This document shows, piece after piece, positions 1 through 64,000 of a DNA stretch of 64,000 nt (the first letter of the stretch is position 1; the number at the start of each line of letters is the position of its first letter). The stretch comes from Cyrtodaria siliqua. Lineage: Eukaryota; Mollusca; Bivalvia; Adapedonta; Hiatellidae. The stretch lies in NCBI GenBank assembly GCA_037043455.1, contig JAWPHD010001347.1, forward strand, positions 124,001-188,000, written 5' to 3'. The notes beneath the pieces were generated by a model. The model did no database searches, had not been told where the DNA came from, and worked only from the letters and a program-made list of their open reading frames with translations. The position numbers were made by a program, and so were the translations under genes.

Positions 1-119
1 AAATTTAGAAAATAAAATCTTAAAACTATATCAGGTGATTTCTTTTTATTTAAGACTCCATGTTAACTAGAAATGTCGAATATTCGACTAATGCCCCTGC
101 TGATGAACACTCGGTGCAT

Positions 120-430
120 GTAAATTACCATTTTACTGAATGCAGACCGAAACGCAAAATAAATCAAATTAAAAGTAAAAGTGTTAAGCAGGACCTTGAC
201 CTCGTGTTCACAGGTGATTGGATATAGGATAGAATGTAAGTGTACGACCTTAGTAATCAACAGATAAAAGTCGGAAGTAATACATGAAAGCAATCTCAGA
301 ATATTATCAAAAATATAACTTGATCGATAAAATTTTACTGAAAGCAGACCTGAACGTAAACTTTCCAAGTGTGTGACCTTGACCTTGTGGTAGCCGGTGA
401 TCAGAAATATGACTGAATGTTTTTTTGTGG
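120..430 (+). repeat. Direct repeat of about 190 bp (also at 1737-1915)
   Basis: ATTTTACTGAAxGCAGACC, then GACCTTGACCTTGTGG, GGTGATCAG and AATGT occur in order at 130, 334 and 1740. The 1737 copy is separated by other repeats, so it is probably one array split by later insertions. Confidence 0.6.
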
Positions 431-474
431 ACGCTCTACTTGCTAAAGATAAAGGGTCAATAACACTTTCAAAT

Positions 475-838
475 ATCATTCAACCGGAACATGGCGATGA
501 TATACGTAACTAGGCTTGGTACTGAGCATCCTTGCCAAGTTTCGTTGAAATCCAGCCATGGGTTCAGGAAAACAAGCCCGGAAAATGTTTGTGTATCAAA
601 AACTTTTAAAGGGCCATAATTCCGCCAAAAATCTGTAAACCGGAACACGACGATGACATGCACAACTAGACCTGGAACTGAGTATCCCTGAAAAGTTTAA
701 ATCCGGTGAGGTGTTCAGGAGAACTAGTCCGGACAAAGTTTGTGTATTAAAACCTTTAAAGGGACATAACTCCGCCAAAATCATTCAACCGGAACACGGT
801 GACGATATGTACAACTAGGCTTGGTACTGATCAACTCT
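475..838 (+). repeat. Tandem repeat of about 150 bp (E2-associated)
   Basis: About 2.5 units with CAACCGGAACAxGGxGAxGA, ACAACTAGxCxTGGTACTGA and TTTAAAGGGCCATAAxTCCG. Similar units are found at 31690-32040 next to E2, so this is likely the same element's flank. Confidence 0.6.
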
Positions 839-839
839 G

Positions 840-1716
840 AAAAGTTTCACTGAAATCCGGCCAAAAGAAGGCCCTTTCGTCTTAATTAGGCCAAAATATA
901 GCATATTTCAGGAAACTCGGGTGTAAATGGTCCAATCTGTCTGTTTTTCAAACTTGTGTGAGCTTACATTGATATTAACAATCCGGTAAAGATCAGATAA
1001 AATTGAAGAACCTATCGTCTTAACGAGGCAAAATATAGCATTTTTAAATAAATCAAGGGCCATAACTCCGCTGTAACTGGTCCAATCTGGCTGGTTTTCG
1101 AACTTTTTATATTAACAATCTGTTAAAGTTTGGTAGAGATCGGATGTAAAATGAAGGCTCTATCGTCTTAACGAGGCAAACTATAGCACGTTTAACTAAA
1201 TCAAGGGCCGTAACACCGCTATTGCTGGTCTGATCTGGCTGATTTTCGAACTTGTCTAAGCTTTTATGGATATTAACAATCTGGTAAAGCTTGGTAAAGA
1301 TCGGATGAAAAAAGAAGGCCCTATCGTCTTAACGAGGCAACGTATAGCACTTTTAACTAAATCAAGGGCCATAACTCCGCTTACTAGTCCGATCTGGCTG
1401 GTTTTCGAACTTGTCCGAGCTTTCATTGATATTATCTGTTAAAGTTTGGTAAAGATCGGATGAAAAATGAAGGCCCTATTGTCTTAACAAGGCAAAATAA
1501 AGCATGTTTAACTCAATCAAGGGCCATAACTCCGATTACTGGTCCGATCTGGCTGGTTTTCGAACTTGTCCAAGCTTTTATTGATATTACTAATCTGGTA
1601 AAGCTTGGTAAAGATCGGATGAAAAATGAAGGCCCTATCGTCTTAACGAGGCAAAAGTTAACAGACGACGGACGACGACACACCATCCCATAAGCTCTGC
1701 CGGCCCTTGGCCAGTA
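840..1716 (-). mobile_element. E2 array, minus orientation
   Basis: About five units of about 160 bp with AAATCAAGGGCCATAACTCC, TGGTCCGATCTGGCTGG and TGGTAAAGATCGGATGAAAA. The right end is GACGACGGACGACGACACAC then CATAAGCTCTGCCGGCCC. The left end merges with the 475-838 repeat. Confidence 0.65.
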
Positions 1717-1916
1717 GATCTAAAAAAAACACACAACATTTTACTGAAACCAAACCTAAACGCAAAACGTGTGTGTGACCTTGACCTTGTGGTCGCATGT
1801 GATCAGGAATATGATGGAATGTTTTTGAACGACCTAAATAATCAATAACTAAAATATGAAAGTAATTCATAAAAGCATTTTGAGAATATAAGCAAAAACG
1901 ACGGCCCGACAAAGCC

Positions 1917-2785
1917 AAAACAGTATAGCTCCACCATTTTTGGCGGGTGCATAATTATATTCAAATATTATTATTAACCATATTTTAGCACGGTCTAAAT
2001 GTGTTGCATACAATTCGAAATACGACTAGGAACTTGCAAGTAATAACTTATGTTGTCCTTAAAACCAATTATACAGAATTTGAGAAATTTTAAATTATCC
2101 CTCTATTTATTCTATAGTGGGTCAGTAGTTTTCATAGAGGGTCACTAAAACAATATGGACTACAATTTTGATTCAAAGTTTAAATCATTTGCAAATAGTT
2201 CTTTAAATCGTTAGTAACAAACCCAATAACTAATAATCACAGAAAGAGAGATCGGCACTGAAATAATTAGCACATGTGTATGATTCGGAAGAGGTGTATA
2301 ATTCACAATCTGGTGTATAATTCACAAATTGTACATACAAACCTGCAATAAAAAAAACCACTTCATTGACTCTAGGGATCAGCCAGTTCACAGACTGTCC
2401 ATCAAAATAAAAAAAATCCATTAAGTACACCGAAAGAAGAGAGCCAGTTCACAGACCATCTCCGACTATTGACCATCAAAAGAAAAGAAGAAAAAAATAC
2501 ATTATTAGTACACCGAAAGAGAATGCAATGTTATATTTTTAATACATACTACACTAGACGCCTCTTATAAGTAGATCTACCCCGAATTTAAATGGTAATA
2601 ACATATTTATTTCATCGTAATTTGCTCAAATGGTGAACATTTTATTTAAATCGGTGACTAAATGTAATCCGATTATCAAATTGATTATTTGTTTTCAATT
2701 TTATTTGATGAATCTGTTAAAATTATATTGAGTTTTCATACGTTTTTTTCCCAATGTGTATATTCCGTTTAAAAAGATGTGAAAT
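1917..2785. other. Non-coding DNA with a short local duplication
   Basis: AT-rich. Between 2220 and 2520 the blocks GCCAGTTCACAGAC, CCATCAAAA and TACACCGAAAGA occur twice. No gene recognised. Confidence 0.6.
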
Positions 2786-2789
2786 TAAA

Positions 2790-3276
2790 TATACTGACGA
2801 GATAAAGAAACGCCTCATCGGGAATTTCCGCTATATATTGTATGTACACTATGCTGCTGTTAATCGAATGGTACATGGCTACGTAAGACCTTTCTTTTCG
2901 GAAAAAATACTAAAACAACACAAAACACAGCAAATAGTATTTCTTCAAAGTTTGATTATTGGCAGAGTATCTGTTTGGCTCAAGCATGTGAGCAAACTTA
3001 GGATGCACATTTCTGAAAACTCTTTACGTTAAATACAGTACTAAAATAGTCAATTTTTCAAAGAGGAACTTCAATATTTATGAATTTCTTGTTATAAAGT
3101 GTACTGTGATTAAAACGTCTACAACATCAAAGTTGTGTCCTTTCTCTAACCAACTGCAACTTTGTTTTACAAAACATCTTGGGATTTCTTTGGAATATTA
3201 TGTGGCATTAAATGTGCGGTATATACAATATATAGCGGAAATTCCCGATGAGGCGTTTCTTTATCTCGTCAGTATA
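2790..3276. mobile_element. Inverted-repeat element, 55-bp termini
   Basis: TATACTGACGAGATAAAGAA then ACGCCTCATCGGGAATTTCC at 2790 is inverted at 3221-3276 (GGAAATTCCCGATGAGGCGT then TTCTTTATCTCGTCAGTATA). The termini are nearly identical, suggesting recent origin. The interior has no transposase. Confidence 0.75.
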
Positions 3277-3444
3277 TAACTTTGGTACTTATAAGTGTCG
3301 TCTGGTCACACACTCTTCCCATTTGACGTTTAAATAATAAAATCATCGAACCGTACAGATCAGACCGACTGCGGCTAAGCTGCCACGTTTTGCACGGGCG
3401 CATTACATGTAAGCAATTTTCCGTGGAAAATTCAGTTTTACTCT

Positions 3445-3835
3445 ATTGCACGTCTGGTAATCAGTGGAGCTACCTCCGTTTGGAGGTATATGTAAAAGTG
3501 CTCCATCGCCTCTTCCAAAGAAGATTCAACGCCAAAAATAAAGCGGGTAAACAAGGTGGGTATGCTTTGCTATTTCTTTGTTAACTTTTTTTAAATTTTA
3601 TTTTTGGCCATGTGCGAAGCTTAAACATAACCACACGGAACTGACTTGATATGGCTATATGGCTTTGCCATATCAAGGTCAATAAAAAAAATAATGAAGA
3701 AATTGCAAAGCATACCCACCTTATTTGCCTTTATTTTTGGCGTTGGCACTACCTCGGAAGTGGCGATGGAGCACATTTGCATACACCTCCTCCACTGATT
3801 ACCAGCCGTGTATTGGTGAATTTAGACTAAAAAAC
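3445..3835. mobile_element. Foldback element with arms of about 130 bp
   Basis: TCTGGTAATCAGTGGAGCTA...GCCAAAAATAAAG...GGTGGGTATGCTTTGC is mirrored by GCAAAGCATACCCACCTTAT...CTTTATTTTTGGC...TCCACTGATTACCAG, with noticeable divergence. The loop holds ATATGGCTATATGGCTTTGC then CATATC, itself palindromic. Confidence 0.65.
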
Positions 3836-4499
3836 AAAACAATATACAGTACAGAAAAAATGTGTAGATTTTCTCGACCTACTTATTTAATTCTCTTATT
3901 TCAATAGATAAACTGAACAAATGTCTGAATTTGCCCTTGTTGTAAGTTAAATTGTGTATTACGATATACTTTTATTGTGGGCCGGAGGCGTTTGATTACT
4001 TAATAAAAATAATTGATTCATATTAGTCGAAATGATTGGTTAGGCGAACCAGCTTTACGCCACTGATTTTAAAGCCAGATCAATCATAAACATTGGCGTC
4101 AGATTCCGCGGCAATGGCCTGGGCACAATTATGTTTTAAGATGAGTCTAAAGTTAAGAACTGTTGGTCCGCATTTCATCACGCATGCATTTCGTTGAAAA
4201 GTTCACGTTACCATATCCCATTCATTGTGGATGTTGTTTTTTTTAAAGACGGGCTTATTTTGTTTAGATATGATGTCTCGTCTGCTCTCATTGGATAAAT
4301 GAAATATTCTATTGACCAAATTATTGTATCAAACTTTCCGGATATAAAGTTCACAATTTCTGCCATGTAAGTATTCTTTCTGATATCATGATCTCATCAA
4401 TAGTGTTGAATTACTGTCATGTACTATATGGTTTACATTGCTCATGCCTAAAATATGCATTTCACTTGTCCAATCCATTTTTTCCAAAGATGGCGGACC

Positions 4500-4960
4500 A
4501 ATAGTTCTTAACGTTAAGATGAACGCTTGAGTGCAAGGAGAGCACGTGTCGAACGTGTCGGCGACAGATGCACCCAGAGTTGCGATCGGTGGGATCGCCT
4601 CGTTCGTGCGCATCCGGGTATTTGCAAATGTCATCGAACCACGTCATTCTTGAGAGATGGAGAGAAAATGTTATGCGAATGACGTCATGCCGTCTGAAGT
4701 TCTTTCCTTCTAAATCATCATTTTGGAAGGGCTGAAGGCGCCTTCCAACAGGACAACGCTCGCCCTCATGTTGCCCATTTTTACAACACACTTCCTGCAT
4801 CAAAACGGTGTAAAAGCCATGAACTAACCGGCCGTATCTCCATATCTAGCGCCCATCGAGAACGGTTGTGCAGAGCTGAAACGACGGGTGTCAACCACCC
4901 GCTAAGAATGAGTGGAGAAAACATCCTCTGTTCAATGAGAATAAGATGCGTTTTTTGAAT
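4500..4960 (+). pseudogene. Dead Tc1/mariner transposase (DD34E catalytic part)
   Basis: At 4743 the + strand encodes FQQDNARPHVAHF, the second catalytic Asp block. At about 4819 a second frame gives MN-stop-PAVSPYLAPIENGCAELK, the block carrying the catalytic Glu. D (codon 4752) and E (codon 4858) are separated by 34 residues plus one base, so the DD34E spacing survives with a +1 frameshift and a stop where Trp is usual. Clearly inactive. Upstream and downstream limits are uncertain. Confidence 0.75.
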
Positions 4961-5215
4961 AACGGCGAATTCACGACTATAGTAGGCCTATAAAATATTT
5001 AGTTTCATTATACGATTTTACACTTACTATATTATGGCCAGGAATTTATCAGGGGTTGTCTGCATTTAGTTAAACCATTGTATTAGTATGTTACGGGTTT
5101 ACTGATATTTCTTTATTTGAGTGTGTGTGCAAAAAGGCCGTGTATTGTCGTCCACAACGTTGTACAGTGTTGACTTTTTTTTTATATATAAAATATGTCA
5201 TTTATAAAAAAAAAA
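4961..5215. other. Non-coding, AT-rich
   Basis: Ends in a T run and a 17-base poly-A at about 5205-5221. Nothing else recognised. Confidence 0.6.
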
Positions 5216-5221
5216 AAAAAA

Positions 5222-5300
5222 AGTGATGAAGCTCAAGCATCCCATCACAGAGCCCTGAGGCACTCCTTTGATTATGTTGAGTCAGTTGATTTTATATTCA
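5222..5300 (-). pseudogene. Reverse transcriptase fragment (non-LTR type)
   Basis: The minus strand encodes KGVPQGSVMGCLSF at 5225-5272, matching the GVPQGSVLGP RT motif. An in-frame stop lies a few codons upstream and the downstream part runs into the poly-A/T tract. A short relic; clade unresolved. Confidence 0.6.
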
Positions 5301-6390
5301 TCAGTGAAGTAAGAAGAGACTTCACTTCACTGTATTCATCAACTCTGGCTATTTGGCTTCTATTTGACTGACAGCTTTAGCGTAAGATGGCATGCTTTTT
5401 CGGATAGACCGTTTACATTTTAAAATTAGTAGTCGTTAGTGTAGGCAATTAGAAGCCTTAGGCAAAGGTACATTGTACATAATGGCCCCGAGGTATTTAT
5501 GGCAACAAGGTAAGCATGGTACCAAGGTACTTATTTTCATCATGTGTATTCATGTAATTCGCAATCAGGCGACCGAGGAGGGTTATTGGGCAACCATGCA
5601 TATGAAGCTCTAAATCGGTGATTTAAGAAGTATATTATTTTAAATACCGTTTTACGTCTCTGTCTAAATGCAGACAGGATCGATATATTAATGTATATCG
5701 ACCATGATGCAGATAAAGAATGACATATCTTGTTAAACTAACTTTATAAGTGTGTATTTGTATGAGATAACTCTTTTGTAAATTGTGTAAGAAGATTTAA
5801 CAGTAAAACTACATAATACTTCGATAAGGGCCTACCAATCAATTTCCAACACTATGCGGTATTTTGGGTGCGAAACCATATCAAGACCGAAAAAGCCTGT
5901 CAACGTGATATAATCTCAAAATGGAGGAAAGTGAACGGTCAAATTTATAGGAGAGAGAATTTTCTCTTAATAATTGTGTTTTTATCCGTTTCATGGATAT
6001 ATTTATAGACATCTGTGGATGTATATTTAACTGGTACACGAAGTTGATATTATTGGAACTGTTTAATACCACACATCTTTCAACACAATGTATACACAAC
6101 ACATTGATGACATTCAACACAAATTATGTGTACTGGCACAGCAATATTTTCATTCTGTTTGTTGTTAGATCTGTGGTACTGGTTGTGTACCAGATTTCGT
6201 CATTATCAATAAAACGCTCGATGTTGTGCTTATTTTTCGACCCACACTTTACAAATCACTACACACTATCATCAGACGATAGGAGAGGTAAAAATAGTTT
6301 AGAAATGTTAATATACACTCTCAAACCAACTCGTTTTTTCCTATATAAATACTGTTATAAACAAAACACAATCAGGGAATCACACGCTAA

Positions 6391-6402
6391 TGCGCATGCG
6401 CA
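6391..6402. promoter_or_regulatory. NRF-1-type palindrome TGCGCATGCGCA
   Basis: A perfect 12-bp match to the NRF-1 consensus palindrome in otherwise AT-rich DNA, 4.3 kb upstream of the Roquin ATG. Candidate promoter element for the unmapped first exon. Confidence 0.3.
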
Positions 6403-6778
6403 GGAACATTTCCTTTTGAATTAGCTGACTTTTACGTCGAACCATTGAATCGATTTGACATGCACAAAAAACTAAAAGTATGTGAAAAACGACAAGTTTA
6501 CATCAATCAATTTAAATTTGCGGACAGTTATTTCCCTTGTGAAGTAAATTACATCCGATACCTACAGTTGAAAAAAACATTTTAAATTGTAGATATATAT
6601 TTTTTCTGGATATTTTTTTTTGTGTATTCATATATGCAATGGTATATTTTTGTTTCAATTAATAACTACACACGTTTTCATCATCCCTAACATGGATGTT
6701 CGGTATTAAACTGAACATGACGATAACTACTACATTTAGCTCAAATGACCGGCCAAATTCAGTCTATATTTAGTAACG

Positions 6779-6788
6779 GTCACGTGAC
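6779..6788. promoter_or_regulatory. E-box GTCACGTGAC
   Basis: A perfect 10-bp palindrome with a CACGTG core, of the type bound by USF/MITF/TFEB-class bHLH proteins. 390 bp from the NRF-1-type site. Confidence 0.3.
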
Positions 6789-6950
6789 ACTTGTTACTGA
6801 GAATAGGAACAATGTAAACACGGAATATTTACGGCAAAGGGGTAAAGCTACTCAACCGGCAAAAATATTTATGAGATAACTAGTTTTGATTTAGATACAT
6901 TAAAAAATCAACATAAAAATGACGATATCTGGTATACAGCCAGTACAATT

Positions 6951-8612
6951 TAGTGTTTCCCCTAATGCGAATGGCGGGGCGGGTCGGCACGCCCTTTTTT
7001 CGCCCCGCCATGCAGTCTTTACATACCGCCACGCATTAATTACATGCCGCCCCGCAGTGCCCTTTCTAAAACTGCTCGCGAATGCATTCTGGAAATACAC
7101 ACGCACTTTGACACGTCTTGTGACCTTTAAACCGACATCACCAGATTTAGCCATGGGGTATTTCCAGTGTGTAACGTTACAGGTAACTGATCACGCGTGA
7201 CTCTTGTGATAAGCATTGGTTCCCGTGAATACACACTCCCCAAATAACAAGTTTCTGGCTTCAGGGGTAGTGGGAAATCAAGTCGGCAGCCACCCAATCA
7301 TCACTTTGCCGAATATCTAGGTCATATGCGGGGCCCTGGAATGTTTTTGCGAGAAGAATGCGAACTTTTTTAATAATCTCAAAGCACTCGTTTAATGCGA
7401 TTCAATGAGGTATTCAGTGTATTTCATTGATAAGGTATGAAATTAAACTTATATGGATGTGCATCTTTCCCCCAAAAGCGTGATATGCTTTTTTTTTCAC
7501 AAACAATCGTAAATTATAACAATGAGCGGCCCTGTTTTAATATTTTAATACACTCGAAGAACTCGTTTATTAATGCGATTGCATATGGTTGATGTATTCA
7601 GTGTTTTTCATTGACAACCCTTCGAAGTGTGCTGTCTGTGCCAGCGCCTGAAAATAATCCTTGGGAGAACCCTGACTGTTAGTATAATCGACGTTGCGGT
7701 AAACAACGACTTTGTCGTACTTGGGACAGGTTTGTGTTTCGTACTTGGGACATGTTTGTTTTCATAGTAGATGTAATTATCGGGTCACGAACAATTATCT
7801 GCGGCATTATAATCGGCTCTTTGATGAGTTGATGAGATGATACAAGATAGGTACTCCCCACCGAAGATTGGCAATTAATAACTGAAGTAATTATATTGTT
7901 GTACCGTTGTTGTTTTCTTTTGTACGCTAATTTTCACGATCTGCAGACTAGAATAAATGTTGTTGTCTGTTTTTTTAATGAATAGAATATTTGATGTTTG
8001 TAAAAGTTTGTGAAACTTACAAATGAGTAAATTATTTTATTGACTTCTGTTTGGTAAGTTTTGAATCAGGAGTCACAAATCATATTTTACTACAAATTAT
8101 TAATGTAATAATACCATTATACCACCACATCAAACTAAATACTTTTTTTTTTATTTGTATTCACGCAATGCACAGAAGCACAGGTATATTCGGCGCGTAA
8201 TTTGGTCACGACTATTCCCCACACCTCCCAAAATAAAAACTTCATCCAAAAAGTCATTTATAACATTTTTAAACTTTCCTAAAAAAAATAATCATATATT
8301 ATATTATGTACATTTAATAACATTTTAAAACTTTTCAATTTTTTTATTTTTTTTTAGAAAACTTTTCAAATGTTATTAAATGACTTTTTGAATGGTTTTT
8401 TTTTTTTGGTGGGTGTGTGTGGTAATAGTGACCAAATTATGCGCCAAACACCTGTGTAGAGAAGTAGATATAGAATATTGATGAAAACTCGTACTCATAT
8501 CATAAAAGCGACGTTCAATTACAAAGATTTTTTTTTACTAATTTTGCGCGTTAAAAATGCCCTTATTTTTTATTTACCCTGCCCTTTTTCAAGGCTGGGG
8601 GAAACACTAACA
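6951..8612. mobile_element. DNA transposon remnant with TAGTGTTTCCCC termini
   Basis: The left TAGTGTTTCCCCTAATGCG and right GGGGGAAACACTA are inverted and flanked by ACAATT on both sides. A GCCCTTTTTTC / GAAAAAGGGC-type similarity extends inward. Interior lacks a recognisable transposase. Contains the MITE at 8178-8458 and a partly duplicated block (7375-7440 and 7545-7612: CACTCGTTTAATGCGATT, ATTCAGTGT, TTTCATTGA). Confidence 0.55.
8178..8458. mobile_element. MITE with ACAGGTxTTxGGCGCxTAATTT termini
   Basis: ACAGGTATATTCGGCGCGTA then ATTTGGTCAC on the left is mirrored by GTGACCAAATTATGCGCCAA then ACACCTGT. Inner arms with AAAAAGTCATTTA / TAAATGACTTTTT. About 280 bp. Confidence 0.7.
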
Positions 8613-9570
8613 ATTATTAGGGATGACAGCGAGTCGACATATCTATCACCATTGTAAACACACCTATTTCAAACAGCAATTAACTATGAATCCATATAGA
8701 AATCCTGTATATTTTTGAATTGATATCTGAAAATAAACCTCAAACTTATAAATGATATCATCTGTAAATCCATGAGAGAAATCCTGAAACATCGATCAAA
8801 ACAGAAGCATAGGTTGGAGATTCCAAAAACGACCGCCGTTTTGGACAAACATAGTTCAATGTGTTTGGGAAGTACCCTCGTTTGTGGCTATGTCTGATCT
8901 CTAATCTGAAACGAGGCTATCTGTTTTATCAGAAAAGGCACCTCGACACCATTTTTTCCGATTGAAAAACCCCAAATATTGCTATCAAAACTTGAAAATT
9001 ACCCATTTTTCAGGAGCTATATTTCCTTCAAACTTGCTTTGGCCTCTTATGGACCAATCACTGTAGAATATTTGGACTTTTCTATGATAATATCGCAAAA
9101 CAAACATATAAACCTGGAGCGCATTTTTGCGCCGAGCAAGCAAAGTACCCCTCAAACAGGGTTTTGGGTACAGATATGCATAGGCTTTATGAGCGCGCTG
9201 TACACCGCTGTGTAAGCTGGTGTGATAACTGTGGAGTATTTATCAACGCGTTCTGTATAAAATATGACAGACACTATTTGGACAGGTGTAAAGTTGAAAC
9301 TCTTATAACTTTGTTATGTTTTGGTGGATTTTGATGATTGAAACACCAAATTGTTTGTCTGTCATAATAGACTTGTTTTATTTATTTATAAAAAATTATT
9401 TCATTTTTGACTGTTATCCCTACAATTATGTAATAAATGTTTTATCAACACAGTCTGTTCAGACAACGCATCATCGAAAAACCGCCTTAAATCGCCCTGA
9501 GCCAAAACACAAATAACAACATGAAATTTAAATGCTGAGCATTTACATTTACTTTGGCAAAAAAACAAAT
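8613..9570. other. Non-coding, no recognised feature
   Basis: Several short open frames but none with recognisable content. AT-rich. Confidence 0.55.
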
Positions 9571-9888
9571 ACCTGTGTTTCCGGTGGCCCGACCGACCTT
9601 ATTTTTAAGGGGCCGACCCTAAAACTTTTTATGATTTTTTTTGTTTATTTGTTCTGAACAATGATTTATCACAATATATCGAGGTAAACTTACATCACAG
9701 AGAAACTTTCAGTTGTATCATCAACTTGTATGGGGTTTATGTGATAAATACATGTAGAATCTCACAATATCTTGCTCCAAAAAAAAGAAGAAAGAAAAAC
9801 AACAAAAAAAAGAAAATGCCTACCTACCGACCCTATTTTTTCAGAGCATGCAATAGGAAACACACCTATTTTTTTTTTTTGCCTTACA
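9571..9888. mobile_element. MITE of the GACCGACC family
   Basis: The left ACCTGTGTTTCCGGTGGCCC then GACCGACC and GGGGCCGACCCTAAAACTTT; the right TACCTACCGACCCTATTTTT then GGAAACACACCT. Shares internal blocks with 26662-26793 and 55571-55868. Confidence 0.6.
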
Positions 9889-10044
9889 GATATGTTTTTG
9901 TTGATTAAAAGTATCAAAGACATAAAGTGACCACTTACTAGTCATATGTAAATCAAAACCAATATAATTTTGACCTTCGTCCAGTAAATTATGGGCGAAT
10001 GGTTAATACCTACAGCCTTACCCTATGCGTACAACCTTGAGATT

Positions 10045-10215
10045 AAGAGAGCGGAGCGCTGTGGTTTAGTGGTAGATCATTGGGCCCAGGACCGAAACGA
10101 TGTGGGTTCGATCCCCGCTTAGTCTCGTCCAGCTAGACCGTATCATGCATCTGTCTTACTTGCAGAGATCGTCTGGGAAGATTAGGCCAATTAAAGCGCC
10201 CACTAGCGATTTGCA
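10045..10215 (+). mobile_element. tRNA-derived SINE
   Basis: Box A GTGGTTTAGTGGTAGA (10061) and box B GGTTCGATCCCC (10105) are well spaced. The body then leaves the tRNA fold (CGTCCAGCTAGACCG). A SINE head rather than a true tRNA gene. Confidence 0.65.
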
Positions 10216-10626
10216 CAATATATTCGCGCTTTTTTTCACACGCATAAAGTCGACATTTGCGTGACGTCTTGTAAATAAACGTACAACGCCAATTGCTGAT
10301 GCCTTGGGCTTTGGGCTAGTGGGTTCATTTATAGAAGACTGCCTTGTTTAATTTTTGGTGTTTTGTGACTTAAAACAAATATACATACAGATCTATATAT
10401 TTTTGGCTCAGGTCATTTTTGCCAAATGCTAAAAGTTAGAGCCATTAAAATGATTTTGATATTCTCATTTGGCTCCATTTGGGATGCCCAGAGCAGACCC
10501 CGAAGAATGTATATTTTAAAACAAGCCTAGTGAAGTCACGTTAAATTCACGTAAACTACCAATAAAGTATGTTATGCTATAATGGCCAATATTGGCTGCA
10601 AAATAAGAATACTTCTCTCTTTTCAG
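10216..10626 (+). other. Sequence upstream of the first mapped exon
   Basis: No repeat recognised. It is probably the 3' end of a 5'-UTR intron, given the TTTTCAG acceptor at 10626. Confidence 0.5.
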
Positions 10627-10680
10627 ATTTTTGTCAGTACTTTGTATTTAGTGCAGTTAACTGGAGAGCTCTAGTCAACA
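10627..10680 (+). other. 5' UTR portion of the first coding exon
   Basis: A pyrimidine-rich CTCTCTTTTCAG acceptor ends at 10626. The following 54 nt run to the ATG and contain an in-frame TAG at 10672-10674, so translation cannot begin further upstream in this exon. At least one non-coding first exon must therefore lie upstream. I could not identify it. Confidence 0.6.
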
Positions 10681-11023
10681 ATGCCGATACAAGCCCCACA
10701 GTGGACTGAGTTTTTATCATGTCCAGTGTGTTATAATGTCTTCAACGAGACTCACTACCGGCCGATCAGTCTCGCGTGTGGTCACACTGTGTGTCGATCA
10801 TGCCTGTCCAAGTTCCAGCAGAGAAAATGCCCGTTTGATCAGTCGCTAATCACCAGGGATGTGGAAGATCTGCCCGTGAACTTTGCCCTATTACAGCTGG
10901 TGAGTGCCACGGCAATGCCAGACAACCGTAAGGGATGCGTGCCGGAAGAATACAAGAGGTATTACGAGTCAGCCAAATCATGTGTAGAAGAGCTGGCCCT
11001 GTTGCTGAAACCAGTGTCCTCCA
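10681..11023 (+). CDS. Roquin coding exon 1: RING finger
   Basis: Encodes residues 1-114 plus one base. The zinc ligands are visible as C14-x2-C17, C33, H35, C38, C41, C50, with Asp53 in CPFD taking the eighth position, as I recall for Roquin RINGs. The flanking MPIQAPQW and [11 protein letters not shown] segments are typical of the family. The exon ends at a GTGAGT donor in phase 1. Its C-terminal part (about residues 87-114) begins the helical region before ROQ. Confidence 0.95.
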
Positions 11024-14000
11024 GTGAGTAGTCCTTCCTAGTTATCCTCTATTGCCTCCAGAGGGCGATATTATAAACTATTAAAAGTGTCGGCTGTCAT
11101 TGCATTCAATGTACATGCCTCCTGTTTGAAAACTAACACATACAAATACGATTTCTTTCAACTATTTTCCATTTATTCCGAGTTCTTTATCAAACTTATT
11201 GTATTAACAATATCAACAGGTCACAGTCTATGGTTAGAAAGTCAAATAAGTGAAGGGGATCTGATTGTCTTGTAACAGTCTATTACTCTTGCTGTCTCTG
11301 GCTGTGTCTTGCCGGGGCTCGAGCCAGTATTAAAAACAAAAACAATCCTTGCCCCAATAAACATACCTATAATGTAAGTTACGTGTTGATGAAAAACTCT
11401 GTAACCCATCATTTATCTATGTTTAAATTTTCAGTTTAATTATTTTTATATGTTATATATTCATATTATATTTTGATGAAAAAAATTAACTGGCCTGGCA
11501 GATTACAAAAATAAAACATTTTTTGGCCCGAGCCTAATTTTACTGACCTCTGTCATCGAACACATGGCCAAATTCTGTCTTTTCATAACTTTGCTATTAA
11601 ATAATAGCACAAACAAAATTATAGACTAATGTTTCCCTACCTGAAGCAGGAGATTCTTTTTGTTTCTGTCTAAGATTACTTTGTGGTTAAGTATTATAAT
11701 TTCCCATTTTATTCAGGTACAACAGGATCCATAATCTCAGCACAGCCTCCCACCAATGGTGCCTGCCCAAACTCTCCCAGCTGTGTCCTCAGCCGTCCCA
11801 TGCAACGTAAACTGATCACATTGGTCAACTGTCAGCTTGTGGAGGAAGAGGGTCGAGCCCGTGCGCTCCGTGCAGCAAGATCACTCGGTGAGAGGACCGT
11901 GACGGAGCTTATTCTACAACACCAGAATCCACAACAGCTGTCGTCAAACCTTTGGGCGGCCGTCCGGGGTAGGGGATGTCAGTTTCTGGGACCTGGTATG
12001 TTGTTATTATTCTCTGATTTCTGTATTAAGGAGTGGAACCAGGGTGATGTGTTTGAAAAGTACAGCTGCATACATTTCTAAAACACTATGACATTAACAT
12101 CTACAATTGTTTTCCTTTATTCTTACTTTACAATCTGGTATTTGACGATGGTATAGAAGAGCGGTTTAAGATTCCGTTGACACATGTAAGGTCAGTGTTT
12201 TTCCCCCTTATTGAAGTGGTACCGAAAACGGTACTACTCCCAATGGCAAAAAGCATGTTGTTGTTTTTTTAATATTTAGAGTGAAACTTTAAACAGAAGA
12301 AGTGGGGAAATATATTCTTTTAGGTGAGGGTAATGAAATACTACAAGAGAATGTATTCATGGTAATGTGTTTTCAAAGTATTTAAGCATACAATATTACT
12401 TTTGTTTGATAGTGAAAAATTCCTAGTTTAAGGCAAAACAAAGCGATTTTTTTCAATTGAATGGGTACCGGTACCATTCGCAAAAAGGTGAAAAAATGTC
12501 GCTGACGGTTATATTTGGACAGCGACGCCTGAGGAAGATGAAGGATGATGATTGCCGTCAGACATGCCACTGCATCAGAGATCTGCAGCTCTAAAGCGCA
12601 GGGCCTTATCTACTGAGCTAGCAACACCGCTTCATATCTGGTGATATGATCAATATGAAAACATTGACAGCAGAAAAGAGTGTTTGTGAGATCTTTATAA
12701 ATGTATTTATCATGCAACTAATGTTTCTATTGTACATATACAGCTACCGTCTACTAACCTAATATTTTCCGCCCAACTATTGTATTATGCTAGTGGCTAC
12801 ACGCGCATTTATTTAATGACTTAAAAAGTCAGGTATCAGCCATTTACACAATAGTTTTATGCTTATCAATTTAGAAATGCAATACATTTATCAAAAGAAA
12901 GTATTTTGCATTTATTATTGATATATACTTAAACGACAAACATTTTTTGCCAAAGTTACTTCCCCTGACAAACTAACCTCTATTTGTATTTTGTCGGCAG
13001 CAGACGTAAACTGTACATTTCAATTTCCATTGTTTTTTAGGTATATTATGTTATGTGATAGTTGTATTTTGGCTCGTGTCGAAAAGTGATAAACCGCATT
13101 TATCACTTTTCTTACACTCGTCAAAATACAGCTGACATTCTAAGTCACTAACAATGTAATTCTTACATATTTGATTGGCAGGTATGCAGGAAGAAGTACT
13201 CAAGTTGATCCTACTGGCCCTGGAGGACGGGTCTGCCCTGTCCAGGAAGGTTCTGGTCCTGTTTGTGGTACAGAGACTAGAGGCCCAGTACCCGCAGGCT
13301 TCCAAAACTGCCATAGGTCATGTGGTACAGCTCTTGTACAGGGCTTCATGTTTCAAGGTAATGCACTACAGCGATTCAGGGCTTTCCTTTATAGCCGGTA
13401 CCTTCCTTCATTTAGCTGACCGGCTACTTTTGTACAGCAACAAAAGAAAGAACTAATTCACCTGTCTGCTTTTAACCCTTAACCCGCTTAAGCACGACTA
13501 TAATAGCCTTTGCGTCCATTGTAAACCCAGATTAGCCTGCGAGTAAGAGTAACTCACAGGCTGATCAGGTTTTACAATGTCCATCTGCTGATCAGTCATT
13601 TCATTTTCCTCAAAACACCCCTTTGTCACATAAATGGGACAGTCCATCATATATATGTAGCGGGTTAAGGATTAAAACTCTCCCTGTAACTCAACAACAA
13701 AGGGAAAGCCCTGTGATTATCATCAGGTCCAGTAGAAATGCACCATTGCTTTTGTTTCTTCGCTGTATATAGGGATTGATTTATGTCAAGAGACAAAAAA
13801 TGCTCATTTTTTCTGAAAAGATACTGGATTATAAAATTGATGCTTGATACATACTTGACGATTGCCGTTTGTCCCTTTATTAAAGTATCTAGTACAAAAT
13901 TGGTCATATACATTCTTGATTGCAGTATTCATAACCCCTAATCTAAGCTCTGTAACCCAGGATGAGAGAAACCATTGTTTTAAAGTGTCCGTAATAATCA

Positions 14001-17000
14001 GATTCACATGACCAAATACAGTTTTGATAAAGAAATTATGGCACTTTTACTTTGTACTTTGGGTTGCTAGTGTTTGTTTTGCTTTCATCCAAATATGTTT
14101 TGGGGTCAAATAGAGACCCATGTGTTTTTGACAGTGTATTTATATCAGGAAACCATTCCAAGTTTACTGCCATTGTATGTCAACTTCTAATTTTCTCTAT
14201 TGGGGGCCATCGTTTCTGAAACTAGAACTTGTGTTTATGATTTATTTTCAGGTTCTATTGCAAAGTTGCGAAAAAGGATTTTTCTTCTATTTATAAACAC
14301 CAGATTTGTTTTAATTGGCCAAGTTCATCATGAAAGTAGGGGTCTTTTTACGCACAATTGTTTTCTCTGTATTATACATTTCCATGGATATCTCTTTCTG
14401 AAGAGAAGTGTTTAAAATCACACTTTCCATGACAGGTGACAAAACGTGACGAGGAGTCATCACTGATGCAACTGAAGGAGGAATACAGAACATATGAGAT
14501 GTTGCGCCGTGAACACGACTCCCAGATAGTGCAGATAGCCATGGAGGCAGGTCTGAGGATCGCGCCGGACCAGTGGTCCTCTCTGCTGTACGGAGATTCG
14601 ACACATAAATCACACATGCAGTCTATTATTGACAAGGTTAGTGACTGTCACTCGCCTTTTGGGTTTATACAAATCATGTTGTTATTCAGGTATACAATTT
14701 TCATACTTGTTGTTAGATGCAGTAACGGCAAATTGGAAACAACTTGATATAACTGATTGTTTTGTGTCCTTAAAGAGTACGTTCATAGATCCATACAAAT
14801 CCCAGGCTTCCCACGGGTCCTTGAAATCCTTGAAAGTACTTGAATTTGAAAAAAAATTACAAGGCCTGGAAAGTGCTTGAAAATCTGATAAGGTACTTGA
14901 AAGTCCTTAAATTCTTGATTTTTGCTGTTCATCCCAAAAATGGCTAATTTGTTGCTGTTTTGGGCGTGTCGCTTGCGCGAATATTAGTCCTTAAATTTTG
15001 GGAAAAATGTCCTTGAAAGTCCTTGAAAAGTCCTTGAATTTGGCCTTCCAATAAGGGTGGGAATCCAGATTAATCCGTAACCCCCAATAGTGCCTCTTTG
15101 GCCAGCATAGTAAAGCCGCTGCGTCCAAAACTTTCTCGTCTCTCACCGTTGGGGTTTGCGAATCACACGGAGCTCAACTTGTCAAGTGATGAATTGTCAG
15201 TTCTTGCGGAATGGCAGGAGATATACAGTACTGGTTCTACTGAGGAAAAATGGGATGGACTGCAACTACCACAAAAAAATCGACCGTCACAGTGGTACAT
15301 GGCCTAAAATGTTCTAAAAATGACATAAAACACCATTCAAACAAACCGTAATCCCTGTCTACCATTTTTCAAGCTCAGTATGGACACTAATGTTTACCAT
15401 GTATTCTGTTGTATATTTTTGTTTTTGTTACAACCTGTGTACGTGTTATTATTGTAAACATCTACAGCTACAGACCCCACAGACTTTCTCCCAGAGTGTT
15501 AGTGAGCTGTTGATAGCCCTACAGAGAACTGGAGACCCCCATAACTTACAGAAACTCAGACCCGAGCTGGAGTTCCTCTCCAGTATAGACCCCAGTCCAG
15601 GTAAGTATTGATAAATCAGGGCTGTCCCCAGGGTTCTTTTACTTGTTCCCATTCAAAAGTGCTCAGCTGATATTTAAATAAAAAAATCAAATTGAAATTC
15701 AATTCTCTTTTCCATTTTCCATCGTTCAGTTGTCTACCTAAGGCTGTATGTATCCTGGTGCAGAAAAAAACAGCAAACTAGTTTTCTTTGTACTGCAGAC
15801 TGCCTGAAGTAACCTTACCTTACTGTCAAACTAGTAAAGAAAACAAACTTTATATGGTTAATCTCGATTTGGACAGAAAAATCATAGTTTCAGGATATAT
15901 AGAGAAAATTATGTCAGTGTGTTTTACTATCAAGTTTATTAGGCGAGGCTTAGAAAACGAAGAATGGCGAGGCTCTGCCGAGCCATTTTCGTTTTTGTGC
16001 CGAGCCTAATAAACTTGATAGTAAAAGGCACTGACATAATATTCTATTTATCATGTAGATTATCCACATTTTTTGTATGAATTACTATTATTACCTATTT
16101 CTCAGAATGTTACGCTTATTGAGGACGCCGCCATGTTGTTGTTTTTAGCTCTACTGATCAGAGATCAGCAGAGCTTATGCCGTGGTGCGGTGTCCGTCGT
16201 CCGTCCGTCTGTCCGTCCGTCCGTTAACTTTTTTTTGTAGCGACTACTTCTCTGAAACTACTGAATGGATTTTCATGAAACTTTACAGAAATGTTGCCCA
16301 TGAAGTCTAGTTGATCCTAGCAAAAATTCATGTAGATATGAAATCCAAGATGGCCGCCAAATCTGAAAATAGGTTTTTAGCTCTACTGATCAGAGATCAG
16401 CAGAGCTTATGCCGTGGTGCGGCGTCCGTCGTCCGTCCGTCCGTCCGTCCGTCCGTCCGTCCGTCTGTCTGTCCGTCCGTCTGTCCGTTAACTTTTTTTT
16501 GTAGCGACTACTCCTCTGAAACTACTGAATAGATTTTCATGAAACTTTACAGAAATGTTGCCCATGAAGTCTAGTTGATCCTAGCAAAAATTCATGTTGA
16601 TGTGAAATCCAAGATGGCCGCCAAAGCTAAAAATAGATTTTTTAAATTCAAGTTTGTAGCGACTACTTCTTGAAAACTATAAGTGATATTGATATGGGAC
16701 TTTTTCTAAAATGATCAGCATGACATGATGTTGGTCCTTGTCGAAAATCGTTTTGATTTGACGTTAAACATGGCTACCAGCGGCCATCTTTGTTTACATA
16801 GAGTTATATAATGAAAACTTGTAGCGACTACTCCTCTGAAACTACTTGACGGATTTTCATGAAACTTCACAGGAATGTTGCTCTTGATGTCTAATTGATC
16901 CTAGCAAAATTTCAGGTCGGCCGGAAATTCAAGATGGCCGCCACGGCTAAAAATAGATTTTTAAAAAATAAGTTTGTAGCGACTACTTCTTGAAAACTAT

Positions 17001-20000
17001 AAGAGATATTGATATGGGACTTTTTCTAAAATGATCAGCATGACATGATGTTGGTCCTTGTCTAAAATCGTTTTGATTCGACGTTAAACATGGCTGCCAG
17101 CGGCCATCTTTGTTTACATAGAGTTATATAATGAAAACTTGTAGCGACTACTCCTCTGAAACTACTCGACGGATTTTCATGAAACTTCACAGGAATGTTG
17201 CTCTTGATGTCTAATTGATCCTAGCAAAATTTCAGGTTGGCCGGAAATTCAAGATGGCCGCCACGGCTAAAAATAGATTTTTAAAAAATAAGTTTGTAGC
17301 GACTACTTCTTGAAAACTATAAGAGATATTGATATGGGACTTTTTCTAAAATGATCAGCATGACATGATGTTGGTCCTTGTCGAAAATCGTTTTGATTCG
17401 ACGTTAAAAATGGCTGCCAGCGGCCATCTTTGTTTACATAGAGTTATATAATGAAAACTTGTAGCGACTACTCCTCTGAAACTACTTGACGGATTTTCAT
17501 GAAACTTCACAGGAATGTTGCTCTTGATGTCTAATTGATCCTAGCAAAATTTCAGGTTGGCCGGAAATTCAAGATGGCCGCCACGGCTAAAAATAGATTT
17601 TTAAAAAATAAGTTTGTAGCGACTACTTCTTGAAAACTATATTAAGAGATATTGATATGGGACTTTTTCTAAAATTATCAGCATGACATGATGGTTATCC
17701 GAGTCGAACATTATTTTGATTCGACGTTAAACGTGGCTGCCAGTGGCCATCTTTGTTTACATAGAGTTATATAATGATAACTTGTAGCGACTACTCCTCT
17801 GAAAATACTAGACGGATTTTCATGAAACTTCACACGAATGTTGCTCTTGATGTCTAATTGATCCTTGCAAAATTTCAGGTCGGCCGGAAATTCAAGATGG
17901 CCGCCATGGCTAAAAATAGATTTTCAAAATACAAGTTTGTAGCGACTACTTCTTGAAAACTATAAGTGATATTGATATGGGACTTTTTCTAAAATGATCA
18001 GCATGACATGATGGTTATTCAAGTCGAACATTATTTTCATTCGACGTTAAACATGGCTGCCAGTGGCCATGTATGTTTACATAAGAGTTATATAATGATA
18101 ACTTGTAGCGACTACTCCTCTGAAACTACTTGACGGATTTTCATGAAACTTCACACGAATGTTGCTCTTGATGTCTAATTGATCTTAGCAAAATTTCAGG
18201 TCGGCCGGAAATTCAAGATGGCCACCATGGCTAAAAATAGATTTTTAAAAAATAAGTTTGTAGCGACTACTTCTTGAAAACTATAAGAGATATTGATATG
18301 GGACTTTTTCTAAAATTATCAACATGACATGATGGTTATCCGAGTCGAACATTATTTTGATTCAATGTTAAACATGGCTGTCAGTGGCCATCTTTGTTTA
18401 CATAGAGTTATATAATTAAAACTTGTAGCGACTACTCCTCTGAAACTACTTGACGGATTTTCATGAAACTTCACAGGAATGTTGCTCTTGATGTCTAATT
18501 GATCCTAGCAAAATTTCAGGTCGGCCGGAAATTCAAGATGGCCACCAAGGCTAAAAATAGATTTTCAAAAAAACAGTTTGTAGCGACTACTTCCTGAAAT
18601 CAAAATCAATCAGTAGAGCTTCAAGGTCATTGACCTCTTGTTAAAAAACAAGTTTGTAGCGACTACTTCTTGAAAACTCTAAGGGATATTGCTATGGGAC
18701 TTTTTCTCAAATGATCAGCATGACATGATGTTGGTCCTTGTCGAAAATCGTTTTGATTCGACGTTAAACATGGCTGCCAGCGGCCATCTTTGTTTACATA
18801 GAGTTATATAATCAAAACTTGTAGCGACTACTTCTCTGAAACTACTTGACGGATTTTCATGAAACTTCACAGGAATGTTGCTCTTGATGTCTTAATTGAT
18901 CCTAGCAAAATTTCAGGTCGGCCGGAAATTCAAGATGGCCACCACGGCTAAAAATAGATTTTTAAAAAATAAGTTTGTAGCGACTACTTCTTGAAAACTA
19001 TAACAGATATTGATATGGGACTTTTTCTAAAATGATCAGCATGACATGATGTTGGTCCTTGTCGAAAATCGTTTTGATTCGACGTTAAACATGGCTGCCA
19101 GCGGCCATCTTTGTTTACATAGAGTTATATAATGAAAACTTGTAGCGACTACTCCTCTGAAACTACTTGACGGATTTTCATGAAACTTCACAGGAATGTT
19201 GCTCTTGATGTCTAATTGATCCTAGCAAAATTTCAGGTCGGCCGGAAATTCAAGATGGCAGCCACGGCTAAAAATAGATTTTTAAAAAATAAGTTTGTAG
19301 CGACTTCTTCCTGAAATTCAAGATGGCCGCCACGGCTAAAAATAGATTTTTAAAAAATAAGTTTGTAGCGACTACTTCTTGAAAACTATAAGAGATATTG
19401 ATATGGGACTTTTTCTAAATTTATCAGCATGACATGATGGTTATCCGAGTCGAACATTATTTTTATTCGACGTTAAACATGGCTGCCAGTGGCCATCTTT
19501 GTTTACATAGAGTTATATAATGAAAACTTGTAGCGACTACTCCTCTGAAAATACTTGACGGATTTTCATGAAACTTCACAGGAATGTTGCTCTTGATGTC
19601 TTATTGATCCTGGCAAAATTTCAGGTCGGCCGCAAATTCAAGATGGCCGCCATGGCTAAAAATAGATTTTCAAAATACAAGTTTGTAGCGACTACTTCTT
19701 GAAAACTATAAGTGATATTGATATGGGACTTTTTCTAAAATGATCAGCATGACATGATGGTTATTCAAGTCGAACATTATTTTGATTCGACGTTAAACAT
19801 GGCTGCCAGTGGCCATGTTTGTTTACATAGAGTTATATAATGATAACTTGTAGCGACTACTCTTTGAAACTACTTGACGGATTTTCATGAAACTTCACAC
19901 GAATGTTGCTCTTGATGTCTAATTGATCTTAGCAAAATTTCAGGTCGGCCGGAAATTCAAGATGGCCGCCATGGCTAAAAATAGTTTTTTAAAAAATAAG

Positions 20001-23000
20001 TTTGTAGCGACTACTTCTTGAAAACTATAAGAGATATTGATATGGGACTTTTTCTAAAATGATCAGCATGACATGATGGTTATACGAGTCGAACATTATT
20101 TTGATTCAATGTTAAACATGGCTGTCAGTGGCCATCTTTGTTTACATAGAGTTATATAATGAAAACTTGTAGCGACTACTCCTCTGAAACTACTTGACGG
20201 ATTTTCATGAAACTTCACAGGAATGTTGCTCTTGATGTCTAATTGATCCTGGCAAAATTTCAGGTCGGCCGGAAATTCAAGATGGCCACTACAGCTAAAA
20301 ATAGATTTTCAAAAAAACAGTTTGTAGCGACTACTTCCTGAAATCAAAATCAATCAGTAGAGCTTCAAGGTCATTGACCTCTTGTTTGTTTGTTTTATGA
20401 CGTCAGGCAACGTTACGTGGATGACGTCAGATAACGTTACGTACAATAAACGCCGAGGGATTCCGCATTAATTTGCTCTATTGGTCAGTGCCTAATAAAG
20501 CAAAATTTAATAGGTCACCCCTTTATTAGGCAGAAAAGTGCACATCTGCATGATAAATGTGTTTTGTAGACAACTAAGTAATGTCATTATGTATTAAAAT
20601 CAAATGTGAGAGTGTGAATCACATTGTTCAGGTGATAAAACTAGTATTTTGTAGATACCAACTTGCAGGCAAACATTGCTCTTTCATTTGTGAATCTCCA
20701 CTCCTCAGATGTTCCGAGTCCGTCTTGGGAGAATATGGAAGGTGTGATGAAGGCCGTGAAGACGGTTGTCGAGGGACTCGTCTACTTCCTGCAGAACTCT
20801 GGCACCAAGAAACACGACTTTCTCACCCCGTTCAATGTACGCTACAAGACGAGTCTGTGTCGGGATTACGCTGACAGGGGGATTTGCCCTCGTGGGACAA
20901 GTTGTACATTCGCTCACTCGGAGGATGAACTAGAGAGGTAAGTAGGTCAACATGTTTTGTTAGTACGCATTTCACTAAAAACAACATTGAACTATCGTCT
21001 AGAGTCAATCTGGCTTATTTTATATAGGTGGCTAATTCTATACACTTCAGTAAATATCTCTGTTTTCGTAATTGTGCTTTTTCTTTACTTCAGGGACAGT
21101 TAGGTCGACTTAATGTTAAGTTGATTGATCTGTGATAGTTCAGTCGGTCGACTGTTTCTTCAGTTGTTCAAATATTTAGAAAAGTCTTCAGCACGATAGT
21201 GTAGGGGTTTTATATAGTGTTGTTCTAGTCTGTATGTACGTTCACACCCACCTAGGTAAAATATACAGTACTGGTTCCACTTGGGAAAAATGGGGTAGTG
21301 CCACCCTTAAAAATATTTAGGTTTGCTCTTTCCCGACCCAAATTTCAAATTTTGGGTAGCTCGGTAAGCAAATATTTTTTTATTTTATTTTAAAAAGCAA
21401 AAGTTAACAAAATAAAAGAAATGGCATTGATCTTTCAAATTGGTGATATTAACCAAAAAAAAAAGATGTTCTAAAACTAGGAAAAATAATTGGGGTCCAG
21501 CTCCTTTTTTAGTGGGTCGGTCGGGAAAGGGCAAACAAAATATTTTTAAGTGTGGCCTGGTCTTTCTCCACCACAACAAAATTATGGCCTAACCATTTAA
21601 ACAAAAACACAAATCACCTATATGACTACAACACATTGCAGCCTTAGTTGGTCACTATGACTGACCTTGTCTACTTTTTACATTCCATGGATTCTGTTAA
21701 GCTTGTCATTACTTCCCATTCTATGGCAACTTCATCCTTTGTCTCATCTCCTTCTAAGGTTGCAGTCCCAATATAACCTATTATGAAGTGTTAACCCTTA
21801 ACCCGCTAAGCACGACTATAATAGCCTTTGTGTCCATTGCAAACCCAGATCAGCCTGCGAGTAACTCGCTTTGAAAATGGAATGGTCTTAACACTTTCAA
21901 CGCCAAATAATTTTTGGAATTTTCTCCCAGCGCCAGCTAAATTAAATAGTGTGGTTGTTGAAATGGCTATAACTTGAGAAATAATAAAGATATCAGCTTG
22001 AAATTGTCAGTGATAATAGATTTTATAATATTGTAATGGTAAAAGTACAACAAATACTTACCGGTATTATACTTCATAAAGACTTGTCAGGTGTCACCAA
22101 ATGTTATGTAATTATGTAAACAAACATGAACTCGAAGTTGAGGATGCGTCTGTATCACCTGTAGAATTATTATTTTGGGATTCTCCATCTTCCAAAATAT
22201 CATCTGAGTCACCTTCACTATCCCTGTCATTTAGGACGATATCCAACACTTCTCTGCTCGTATACTTTCTCCTTTTTCGAGCGGACGCCATTTTAGAATC
22301 GAACATTTTCAGCAACATATTATATAATTTTTGGGGGAAAGTTTGTGTATTTTCATTCATAAACCTTGTTCTGATATTGGAAAATCCCCGGACGGTGTTG
22401 CAGTAATATTTACACTATTAAAACGTTCCAACCATACTATACGATGTCGACTGGAGTCGCCTATGGCGCTCTGCCGAGATGTCGACTGGAGTTGCCTGCG
22501 GTGACAAAAGGGTTAATTCAAAAAAAGAACAGTCCATTATATATATATATATTCATATATGTATAGTCTTTCAAAAGGAAAGTTAATTCAATATTAAATA
22601 AATAGTTTAAATTTTTTAAGTAAATTCCATCTCCTTGTTTAAACAGAAATGTTGTTTATCATAACGTCAACCATTTAAACATTTCTGTGATTTTTCTTGA
22701 AAAAGAACAAGTTCGAAAATTTGAAGAAGAGTTACTATTTATTTAACATTATATATATATGTAGCGGGTTGAGGGTTAAAGGGATGTTAACCCCATTTCA
22801 TTCATTCACCAATAGTCCTACACTCTTCACACTGTTCAATCATTGCTTACTGTTACTTAAAAAATAACAAAAACAAGGCCTTTTTCAATGATGCTGCTAT
22901 CTTTTTAAAATGTAGAGCAGGGCATCCATGTCTCAAGGACACATTTTTATGCCCCTTTCAGGGTTTCGGGGGCATATCCGTCCGTCAGTCCGCAGTTCGT

Positions 23001-26000
23001 GTCCGGACCATAACGTCACAACCCCTGCAGGGATTTTTAAATAACTTGGCACAAGTGATCACCATTACAAGACAATGTGTCGCGCGCAATACCCTGGTCC
23101 GTACCTCAAAGGTCAAGGTCACACTTGCAGTTCATAGGTCAAAAACAGATACGCAATTTCGTGTCCGGACTGTAACGTCACAACCCCTGCAGGGATTTTT
23201 AAATAACTTGTCACAAGTGATCACCATAACAAGACGATATGTCGCGCGCAAAACCCAGGTCCGTACCTCAAACGTCAAGGTCACACTTGCAGTTCATAGG
23301 TCAAAAACAGGTACGCAATTTCGTAACAGAAAGGGGAAGTAACCACTGCGGGGAGTTTGGGCAATGAGAGGAAGTGCAGAGTACAAGAACCGCAGGTCAA
23401 GGTCATACTTAAGGTCAATGGGGGCATTTGTCTCTTACAGTGATATTTCTTGTCTAGTTTATTGTTTTCCTTTGTTATGTATATCATTCAAGTTATTGCC
23501 CTTAAGTGAAGTTGCATTCTCTTTTATTTCCCATCAGGTATCGACAAAGGAACAAACGAGCTGCAAAGGGTCTATCTCACAACAAAGGGGACGATTGGTG
23601 TGACGGTGGCCTCAGGTTAGTAGGGCTCTGTTATTATTTCATATTATATGAAACGTGAAAGAAACAAAAATAAAAAACGGTTGTTTTTGGGGAAAACTTG
23701 AGCTTTTGCAATAGGGCCACAGAGCTTTTTGACCTTATGTAACTCGTATTTTGGCTCCACCTGCTGGAGGCCCCTAGGGGGTAATCCGTTAAAAATAAAA
23801 GAAGGCATATCTTGTCCAAATGTGAATGCATTTGATTCTAATTTGGTATGGTCATTTAAGGACTCGAGGAACATATATAAAAAGGGTTTTGACTTCCTGC
23901 ATAAAGGGGTACAACTTTGTTAAAACTAATTTAAGTAATTAATAAGTTGAACTGCCATTTTGCTCGGCAAAGGGTTTTGTCATAAGTGCATCAATGACAA
24001 ACTCTCCTGGGTCTCTTGTTGTTTTTACCTTAAGTTATTTTTCCATGCTGTTATAGTGAAAGCTAAACTTTGTATTAAAAAGTTCTTTAAATACTTTTTT
24101 ATACTTCCCGAAATTTTCGGGGGAGCATATAGTCGCTTTGTCCTTCCGTCCATCCGTCCGTCCCACTTTTATCCAGAGCATATCTTCAAAACTACTGATG
24201 GGACTACAATGAAACTTCACACAATGATAGAGGGCAATGAGTGGAAGTGCAGAGTGCAAGAACCGTAACTCTGTCTTCTTTCAAGTTATTGCCCTTTGTA
24301 ATTTTATACTTAGAATTTTTGTCTGGAGCATAACTTTAAAAATACTGATGGGACTACAATGAAACTTTACACAATGATGGAGGGCAATGAGAGGAAGTGC
24401 AGAATACAAGAATCGTAATTCTGTCTTCATTAAAATTAGAGTTATTGTCCTTTGTAATTTTATACTTAGAATATTGTCCGGAGCATAACTTCAAAACTAC
24501 TAACGGGACTGCAATGCAACTTCAAACAATGATAGAGGGCAATGAGAGGAAGTGCAGAGTGCAAGAACCGTAACTCTGTATTCATGCAAATTAGAGTTAT
24601 TGCCCTTTGTAATTTTATACTTAGAATATTGTCCGGAGCATAACTTCAAAACTACTGATGGGACTGCAATGAAACTTCATACAATGATAGAGGGCACTGA
24701 GCAACCTCAGCGCAGTGATATTGTAGCCAATAATCCCTGCCACAACACAAATCACGTGACGATAGCTGAGGCCTTATGATTACAAAAAATGGCGATACAC
24801 TAGGTAATGCTTGGTACAGCAAACTCTTGCCGTAACCAGCAGGTTTGCAATAACATCATCACCTAAGAGAAGATGTTGAAAACATTCAACCTGTTTTGGA
24901 TTGGGTCATAGATTTAAATATATATGTAGGTCTATACTTGGGTGTAATCTCTTTATTAAATTTACGCACAGCTTCTGTAATGTTCTCAATGGAATACATG
25001 TTTGTTTACAAGTAACCAAGTAAACCAGTGTTCATATTTGCTACAATTGATTTTTTGGAATAAATAAATTATTTTTGTAACCATTTTTCACACTATTTTC
25101 CTATATTATGAACAAAGCAAGTTGAAATATTGACCTAAAAAACATTTAACCAAAATATTAAACTTAGCTGGATTTCAGCTGTAAATTTGTGTGGTGGCAG
25201 TGGTTACTGTAACAGAAAGGGGAAGTAACCACTGCCGGGAATTTGGGCAATGAGAGGAAGTGCAGAGTACAAGAACCGTAATTCTGTCTTCATTCAAAGT
25301 AGAGTTATTGCCCTTTGTAATTTTATACTTGTAGTTCTTGTCCAAAGCATAACTCAAAGACCACTAATGTGACTGCAATGAAACTTCACACGATGATAAA
25401 AGACAGTAAGAAGAAGTGCAGAGCACAAGAACTGTAACTCTTACTTCATTCAAATTAGAGTTATTGCCCTTTTTTACAATTCTTGTCCGTAGCATTATTC
25501 AAAAACCACTCATGGGACTTCAATGAAATTTCACACAGTGGTAAAAGGCAATGAGAGGAAGTGTCGAGCACAACACCATAACTCTATCTAATTCAAAATA
25601 GAATTATTGCCCTTTGGAATTTTATACTTCTAATTCATGTCTGTAGCATAACCCAGAATCTACTAATGGGACTGCAGTGAAACTTTACACAGTGATAAAG
25701 GGCAACCAATCTTTGTTAAAATTAGAATTATTGCCCATTGTAATTATAGCTCCCCCACACAAAGTGTGGTAGGGGAGCCATATTGATTTTGTGCTTTCTG
25801 TCTGTCTGTTTCTCTGCGTGTCTGTCTGTCTGCGTGTCTGTGTCACAAACGATGTCCGATCAATAACTAGAGAATGGTTGGACTAGGGTCCTCAAACTTG
25901 GAAGGATGGTTGGTCATGACAAGTAGATGACCCCTATTGATTTTGGGGTCACTAGGTCAAAGGTCAAGGTTGCGGTGACATTGACTATCAAAACGATGTC

Positions 26001-29000
26001 CGATCAATAACTAGAGAATGGTTGGACTTAGGGTCCTCAAACTTGGAAGGATGGTTGGTCATGACAAGTAGATGACCCCTATTGATTTTGGGGTCACTAG
26101 GTCAAAGGTCAAGGTTGCGGTGACATTGACTATCAAAACGATGTCCGATTATAACTAGAGAATGGTTGGACCTAGAGTCCTCAATCTTGGAAGGATGGTT
26201 GGTCGTGACCAGTAGATGACCCCTATTGATTTTGGGGTCACAAGGTCAAGGTCACGGTGACCTTCACTATCAAAACGATGTCCGATCAATAACTAGAGAA
26301 TGGTTGGACCTGGGGTCCGCAATCTTGGAAGGATGGTTGGTCGTGACCAGTAGATGACCCCTATTGATTTTGGGTCACTAGGTCAAAGGTCAAGGTCGCG
26401 CTGACCTTCACTATCAAAACGATGTCCGATCAATAACTAGAGAATGGTTGGACCTAGGGTCCTCAATCTTGGAAGGATGGTTGGTCGTGACCAGTAGATG
26501 ACCCCTATTGATTTTGGGTCACTAGGTCAAAGGTCAAGGTCGCGGTGACCTTCACTATCAAAATGATGTCCGATCAATAACTACAGAATGGTTGGACCTA
26601 GGGTCCTCAAACTTGGAAGGATGGTTGGTCATAACCAGTAGATGACACCTATTGATTTTTTTTGATTTTTTGATTATTTTTTTTTATATTTTATTGATTT
26701 TTTTAATTTTTGCATAAAAAGTTTTAGGGTCGGCCCCTTAAAAAAATAGAGTCGGTCGGGTTACCTGAACCACACATATTTTTTTATGTGGCCTTACTGA
26801 TACAGATAGTAGATACAGTTACAGGGATACGATCTCGGTTCAATAGAGAACGGTTGGACCTAGAGTTGTCAATTATGCCTGTTTGGGCGAGTGGGGGAGC
26901 CATACGTTTTTGTCCCATGGACAATAACAATTTCTAGTTTTATACTTGTAATCCTTGTCCGAAGCCAGTGTTTTTTTATGCCTAATTTGGGGCCGTTATT
27001 CGGCCCCATTCACAATGCCAAAAAGTATACTTTTTTCACAATTATTATCCAAAAAATTCACAATCTGAAAAAAAAAAAAATATATATATATATATATTCT
27101 TAATATAAGCTGGTGTCAAAACTAGTCTGTATTTACCAAAAACAAAACTTAAAATAAGCTGGTGTCAAAACTAGTCTGTATTTACCAAAAACAAAACTGA
27201 AAACCAAGGGATATTAAACTGTGAAAATAAAAGTGAAAAAAGTTTCTTTTTCTTTTGTTATAATATTTCACAGTTTTCTCGCTATTTTTCACAATGACAC
27301 AGGCACAGGCTGCATTCACTAAACACATAAAAAAAACACTGGAAGCCTAAGTCAAAAACTACTAATGGTCCATTGGAACTGCAAATTAAAAACTGCTGCG
27401 TGATACAAGGCCATATGATAAGTTGAGGATACATTTCGGGGAGCATCCATCGGTTCTACTGATTTTTAGCTTGACTGATCGGAGATCAGCAGAGCTTATG
27501 CCGTGGTGCGGCATCCGGCGTCCGGCGTCCGTCTGTCAGTAAACTTTTATTTGTAGCGACTACTCCTCTGAAACTACTGGATGGATATTCATGAAACTTT
27601 ACAGAAATGTTGCCCATAAAGTCTAGTTGATCCTAGCAAAAATTCATGTTGATGTGAAATCCAAGATGGCTGCCAAAGCTAAAAATAGAGTTTTAAAATA
27701 CAAGTTTGAAGCGACTACTTCTTGAAAACTTTAAGTGATATTGATATGGGACTTTTTCTAAAATGATCAGCATGACATGATGTTGGTCCTTGTCAAAAAT
27801 CGGCCATCTTTGTTTACATAGAGTTATATAGTAAAAACTTGTAGCGACTACTCCTCTGAAACTACTTGACGGATGTTCATGAAACTTCACAGGAATGTTG
27901 CTCTTGAAGTCTTGTTGATCCTAGCAAAATTTTAGGTCGGCCAGAAATTCAAGATGGCCGCCATGGCTAAAAATAGATTTTCAGAATACAAGTTTGTAGC
28001 GACTACTTCTTGAAAACTATAAGAGATATTGATATGGGACTTTTTCTAAAATGATCAGCATGACATGATGGTTGTCCGAGTCGAACATTATTTTGATTCG
28101 ACATTAAACATGGCTGCCAGTGGCCATCTTTGTTTACATAGAGTTACATAATGAAAACTTGTAGCGACTACTCCTCTGAAATTACTCGACGGATTTTCAT
28201 GAAACTTCACACGAATGTTGCTCTCGATGTCTAATTGATCCTAGCAAAATTTTAGGTCGGCCAGAAATTCAAGATGGCCGCCATGGCTAAAAATAGATTT
28301 TCAGAATACAAGTTTGTAGCGACTACTTCTTGAAAACTATAAGTGATATTGATATGGGACTTTTTCTAAAATAATCAGCATGACATGACGTTGGTCCTTG
28401 TCAAACAATTTTTTGATTCAATGTTAAACATGGCTGTCAGCGGCCATCTTTGTTTACATACGAGTTATATAATGAAAACTTGTAGCGACTACTCCTCTGA
28501 CACTACTTGACGGATTTTCATGAAACTCCACAAGAATGTTGCTCTTGATGTCTAATTGATCCTAGCAAAATTTCAGATCGGCCAGAAATTCAAGATGGCC
28601 GCCACAGCTAAAAATAGATTTTTAAAAAATAAGTTTGTAACGACTACTTCTTGAAAACTATAAGTGATATTGATATGGGACTTTTTCTAAAATGATCAGC
28701 ATGACATGATGGTTATTCGAGTCATACATTATTTTGATTCGACGTTAAACATGGCTGCCAGTGGCCATCTTTGTGTACATAGAGTTATATAATGAAAACT
28801 TGTAGCGACTACTCCTGTGAAACTACTTGATGGATTTTTATGAAACTTCACACGAATGTTGCTCTTGATGTCTCATTGATCTTAGCAAAATTTCAGGTCG
28901 GCCGGAAATTCAAGATGGCCGCCATGGCTAAAAATAGATTTTTAAAACAAAGTTTGTAGCGACTACTTCTTGAAAACTATATGAGATATTGATATGGGAC

Positions 29001-32000
29001 TTTTTCTAAAATGATCAGCATGACATGTTGGTTATTCGAGTCGAACATTATTTTGATTCGACGTTAAACATGGCTGCCAGTGGCCATCTTTGTTTACATA
29101 GAGTCATATAATGAAAACTTGTAGCGACTACTCCTGTGAAACTACTTGATGGATTTTCATGAAACTTCACACGAATGTTGCTCTTGATATCTAATTGATC
29201 TTAGCAAAATTTCAGGTCGGCCGGAAATTCAAGATGGCCGCCATGGCTAAAAATAGATTTTCAAAAAAAAGTTTGTAGCGGCTACTTCTTGAAAACTATA
29301 AGAGATATTGATATGGGACTTTTTCTAAAATGATCAGCATGACATGATGGTTATCCAAGTCGAACATTATTTTGATTCAATGTTAAACATGGCTGTCAGT
29401 GGCCATCTTTGTTTACATAGAGTTATATAATGAAAACTTGTAGCGACTACTTCTCTGAAACTACGTGACGGATTTTCATGAAACTTCACAGCAATGTTGC
29501 TCTGGATGTCTTATTGATCCTAGCAAAATTTCAGGTCAGCCGGAAATTCAAGATGGCCACCACGGCTAAAAATAGATTTTCAAAAAACAAGTTTGTAGCG
29601 ACTACTTCCTGAAATCAAAATCAATCAGTAGAGCTTCAAGGTCATTGACCTCTTGTCTTGTTTAATTTCTAAAATCGGATTTACATAAGGGGACATAACT
29701 CTAGCCAAAATCTAAATATTGCTCTTGACTTTCATTGTTGTCTACATGTCCATTCTAGAGATGTATGTGACAGACCAGATTTTAGCAGGGACATAAAGTC
29801 AGTTCCAATCAGTACCAAGAAGAGCTCAACATACAGCCAGCTAATGATGGCCGTACCCCCACATCAACGCAACCAAGTGGTCCCACATGTTGATGGCATG
29901 AATCAGCCACCAGCAAATGTTAACATGTTAGTTCCGCCCCCGGGTAACGTAGGTCCACCATCTAGGAACGTGTTGCCCAACAATGGTGAGATGAATGTGC
30001 TCACACAGGGTATGGTTCCGCCTCCTATAAACATGGCACCTCCCATTGGCAATGCTGGTCATCCAATTGGTGGATATGTTGTGGAAACACTCCTTTCAGT
30101 GTCTCCTCAAGGAAACGTAGAAGAGTTACCTAATGGTGATACAGCTATTCTACAGGTAGGAAATGTGGTTCCGCCATCAGGAATGATGGGTCAGTCTACA
30201 GTCAATATGGCTCCCCCTACAGGAATTATGGGTCAGCCTACAGGCAATATGGCTCCCCCTACAGTAATTATGGGTCAACCTACTGGCAATATGGCTCCCC
30301 CTACAGGTATTATGGGTCAACCTACAGACAATATGGCTCCACCTAGAGGAATTATGGGTCAACCTACAGGCAATATGGCTCCCCCTACAGGAATTATGGG
30401 TCAACCGACTGGCAATATGGCTCCACCTACAGGAAATATGGTCCCACCTACAGGAAATATGGGCCTGCCTACAGGAAATATGGCCCCGCCTACAGGAAAT
30501 ATGGCCCTGCCTACAGGAAATATGATGGCCCAACCTACAGGAAATATGGTAATGACACCTGTCATGTCGCAATCTGGTGTGCCTGCCCAGGGAGGAATTA
30601 GTATGTGCGGGCCTCCAGGGCTGCCACCACCTGGTTCTGCTCAAGGGATGGCACCTAACATGGCACCAATACAAGGAATGATCCCACCTTATGGAACAGC
30701 AGGTGAGATATATTGCAGATTTACAAAACATTCAATTTTGATTATTGAATAGGTACTTCTGTAAAATGTTATAAGCAGGCATTAAAAAAACGACCCAATT
30801 TTTGTCGAGCCTGCGTGCATAGAGCTCGACTTAGTGGTCACTTTTAGGTTTGGTGTAAGTGTTTGTGTCCGAGCATCGGTGCGTCAAAGTGAAATTGTAG
30901 ACTGAAGTCACCGAACATTAAACAGTTTCCTACAATAAATTATAAATGTCTTGTCAAGCCATGGCTAAAAATAGATTTTCAGAATACAAGTTTGTAACGA
31001 CTACTTCTTGAAAACTTTCAGTAATATTGATATGGGAATTTTTCTAAAATGATCAGCATGACATGATGTTGGTCCTTGGCGAAAATTATTTTGATTCAAC
31101 ATTAAACGACTGCCGGCGACCATCTTTGTTTAGTTATATAGTAAAAACGTGTAGTGACTACTCCTCTGACTATTTGACAGATTTTCATGAAACTTCACAG
31201 GAGTGTTGCTCTTGATGTCTAGTTGGACCTAGCAAATGTTCAGGACTGCCAGAAATTCAAGATTGCCACCATGGCTAAAAATAGATTGTTAAACAAGAGA
31301 CCCAAAAGGGCCTGTGGATGCTGTACTGGCTAAAATGGCTCTTATATCAAGGGTTATCGACATAAAATTCCCATCAGTACTTCTTTTAAAACATTGAAAA
31401 AACAACAGGGATAGGCTGGCCTTAGATCGCTCACCTGGTATTCATGGGCAATGAGTCTGCTGTGTCTAGTCTAGCCTGGGTATTTTTAATTTGTCCCACT
31501 TTCTTCTATGAATGAAATTTCATAAAAATGGGTGCGGGTTTTATATTAACATTCGAAAAACAAATATGTTAAAGATAAGATAAAAAATGAAGTAACTACA
31601 GATTAAACAAAGGAAAATACAATATAGCATTTTACAACAAATCAAGGGCCATAACTCTGTCGTTACTAACAAGATCCAGCTGGTTTTCGAAGATTTCATT
31701 CATATATCGCGCTTTGCACAACTAGACATTCCTGCCAAATTTCGTAGAAATCCAACAAGCCGTTTAGGAGAAGCGCCGACAATAAATATAAAGTAAAAAC
31801 GTCAAAGTGCCATAACTCCGTCAAAAATCAGCAAACTGGAACAAAGGCGCGACACGCACAACTAGACATCTTACCGATGCTTCCTGCCAAGTTTTGTCAA
31901 AATCCAACAAGGTGTTTAGGAGGAGTAGCGCCGACAAGAAATTTAAATTAAAAATCAAAAATCAACGAAACGGAAAAAAACACAATAGGCACAACTAGAA

Positions 32001-35000
32001 ATCATAGCAATGCTTCCTGCTAAGATTCGTCAAATCCAACATGGCATTGATCAACAAAAAAATAAAGACAAAAAAAATGAAAGGAAAAAAAACAACAGAA
32101 AAAATGATATAAATTTTTAAAAACAATTTAAGAAATAAAAATCAATCACATGAAAAATAATAATAATTAAAAAGAAAAATTTAAAAAAAGGAAAAAAAGG
32201 AAGAAAAAAAAGCATTTAAACAAAAAAAAACATACTGGTACTAATTAAAAAAAAAGGAAAAAAATCTGGTAAAGTTTCGTAAAGTTCGGGTGAGAAATGA
32301 AGGCCCTATTGTCTTAACGAAGCAAAATATAGCATTTTTAACTAAATCAAGGGCCATAACTCCGCTGGTACTGGTCCGATCTGGCAGGTTTTCAAACTTT
32401 TCCGAGCTTTCATTGACATTAACAATCTAGTAAAGTTTGGTAAAGATCGGATGAAAAATGAAGGCCCTATCATCTTAACGAGGCAAAATATAGCATTTGC
32501 AACTAAATCAAGGGCTATAACTCCGATGTTATTGGCCCGATTTGGCTGGTTTTCGAACTTGCCCGAGCTTTCATTGATATTAACAATCTGTTAAAGTTTG
32601 GTAAAGATCGGATGAAAAATGAAGGCCCTATCGTCTTGAGGCAAAATATAGCATTTTCAACTAAATCAAGGGCCATAACTCTGCTGTTACTGGTCCGATC
32701 TAGCTGGTTTTCGAACTTGTCCGAGCTTTCATTGATATTAACAAACTGTTAAAGTTTGATAAAGATCGGATGAGAAGTGAAGGCCCTGTTGGTAAAAGTT
32801 AACGGACGGACGGACGGACAGACGACGGACGGACGACCGACAACTCGCCATCCCATAAGCTCTGCTGGCCCTTGGCCAGTAAAGCTAGAAACAGGTTTTA
32901 GCGACTACTACTGAAAAATTGTTAGTGATATTGATAGGGACTTTTTCTAAAATTATCAGCATGACATGATGTTGATCCTTGTCAAAAATCATTTTGATTT
33001 GACATTAAACATGGCTGCCGGCATCTTTGTTTACATAGAGTTATATAGTAAATACTTGTAGCGACTACTCTTCTGAAACTACATTAAGGATTTTCATGAA
33101 ACTTAATAGAAATGTTGCTCTTGATGTGTAGTAGATCTTAACAAAATTTCAGGTCTGCCGGAAATTCAAGACGGCCGCCATGGCTAAAAATAAATTTGTT
33201 GGTTCTTGTTCTAGATCTGTTCTCCATATTTTATCTCGATGTACATGGAGAATGAGCCTGCCATGTTCATTCCTGTTAGGCACCAGTCCATATAACCTTT
33301 CATTTGTTGGTGCGCCTTAAAAGCCCAATACAATTCAATTGTTGAAAAATATTTTGATTCGACATAAAACATGGTTGCCAGCGGCCATCTTTGTTTACAT
33401 AGAGTTATATATAAAAACTTGTAACGACTACTCTGAAACTACTGGACAGATTTTCATGAAACTTCACAGGAATTCTTATCTAGCTTTCAGAACCTGCCAG
33501 TAGAGCTTCAAGGTTATTGACCTCTTGTTTTATCAATTTAATAAAGAAATAATGTTTTCAAACAATTCTAAATTGCATACCAATCCTGATGTACTCGCTT
33601 TAACTGCATATTATGTATTTCTTATTTGACATTTAATTTTATCATTTGAATACCTGTATGTTATTCTTTTTGCAGGTACTGGTATGCCTGGGCCTTGTTT
33701 TCCAATGCATCCTACAATGATGTATGGGCAGTATCCCTACCCACACATGCACCCATGCATGCCCCCTTACGGGTACCCTCAGGGTTACATGGCCCCGGAC
33801 AATTCCCGTATGCAGTATGACAATTATTACACATCCCTTAACCCTTATGCCGAACCATGGAACCCCACATCGGGCCATGCAATGCCTTATCAGGAGCAGT
33901 ACCGTGGGATGCAGAATGACAACTGTTCCGTCTGTAACCAACGGCAACAGGAGGAGCAGCGTCAGCAGCATTTCCAGCAGCATCAAAACTTACCACAAGT
34001 TCATCAGCAGTGTCAACATCATAATGATATTCAGCAGCAGCAAGGTGGTATAGGTCAGGTACAGCAGGGTCAAGGTCAGCAGCAAGGTCACCAGCAGCAA
34101 GGTCAGCAGCAGGGTCAAATTAGACCGCCACAGCAACAACATCAAACAGGTGAAAAGAAGCCATATACACAGCAGGCGACACCACCACAACAACCGACAC
34201 ATCAAAAGCAACAACAAGGACCGACTCCCATAGCGACACATAGCGAGTCAAAACAACTGGAGCAAAACTATCGCCAGCTAAATTACGAACAACAGGTGGG
34301 TAACAAACCAAACCCTCCACAGCAGCAACAACGACAACAACAAAAACAAGCACAAATTTTGCAGGAGAAGCACAACGTAAAAGATCAGAATGAGCCACGT
34401 GCAGTACAGAAACAACAACCAATGAAGTATCCAACCAACCAGGATGTACAGGTATGATTTATAAATAAAATTCATAACTTTGACATCATCAAAATAATTC
34501 AGTTGACCAATCAGTAGCCGATAAAAGGACACACCTCCACATTTGGATAGGTTATCCCCTCGGTATTCAATATAAAATATTTGAAGTGAGAATTTTATTT
34601 AAAGTTGGATTTTTTTTGCGTACAGCTATATGTATCGTCTATTTCAAAACACCGGTATGGATACAGTTAATTTAAATCAAATTGTAATATTGTGTTTACA
34701 AACTGGAAATATAATTCTATCTACAGAAGAAAGAGTTGTAAGATTAAATGTTATTAATGTTATATCATTTATCTTATAAAAAATAATCATTTCAGAGTAA
34801 AACGCGAGAAGTGGAGTCACCCAGGGCTGAGTCTGATTTACCTGGGTTAAAAGTGATTACAGAGCCTGCTGTCAAGTTGCATGTAAGTAAGAATTAGTGT
34901 AGAGTACATGTAAGAATTAGTGTACTGCACATGTTAGTAAGAATTAGTGTACTGCACATGTAAGTAAGAATTAGTGTACAGCACATGTAAGTAAGAATTA

Positions 35001-38000
35001 GTGTACAGTACATGTAAGTAAATGTAAGTAAGAATTAGTGTACACTACATGAAAGTAAGAATTAGTGTACAGTACATGTAAGTAAATGTAAGTAAGAATT
35101 AGTGTACACTACATGTAAGTAAATGTAAGTAAGAATTAGTGTACACTACATGTAAGTAAATTTAAGTAAGAATTAGTGTACAGTACATGTAAGTAAATGT
35201 AAGTAAGAATTAGTGTACAGTACATGTAAGTAAATGTAAGTAAGAATTAGTGTACACTACATGAAAGTAAGAATTAGTGTACACTACATGTAAGTAAATG
35301 TAAGTAAGAATTAGTGTACACTACATGTAAGTAAATGTAAGTAAGAATTAGTGTACACTACATGTAAGTAAATGTAAGTAAGAATTAGTGTAAACTACAT
35401 GTAAGTAAATGTAAGTAAGAATTAGTGTACACTACATGTAAGTAAGAATTAGTGTACAGTACATGTAAGTAAATGTAAGTAAGAATTAGTGTACAGTACA
35501 TGTAAGTAAATGTAAGTAAGAATTAGTGTACACTACATGAAAGTAAGAATTAGTGTACACTACATGTAAGTAAATGTAAGTAAGAATTAGTGTAAACTAC
35601 ATGTAAGTAAATGTAAGTAAGACTTAGTGTACACTACATGTAAGTAAATGTAAGTAAGAATTAGTGTACAGTACATGTAAGTAAATGTAAGTAAGAATTA
35701 GTGTACAGTACATGTAAGTAAATGTAAGTAAGAATTAGTGTACACTACATGAAAGTAAGAATTAGTGTACACTACATGTAAGTAAATGTAAGTAAGAATT
35801 AGTGTAAACTACATGTAAGTAAATGTAAGTAAGAATTAGTGTACACTACATGTAAGTAAATGTAAGTAAGAATTAGTGTACAGTAAATGTAAGTAAGAAT
35901 TAGTGTACAGTACATGTAAGTAAATGTAAGTAAGAATTAGTGTACACTACATGAAAGTAAGAATTAGTGTACACTACATGTAAGTAAATGTAAGTAAGAA
36001 TTAGTGTACACTACATGAAAGTAAGAATTAGTGTACACTACATGTAAGTAAATGTAAGTAAGAATTAGTGTACAGTACATGTAAGTAAATGTAAGTAAGA
36101 ATTAGTGTACACTACATGAAAGTAAGAATTAGTGTACACTACATGTAAGTAAATGTAAGTAAGAATTAGTGTACACTACATGAAAGTAAGAATTAGTGTA
36201 CACTACATGTAAGTAAATGTAAGTAAGAATTAGTGTACAGTACATGTAAGTAAATGTAAGTAAGAATTAGTGTACACTACATGAAAGTAAATGTAAGTAA
36301 GAATTAGTGTACAGTACATGTAAGTAAATGTAAGTAAGAATTAGTGTACACTACATGAAAGTAAGAATTAGTGTACACTACATGTAAGTAAATGTAAGTA
36401 AGAATTAGTGTACAGTACATGTAAGTAAATGTAAGTAAGAATTAGTGTACACTACATGAAAGTAAGAATTAGTGTACAGTACATGTAAGTAAATGTAAGT
36501 AAGAATTAGTGTACAGTACATGTAAGTAAGAATTAGTGTACACTACATGAAAGTAAGAATTAGTGTACACTACATGTAAGTAAATGTAAGTAAGAATTAG
36601 TGTACAGTACATGAAAGTAAGAATTAGTGTACACTACATGTAAGTAAATGTAAGTAAGAATTAGTGTACAGTACATGTAAGTAAATGTAAGTAAGAATTA
36701 GTGTACACTACATGAAAGTAAGAATTAGTGTACACTACATGTAAGTAAATTAAAGTAAGAATTAGTGTACAGTACATGAAAGTAAGAATTAGTGTACACT
36801 ACATGTAAGTAAATGTAAGTAAGAATTAGTGTACAGTACATGTAAGTAAATGTAAGTAAGAATTAGTGTACACTACATGAAAGTAAGAATTAGTGTACAC
36901 TACATGTAAGTAAATGTATGTAAGAATTAGTGTACAGTACATGTAAGTAAATGTAAGTAAGAATTAGTGTACACTACATGAAAGTAAATGTAAGTAGGAA
37001 TTAGTGTACAGTACATGTAAGTAAATGTAAGTAAGAATTAGTGTACACTACATGAAAGTAAGAATTAGTGTACACTACATGTAAGTAAATGTAAGTAAGA
37101 ATTAGTGTACAGTACATGTAAGTAAATGTAAGTAAGAATTAGTGTACACTACATGAAAGTAAGAATTAGTGTACACTACATGTAAGTAAATGTAAGTAAG
37201 AATTAGTGTACAGTACATGTAAGTAAATGTAAGTAAGAATTAGTGTACACTACATGAAAGTAAGAATTAGTGTACACTACATGTAAGTAAATGTAAGTAA
37301 GAATTAGTGTACAGTACATGTAAGTAAATGTAAGTAAGAATTAGTGTACACTACATGTAAGTAAATGTAAGTAAGAATTAGTGTAAACTACATGTAAGTA
37401 AATGTAAGTAAGAATTAGTGTACACTACATGAAAGTAAGAATTAGTGTACACTACATGTAAGTAAATGTAAGTAAGAATTAGTGTACACTACATGAAAGT
37501 AAGAATTAGTGTACACTACATGTAAGTAAATGTAAGTAAGAATTAGTGTACACTACATGAAAGTAAGAATTAGTGTACACTACATGTAAGTAAATGTAAG
37601 TAAGAATTAGTGTACAGTACATGTAAGTAAATGTAAGTAAGAATTAGTGTACACTACATGAAAGTAAGAATTAGTGTACACTACATGAAAGTAAGAATTA
37701 GTGTACACTACATGTAAGTAAATGTAAGTAAGAATTAGTGTACAGTACATGTAAGTTAATGTAAGTAAGAATTAGTGTACACTACATGTAAGTAAATGTA
37801 AGTAAGAATTAGTGTAAACTACATGTAAGTAAATGTAAGTAAGAATTAGTGTACACTACATGAAAGTAAGAATTAGTGTACAGTACATGTAAGTAAATGT
37901 AAGTAAGAATTAGTGTACTGTACATGTAAGTAAATGTAAGTAAGTATTAGTGTACACTACATGTAAGTAAATGTAAGTAAGAATTAGTGTACAGTACATG

Positions 38001-41000
38001 TAAGTAAATGTAAGTAAGAATTAGTGTACACTACATGTAAGTAAATGTAAGTAAGAATTAGTGTACAGTACATGTAAGTAAATGTAAGTAAGAGTTAGTG
38101 TACACTACATGAAAGTAAGAATTAGTGTACACTACATGTAAGTAAATGTAAGTAAGAATTAGTGTACAGTACATGTAAGTAAATGTAAGTAAGTATTAGT
38201 GTACACTACATGTAAGTAAATGTAAGTAAGAATTAGTGTACAGTACATGTAAGTAAATGTAAGTAAGAATTAGTGTACACTACATGTAAGTAAATGTAAG
38301 TAAGAATTAGTGTACAGTACATGTAAGTAAATGTAAGTAAGAATTAGTGTACAGTACATGTAAGTAAGAATTAGTGTACACTACATGTAAGTAAATGTAA
38401 GTAAGAATTAGTGTACAGTACATGTAAGTAAATGTAAGTAAGAATTAGTGTACACTACATGTAAGTAAATGTAAGTAAGTATTAGTGTACACTACATGTA
38501 AGTAAGAATTAGTGTACACTACATGTAAGTAAATGTAAGTAAGAATTAGTGTACAGTACATGTAAGTAAATGTAAGTAAGAATTAGTGTACACTACATGT
38601 AAGTAAATGTAAGTAAGTATTAGTGTACAGTACATGTAAGTAAGAATTAGTGTACACTACATGTAAGTAAATGTAAGTAAGTATTAGTGTACAGTACATG
38701 TAAGTAAGAATTAGTGTACACTACATGTAAGTAAATGTAAGTAAGTATTAGTGTACACTACATGTAAGTAAATGTAAGTAAGAATAAGTGTACACTACAT
38801 GTAAGTAAGAATTAGTGTACACTACATGTAAGTAAATGTAAGTAAGAATTAGTGTACAGTACTTGTAAGTAAATGTAAGTAAGAATTAGTGTACACTACA
38901 TGTAATTAAATGTAAGTAAGTATTAGTGTACACTACATGTAAGTAAGAATTAGTGTACACTACATGTAAGTAAATGTAAGTAAGAATTAGTGTACAGTAC
39001 ATGTAAGTAAATGTAAGTAAGAATTAGTGTACACTACATGTAAGTAAATGTAAGTAAGTATTAGTGTACAGTACATGTAAGTAAGAATTAGTGTACACTA
39101 CATGTAAGTAAATGTAAGTAAGTATTAGTGTACAGTACATGTAAGTAAGAATTAGTGTACACTACATGTAAGTAAATGTAAGTAAGTATTAGTGTTCACT
39201 ACATGTAAGTAAATGTAAGTAAGAATTAGTGTACAGTACATGTAAGTAAATGTAAGTAAGAATTAGTGTACAGTACATGTAAGTAAGAATTTGTGTACAC
39301 TACATGTAAGTAAATGTAAGTAAGAATTAGTGTACAGTACATGTAAGTAAATGTAAGTAAGAATAAGTGTACACTACATGTAAGTAAGAATTAGTGTACA
39401 CTACATGTAAGTAAATGTAAGTAAGAATTAGTATACAGTACTTGTAAGTAAATGTAAGTAAGAATTAGTGTACACTACATGTAAGTAAATGTAAGTAAGA
39501 ATTAGTGTACACTACATGAAAGTAAGAATTAGTGTACAGTACATGTAAGTAAATGTAAGTAAGTATTAGTGTACAGTACATGTAAGTAAATGTAAGTAAG
39601 AATTAGTGTACACTACATGAAAGTAAGAATTAGTGTACAGTACATGTAAGTAAATGTAAGTAAGTATTAGTGTACAGTACATGTAAGTAAATGTAAGTAA
39701 GAATTATTGTACAGTACATGCAAGTAAGAATTAGTGAACATTACTTGTAAGTAAGAATTAGTGTACAGTACATGTAAGTAAGAATTAGTGTACAGTGCAT
39801 GTAAGTAAGAATTAGTGTACAGTACATGTGTGTTCCGGTACAAGTATGTAAGTATGTAAATATCCCATCCTCTTGAGGGTGCCAGTGGATATTATCAACC
39901 CGAGAATGTTATGTCGACCGAGGCGATAGCCGAACAAATTATTATATACCGGACAAACTAATATACTCGATAATGAAGAAAAAAGTGTTAGTTATTGTTG
40001 AAAAAATCTATTTTTAGAACTAGGCTTTTCAAAAAGCTAGCGGGATGATATTTTGCGCTATCACCCGCTATGATAGTGCGAAATATCGACCCGGCAGGGT
40101 ATGGGGATTTTACATGGAGTGTTTACAGTGAGGTATAATCAATCAAAATATTGTATATTCCATGGCTAGTACAATTATGTTGTATATTCTATGGGCAGTA
40201 CAAGTGTATTCACAGAGTATTGACTTTTCCAGGTCCAGTAGAAGTTTTGTATTTTCTATGGCTAGTACAGTTGTGTTGTATATTCTATGGGCAGTACAAA
40301 TGTATTCACAAAGTATTGACTTTTCCATGTCCAGTAGAAGTTTTGTATATTCCATGGCTAGTACAATTATGTTGTATATTCTATGGGCAGTACAAGTGTA
40401 TTCACAAAGTATTGACTTTTCCAGGTCCAGTAGAAGTTTTGTATATTCCGTGGCTAGTACAGTTGTGTTGTATATTCTATGGGCAGTACAAATGTATTCA
40501 CAAAGTATTGACTTTTCCATGTCCAGTAGAAGTTTTGTATATTCCATGGCTAGTACAATTATGTTGTATATTCTATGGGCAGTACAAGTGTATTCACAAA
40601 GTATTGACTTTTCCAGGTCCAGTAGAAGTTTTGTATATTCCGTGACTAGTACAGTTGTGTTGTATATTCTATGGGCAGTACAAGTGTATTCACAAAGTAT
40701 TGACTTTTCCATGTCCAGTAGAAGTTTTGTATATTCCGTGGCTAGTACAGTTGTGTTGTATATTCTATGGGCAGTACAAATGTATTCACAAAGTATTGAC
40801 TTTTCCATGTCCAGTAGAAGTTTTGTATATTCCATGGCTAGTACAATTATGTTGTATATTCTATGGGCAGTACAAGTGTATTCACAAAGTATTGACCTTT
40901 CCAGGTCCAGTAGAAGTTTTGTATATTCCATGGCTAGTACAATTATGTTGTATATTCTATGGGCAGTACAAGTGTATTCACAAAGTATTGACCTTTCCAT

Positions 41001-44000
41001 GTCCAGTAGAAGTTTTGTATATTCCATGGCTAGTACAATTATGTTGTATAATCTATGGGCAGTGTAGTTATATGATATCAAAATGTTGTATATTCCACGG
41101 GCAGTATAGTTATATGATATCAAAATGTTGTATATTCCATGGGCAGTATAGTTATATGATATCAAAATGTTGTATATTCCATGGGCAGTATAGTTATATG
41201 ATATCAAAATGTTGTATATTCCATTGGCAGTATAGTTATTGATATCAAAATGTTGTATATTCCATGGGCAGTATAGTTATATGATATCAAAATGTTGTAT
41301 ATTCCATGGGCAGTATAGTTATATGATATCAAAATGTTGTATATTCCATGGGCAGTATAGTTATAAGATATATTCCATGGGCAGTATAGTTATATGATAT
41401 CAAAATGTTGTATATTCTATGGGCAGTATAGTTATATGATATCAAAATGTTGTATATACCATGGGCAGTATAGTTATATGATATCAAAATGTTGTATATT
41501 CCATGGGCAGTATAGTTATATGATATCAAAATGTTGTATATTCCATGGGCAGTATAGTTATATGATATCAAAATGTTGTATATTCCATGGGCAGTATAGT
41601 TACATGATATCAAAATGTTGTATATTCTATATGCAGTATAGTTATATGATATCAAAATGTTGTATATTCCATGGGCAGTATAGTTATATGATATCAAAAT
41701 GTTGTATATTCCATGGGCAGTATAGTTATATGATATCAGAATGTTGTATATTCTATGGGCAGTATAGTTATATGATATCAGAATGTTGTATATTCTATGG
41801 GCAGTATAGTTATATGATATCAAAATGTTGTATATTCTATGGGCAGTATAGTTATATGATATCAAAATGTTGTATATTCTATGGGCAGTATAGTTATATG
41901 ATATCAAAATGTTGTATATTCCATGGGCAGTATAGTTATATGATATCAAAATGTTGTATATTCCATGGCCACTGCAAGTTTGAATCCCACTGAGAACTCA
42001 ACTTCTAAGGGAGAAAGTGTCGATTCTTACGGATGTCGGGAGGTATACAGTACTGGTTTTACCCAGGAATAAGTTGGTGGTCTGCCTCCACCACAAAAAA
42101 AAGACCGTCGTTTATGGCCTCACATGTTGTAAAAATGACGTAAAACACTTTCAAACAAACAAATCCATGGCCAGTACAAATTATAAGCAAACTATTGTTT
42201 ACATTCCAGAATAAGTATGTGTTAGTAGAACAAGTTGTGTAATAGCCCAAAATATTATAAATGGAATGTAGGCATATATTCAAACATGTTTTTAGCTTGA
42301 CTGTTCAGAGATCAGCAGAGCTTATGCCGTGGTGTGGCGTCCGTCGTCCGTCTGTCCGTCCGTCTGTCCGTCCGTCTGTCCGTAAACTTTTATTTGTAGC
42401 GACTACTCCTTTGAAACTACTGGATGGATATTCATGAAACTTTACAGAAATGTTGCCCATGAAGTCTAGTTGATCCTAGCAAAAATTCATGTTGATGCGA
42501 AATCCAAGATGGCCACCACAGCTAAAAAATAAGTTTGTAGCGACTACTTCTTGAAAACTATAAGTGATATTGATATGGGACTTTTTCTAAAATGATCAGC
42601 AAGACATGATGTTGGTCCTTGTCAAAAATCGTTTTGATTTGACGTTAAACATGGCTGCCAGTGGCCATCTTTGTTTACATAGAGTTATATAGTAAAAACT
42701 TGTAGCGACTACTCCTCTGAAACTACTGGATGGATATTCATGAAACTATACAGAAATGTTGCCCATGAAGTCTAGTTGATCCTAGCCAAAATTCATGTTG
42801 ATGCGAATCCCAAGATGGCCGCCAAAGCTAAAAATAGATTTTTAAAATACAAGTTTGTAGCGACTACTTCTTGAAAACTATAAGTGATATTGATATAGGG
42901 CTTTTTCTAAAATGATCAGCATGACATGTTATTGGTCCTTGTCAAAAATCATTTTGATTCGACGTTAAACATGACTGCCAGTGGCCATCTTTGTTTACAT
43001 AGAGTTATATAATGAAAACTTGTAGCGACTACTCCTCTGAAACTACCTGACGGATTTTTGTGAAACTTCACACGAATGTTGCTCATGATGTCTAATTGAT
43101 CCTAGCAAAACTTCAGATCGGCCGGAAATTCAAGATGGCCGCCACGGCTAAAAATAGATTTTCAAAAAACAAGTTTGTAGCAACTACTTCTTGAAAACTA
43201 TAAGTGATATTGATATGGGACTTTTTCTAAAATGATCAACACGACATGATGTTGATCATAGTCGAACATTATTTTGATTCGACGTTAAACATGGCTGCCA
43301 GCAGCCATCTTTGTTTACATAGAGTTATATAGTAATAACTTGTAGCAACTACTCCTCTGAAACTACTTGCCGGATGTTCATGAAACTTCACAGGAATGTT
43401 GCTCTTGATGTCTAGTTGATCCTAGAAAAATTTCAGGCTGTCCGGAAATTCAAGATGGCCACCACGGCTAAAAATAGATTTAAAATAAATAAATTTGTAG
43501 CGACTACTTCTTGAAAACTGTAAGTGATATTGATATGGGACATTTTCTAAAATGATCAGCATTACATTATGTTGATCCTTGTCGAAATTTATTTCAATGC
43601 GACGTTAAACATGGCTGCCAGCGGCCATCTTTGTTTACATAGATTTATATAGTACAAACTTGTAGCGACTGCTCCTCTGAAGCTACTTGACAAATTTTTA
43701 TGAAACTTCACAGGAGTGTTGCTCTTGATGTCTTATTGATCCCAGATTTTTTTTAGGTCGGCCGGAAATTCAAGATGGCCGCCATGGCTAAAAACAGATT
43801 TTTATAAAAAAAGTTTGTAGCGACTACTTCTTGAAAACTGTAAGTGATATTGATATGGGTCTTTTTCTAAAATGATCAGTATGACATGATCTTGATCCTT
43901 GTCGAAAATTATTTTGATTCAACATTAAACATGGGCGCCAGTGGCCATCTTTGTTAGAGTTTGTACAGTAAAAATTTGTAGCGACTACTCCTCTGAAACT

Positions 44001-47000
44001 ACTTGACGGATTTTCGTGAAACTTCACAGGAATGTTGCTCTTGATGTCTAGTTGATCCTAGCACAATTTCAGGTCTGCCGGAAATTCAAGATGGCCACCA
44101 TAGCTAAACATAGATTTTTTAAAACAAGTTTGTAGCGACTACTACTTGAAAACTGTAAGTGATATTGATATGGGACTTTTTCGGAAATGATCAGCATGAC
44201 AAGATGTTGATCCTTGTCGAAAATATTTTGATTCGACATTAAACATGGCTGCCAGTGGCCATCTTTGTTTACCTAGAGTTATATAATAAAAACTTCAACT
44301 TGTAGCGACTACTCCTATGAAACTACTTGACAGATTTTTATGAAACTTCACAGGAATGCTGAGATAGCTATCTAAATATATCAGTAGAGCTTCAAGGTCA
44401 TTGACCTCTTGTTTTATTGAAAGTTCTGAAAAACTCGGAAAAGGGTGAAAGACTTGATCAAGATATGATCATATAATATTTTATATAAACCAGTATGGAA
44501 GCCACCATTTTGAAAACTATGGCTATGATCTGGAAGGATTAAATATAATGTTGTTAGAGCTTGTTACCTGACATAATTTGCGATTATATTATATCTATCG
44601 TATTTGTATTTACAGCGACAGTTCCTGAGCAACCTTAAGGAGAGACGAAAGTCACTGCTGGCCCAGCTGCAGGAATTACATAATGAGGTAGAGGCTCAGG
44701 AGTTGGAAAAGTGTGAGCCCATCATAGAGGACTTGCCTAACCTGTTTAGGTAACTGACTGTCATTTTAGAATTGATTCTCATTTTTCGGCATTTATGTGG
44801 TTTTAAACGCTGGTAATAAACAGCAAATTCCGTGAAGCGTGTTGGCAATTTGTGGTAAATTTACCATTCGCTACCGGCGTTTAAAATGCGGATCAGTTCT
44901 TATATTTACATTAATGGCCATCACTATTGTACTATTGTTTGGGGCGCTTGTTTCAGCCAAAGTTTTTTTGGACTTTAAAGATAAAATTAATCTACTACCT
45001 AAATAAGTTGTATATCAGTGAAACAGACATTTTTAGTGGTAAATAAAAATACCTTATTTTTCAAAATCGGTCGAGAAATAAAAGTTTCATGTGCGAAACC
45101 TGTTTTTGAGGGGTCATTTTCAATGAAAAATTTGAAAAATATATTTTTTTTGAAATTTTATCCAAAAATGGTTTTAAATTGTTGGATATCAGTAATTTAA
45201 GACACCCTGAAAGTTTTATAGCAAAATATGAAGGATTACTGAAGTTATTTGAAATTGTATAATTTTCTGCTGTAACACCAACAAGGAATTTACATAGGAA
45301 AAGCCCCATCAAAAAATCATTTTGGCTGTAAAATATTTATTTCTCAACTGATTTTCAAAAGTAAAGTAGTTTTAGTTACCACTAAAAATTACAGTTCTAA
45401 TGATATATAACCGATGTACGTTTTATTTAAATTGCTTAAGTTACTTCAGAAAAACCTTTGGCTGAAACAAGCGCCCCAAACAATAAACAATAAAGTGCCT
45501 CAAGAGAATGAAGTGCAAGAGAAACAACTGTGTATTTACAAACAGTGGAATAGCCATTTCATTTTAAAAACAAAGTCAATCACATTACGTGGTCCGAGTA
45601 TTATTTTCATACCCTATCCAACCCCTTCTCCATGAAGTGAAAATGGGGTTGGCTGGGATATGAAATAAAACCTTAATTTTGGTTTAAAAAGTTGGTAAAA
45701 TTAATTATTGTCGAAATATCCGTTATAAAATGCTGTTAGTCCTGCTTTCCCATTGCTTAACTGAATTAAGGCGGGACCCGGTAATGAAGTGTATATAAAT
45801 ATTTACTAGTAGTGTAGATTTTCAGATCTGTATTAATGAGGAATTAATGCCACCTTGATGCCCAACTGCATTATTTTGTATAAGCCATTTAAAATTACTT
45901 AAACTCCATGGCCCGTATTCATAAAGCAACTTAACATGCTTAAGTAGAAAATATTACTAAGTCAGAATTTAAGATTTTTACATATTTTCAAGTGTCCTTG
46001 GCGACACTAAACGGTGTCTATTTTAAGATATATTTATAGCTGTGGTTTTATTAATCCATAGCAATATTAAAACTATAAAGGAGTTCTTAAAACAATAGAA
46101 AAAGGTTTTTAAAAAATAGATAAGTTTTGACTTAAAGGGAGTACATCAGGATTTTCATGGGGGTCTAGGTGTCCGACTAAAAATTGACAAATATTAATAT
46201 TTTCTATTCTACATGGCCAAAACATAATGAATGAGCCTAAAAATTATCCATTATTTGCCAAAAAACTTATTCTGCACAGTAATACGTGCTATCCTAGGTG
46301 ACGCACCAGGGTCAATTTCGGCATTTAATGTACGATTCCGTCCTAGCTATGTGGTGTTTTCAAAGTTTAGATAGTAACACAATGGATCTAACATCATATT
46401 TTGATTGATATAAGTGTTTTATCATGAACTTGAACAATTTTATAATTTAAGATGTTTCTAAAAAAATCCTGATGTACCCCCTTTAAGTTACGATATTGCT
46501 GCTTAGAAGCTTTATGAATATGGGCCCAGGGCTTTGTCAAATAAATAGTGATCTGTATCGTCCCATTTACTCATCTATCTACTTAGGTTTACTTAGGTTG
46601 TGATCTGGGAGATGCAATCAGTAGTTTAAGGTGGTTGTGACCAGGAAAGAACCCCCTAGATTTTAAATAATTAACCAGAATTGCATTTATTTTCTTGAAG
46701 ATATGATGCTTTGGACGCCATTGACTCTGGTGTTCAGCCCAGTACGGTGAAGACTTCCAAGGCACTGGAAACAATCCCTGCTCTACTCGAGTCTAGCATG
46801 CCACCAACGGGGATGATATTTGAGAGACTCGGCGCCATCTCGGGGATACCTCCTCTGGGGATACCTCCTCAGTCCGTCACTGACAGTCTCTTAGCGTCAT
46901 GGACGACGTCAGCATTCAGCAATTCAAACAAGAATGCAGGTTTGTGTCTGTTGTGTTGAATGACTTCTAGGTTTGAATTGCGGCTTAATATATACGCATG

Positions 47001-50000
47001 GCGATATTTCTTGGATGAAGACCAGATTCAGGCTATCCGCTTACAGCAGTCTATTAATTAAATCATTTTAGAATTATTTTATTTTAAAATTTTGTGATTC
47101 TTTGTTCCAAGAATCTTAATTCTCATTGAGAGATACAAACAGTCTTAATCAGGTCTGAAATTCACCAACAATTTTGCAAACTATTCTTAAGAGTTTAGTA
47201 CCCAATTTTCGTTCACAAATATTCCTAAGACCTTTAAAGATAAACAATCGTATGAAGTTGCTATCTGTTAGTATTAATCATATTTATGCATAGCAGCTTC
47301 TCATGAACATTTATCCTTTAAACTTTTAGAAATAGTTGTGATTGAAATTTGCATACTTGGGCTTCAGTCTAAAAATATTCTCAAGAATGATTGGTGAATT
47401 TAAGGCCATATGTTTCTCACAGCAATTTAAAGGCTCAGTCAGTTCTCATAACTCACTGAGTTTCATCATAATGGCATGACGTGATGTCATACTACAAGGT
47501 TATGATGTCATAATACCAGAAAGTGATGTCATGACAGAAACAACCAAATGAAAATATGAATGAAGCATTCTGATTGAGTTTTAACTTGACATTGAGACTT
47601 GAAATCCAGAACCACAAAATTTTGATAAAAAAAAAAAGGTTCTAAAATGATTTAAAAGACTCAAATTATCAGACTCAGACTCAAAATCTCATTTTTAGCT
47701 AGACTGATCAGAGATCAGCAGAGCTTATGCCGTGGTGCGGCGTCCGTCGTCCACACGTCCGCCCGAGTTTACAGGAAGGCCTTGTGTGTCTTTTTTTGTG
47801 TATAAAGTATAGTTGTGTGACTTTTTTTTCTTGTGTGGCTGACACACAAGCAAGTATGTCTCTATGCGCCGGAAATAGTCTAATTCTTCATTTAAAGCAA
47901 TAAAAAAATGCAGTCACACAAGGGGAGAGAAGCTTGTGTGACTAAAATTTGTCCAAATGGTAAAAACGACACACAAGATGTAAAAAACAATCACACAAGA
48001 TACAAACGTACACACAAAAAACCGACACATGTTTTGAGTCACACAAAGCCTGATTTTGTGTATGTCCGTCTGTCTGTCCGTAAACTTTTATTTGTAGCGA
48101 CTACTCCTCCGAAACTACTAGATGGATATTCATGAAACTTTACAGAAATGTTGCCCATGAAGTCTAGTTGATCTTAGCAAAAATTCATGTTGATATGAAA
48201 TCCAAGATGGCCGCGAAAGCTAAAAATAGATTATTAAAATAAAAGTTTGTAGCGACTACTTCTTGAAAACTATTAATGATATTGATATGGGATTTTTTCA
48301 AAAATGATCAGCATGACATGATGTTGGTCCTTGCCAAAAATCGTTACGATTCGACGTTAAGCATGGCTGCCAGTGGCCATCTTTGTTTACATAGAGTTAT
48401 ATAGTAAAAACTTGTAGCGACTACTCCTCTGAAACTACCTGGCGGATTTTCATGAAACTTTCCAGGAATGTTGCTCTTGATGTGCAATTGATCCTAGCAA
48501 AATTTCAGGTCGGCCAGAAATTCAAGATGGCCGCCACGGCTAAAAATCAATTGTCAAAAAACAAGTATGTAGCGACTACTTCTTGAAAACTATAAGTGAT
48601 ATTGATATGCGTCTTTTCCTAAAATCTATGATATGATGTTGATCCTTGTCGAAAATTATTTTGATTCGACGTTAAACATGGCTGCCATCGGCCATCTTTG
48701 TTTACATAGTGTTATATAATGAAAACTTGTAGCGACTACTCCTCTGAAACTACTCGACGGATTTTCATGAAACTTCACAGGAATGTTGCTCCTAATGTCT
48801 AATTGATCTTAGCAAAATTTCAGGTCGGCCGGAAATTCAAGATGGCCACCATGGCTAAAAATAGATTTTCAAAATACAAGTTTGTAGCGACTACTTCTTG
48901 AAAACTATAAGTGATATTGATATGGGACGTTTTCTAAAATGACCAGTATGACATCTTTGTTTACTTAGAGTTATATAATGAAAACTTGTAGCGACTACTC
49001 CTCTGAAACTACTTGACGGACTTTCATGAAACTTCACAGGAATGCTGATCTAGCTATCAAAAAACCTATCAGTAGAGCTTCAAGGTCATTGACCTCTTGT
49101 TTTTTTACAGATTATGTCAAAGACCAGCAGGTAGTATGGATGAAGGACACGCATGTGTCATCTAGTCCAGCTTCCAGGAGGGAGATGCAGTATGGCCGCA
49201 ACACTAAGGTAATATAATGTCTTAAATCCTTTAGATCTTCTTGGGCTGTGTAGAAAATGCTTCGAGACCTTTGTACAAGTTACTAACCCTCAACTCACTG
49301 CCTGTTGTCTTGAGGGGGTATTAACAAGGTGGGTTCTTGGACTGGTACCCCATGGCTTCATTGTCTGGAGGAGACAGTAACCAGGTGGTCCCATGGACTG
49401 GTACCCCATGGCTTCATTGTCTGGAGGAGACAGTAACCAGGTGGTCCCATGGACTGGTACCCCATGGCTTCATTGTCTGAAGGAGACAGTAACCAGGTGG
49501 TCCCATGGACTGGTACCCCATGGCTTCATTGTCTGGAGGAGACAGTAACCAGGTGGTCCCATGAACTGGTACCCCATGGCTTCATTCTCTGGAGGAGATG
49601 GTCATCAGGCAGTTCCATGGACTGGTACCCCATGGCTTCATTGTCTGGAGGAGACAGTAACCAGGTGGTCCCATGAACTGGTACCCCATGGCTTCATTCT
49701 CTGGAGGAGATGGTCATCAGGCAGTTCCATGGACTGGTACCCCATGGCTTCATTGTCTGGAGGAGACAGTAACCAGGTGGTCCCATGAACTGGTACCCCA
49801 TGGCTTCATTCTCTGGAGGAGATGGTCATCAGGTGGTCCCATGAACTGGTACCCCATGGCTTCATTGTCTGGAGGAGACAGTAACCAGGTGGTCCCATGA
49901 ACTGGTACCCCATGGCTTCATTCTCTGGAGGAGACAGTAACCAGGTGGTCCCATGAACTGGTACCCCATGGCTTCATTGTCTGGAGGAGACAGTAACCAG

Positions 50001-53000
50001 GTGGTCCCATGAACTGGTACCCCATGGCTTCATTGTCTGGAGGAGACAGTAACCAGGTGGTCCCATGAACTGGTACCCCATGGCTTCATTGTCTGGAGGA
50101 GACAGTAACCAGGTGGTCCCATGAACTGGTACCCCATGGCTTCATTGTCTGGAGGAGACAGTAACCAGGTGGTCCCATGAACTGGTACCCCATGGCTTCA
50201 TTCTCTGGAGGAGATGGTCATCAGGCAGTTCCATGAACTGGTACCCCATGGCTTCATTGTCTAGAGGAGACAGTCAACCGGCAGTCCCATGAACTGGTAC
50301 CCCATGGCTTTATTGTCTGTAGGAGACAGTTAACAAGCAGTCCCATGAGCTGGTACTCCCCCTCAACAGTCAGCTGCAAGAGAACACAAAGGGATCTATT
50401 TGATAGTAATTGATTATATTGGATTGTATAGTCGCACCAACAGCTAAGGTAATATGGCGACTTTCCAGCTTCCATTAGGGGAAGATCCCAGGTAAGGGAC
50501 AAGTGATCTCAAGTCAGAGACTCTAACCACTCGGCCACGGACGCCCCATTTGGTAGTAAGAGTACCGTGATTCCTCTGTAGTCTCTCTTTCTATGGGAAT
50601 GGTGTTGTATAAACCTAAATAAAGGGTTGATGAAATGTTAAAGGGGTTGATGCACTATTTTCAGAAAAGGTTTATTTAAAAGGGCTCTGAAAAACTTGGA
50701 AAAAAACCTGAAAGAATTATTAAAATACCATGATAAGTAAAGGAGATGTGACGTTTGAATATTTGCAAAGAAACATAAATGGCCATCTTGGAACGATGAT
50801 GCCATCGCGACTTTTTTACCATATATGGCATATTGACAAAATATCTTTTAAAGCAAAGAAAATCACTGCACATTGATTAAAAATAAATATACAACATTAA
50901 AAATAAATATACAAATGTAAAATGTATACATTGTAGGGCTATTGTTCATAAATTTTGCATTGATTTTCTTTGCTTTAAAAGATATTTTGTCAATATGCCA
51001 TATATGGTAAAAGGGCACGATGACGTCATTATTCGAAGACAGCCGCTTCATTTATGTTTCTTTTCAAATTTTTAGTAGGTCATATCATTTATTTTTCATG
51101 GCAATTTGATAATTCAGCTTTTTTCAAAGTTTTCAGAGCCATTTTAAATAAACATTGTTTGAAAATAGCGCATCAACCCCTTTAAACAACAAACCATTCA
51201 TTTGTTACATTTTAAATGGTTACATGTAATGCCTAGTTGCAGTAGATATACATGTTACTGGTATATAATGTTTTCTTAAACACACCATCAATATCGGTGT
51301 ATATTATATTTCCCCTAATAGAAGCGCCTGAGCGTTATGCAAAATACAAAGGGAGCGCTCTTTTAAAATAAAATTATTAGGGTTGTACAAAAGATCAAAT
51401 TTGAATTTTGAAGTTGTTCTTTTTAGCTTACATTGAGCTTTTGCGATCGCCTGGTGTTTGTTGTCCGTCCGTCGTAAAGTTTTTTATTCAAGCGACATCT
51501 CTTCCTTAACGACTGGGCCAATTTTGATGAAATTTCACTGGAAGCATCCTTGGATGGTCCTTTATCAACATAGGTAAAACCAGGCTGATCCAACTGAAAA
51601 TGTGGTTGCTATGAATTATTTTGCAAAACTTTAAAAATCATCTCTGAAAGTACTACCTAGTCAGAATTCCAAATAATTTCACAGTAATGATCCTCTATCA
51701 AGATTGTTTAAGCTGACCAGATTTGTTGAAAAACATGGCTGCCAGCTGGGCAGGGCCATTTTCCCCATCTAGCTTTATCGAAAACTTCTAACGACATCTC
51801 CTCTTAAACGACTTGGCTAATTTTGATGAAACTTCACAGGAAGCATCCTTGGGTAGCCCTTTATCAAAATAGCTAAAATCGGGCCGGTCCACCAAAAAAA
51901 CCTGGTTGCTATGGCAGCGAGAAGATTTTTTTTTTTTAAATCTCCAGTTTAACTATCAATCCGAATTCAAAATAATTCACTGATACGATAATAAGGTGAT
52001 TCCCTATCAAGATTGATAAATATGGCCTGATTTGTTGAAAACATGACTGTCAGAGGATGGGGCTATTTTCCCTATATAGCTATTTAGAAAATTCAAACGA
52101 CATCTCCTCCTATTAAAACGACTTTGCCAATTTTGATGAAACTTCTATCCTTGAGTGGCCATTTATCAAAATAACTAAAATCAGGCCAGTCCACAAAAAG
52201 CCTGGTTGCCTTGGCATTGAGAAGGAAAAATTTGGAAAGATTTAAAAATCTATTCCTCTGAAATTATTGTCAGATCGGAATTTAAAACAAGTTCACAGAA
52301 ATGATTATTAGGTGATCTTCTATCAAGATTGCTAAAACCGACCTGATTCATTGTAAAACATGGCTGCCAGGTTGTGTGTATATCTTTATAGAAAACTTCA
52401 AACAACAAAGCCTCCTAAATGGCTTGTCCAATTTTGATGAAATTTCACAGGATGCATCCACGGGTGGCACTTCATCAAAATAGCTGAAATTGGGCTGGTC
52501 CGTCCACAAATCACGAGGTTCGTCTTCGCGTTTTCACGTTTTTCAATATAGAAATGTTACAAGGACAGGGGAACACAACAGATTCTAATTTAAATATATT
52601 TTTTTGCATGGTGTAAAATGTACATCATCACCAGGTGAAAGACGGGAGATTCATTCGTGTTTTTGTATTTTCACGCTACCTAAAATGCGATGAAACAGAA
52701 CAGATTTCGTACTCAGGCCCTCTTGTAAAATTTTCATATCCTAGATGCATATGTAGAGCTTTATCTCATACTGTAGGTGAAGAATTGTTTGTTTTTTCCT
52801 TTTGTACAGGCAAAGGAAAAGAAAACCTCCGATAATTCCTGGGCAAATATGACCGAAGAAGATTTTCCATATTGGAAAGACGTGACTGAGTCTCTGGACT
52901 CCCCACCAGCTACACCGACAATGAGTACATCCAGCCCCATGCCTAGTAACTCATACCTAACCAGACATAAATCTACATCTGGCAATTTTGTGTCCAAGTC

Positions 53001-56000
53001 GTCGACAGGCAGCGAGGTTTGCCACGTTTCTGACAGTTACGAGGGAAGTAGGTCAAGCAGTTATTCCACCAGTTACTCGCCGAACCACTCACCTGTCCTA
53101 TCATCCAAATATCCGAAGTCATCCAATTATGTGGATTTAGCTTCGGAATTAAGGTCTACCTCATCAAGCTATGGGACAAACGCATCGTCCTCAAGTTTCA
53201 GTGCACCAAGCTATAGCGCTGCACTCTGCACTGCGCCGAGCAACAAAGCATCACGAAGTTACGGAGCTTCGTCCAGCTATAACGATACAATGACTTACAC
53301 CAACACACCAAGCTACAGTGCACAGAGCAGTAATGGGACATCTTCAATCTTAAACGATTCAACAAGTTATACCATTACCTCAAGCCCCAGTGCACCTTCA
53401 TCGTATAAAGCACCTAAATCAAGTTACGATGCTTCCAGCTACACTCCACCAGCGACCTACTGGGCGGGTTCCAGCTACAACTCCCTGACATCATCGTCAT
53501 CGGAGTTTCAGACATCAAGCTATTCACCACCGTCATTCTTTGGTATGTGGCAATGAGGTTCTTGAAATAATACATTGAGGATATTCAGATATGTGTGTGA
53601 ATATGTCTTGAATATGAAATGTGTTTGATTGAGTGATGTTAAAATATGTGAATATTTTATGAGCGGGAAATCAAGGCAGCAAGTGAAATATTCATATTTT
53701 CACATCTCGAGAAGAAACTGAATTTTCTTTTTTTCCCTATCCGGATTACAATGTTTAATTAATCAGTAAAACACACAAAGACAAAAAGAAAACAAAATTA
53801 TTTATTCCGTGTAACTACGTTGTATTTACATTTGAAGGTTGTAACCCAAGATATTAAGTTAAAATCATATGTATCTGGTGTAAGTAGTTTATGATTTCCT
53901 TTCATTTAAACCATAGTTTCGTAAACCTTCAAATAGAACTAGGCTTGATTTTATTGTTCTTTTGTAGTTTTAATGGATTCTTGATTTTATTTATAGATAG
54001 ATAAATAGAGACTCTTGAGTGAGTGCCTGTTTAATATTGAATGGCCTGTTTATTATTGAATTAATAAGTTAGATAAAATTATATGATGCGAGGTGTGCTG
54101 AGCATCAAATTAATTTTATCCAACAAGTTAAACGTATTCAATATTAAATGCTAGGCACAAATGTGAGATTCTATTTATCACATTACTCCAAAAATTCATC
54201 ATAAAGAACATTATTATTGTAGCTGCCTGTATATAACATTGTCTTATGTTGATGCCATATGTTGACTCAGTCGTCTCTGTACGGCACCAAACAACGGAAC
54301 TACTTTGTCAATGAGGCAATTCAGATGCACATGGAGCTGAATGGAAAAACTGAACGATGATTCGGCCTTCATTTGCATATTTATTACACTAGTGTATTAT
54401 GGTACATAATTTATCATGGCTTTATTACACTTCCACACCATAAGTTATGTGGTAAAAAGTCACATAATGACCTGTATCTCTTTTACTATAGAAATTTCTA
54501 TGACCCTTCAAAGCAACAACAACAAAACATTTTTTTCTTTTATATCTACCAAAACCATTCAGAATCTAGATAACGAAACAGTTTTAAATCATACACCGAA
54601 ATATAGATGTAAAATTTACCAAACAAATCTGAGACCTTGTTTTGACGAAATTCAAATAAAGCTTTTTATGGTTGAATAGAATACCCATTTTGGTATGTTG
54701 TTTCTTTATGTTTTGACTTAAACCCATAGGATAGAATGACTTTGGTGTTTTTGGCGGAGATAAACCATTCTAAATAAAATTCAAAAAATTGTAAACTCTC
54801 AGTAGCTTCGTGAGTCTACTTTTAAGGATTTTTTCCGAAGATAATATTTTTCTGAAATAACAACTTAGAGGCATGATTACCTGTTTGTTTTACAGAATTT
54901 TGTACCATGTTATCTGTTATAGAATATACAAACAATTCCTGTACAGGTGAGGACCATATCCCTTTTGTAGAGGGTTCACCTACGATCTCAAAATTCGGGC
55001 CTATATCTCGCTGGCTACGGACAAATGGCAAGAACGTCGAATTGATTAAGGCTACAGCTGATGAGGTTTGTTCCATCATTAATAAATATGAAAGTTGCGT
55101 AAATAAATATCAAAATTGATTATTATGTAAATGCTCTTCTCTATGTATGAGAAGGGGCCAAGGAGGGAGAACATTATCCCTTGCCTGGCGGTCAGTACCT
55201 CTGTCCTTCTTTCGCTTAGTTCAGTTTAACGAAAACCAGTTGCTCTATTTCAGTACTTTTTCAAACAGACTTTCTGCCCTTGTTTATTTGTTTATTTATC
55301 ATTAAAATGAAATTATCTCTCTTAAATGTGTGTGTGTGTGTGGGGGGGTGGGTTGGCTATTGGGGGGTGGGGGTGGGGTAGGAGTGAGAAGGTGAAGGTG
55401 GGTTGGCTATTGGGGGTGGGGGGGGGGGGGGGGGGGGTGGTGGTGAATGAGAAGGTGGGTTGGCTATTGAAATATTGTAGTTATTTGAATGGGGTAGGAG
55501 TGAGAAGGGGGGTTGGCTATTGAAATATTGTAGTTATTTGAATATGATGAAGTATTCATTTTATATTGCCTAGGCCACATAAAAAAAATATGTGTGGTTC
55601 AGGTAACCCGACCGACCCTATTTAAATGGGGCCAACCCTAAAACTCTTTATGCGAAAAATTAAAAAAAATATATAATTTTTTTTTTTTGGTTGATAATGC
55701 AAAAAAATCGAACTCAAGGTATAGTAATTCAACACATATTAAATTCATTATCAGAAATGAATACATTTAATATTGAGAAGAAAAAAAAAAAAAAAAAAAA
55801 AGCCTACCTACCTACCCATTTCTTTTGCCAGTGTTACCTGAACCACACATATTATTTTGTTTGGCCCTATTTAATACTGATAATGAGCTCACAAGCTTAA
55901 ACTTTAAAGCCACTTACTACCTTCCAACCTGCCATTTTACATACATGTACACAGCATGTTGTATAATGCACTGTTTATGCATTATGTCAGATGCTCTTTT

Positions 56001-59000
56001 GACTTGTAGATGTAGCGAATTAGCTAGCTCAGTGGAAAAGCCTTTATAGCTGGCAAACTCTATCCCGCATGGGTTAAAGTCCAAGCAGTGGTATGTCTGA
56101 TGGGGATCCTTCTCCATCTCAACTCCCTTAGAGATTGCTGTATGACCTTTAAACTGTTAACGAAATGTAAATCTACCGTGTTCTCCGCAGGCTATTAAGG
56201 CATGTCATATTTAACATGCCGTCAGAGCCAAAATGCTGTTGCTACATGCCTTAATTTCAAAAAGACATGTAACACATTTTAATTTTTGTTTGGCTTAAAT
56301 AAGTAAAAAACACAATATATGGAACCACCAGCCTATTAAGTGTTTATCTAACAAACTACCTATACATATAGGGGTCAGGAATAAGGATACATTCTGAAGC
56401 ATATTTTCTATGATAGAAGCGACATGCCTTGAGAAATTCCTGGGGAGAACACTGATCTAACCTCCTTTTCCTTTCCATTCCCATTGTAGATGATGAAGAC
56501 AGACTCTGTGACGGCAGTGACACCACTGCAGGGCTCACCCCTACCCAACGCCCAGACGGTGCCCAGCAGGTTCACTCAGTCCGAGGATGGGCTGTTCACC
56601 ATCCCTAAATCAATGGCACCTCCAACAGAAATGTTCGAGAGATCTTATTCAATGTGGTAAGTATGTTTGGATCTACAGTATGTTTCAAGAAATGTTATGT
56701 TCGGTATTAAATATTACCCAGCGCTTTATATAAAATAACAATTTGTTTAGGGCAATAGTTTGATCTGTTCCCTGGCATGTGAATTTCATGACGTCATCCA
56801 GTGTAATTCGAAAGGATATACAAATGGAAAAATGGAAAGATGTAGTAATGCCATACCTTTATAATCATGCATGCTAGAAAAGCAATTATGTTAAAACTAT
56901 ACCATTAAAACAGTTGGGGACAATAATAGTTCATCAGATTGCCTATAAAAGCATCGAGAGGAAAAGTCTGTGTCTTACCCACTTTGAAACATAGGATATG
57001 TCTGGTTTCCAGTACAAATCCTATATCTCAACTTCCTTGTGCAGGATATCCAGGGGCGTAGCATACCGGGAGTAACATGGAAAATTAAAACAAATAAAAA
57101 TCCTAAAAAGTTGAAAAATGCAATAAAAATCAGTTGGTGGGTGGAGGGGGAGTGGGGTGAACAAGGGCCAGCAGAGCTTATGAGATGGCGAGTTGTCCGT
57201 CGTCCGTCCGTCCGTCGTCCGTTATTAACTTTTGTCTTGTTACCACGATAGTGCCTTCATTTTTCATCCGAACTTTACCAAACTTTAACGGGTTGTTAAT
57301 ATCAATGAAAGCTCGGACAAGTTTGAAAACCAGCCAGATGGGAATAATTTCACCGAAGTTATGGCCCTTGTTTTGCTGAAAAATGCCATAATAAGCCTTG
57401 TAAACACTCTAGCACCTTCATTTATTGTTTGGGGCGTCCGTGGCCGAGTGGTTAACGTCTCTGACTTGAAATCACTTGCCCCTCACCACTGTAGGTTCGA
57501 TTCCTCAGGGGCCTAGGAATCTTTATTTGAGGAAGCTCTCCAGCTGGCTTGCAGAACGTCGGTTCTACCCAGGTGTCCGCCTGTCCACGAAAATTGCCCG
57601 GAGGGGCACCTGGGGTCTTCCTCCACCAATGGAAGCTGGAAAGTCGCCATAGGACCTTAGCTGTTGGTGCGACTATAAAATCTAATTCAATCATTTATCG
57701 TTTGATCTTTACCAAACTTGCACAGATTGTTAATATCAATGAAAGCTCGGACAAGTTCGAAAACCAGCCAAATTGGATCAGTAACACCGGAGTTGTGGCC
57801 CTTTTTTTCCTGAAAATTGCTATTTTCTGCCTTGTGAACGCTCCAGCACCTTAATTTATTATTTGATCGTTACCAAACTTGCACAGATTTTTAATACCAA
57901 TTATAGCTTGGACAAGTTCGAAAATCAGCTGAATTGGGTCAGTAACACCAGAGTTATGGCCCTTGTTTTTTCTGAAAAATGCCATTTTCTGCTTTGTGAA
58001 CACTCTAGCACCTTCATTTATTATTTGATCTTTACCAAACTTGCACAGATTGTTAATATCAATGAAAGCTCGAACAAGTTCGAAAACCAGCTCAGGGCTC
58101 CAGAAATATGGTTGCCCGACGCCCCGGGCAAGTGGATTTTTGGTGCGGGCAGGTGACCTTCTTAAAGCTGGTTGTCCTTCACTTGCCCGATGGGCGTTTC
58201 ATTATTTGATAAAAATCAAGGGAAAGTTTGCCTGGACTGTGAAGTTTGCCGATAATTGTGTAGTAATTAACCAACTGTGTTTTCGCCGCGAGCAATTACT
58301 GATAAGTGTCATAAAACTGACCTGCTAAAACTGACCTGTGTTGTTCGTTATTGTTTAATCCCTCCCACTTGACAGTTTGTCAGAATTTGATTGGCCGAGT
58401 AACGCTTGGGGTGGCAATCTTCAATTGAAGACGCGCTTTCTTTAGAATTCGTATACCGTGTGAAATATACCCCCGTAACGAGCCCCTCTATGCAGGAACT
58501 TGAGGAAGTAAGTCACGCGTCAGATTAGTGTGAAATACACATCAGTGTGTAAATCAGTTATTGAGATGGTGTTGTCGCTTTGTATGTCGGTCTGTGTGTC
58601 GTAGGTAATATTCTGTTCAATAATTAAAAATCATGACGCAACACTTGACCTAGTACTGTATCCATATTATCCAATCAAATAACCGATGTATTTTTATCAG
58701 CCAATGAAACAACTCCCGTTCACTACCACGTGGTAAAGTGAAACAATGGCGATTCAATCAAACCAATTTGTAAACAAGTAGGGCAATTAAACGATAATGG
58801 CAATTTGACGGCATTGTTTGATGAGCAAAGATACTATCGACGCATGTCGCTATCGACGCATGTCGTAATGAATAGGTGTGCATCTATTTTTATTTCAAAA
58901 TGCCATGTTTTTTTTAATGAATCCGAGACCAATGGCGGAATGGCGTGTTTTTGTTTTGAACTTCAAGTTTGCCATTGTATCCAAGATGTGCTTCGACCTT

Positions 59001-62000
59001 GGCTAATTTTGATAATTATTCGAAGAATTGCAATTTGGCATCTCAAAAGATATTAACAGAAAAACAACTACAGTACCAGTCAGATTTAGGCATAGACCGT
59101 GCTAATAATTTCCAACACATAAGATTTATCTACATGCATTATATGATATAACGAAAGTGAAAGTAGGAAAAAAATTCTGTTTGACCTAATGCATCATTCT
59201 TTTTATCTGGTGTAGTCTATAACAAAAGTAAAAGTAGAAAAAAGTTTTGGTCGACCTAATGCATCTTTTTTTTTTCGTTATCTGCCTGCCCTTTTGTAAT
59301 TTCTGCACTTTGTACATCTTAATTCCATAGGCATTAGAATCTACCAATTTGGTACCAGGTTCATTAGTGGTTATATCCTAATGGTATCCCCACTGACACC
59401 CCACTCCCCCTTTCCCACCGATGGAGGAAAACACCGATATGTGCATAATGGTAACAACCTATAGCTCTGATCCTTCATAATTTAAGTCTTAAATTTTACA
59501 ATGAAATTATGTAAAAAATTATGACAAAAAAACAGTGACAGAAAAGGAGCGGTCTCGACGTAGCTTAATTTTGGGGCAAGTGACTTTTGAAATTGGGGCT
59601 AGTGACATTTTGGGCAGGGCAGGTGGATTTTGAAAATCAACTTGCCCTGGGCAAGTGGATTTTCAACATATTTCCAGACCCCTGCAGCTAAATCGGATCA
59701 GTAACACCGGAGTTATGGCCTTTTTTTTTCCTGAAAAATGCTATTTTCTGCCTTGTGAACACTCTAGGGCCTTCAATATTAATCGGATCTTTACTTAACT
59801 TTGCCAGTGTCTTTATATCAATAAAAGCTCGAACAAGTTCGAAAACCGGCAAGATCGAAATAATTTCAACGGAGTTATGGCCCTTGTTTTGCTGAAAAAT
59901 GCCATATTAAGCCTTGTGAGCTGTCTAGCACCTTCATTGATTATATGATCTTTACCAGACATGCACAGAACGTTAATATCAATGAAAGCTCGGACAAGTT
60001 CGAAAACCAGCTAGATCGGACCATTAACAGCGGAGTTATTGCCCTTGATTTAGTTAAAAATGCCATATTTTGCCTCGTTAAGATGATAGGGGCTTCATTG
60101 TTCATCCGATCTTTACCAAACTTAATCAGATTGTTAATATCAATGAAAGCTCAGACAAGTTCGAAAACCATTCATATCGGACCAGTAACAGCGGAGTTAT
60201 GACCCTTGATTTAGTTCAAAATGCTATATTTTGCCTCATTAAGACTTTATTTTTTATCCGATCTTTACCGAACTTTATCAGATTGTTAATGTCAATAAAA
60301 GCTCGGTCAAGTTTGAAAACCAGACAGATCGGACCAGTAACAGCGGAGTTATGGCCCTTGATTTTGTTAAAAATGCTATATTTTGCCTCGTTAATACGGT
60401 AGGGCCTTCATTTTTCATCTGATCTTTACCAAACTTTACTAGATTGGTGGAATGGTCACCTGTAAGGGAGTGTGGAGGCCGATAAAATTGCGTCATATTG
60501 GTCAGTGAAAAATTACATTTGGTCAGGGAAAAGTCGGGGATTTTTATTTGACCCAGGTGCTGGCAACCCTGATTATGTAAAGGCCCTTCAGAATAGAGAA
60601 TATCATTATTTGTCAATTTTAAATAAATCGGACCTAGATCCCCACGACAAGTGTGATGTATATTTAATGAGGTCGGGGTAGTTTTGAACGGGAAAAAATG
60701 TGGGGAAAATGGAAAAAAAGGTAAATTAAATGATTTTAAACAATCAACATGATAAATAGAATACAGTGCCGTAGCCAGCCCTGAAATTTAACCGAGGCAA
60801 ATCCCTTTCTATGATGAAAGGGTCTGGGGGCATGCCCTGATTTTGTTTTGATTTCTACATGCAATTTGTTTTGCGTTTTAGTTCATTTCCTGTAACACTA
60901 TTTCAATCATGACATTGTGTGTCAGTGGTTAATTACATATCAATATTAAGGTTATTTTTATGTGAACTATTTATCTTCCAAAAAGTCAACCTCAGTGTAG
61001 CTACGGTCCTGGAATATCATGTTAGTGCCTGATCGTATCCAGTTTATCAGGTTAGGCACGAAAAAAATGAAGCCCTCGGCACTGCCTCAGACTTCATTTT
61101 TTTCTCAGCCTCACCTAATAAACTGGATAGGATCAGGCACTAACATGATATTCTCTATATACCTGCTTTAGATGATACAAACTTTCAGAACAAGATGCTC
61201 TAGTAATACTCTCTAGTAATACTCTCTAGTAATACTCCTATTTTATTACCCTTACAGGAAATCAGAGGTGAACCTGCTGGAACAGAAGGCCAAGGATGCC
61301 AATACCGAAGACCAGAAACTCAACATCAAACTTCAGGCAGTCGAGATGCAGATTACCTTGGTATGCACGTTTCATTTTCATTTGTATCAATTCTTTAAAA
61401 CATTTTAAAACTTCTTAGAGTTATTAACTTTGAGCTATTGCAGTGGTACTTTGTGCTATTGCAATGATGCTTTGAGTTATTGCAGTGGTACTTTGAGGTA
61501 TTGCAATGGTGCCTTTAGCTATTGCAATGGTACTTTTAGCTATTGCAATGATACTTTAAGGTATTGCAATGGACTTTGATGTATTGCAATGGTACTTTGG
61601 GGTATTGCAATGGTAGATTTCTGGTTACAATAATAGAATTAGTAAATTAAAATAACGTGGAACAAAAAAAACGTGCGAGACTCAAACATCTTATTAGCTT
61701 TTTTTGTAGATGCAATTTTGCATTTTTATGAGATTCAAAAATTTCTAATGGCATGAACAAAATACAGAATAAATATTGAATTCCTCTTGACCTGTGTTTT
61801 TTCCCCCTGTATTATTCCATAGTGGTCTTCAAGAATTCTGAAATCAGCTAAAATTTATTGCGCTCTGCCATGAAAATAAGCAATGGTGCCTTTAGCTATT
61901 GCAATGGTACTTTTAGATATTTCAATGGTATTTTTAGCTATTGCAGTGGTACTTTTAGATATTGCAATGATACTTTAAGGTATTGCAGTGGTACTTTGGG

Positions 62001-63095
62001 GTATTGCAATGGTAGTTTTAGCTATTACAGTGGTACTTTGAGCTGTTGCAATGGTACTTTGAGATATTTATTTTGGTACTTTGAGATATTTCTGTGGTAC
62101 TTTGAGATATTGCAATGGTATGTTGATGTATTGCAATGGTACTTTGGGATATTGCAGTGGTACTTTGAGTTATTTCAGTGGTACTTTGGGATATTGCAAT
62201 GTACTTTGAGATATTGCAGTGGTACTTTGGGATATTGCAGTGGTACTTTGAAATATTGAAATGGTACTTTGGGGTATTGCAATGGTACTTTGAGATATTG
62301 TAATTTCTATTGCCGTCATACGTTGAACTATTGCAAGACTATTGCAATCCCATGTTACTAAGCAATGGTGCATTAAGCTGTTGGAAGACTGGTATTTTGA
62401 GCTATTGCTAGACTATTGCAATGCTGCTTTTAACTATTACAATGGTACTTTGGGATATTGCAATTGTACTTTGGGATATTGCAATGGTACTCTTTGAGGT
62501 TATGCAATGGTACTTTTAGCTATTGCAGTGATACTTTGAGATATTGCATTGGTACTTTGATGTATTGCAGTGGTACTTTGAGATATTGCAGTGGTACTTT
62601 GGGGTATTGCAATGGTACGTTTAGCTATTACAATGGTACTTAGAGATGTTACAATGGTACTTTGAGCTATTTCAATGGTACTTTGAGGTAATGCAATAGT
62701 ACTTTGGGATATTGCAATGGTACTTTGGGATATTGCAGTGGTACTTCGTGATATTACAATGAAACTTTGAGATATTGCACTGGTACTTTGAGATATCGCA
62801 ATTGCTATTGCCATCATACGTTAAACTATTGCAAGACTATTGCAATCCCATGTTACTAAGCAATGGTGCATTAAGCTGTTGGAAGACTGGTATTTTGAGC
62901 TATTGCTATGGTACTTTGAGCTATAACAGATTTATTGCAGTTTCAATTACTTAGATTTATTTACAGAAACAACAACAGTTGCAGCAAGCCAGTGTTGTGG
63001 AGCAGGCTCTGAGTCAGGCCTCCGAGTATATGAAACGTCACCATCAGGAGGACGTGAAGAAATCTGAAGAATCCAAAACTAACCCGACCCGTTAA
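10681..63095 (+). CDS. RC3H1/RC3H2 (roquin): Roquin-type RING/ROQ/CCCH RNA-binding protein, 18 coding exons (whole gene span)
   Basis: Join 10681-11023, 11717-11995, 13182-13357, 14436-14636, 15468-15600, 20709-20937, 23538-23615, 29789-30702, 33676-34451, 34796-34882, 44616-44749, 46701-46939, 49111-49208, 52810-53542, 54947-55065, 56490-56656, 61258-61360, 62967-63095. All introns are GT-AG and every phase matches, giving 4,938 nt, or 1,645 residues plus TAA. Vertebrate Roquin-1 is about 1,130 residues; the excess is low-complexity sequence in exons 8, 9 and 14. Known family role: a cytoplasmic P-body/stress-granule protein that binds stem-loop decay elements in mRNA 3' UTRs through ROQ and recruits deadenylation. 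The RING is an E3-like module. The start is chosen from the conserved MPIQAPQW N-terminus, A at -3, and an in-frame TAG at 10672. Invertebrates usually have one Roquin gene, so assignment to RC3H1 or RC3H2 is not meaningful. Exons 7 and 10-18 rest on splice and frame logic plus partial similarity and are less certain than exons 1-6. Confidence 0.93.
11024..11716 (+). other. Intron 1
   Basis: GTGAGT donor and TTTATTCAG acceptor. AT-rich with no recognised repeat or gene. A short open frame at 11087-11275 has no recognisable content. Confidence 0.8.
11717..11995 (+). CDS. Roquin coding exon 2: HEPN/ROQ domain, N-terminal part
   Basis: Residues 115-207. Contains the near-invariant blocks [20 protein letters not shown] and [20 protein letters not shown], which match vertebrate Roquin almost residue for residue. 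About 30 residues of less conserved linker come first. Phase 1 on both sides. Confidence 0.95.
12560..12635 (-). mobile_element. Decayed tRNA-derived SINE fragment
   Basis: The minus strand reads TAGCTCAGTAGATAAGGCC, a good Pol III box A in a tRNA-like context, but box B is poor. Most likely a SINE head remnant rather than a functional tRNA gene. Confidence 0.35.
13063..13132. repeat. Compact palindrome
   Basis: Arms of about 30 bp (TGTATTTTGGCTCGTG and its complement) surround AAAAGTGATAAA / TTTATCACTTTT with a five-base loop. It would form a strong hairpin about 50 bp before exon 3. Probably a small foldback element. Confidence 0.6.
13182..13357 (+). CDS. Roquin coding exon 3: ROQ domain core
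   Basis: Residues 208-266. Contains [20 protein letters not shown] and the winged-helix segment through RASCFK. Met209 corresponds to mouse Met199, the residue changed in the sanroque mutant. Lys230, Lys249 and Tyr260 correspond to K220, K239 and Y250, which contact the stem-loop RNA in published Roquin structures (a constant +10 offset; numbering from memory). RNA-decay-element binding is therefore expected to be retained. Ends in phase 0. Confidence 0.95.
13358..14435 (+). other. Intron 3
   Basis: GTAATG donor and TGACAG acceptor. Apart from the MITE at 13472-13675 I see nothing recognisable; the open frames here lack similarity to anything I know. Confidence 0.7.
13472..13675. mobile_element. 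MITE with TTAACCCTTAACCCGCT inverted termini (copy 1)
   Basis: About 204 bp in intron 3. The left end TTAACCCTTAACCCGCT is mirrored by AGCGGGTTAAGGATTAA on the right. Internally it contains GCACGACTATAATAGCC and a palindrome around CCTGCGAGTAA. Related copies lie at 21791-22779 and 63645-63775. No coding capacity. Confidence 0.75.
14436..14636 (+). CDS. Roquin coding exon 4: ROQ/HEPN domain
   Basis: Residues 267-333. Starts [20 protein letters not shown], giving Lys269 and Arg270 (equivalents of K259/R260 at the RNA-binding site). Continues through the [20 protein letters not shown] helix pair. Exactly 67 codons, phase 0 on both sides. Essentially collinear with vertebrate Roquin. Confidence 0.95.
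14810..15065 (+). repeat. CCTTGAAAGT-rich interspersed element
   Basis: Degenerate repeats of TCCTTGAAAGT flank a non-repetitive middle. The outer ends TTCCCAC and GTGGGAA are inverted. Looks like a small non-autonomous DNA element; family not identified. Confidence 0.45.
15218..15350 (+). mobile_element. Short interspersed repeat, family 'TACAGTACTGGTT' (copy 1)
   Basis: Begins near ATACAGTACTGGTTCTAC and ends in AAAATGACATAAAACACC followed by an A-rich CAAACAAAC tail. The same order of blocks occurs at 21262-21612 (interrupted) and 42040-42168, always on the + strand. Tail structure suggests a SINE. Confidence 0.55.
15468..15600 (+). CDS. Roquin coding exon 5: end of ROQ/HEPN region
   Basis: Residues 334-377. 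Reads [20 protein letters not shown] then [20 protein letters not shown], matching the vertebrate LQTPASFAQSVQEL...TGDP block. Ends at GTAAGT in phase 1 directly before the DPSP(D/G) junction. Confidence 0.93.
15909..16040. repeat. Long near-perfect palindrome, TTAGGC family (copy 1)
   Basis: Arms of about 60 bp, from ATTATGTCAGTG through CAAGTTTATTAGGC and back via GCCTAATAAACTTG to CACTGACATAAT. The centre is GAGGCTCTGCCGAGCC. A sister palindrome is at 61011-61153. Probably a foldback-type element or fused terminal repeats. Confidence 0.7.
16142..20386 (+). mobile_element. E1 composite element A (roughly 13 units of about 320 bp, two heads and two tails)
   Basis: The head TTTTTAGCTCTACTGATCAG is followed by CAGCAGAGCTTATGCCGTGG and a CCGT microsatellite. 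The core is a tandem unit of 320 bp, measured between AGTTTGTAGCGACTACTTCT sites at 16971, 17291 and 17611. The unit contains AAACATGGCTGCCAG and GATTTTCATGAAACTTCACA. The tail is CAAGGTCATTGACCTCTTG. Heads lie at 16142 and 16374 and tails end at 18640 and 20384, as expected for one E1 inserted in another. No open frame encodes a transposase, so it is non-autonomous. Architecture resembles Helentron-like or 'pearl' elements of bivalves; that classification is inference. Confidence 0.75.
20398..20442 (+). repeat. Direct duplication of a TGACGTCA + AACGTTACG block
   Basis: Two adjacent copies of ATGACGTCAG followed by AACGTTACGT, about 25 bp each, between the E1-A tail and exon 6. TGACGTCA is the consensus cAMP-response element palindrome. 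Whether it is bound is unknown. Confidence 0.5.
20709..20937 (+). CDS. Roquin coding exon 6: ROQ end and CCCH zinc finger
   Basis: Residues 378-453. Begins [20 protein letters not shown], as in the vertebrate PTWEQLENGLVAVRTVV segment. The zinc finger is C428-x8-C437-x5-C443-x3-H447 within [20 protein letters not shown], followed by [10 protein letters not shown]. In this family the CCCH finger helps RNA binding, especially to AU-rich sequence. Ends at GTAAGT in phase 2. Confidence 0.95.
21262..21612 (+). mobile_element. Interspersed repeat 'TACAGTACTGGTT' (copy 2), interrupted
   Basis: The left block ATACAGTACTGGTTCCAC is at 21262 and the right block (CTCCACCACAACAAAATTATGGCC) resumes after 21556. 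The split is caused by the MITE at 21298-21556. Confidence 0.5.
21298..21556. mobile_element. MITE with CTTTCCCGACC inverted termini
   Basis: The left end CTTAAAAATATTTAGGTTTG then CTCTTTCCCGACCCA is mirrored on the right by GGTCGGTCGGGAAAGGGCAA then ACAAAATATTTTTAAG. The 30-40 bp inverted repeats and 260 bp size mark a non-autonomous DNA transposon. It shares the GACCGACC motif with elements at 9571, 26662 and 55571. Confidence 0.65.
21888..22516 (-). mobile_element. Truncated piggyBac-like element with TTAA target duplication
   Basis: Flanked by TTAA at 21888-21891 and 22513-22516, the hallmark target of piggyBac. The ends CACTTTCAACGCC and, inverted, CCCTTTTGTCACC are similar. The only coding remnant is the minus-strand N-terminal fragment at 22112-22360. 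Confidence 0.7.
22112..22360 (-). pseudogene. piggyBac transposase N-terminal fragment
   Basis: 82 residues. A basic [15 protein letters not shown] segment is followed by an Asp/Ser/Glu-rich acidic stretch. That order is typical of piggyBac-derived transposase N-termini (as in the PGBD4-like family). The catalytic DDD domain is missing, so the fragment cannot be active. Recognition rests on composition and a short motif plus the TTAA flanks. Confidence 0.55.
22943..23455 (+). mobile_element. E5 element (tandem core of about 137 bp)
   Basis: The head TTTATGCCCCTTTCAGGGTT then TCGGGGGCATA is palindromic and is followed by CCGTCCGTCAGTCCG. The core unit (GTGTCCGGAC...CGTCACAACCCCTGCAGG...AGGTCAAGGTCACACTTGCA) occurs about 2.5 times. 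The tail reads GGGGGCATTTGTCTCTTACA, then a short stem and CTTGTCTAG before TTT. Ends resemble E4. Confidence 0.6.
23538..23615 (+). CDS. Roquin coding exon 7: basic linker after the zinc finger
   Basis: 26 residues (454-479) starting [18 protein letters not shown]. The vertebrate protein also continues with YRLRNKK after the CCCH finger. Phase 2 in and 2 out, CCCATCAG acceptor. The C-terminal half (GDDWCDGGL) has no recognised counterpart. Confidence 0.85.
25196..25236. repeat. 12-bp inverted repeat hairpin
   Basis: GGCAGTGGTTAC and GTAACCACTGCC flank a 17-base loop. It marks the edge between the unique insertion and the resumed E3 core; the loop and right arm also occur at 23325-23352 inside E5. 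Confidence 0.55.
25746..26936 (+). mobile_element. E4 Helitron-like element nested in E3
   Basis: The head AGCTCCCCCACACAAAGTGT then GGTAGGGGAGCC is palindromic and is followed by CTGTCTGTCTG microsatellite. The core is a roughly 131-bp unit (GATGTCCGATCAATAACTAG...) repeated about six times. The 3' end has the stem TTGTCC-CAT-GGACAA, about 9 nt of spacer, then CTAG followed by T. E3 units elsewhere read TGTAATTTTATACTT, so the insertion lies between A and T with no duplication. These are Helitron hallmarks, except that the 5' end is TT rather than TC. No Rep/helicase open frame. Confidence 0.7.
26662..26793. mobile_element. GACCGACC/GTGTGGTTCAGG MITE fragment
   Basis: The right end GGTTACCTGAACCACACATA then TTTTTTTATGTGGCC matches the terminus of the element at 55571-55868. 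The left end is degraded T-rich sequence. It interrupts the last E4 core unit. Confidence 0.5.
26968..27342. mobile_element. MITE with AGTGTTTTTTTA termini
   Basis: The left end AGTGTTTTTTTATGCC and right end CATAAAAAAAACACT are inverted. Inside is a GGCCGTTATTCGGCCCC palindrome and a direct repeat of AAGCTGGTGTCAAAACTAGT at 27107 and 27154. No coding capacity. Confidence 0.5.
27463..29655 (+). mobile_element. E1 array B (about 6-7 units)
   Basis: The head TTTTTAGCTTGACTGATCGG, then CAGCAGAGCTTATGCCGTGG and a short CCGTCTGTC tract, leads into 320-bp core units. It ends AAGGTCATTGACCTCTTG 133 bp before exon 8. Same strand as the gene. Confidence 0.75.
29789..30702 (+). CDS. Roquin coding exon 8: Pro/Met/Thr-rich low-complexity segment with NMAPPTG repeats
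   Basis: Residues 480-784. Starts [19 protein letters not shown] (the acceptor may be after either AG at 29784-29788; both stay in frame, with a one-residue difference). From about residue 611 to 732 it consists of tandem heptads of the type NMAPPTG / IMGQPTG, encoded by a 42-bp minisatellite at 30180-30545. The position matches the proline-rich region that follows the zinc finger in vertebrate Roquin, but the repeats are not conserved there. Ends GCAG|GTGAGA in phase 1. The antisense 184-residue frame here is only the repeat read backwards. Confidence 0.88.
30180..30545 (+). repeat. Coding minisatellite, 21/42-bp unit
   Basis: Units such as ATGGCTCCCCCTACAGGAAT alternate with ATGGGTCAGCCTACAGGCAA. 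All copies keep the reading frame, and synonymous changes are frequent, as expected if the heptad is under some constraint. Confidence 0.85.
31289..32883 (-). mobile_element. E2 element (core of about 160 bp), minus orientation
   Basis: The left boundary AAACAAGAGACCCAAAAGGG then CCTG is, on the minus strand, a hairpin followed by CTCTTGTTT. The right boundary holds a GGAC microsatellite then CCATCCCATAAGCTCTGCTG and GCCCTTGGCC. Units carry AAATCAAGGGCCATAACTCC, CTGGTTTTCGAACTTGTCCG and AAGTTTGGTAAAGATCGGAT. An A-rich filler lies at 32050-32265. Further E2 arrays are at 840-1716 and 57163-60450. Confidence 0.65.
33201..33344 (+). mobile_element. Possible SINE 3' part
   Basis: Inserted between E1 core phrases. 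It ends with TTGTTGGTGCGCCTTAAAAG then CCCAATACAATTCAATT, resembling the GTTGGTGCGAC tail of the SINEs at 50408 and 57431. Confidence 0.4.
33676..34451 (+). CDS. Roquin coding exon 9: Pro/Tyr/Met segment and long Gln-rich tract
   Basis: Residues 785-1043. The first 90 residues (for example [35 protein letters not shown]) are Pro/Tyr/Met-rich, similar in flavour to the vertebrate Roquin proline-rich region. From about residue 875 to the end it is Gln-dominated with His, Gly and Pro (CAG/CAA mixed codons), a prion-like composition. TTGCAG acceptor and CAG|GTATGA donor, phase 1 in and 0 out. The Leu-rich antisense open frames here are shadows of the CAG tract. Confidence 0.9.
34452..34795 (+). 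other. Intron 9
   Basis: 344 bp, AT-rich; TTTCAG acceptor. Nothing else recognised. Confidence 0.8.
34796..34882 (+). CDS. Roquin coding exon 10 (short)
   Basis: 29 residues (1044-1072), including [20 protein letters not shown] and ending AVKLH. Phase 0 both sides. Its donor CAT|GTAAGTAAG is the first unit of the long intronic array that follows. No family motif is recognised; support is a good acceptor, a perfect +1 to +6 donor and frame continuity. Confidence 0.75.
34883..39831 (+). repeat. Minisatellite built from the exon 10 splice-donor sequence
   Basis: The array starts at the first base of intron 10. The basic unit is 27 bp (GTAAGTAAGAATTAGTGTAC then AGTACAT), often combined with a 10-bp unit GTAAGTAAAT to give 37 bp. 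A GAAAGTAAG variant forms higher-order blocks in the middle. The first units (from 34883) are 27, 23, 27, 27, 27 bp, after which 37-bp units dominate. Every GTAAGT is in the gene's sense orientation. By rough estimate from the length there are around 200; I did not count them exactly. Confidence 0.95.
40143..41063 (+). repeat. 96-bp satellite
   Basis: About nine and a half copies of a unit beginning TTGTATATTCCATGGCTAGT and containing TATTCTATGGGCAGTACAAG and TTCACAAAGTATTGACTTTT. Unit length is divisible by three, so long open frames appear on both strands; none resembles a protein. Confidence 0.9.
41064..41965 (+). repeat. 42-bp satellite derived from the 96-bp unit
   Basis: About 21 copies of TTGTATATTCCATGGGCAGT then ATAGTTATATGATATCAAAATG. 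The first half is the same as in the 96-bp satellite and the second half is new. Contains GATATC palindromes. A multiple of three again gives artefact open frames. Confidence 0.9.
42040..42168 (+). mobile_element. Interspersed repeat 'TACAGTACTGGTT' (copy 3)
   Basis: ATACAGTACTGGTTTTACCC, a CTCCACCAC block, ATGGCCTCACATG and AAAATGACGTAAAACAC followed by CAAACAAACAAA. This is the most complete of the three copies. Confidence 0.55.
42289..44411 (+). mobile_element. E1 array C (about 6-7 units)
   Basis: The head TTTTTAGCTTGACTGTTCAG, then CAGCAGAGCTTATGCCGTGG and a CCGTCTGTCCGTCCG tract, leads into core units. The tail AAGGTCATTGACCTCTTG ends 204 bp before exon 11. Same strand as the gene. Units near the tail are more diverged. 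Confidence 0.75.
44616..44749 (+). CDS. Roquin coding exon 11: predicted coiled-coil segment
   Basis: Residues 1073-1116. Contains [20 protein letters not shown] and [20 protein letters not shown], with leucines in heptad-like spacing and no helix breakers for about 30 residues. Likely a coiled coil. TTTACAG acceptor, AG|GTAACT donor, phase 0 in and 2 out. Confidence 0.82.
44934..45485. mobile_element. Inverted-repeat element with TATTGTTTGGGGCGCTTGTT termini
   Basis: The left end TATTGTTTGGGGCGCTTGTT then TCAGCCAAAG is mirrored by CTTTGGCTGAAACAAGCGCC then CCAAACAATA. Inner arms (GACATTTTTAGTGGTAA..., ...TTACCACTAAAAATTACAG) extend the homology to about 150 bp each side. A foldback-type non-autonomous transposon. 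Confidence 0.7.
45909..46529. mobile_element. MITE with GCCCRTATTCATAAAGC termini
   Basis: The left end GGCCCGTATTCATAAAGCAA is mirrored by GCTTTATGAATATGGGCCC. AAGTAGAAAATATTACTAAG lies inside. A second element (46132-46489) is inserted in it. Confidence 0.65.
46132..46489. mobile_element. MITE with CTTAAAGGGRGTACATCAGG termini, nested
   Basis: The left end CTTAAAGGGAGTACATCAGG then ATTTT is mirrored by AAAAATCCTGATGTACCCCC then TTTAAG. About 355 bp, no coding capacity. Confidence 0.7.
46701..46939 (+). CDS. Roquin coding exon 12
   Basis: Residues 1117-1196. Begins (R)[20 protein letters not shown] and includes [20 protein letters not shown]. There is no named domain; the FERLGAISG phrase loosely echoes the conserved KFGPISR motif of exon 15. 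TTCTTGAAG acceptor, GCAG|GTTTGT donor, phase 2 in and 1 out. Confidence 0.78.
47692..49099 (+). mobile_element. E1 array D (about 4 units), tail abutting exon 13
   Basis: The head TTTTTAGCTAGACTGATCAG then CAGCAGAGCTTATGCCGTGG. An insertion (about 47750-48062) rich in ACACAAG repeats splits the CCGT tract. Core units follow, and the tail AAGGTCATTGACCTCTTG ends at 49099, eleven bases before the exon. Confidence 0.75.
47750..48062. mobile_element. Insertion with CACACAAG repeats inside E1-D
   Basis: The left AGGCCTTGTGTGTC and right GAGTCACACAAAGCCTG edges are roughly inverted. In between are many copies of ACACAAG and its complement. Interrupts the microsatellite of the E1 head. Confidence 0.5.
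49111..49208 (+). CDS. Roquin coding exon 13 (short)
   Basis: 33 residues (1197-1229), [20 protein letters not shown] then [13 protein letters not shown]. Phase 1 in, 0 out. No named motif. Its acceptor region is the E1-D tail plus a T-run; the donor is AAG|GTAATA. Confirmed only by frame and splice signals. Confidence 0.72.
49326..50350 (+). repeat. 56-bp minisatellite
   Basis: About 18 copies of a unit containing CATGAACTGGTACCCCATGG, CTTCATTGTCTGGAGGAGAC and AGTAACCAGGTGGTCC. Variants alternate (GATGGTCATCAGGCAGTTCC). It starts about 120 bp after the exon 13 donor. Open frames repeat every 112 bp and are artefacts. Confidence 0.92.
50408..50547 (-). mobile_element. tRNA-derived SINE, minus strand, internally deleted
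   Basis: The minus strand starts GGGGCGTCCGTGGCCGAGTG, which contains a Pol III box A, and ends GAAGCTGGAAAGTCGCCATA then TTAGCTGTTGGTGCGAC. Box B is missing. Same family as 57431-57690. Confidence 0.7.
50638..51186. mobile_element. Long inverted-repeat (snapback) element with TTAAAGGGGTTGATGC ends
   Basis: Arms of roughly 230 bp: the left TTAAAGGGGTTGATGCACTA mirrors the right GCATCAACCCCTTTAA. An inner stretch ATATATGGCATATTGACAAA then ATATCTTTTAAAGCAAAGAA is nearly perfectly inverted. A loop of about 90 bp. No coding capacity. Confidence 0.75.
51420..52508 (+). mobile_element. E6 element (about 3.5 units of about 300 bp)
   Basis: The head TTTTTAGCTTACATTGAGCT matches the E1 head start, followed by GTCCGTCCGTCG. 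Core units contain CAATTTTGATGAAACTTCAC, GAAGCATCCTTGG and AAACATGGCTGCCAG, phrases also found in E1. No clear tail. Confidence 0.6.
52810..53542 (+). CDS. Roquin coding exon 14: Ser/Tyr-rich low-complexity domain
   Basis: Residues 1230-1473. Starts [20 protein letters not shown] then YWKDVTES, a charged and aromatic leader. Then about 200 residues dominated by Ser, Tyr, Thr, Ala and Pro with many SYS, SSY and PSYSA motifs (e.g. [13 protein letters not shown]). Composition is of the type found in phase-separating proteins. TTTGTACAG acceptor, TTTG|GTATGT donor; phase 0 in and 1 out. Without splicing the frame would stop 14 nt after the donor. Confidence 0.85.
53543..54946 (+). other. Intron 14
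   Basis: AT-rich. Contains a 135-bp palindrome at 54022-54158; no other feature recognised. Confidence 0.75.
54022..54158. repeat. Imperfect palindrome, GTGCCTxxxTTTAATATTGAAT
   Basis: GTGCCTGTTTAATATTGAAT is mirrored by ATTCAATATTAAATGCTAGG then CAC, with inner arms TAAAATTATATGATGC / GCATCAAATTAATTTTA. Foldback element. Confidence 0.6.
54947..55065 (+). CDS. Roquin coding exon 15: conserved IPF...ISKFGPISR motif
   Basis: Residues 1474-1513. [20 protein letters not shown] then [10 protein letters not shown] parallels the vertebrate Roquin block EDPIIPFSDGPIISKWGAIS. This shows that the C-terminal exons belong to the same gene. Function of the motif is not known to me. TGTACAG acceptor, GAG|GTTTGT donor, phase 1 in and 0 out. 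Confidence 0.9.
55328..55520 (+). repeat. GT/G-rich repeat with a poly-G run
   Basis: A (GT)n run, then repeats of GGTGGGTTGGCTATTG interspersed with G runs, the longest about 20 G. Strong G-quadruplex potential on the coding strand. Confidence 0.9.
55571..55868. mobile_element. MITE with GGCCACA...GTGTGGTTCAGGTAAC termini
   Basis: TAGGCCACATAAAAAAAATA then TGTGTGGTTCAGGTAAC is mirrored by GTTACCTGAACCACACATAT then TATTTTGTTTGGCCCTA. GACCGACC motifs lie just inside. Related elements at 9571-9888 and 26662-26793. Confidence 0.7.
56005..56105 (+). mobile_element. tRNA-derived SINE head
   Basis: TAGCTAGCTCAGTGGAAAAG (box A) followed 45 bp later by GGGTTAAAGTCC (a decayed box B). Spacing fits a tRNA-derived Pol III promoter. 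Confidence 0.45.
56490..56656 (+). CDS. Roquin coding exon 16
   Basis: Residues 1514-1568. Starts [20 protein letters not shown] and includes [28 protein letters not shown] acceptor, ATGTG|GTAAGT donor, phase 0 in and 2 out; the split codon gives Trp1569. No named domain. Confidence 0.82.
57431..57690 (+). mobile_element. tRNA-derived SINE, full length
   Basis: GGGGCGTCCGTGGCCGAGTG holds box A and GTAGGTTCGATTCC box B. The body ends with GAAGCTGGAAAGTCGCCATA then GCTGTTGGTGCGACTATAAA. The tail motif occurs in other molluscan SINEs as I recall them; family name not certain. Confidence 0.8.
58093..59684. mobile_element. 1.6-kb DNA transposon remnant with CAGGG termini
   Basis: CAGGGCTCCAGAAATATG on the left and its inverse CATATTTCCAGACCCCTG on the right, flanked by CAGCT at 58088-58092 and 59685-59689. 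GGGCAAGTGGATTTT repeats lie subterminally at both ends. Superfamily unresolved: the terminus looks hAT-like, but the duplication I see is 5 bp. The interior frames show no transposase. Confidence 0.65.
61011..61153. repeat. Long palindrome, TTAGGC family (copy 2)
   Basis: GAATATCATGTTAGTGCCTG mirrors CAGGCACTAACATGATATTC. Inner arms contain TCCAGTTTATCAGGTTAGGC and GCCTCACCTAATAAACTGGA. Loop around GCCCTCGGCACTGCCTCAG. Confidence 0.75.
61258..61360 (+). CDS. Roquin coding exon 17: helical segment
   Basis: Residues 1569-1603 (split Trp first), [20 protein letters not shown] then [15 protein letters not shown]. Lys/Glu/Gln/Leu-rich with hydrophobic heptad spacing, so a likely coiled coil continuing into exon 18. 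CTTACAG acceptor, TTG|GTATGC donor, phase 2 in and 0 out. Confidence 0.85.
61361..62966 (+). other. Intron 17, 21-bp minisatellite
   Basis: Most of the intron is the minisatellite described separately; 61620-61860 is unique AT-rich sequence. Confidence 0.8.
61430..62935 (+). repeat. Degenerate 21-bp minisatellite in two blocks, with a duplicated 100-bp segment
   Basis: Unit TATTGCAATGGTACTTTGAG plus one base. Blocks lie at 61430-61615 and 61880-62935. A segment with GCCGTCATACGTTGAACTAT then CCATGTTACTAAGCAATGG at 62305-62410 recurs at 62806-62920, showing higher-order duplication. Frames here on both strands are artefacts. Confidence 0.88.
62967..63095 (+). CDS. Roquin coding exon 18: C-terminus and stop
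   Basis: Residues 1604-1645. [20 protein letters not shown] then [20 protein letters not shown] and TR, then TAA. Gln/Glu/Lys-rich helical tail. TTTACAG acceptor. The stop lies inside a short tandem repeat. Confidence 0.85.
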   Translation, partial: KQQQLQQASVVEQALSQASEYMKRHHQEDVKKSEESKTNPTR

Positions 63096-63295
63096 AGTGG
63101 AAATAGAGCTCACTCAACCAGACCCGACCCCCTTAAAGTGGAAATAAATTAGAACTCACCCATTCTAACCCGACTCCCTTTCAGTGGAAATAGAATGCAC
63201 CCAACATAATAACCCACACCCCTCACAGTGGAAATTTATTAGACTACACCCAACCTCTCCTATACCCCCAAAACAATGGAAGTAGAATGCATCCA
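63081..63295 (+). repeat. 41-48-bp degenerate tandem repeat spanning the stop codon
   Basis: Five units containing AGTGGAAAT followed by CACCCAAC/ACCCGACC, beginning at about 63091, 63132, 63180, 63226 and 63272. The first includes the TAA stop. Confidence 0.8.
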
Positions 63296-63940
63296 TTAGA
63301 GAGAAAGCGTGAATGACAGATTTAACTGTATGCTTCATGTAGTTGGAAAGATATTATTTTCAGTGTGTGCCTATATAAATTAAAGTATTATTGAACTAAA
63401 ATGACTAAGAATTGATTGCAAGCATTTTAGCTTAAAATAGTTGAAGAATATTTGGATTGATATACATGATATAAGAGTGTCAACTTTTTGTTAACATGTA
63501 TATGGCCACAATGAGTGTTGGAAAAAACATTTTTTATATAATCTGAAATTTGGTGAAGGTATCAACGAGTGATGTATAAATGTATCATGGATGGGCAGTT
63601 ATATGTCTATGTAACACATGATATTGTTGGGCATTGATTTGCTGTTAACGCCTGCTAAGGGCGACTACAATAGCCTTTGCAGACAGTGTAAACCCAGATC
63701 AGGCTGATCAGGGTTTACACTGTCTGGCTGCTCATCAGTAATTTAATCAAAACACCCCTTTGTCAGTTTTATGTCAAAATAGCATAATGACACATAGATT
63801 CCATCTGGATTGTAATGTTTTTGTGGCAGTTTTGTGTCATAATGACATATGGAAGCGAAGCGAATTTCCCATCTCACTATGGCATGTTTGATAACGTATG
63901 TCATAATGTTATATGTAAATAAATACCTTGGAAGCAACAA
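63096..63940 (+). other. 3' UTR and candidate polyadenylation sites
   Basis: AATAAA occurs at 63143-63148, probably too early, and at 63918-63923. The second is a plausible end. A TTAACC-type MITE (63645-63775) would lie inside the UTR if the distal site is used. Transcript end not provable from sequence. Confidence 0.45.
63645..63775. mobile_element. MITE related to the TTAACCCTTAACCCGCT family (copy 3)
   Basis: Left end TTAACGCCTGCTAAGGGCGA then CTACAATAGCCTTTGC. The centre is a palindrome, CAGACAGTGTAAACCCAGAT / CAGGGTTTACACTGTCTG. No clear right terminus. Confidence 0.6.
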
Positions 63941-64000
63941 ACACAAACAAGAGAGAAAAGTGGCAGACTCGGTTTTATTGAGTCTTGTAATTTTCATTTC

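Follow-up and report, generated by a model that had tools for sequence, protein, structure and literature searches.

The window, meaning the whole 64-kb stretch of DNA analysed here, carries on its + strand a gene with matches exceeding the Pfam cut-offs for RING, PF21206, PF18386 and PF00642, the RING, ROQ, ROQ_II and CCCH domains of its product. Its sequence marks it as a bivalve orthologue of Roquin (RC3H), as recovered by a protein search in which the C-terminal part of the query included an incorrect 34882 to 52810 join. The original prediction had placed the feature of interest at exon 10 and intron 10; counting coding exons only, from the RING exon, the exon concerned is coding exon 9.

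10681..20937, + strand: exons 1-6 of the Roquin gene, with the RING, ROQ, ROQ_II and CCCH domains (Pfam, gene model)
34796..34882, + strand: coding exon 9 of Roquin, 87 nt, phase 0/0, ending ...EPAVKLH, acceptor atttcag, donor CAT/GTAAGT (open frame, splice sites, gap-free junction homology)
34883..34891, + strand: authentic splice donor GTAAGTAAG as placed by sequence, frame and homology, within array unit 1
34883..44615, + strand: intron 9, 9,733 nt, roughly the first half being donor array (exon borders)
44616..44749, + strand: coding exon 10, coiled-coil-like by eye, acceptor tttacag, joined to 34882 (tblastn with bivalve Roquins, sequence, junction)

Placement of the donor at 34882/34883 is supported by homology across the junction, besides its appearance: the exon at 34796-34882 joined to the exon at 44616-44749 gave a gap-free alignment over the junction with the Roquins of Mactra, Mya and Dreissena. 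Only one of 818 GTs in the array, and one of 221 GTAAGT copies, leads into exon 44616 in an open frame, namely the GT at 34882/34883, and joining any of the other 220 GTAAGT copies to that exon produced a stop. A direct join from 34882 to 52810 was rejected because homologues place exons at 44616 and 46701 between the two. A blind scan of 39831-52790 for phase-0 exons was weak, returning two weak candidates and missing exon 44616, and a protein search for transcript support returned no short protein across the exon 9/10 junction among 330 candidates at E ≤ 0.01.

Exon 9 is followed by a tandem array of about 4.95 kb, which takes in the three final exonic bases, from 34880, and extends to about position 39829. 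It joins the exon without a break, with the first intronic base, 34883, lying in unit 1 directly after the exonic CAT. That the array begins at the exon/intron border had been proposed, and unit 1 does span 34882/34883, at a donor backed by homology.

34880..39829, + strand: donor minisatellite with 147 units of 27-mer type, ATGTAAGTAAGAATTAGTGTACASTAC, and 98 units of 10-mer type, ATGTAAGTAA (unit parse, motif counts)
34881..35011, + strand: left array edge, five units of 27-mer type up to the first 10-mer, the second of them cut to 23 nt (unit parse)
39691..39827, + strand: right array edge, five units of 27-mer type following the last 10-mer (unit parse)
40151..41968, + strand: two further minisatellites in the same intron, with 96-bp and 42-bp units (repeat finding)

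Parsing of 34881-39827 yielded 245 head-to-tail units of minisatellite size, 147 of the 27-mer type (145 exactly 27 bases long) and 98 of the 10-mer type, with the donor GT in sense in most of the 245. The + strand of 34880-39831 contains 221 copies of GTAAGT and the - strand 0, a count that bears out the expectation of about two hundred donor copies, all in sense. The remainder of the window holds 15 on + and 9 on -, and 200 simulations under an order-1 model fitted to the composition of the array averaged 42 copies and peaked at 65. The motifs CATGTAAGT, AATGTAAGT, GTAAGTAAG and GTAAGTAAAT occur 110, 96, 113 and 94 times. The description of the units as copies of the authentic donor is correct for these 221 GTAAGT but not for 30 units that lack the GT, with A replacing its T (29 of the 30 read GAAAGT). 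The 10-mers are confined to the region between the two five-unit 27-mer edges, and among the ten edge units, which lack the C24 variant, position 24 is G in eight and T in one, with one unit shortened. No CAGGTAAGT, sought as a recursive-splicing site, was found within the array, and RNA from 35100-35350 folded no better than shuffled sequence (z -1.42; 20 of 200 shuffles equalled or beat it).

The computed U1 duplex energy of the true donor is -7.1 kcal/mol, a value and context shared with 108 other copies; 12 array copies score slightly better (-7.5), and all internal copies but one fall between -7.0 and -7.5. As its energy is equalled or bettered by so many copies, strength cannot be what selects the true donor. 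The strongest of the 11 donors of the gene that were scored reaches -14.0 kcal/mol, beside which the array copies are middling. Private substitutions hit the U1 hexamer in 3 of 16 cases against 3.6 expected at the neutral rate; the U1-pairing positions show no better conservation than the remainder of the unit in this low-power test, whose 16 singletons leave room for weak selection on the motif.

A genome search found no copies of the unit above 72% identity outside the array, which itself matched above 72% on its own contig (C1347) only. The 20-base core of the unit, allowing up to two mismatches genome-wide, gave 157 forward and 7 reverse matches, 146 of which belong to the array, and its read-backwards control gave 20 and 27. 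The 27-mer unit is thus essentially private to this locus, which argues that the array grew in place, and the five-unit 27-mer edges with 10-mers only inside fit growth from within. Growth in place is the part of the proposed duplication of the real donor that our results favor; a donor seed, as opposed to a repeat that was present beforehand where the intron starts, is unsupported, as only CAT is clearly common to the exon and the unit. The claim that the units repeat the last exonic bases likewise holds for CAT and fails beyond it: given CAT, the 12-nt exon tail compared with four unit tails behaved like random DNA (P 0.16-0.99), and not conditioned on CAT, P ranged from 0.02 to 0.54, the lowest value belonging to the variant of the second-last unit. 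Derivation of the array from the exon itself was rejected on the same grounds. For any of the 13 intronic arrays in the gene, lying within 3 nt of an exon by chance has P = 0.033, a post hoc value derived from a list of exons that is perhaps incomplete; given this improbability under random placement, donor and array may be causally connected. To see whether a transposon had carried the array, its right flank (39832-40150) was compared with 32 loci and matched none, which says nothing genome-wide.

The array could also have begun elsewhere, with a genomic AAGT-type repeat landing at or spreading to the border and its first GTAAGT replacing the old donor, so that the array was not donor-seeded. 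GTAAGT-rich arrays are indeed scattered in this genome: AAGT-type arrays (L009, L010, L011, L013, L014, L016, L017 and L018) are likewise dense in GTAAGT, nearly all on one strand, eight of 12 fetched loci carry 30-383 copies, with up to 383 in a single 5-kb locus, and one of 20 random 10-kb regions contained another array with GTAAGT in its unit. In addition, the right flank of the donor array, TATGTAAGTATGTAAATA, resembles the L011 unit AATATGTAAGTA, and an exon tail that clearly shares CAT alone with the unit also speaks for capture. The arrays elsewhere are built of other units (periods 4 to 72 bases, mostly AAGT-based), unlike the 27-mer here, and no exon was recognised when their flanks were inspected by eye. 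With no unit copy above 72% identity elsewhere and an essentially private core, capture has no visible source locus, and core matches elsewhere fall below the control, placing the array outside a genome-wide AAGT satellite. We regard this account, which concerns origin only, as conceivable but doubtful.

Repeats of donors abutting an exon are already known beside human exons, in ABCA7 and IFI6, and the clam array is a large new example. The IFI6 array of Turri et al. 1995 reportedly holds about 26 copies of 12 bp, far smaller and with a shorter unit than the clam array. In human IFI6 (6-16) the units of a minisatellite serve as splice donors at an exon end (PMC4526556), a layout like that of the clam array. 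Downstream IFI6 units are reportedly used to give isoforms, whereas each downstream copy here runs into a stop once linked to exon 44616. The puzzle of donor choice that accompanied the original prediction has a measured precedent in the ABCA7 intron-18 VNTR. As described in that study (PMC5954066), a 25-bp unit is repeated 12 to about 427 times (298 to 10,678 bp), the VNTR adjoins exon 18, and its first unit opens with the two bases of the canonical donor; splicing at the next copy adds one unit and a premature stop, and cycloheximide increased the stop-containing products. About 2% of products retained one VNTR unit, a share unchanged with VNTR length. Length was not neutral, however, tracking exon 19 skipping and lower expression. 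The clam array agrees with this description in starting at the border with the donor in its first unit, in its head-to-tail sense units and in next copies that break the frame, and its 245 units (27-mer type, about 4.95 kb) compare with the ABCA7 range. The two differ in that the ABCA7 VNTR is a C-rich region for which this description includes no 10-mer sub-unit or GTAAGT copies, both present here, and in that length polymorphism and RNA effects were measured for ABCA7, while the clam array, in another gene and phylum, is known from one assembled genome copy.

Taken together, this is a large intronic minisatellite abutting Roquin coding exon 9, with the donor in its first unit, and we consider it likely that the array is tolerated and, for the most part, passive. 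Rounds of unequal exchange or slippage at the intron start would have produced a 27-mer array first, and a 10-mer partial duplicate would have arisen inside it and then spread. We infer that the spliceosome mainly uses the first donor copy, which is no stronger than the others and would be favored as the sole copy paired with the upstream acceptor across a short (87-nt) exon and the one transcribed first. Occasional use of a later copy would introduce an in-frame stop (GTA AGT AAG AAT TAG), and we propose that loss of such messages by nonsense-mediated decay allows the array to be tolerated and to stay mostly passive.

More active roles were weighed against this reading. As the original prediction had suggested, the array might be a U1 platform: with hundreds of sites for U1 on the growing transcript, this long intron could be shielded from being cleaved and polyadenylated too early, or the upstream donor could be recognised better. 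The strand bias of GTAAGT would suit such a platform, as would the scarcity of poly(A) signals (0 AATAAA and 2 ATTAAA on the + strand of the array), and U1 telescripting is an established process. Yet the scarcity of signals follows from the unit sequence, the hexamer takes substitutions at the neutral rate, 30 units lack the GT, the sites are middling at about -7 kcal/mol, and the rest of the window, the gene's other large introns included, holds just 15 sense GTAAGT. A U1-binding function is distinctly improbable on these results.

The internal copies might instead be regulated poison donors, a controlled switch to C-terminally truncated Roquin or decayed mRNA in which array length tunes dosage. 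The stop reached from all 220 other GTAAGT copies and the lower expression and greater exon 19 skipping of longer ABCA7 alleles (PMC5954066) point this way, but no internal copy is conspicuous in strength, ABCA7 unit retention is about 2% and independent of length in the same account, and among the 120 proteins listed no transcript or protein is shown to be from this species. We regard a regulated switch as highly improbable. The array might also work as a dosage dial for Roquin, its more than 200 equal donors past the true one sequestering U1 and sending a share of the transcripts that depends on array length into stop-containing, decayed or truncated messages, or else causing the following exon to be skipped, as happens in ABCA7. 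We think this improbable; if true, allele length would set how much of this RNA-decay immune regulator the clam makes. An assembly artefact in copy number or exon adjacency would have to reckon with C1347, which runs gapless through the exon, the array and beyond; the higher-order structure of the array is ordered and its variant units are coherent. A second contig, C3062, carries the same gene at 93% with many one-base indels and stops at window position 34660, 136 bases before exon 9 and upstream of the array; array length is known from one assembled copy, and the array matched above 72% on C1347 alone. We judge such an error very unlikely.

The clam locus shows that the donor-VNTR layout of human exons also arises in a mollusc and in a conserved gene, where the number of units falls within the upper half of the ABCA7 range. 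With duplicated donors, the intron-proximal one has been seen to win. At this locus the copies hardly differ in sequence and have about the same predicted strength as U1 sites, so position must single out the true site, making the locus a natural test of exon definition against that behaviour. Large tandem arrays are ordinary in this genome: tandem repeats made up 40,848 of 200,000 sampled bases (20.4%), including 20 arrays of at least 500 bp. In a genome of which about one fifth of the sample is tandem repeat, donor-array events may be common and could be tested in bulk.

By homology, the gene in the window (C1347:124001-188000, from an assembly of 2.88 Gb and 26,948 contigs) is a Roquin (RC3H) orthologue. 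RING, ROQ, ROQ_II and CCCH domains were detected one exon at a time (Pfam), a ROQ exon matched solved Roquin-1 and Roquin-2 chains, and the best protein matches were from bivalves (best 120 of 1,358), with 84-85% identity of the six N-terminal exons to Dreissena, Mya, Mactra and the sequence P0004. Together with a COX1 nearest to that of Panopea (81%), these matches place the animal among imparidentian clams, perhaps close to Hiatellidae, to which Panopea belongs. Coding exon 7 contains a 21/42-bp minisatellite (30178-30549) that codes for MAPPTGN-type repeats in about 17 units of 21 bp. Two exons flank the intron that holds the array:

34796-34882, + strand: coding exon 9 by our count, 87 nt, both borders in phase 0, C-terminal residues EPAVKLH
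44616, + strand: start of the next exon, acceptor sequence tttacag

Joined, these exons leave no gap across the junction relative to Mactra (EPNAKLYRQSLNTLRERRNSLIQQLQE), and the same holds for Mya and Dreissena; the local alignment to P0004 does not start until the exon at 44616, with its first residue. Gap-free blocks over the junction scoring at least 45 were found for 6 proteins among the best 120 of 1,358, and because three of these (P0006, P0011 and P0066) look weak, the donor assignment leans on the three clams only. This homology supports the donor, in agreement with the original prediction that the array begins at the exon/intron border with the authentic donor first. When GTs of the array were joined in silico to exon 44616-44749, the frame stayed open for one of 818, at 34883, and the other 220 GTAAGT copies all led to a stop (220/220).

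The adjacency of array and exon is taken from C1347 alone. Another contig, C3062 (230,142 bases), repeats this exon 8 and intron 8 in its first 1,500 bases (stretch L042). Identity is 93% across 1,521 aligned positions, of which 79 are gaps, often of one base; exon 8 itself contains many one-base indels, which probably reflect poor consensus at the contig end. C3062 stops at window position 34660, 136 bases short of exon 9, and may have been broken by the array. As this end looks like a noisy haplotig or an overlap end and stops before the array, the exact array copy number in the animal is uncertain.

A single head-to-tail array fills 34880 to about 39829. A dynamic-programming parse of 34881-39827 resolved 245 units, of which 147 belong to a 27-mer type (ATGTAAGTAAGAATTAGTGTACASTAC) and 98 to a 10-mer type (ATGTAAGTAA) that matches the 27-mer's first ten bases. 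As had been proposed, GTAAGT is repeated in sense only, with 221 copies on the + strand and 0 on the - strand (15 and 9 in the remainder of the window), against a mean of 42 expected from array composition under an order-1 model. Each edge consists of five 27-mer-type units, and these ten carry G24 in eight cases and T24 in one, the remaining unit being shortened to 23 bases; 10-mers and the C24, T12 and GA variants (GA having A for the T of the donor GT) are confined to the interior. This pattern suggests that the array started as a 27-mer repeat and was later remodelled from inside. Within 35100-35350, UACAU can pair with AUGUA where a 10-mer follows, placing GUAAGUAA in a loop; no 10-mer comes after the first unit, next to the exon. 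As a whole, 35100-35350 folded no better than shuffles (z -1.42).

The original prediction saw the array as either a U1-binding platform or a tolerated repeat. Private substitutions fell inside the GTAAGT hexamer in 3 of 16 cases in 27-mers, compared to 3.6 expected, and in 1 of 2 in 10-mers, and GT is lost in 30 units through a variant spread mostly by copying. The substitution pattern is what neutral turnover yields, although the 16 events are few, and with 30 units lacking GT we find no support for a platform. The array contains no AATAAA because the unit sequence itself has none. The array is probably a tolerated, exon-abutting donor minisatellite.

Strength as selector of the true donor is ruled out: computed U1 duplex energy was -7.1 kcal/mol, in the same context, at 109 of the 221 sites including the true donor, with 12 others slightly better at -7.5, 99 at -7.0 and 1 at -5.5 kcal/mol. 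The strongest of 11 scored donors of the gene reached -14.0 and -12.3 kcal/mol. As the true donor is not stronger than other copies, position has to select. Across the short exon, only the first copy would have an acceptor opposite it; this copy would also be transcribed earliest. Eperon and colleagues are said to have found that among equal donors in vitro the intron-proximal one tends to win, which would make RNA from this locus informative. According to the title of PMC8316553, an upstream donor is held by the transcription machinery during intron synthesis. The human ABCA7 intron-18 VNTR, as described in PMC5954066, starts with the donor of exon 18. Use of the next donor there retains one unit and shifts the frame; such retention stood at about 2% in the tissues studied whatever the VNTR length, and longer alleles show more exon 19 skipping and less expression. 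In IFI6 (6-16), multiple splice donors likewise come from a minisatellite (Turri et al. 1995, via PMC4526556). Given these precedents, the clam array is a new, large example of a known layout; a literature search of partial coverage found no earlier report of the locus.

With up to 2 mismatches, the 20-base unit core matched genome-wide 157 times forward and 7 reverse, 146 of these within the array (places outside it being known among the matches listed), compared to 20 and 27 for the core read backwards. A 401-base query found nothing above 72% identity outside the array among the best candidates scored. Because the unit is thus near-confined to this locus, the array most likely grew in place, which upholds one part of the proposal that it arose by duplication of the donor; the donor may have been the seed. 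CAT is the only part of the exon tail clearly in common with the unit. With CAT taken as given, the tail resembled four unit variants no more than random DNA does (P 0.16-0.99); dropping that condition gave P 0.02-0.54, the lowest value, from the variant of the second-last unit, being a faint hint of donor seeding. GTAAGT-rich arrays of a simpler AAGT type occur on 8 of 12 other contigs (all non-window contigs matched by the 401-base query), each with 30-383 copies, almost all in one orientation. Four of these, 2.3-3.2 kb in the stretches fetched, are listed with an unrelated GTAAGT-containing minisatellite, found in 1 of 20 random 10-kb regions:

L009: AAGT-type array, 383 GTAAGT on one strand
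L010: AAGT-type array, 332 on one strand
L017: AAGT-type array, 291 on one strand
L018: AAGT-type array, 202 on one strand
L024 (C571:53351-63350), - strand: minisatellite, unit GTAAGTTGTGATGGGCGTTAAAGCT, 25/29 bp, 26 copies in cluster

No exon was recognised at the L024 array edge in 445 translated bases.

In those 20 regions (200 kb, contigs ranked 100-9000), tandem repeats made up 40,848 bases. Arrays of 500 bp or more numbered 20, and those of 1 kb or more 11; the Roquin window has 14 arrays of at least 500 bp. Random placement of 13 intronic arrays against 15 exons (one, 56493-56657, positioned by homology alone) put any within 3 nt of an exon with P=0.033, a value computed after seeing the case. 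Selection may account for part of this coincidence, because a left edge entering the exon would import the unit's stop.

Beyond the donor array, its intron also contains two minisatellites, of 96-bp and 42-bp units (40151-41968), and a 320-bp tandem family (42523-44358). Arrays related to this family at 87-89% occur in 3 of the 20 random regions (L021, L026 and L031), so it seems to be a very abundant satellite-like repeat in the genome. Other introns of the gene hold further large minisatellites with 56-bp (49341-50356) and 21-bp units (61880-62802), neither at an exon border.
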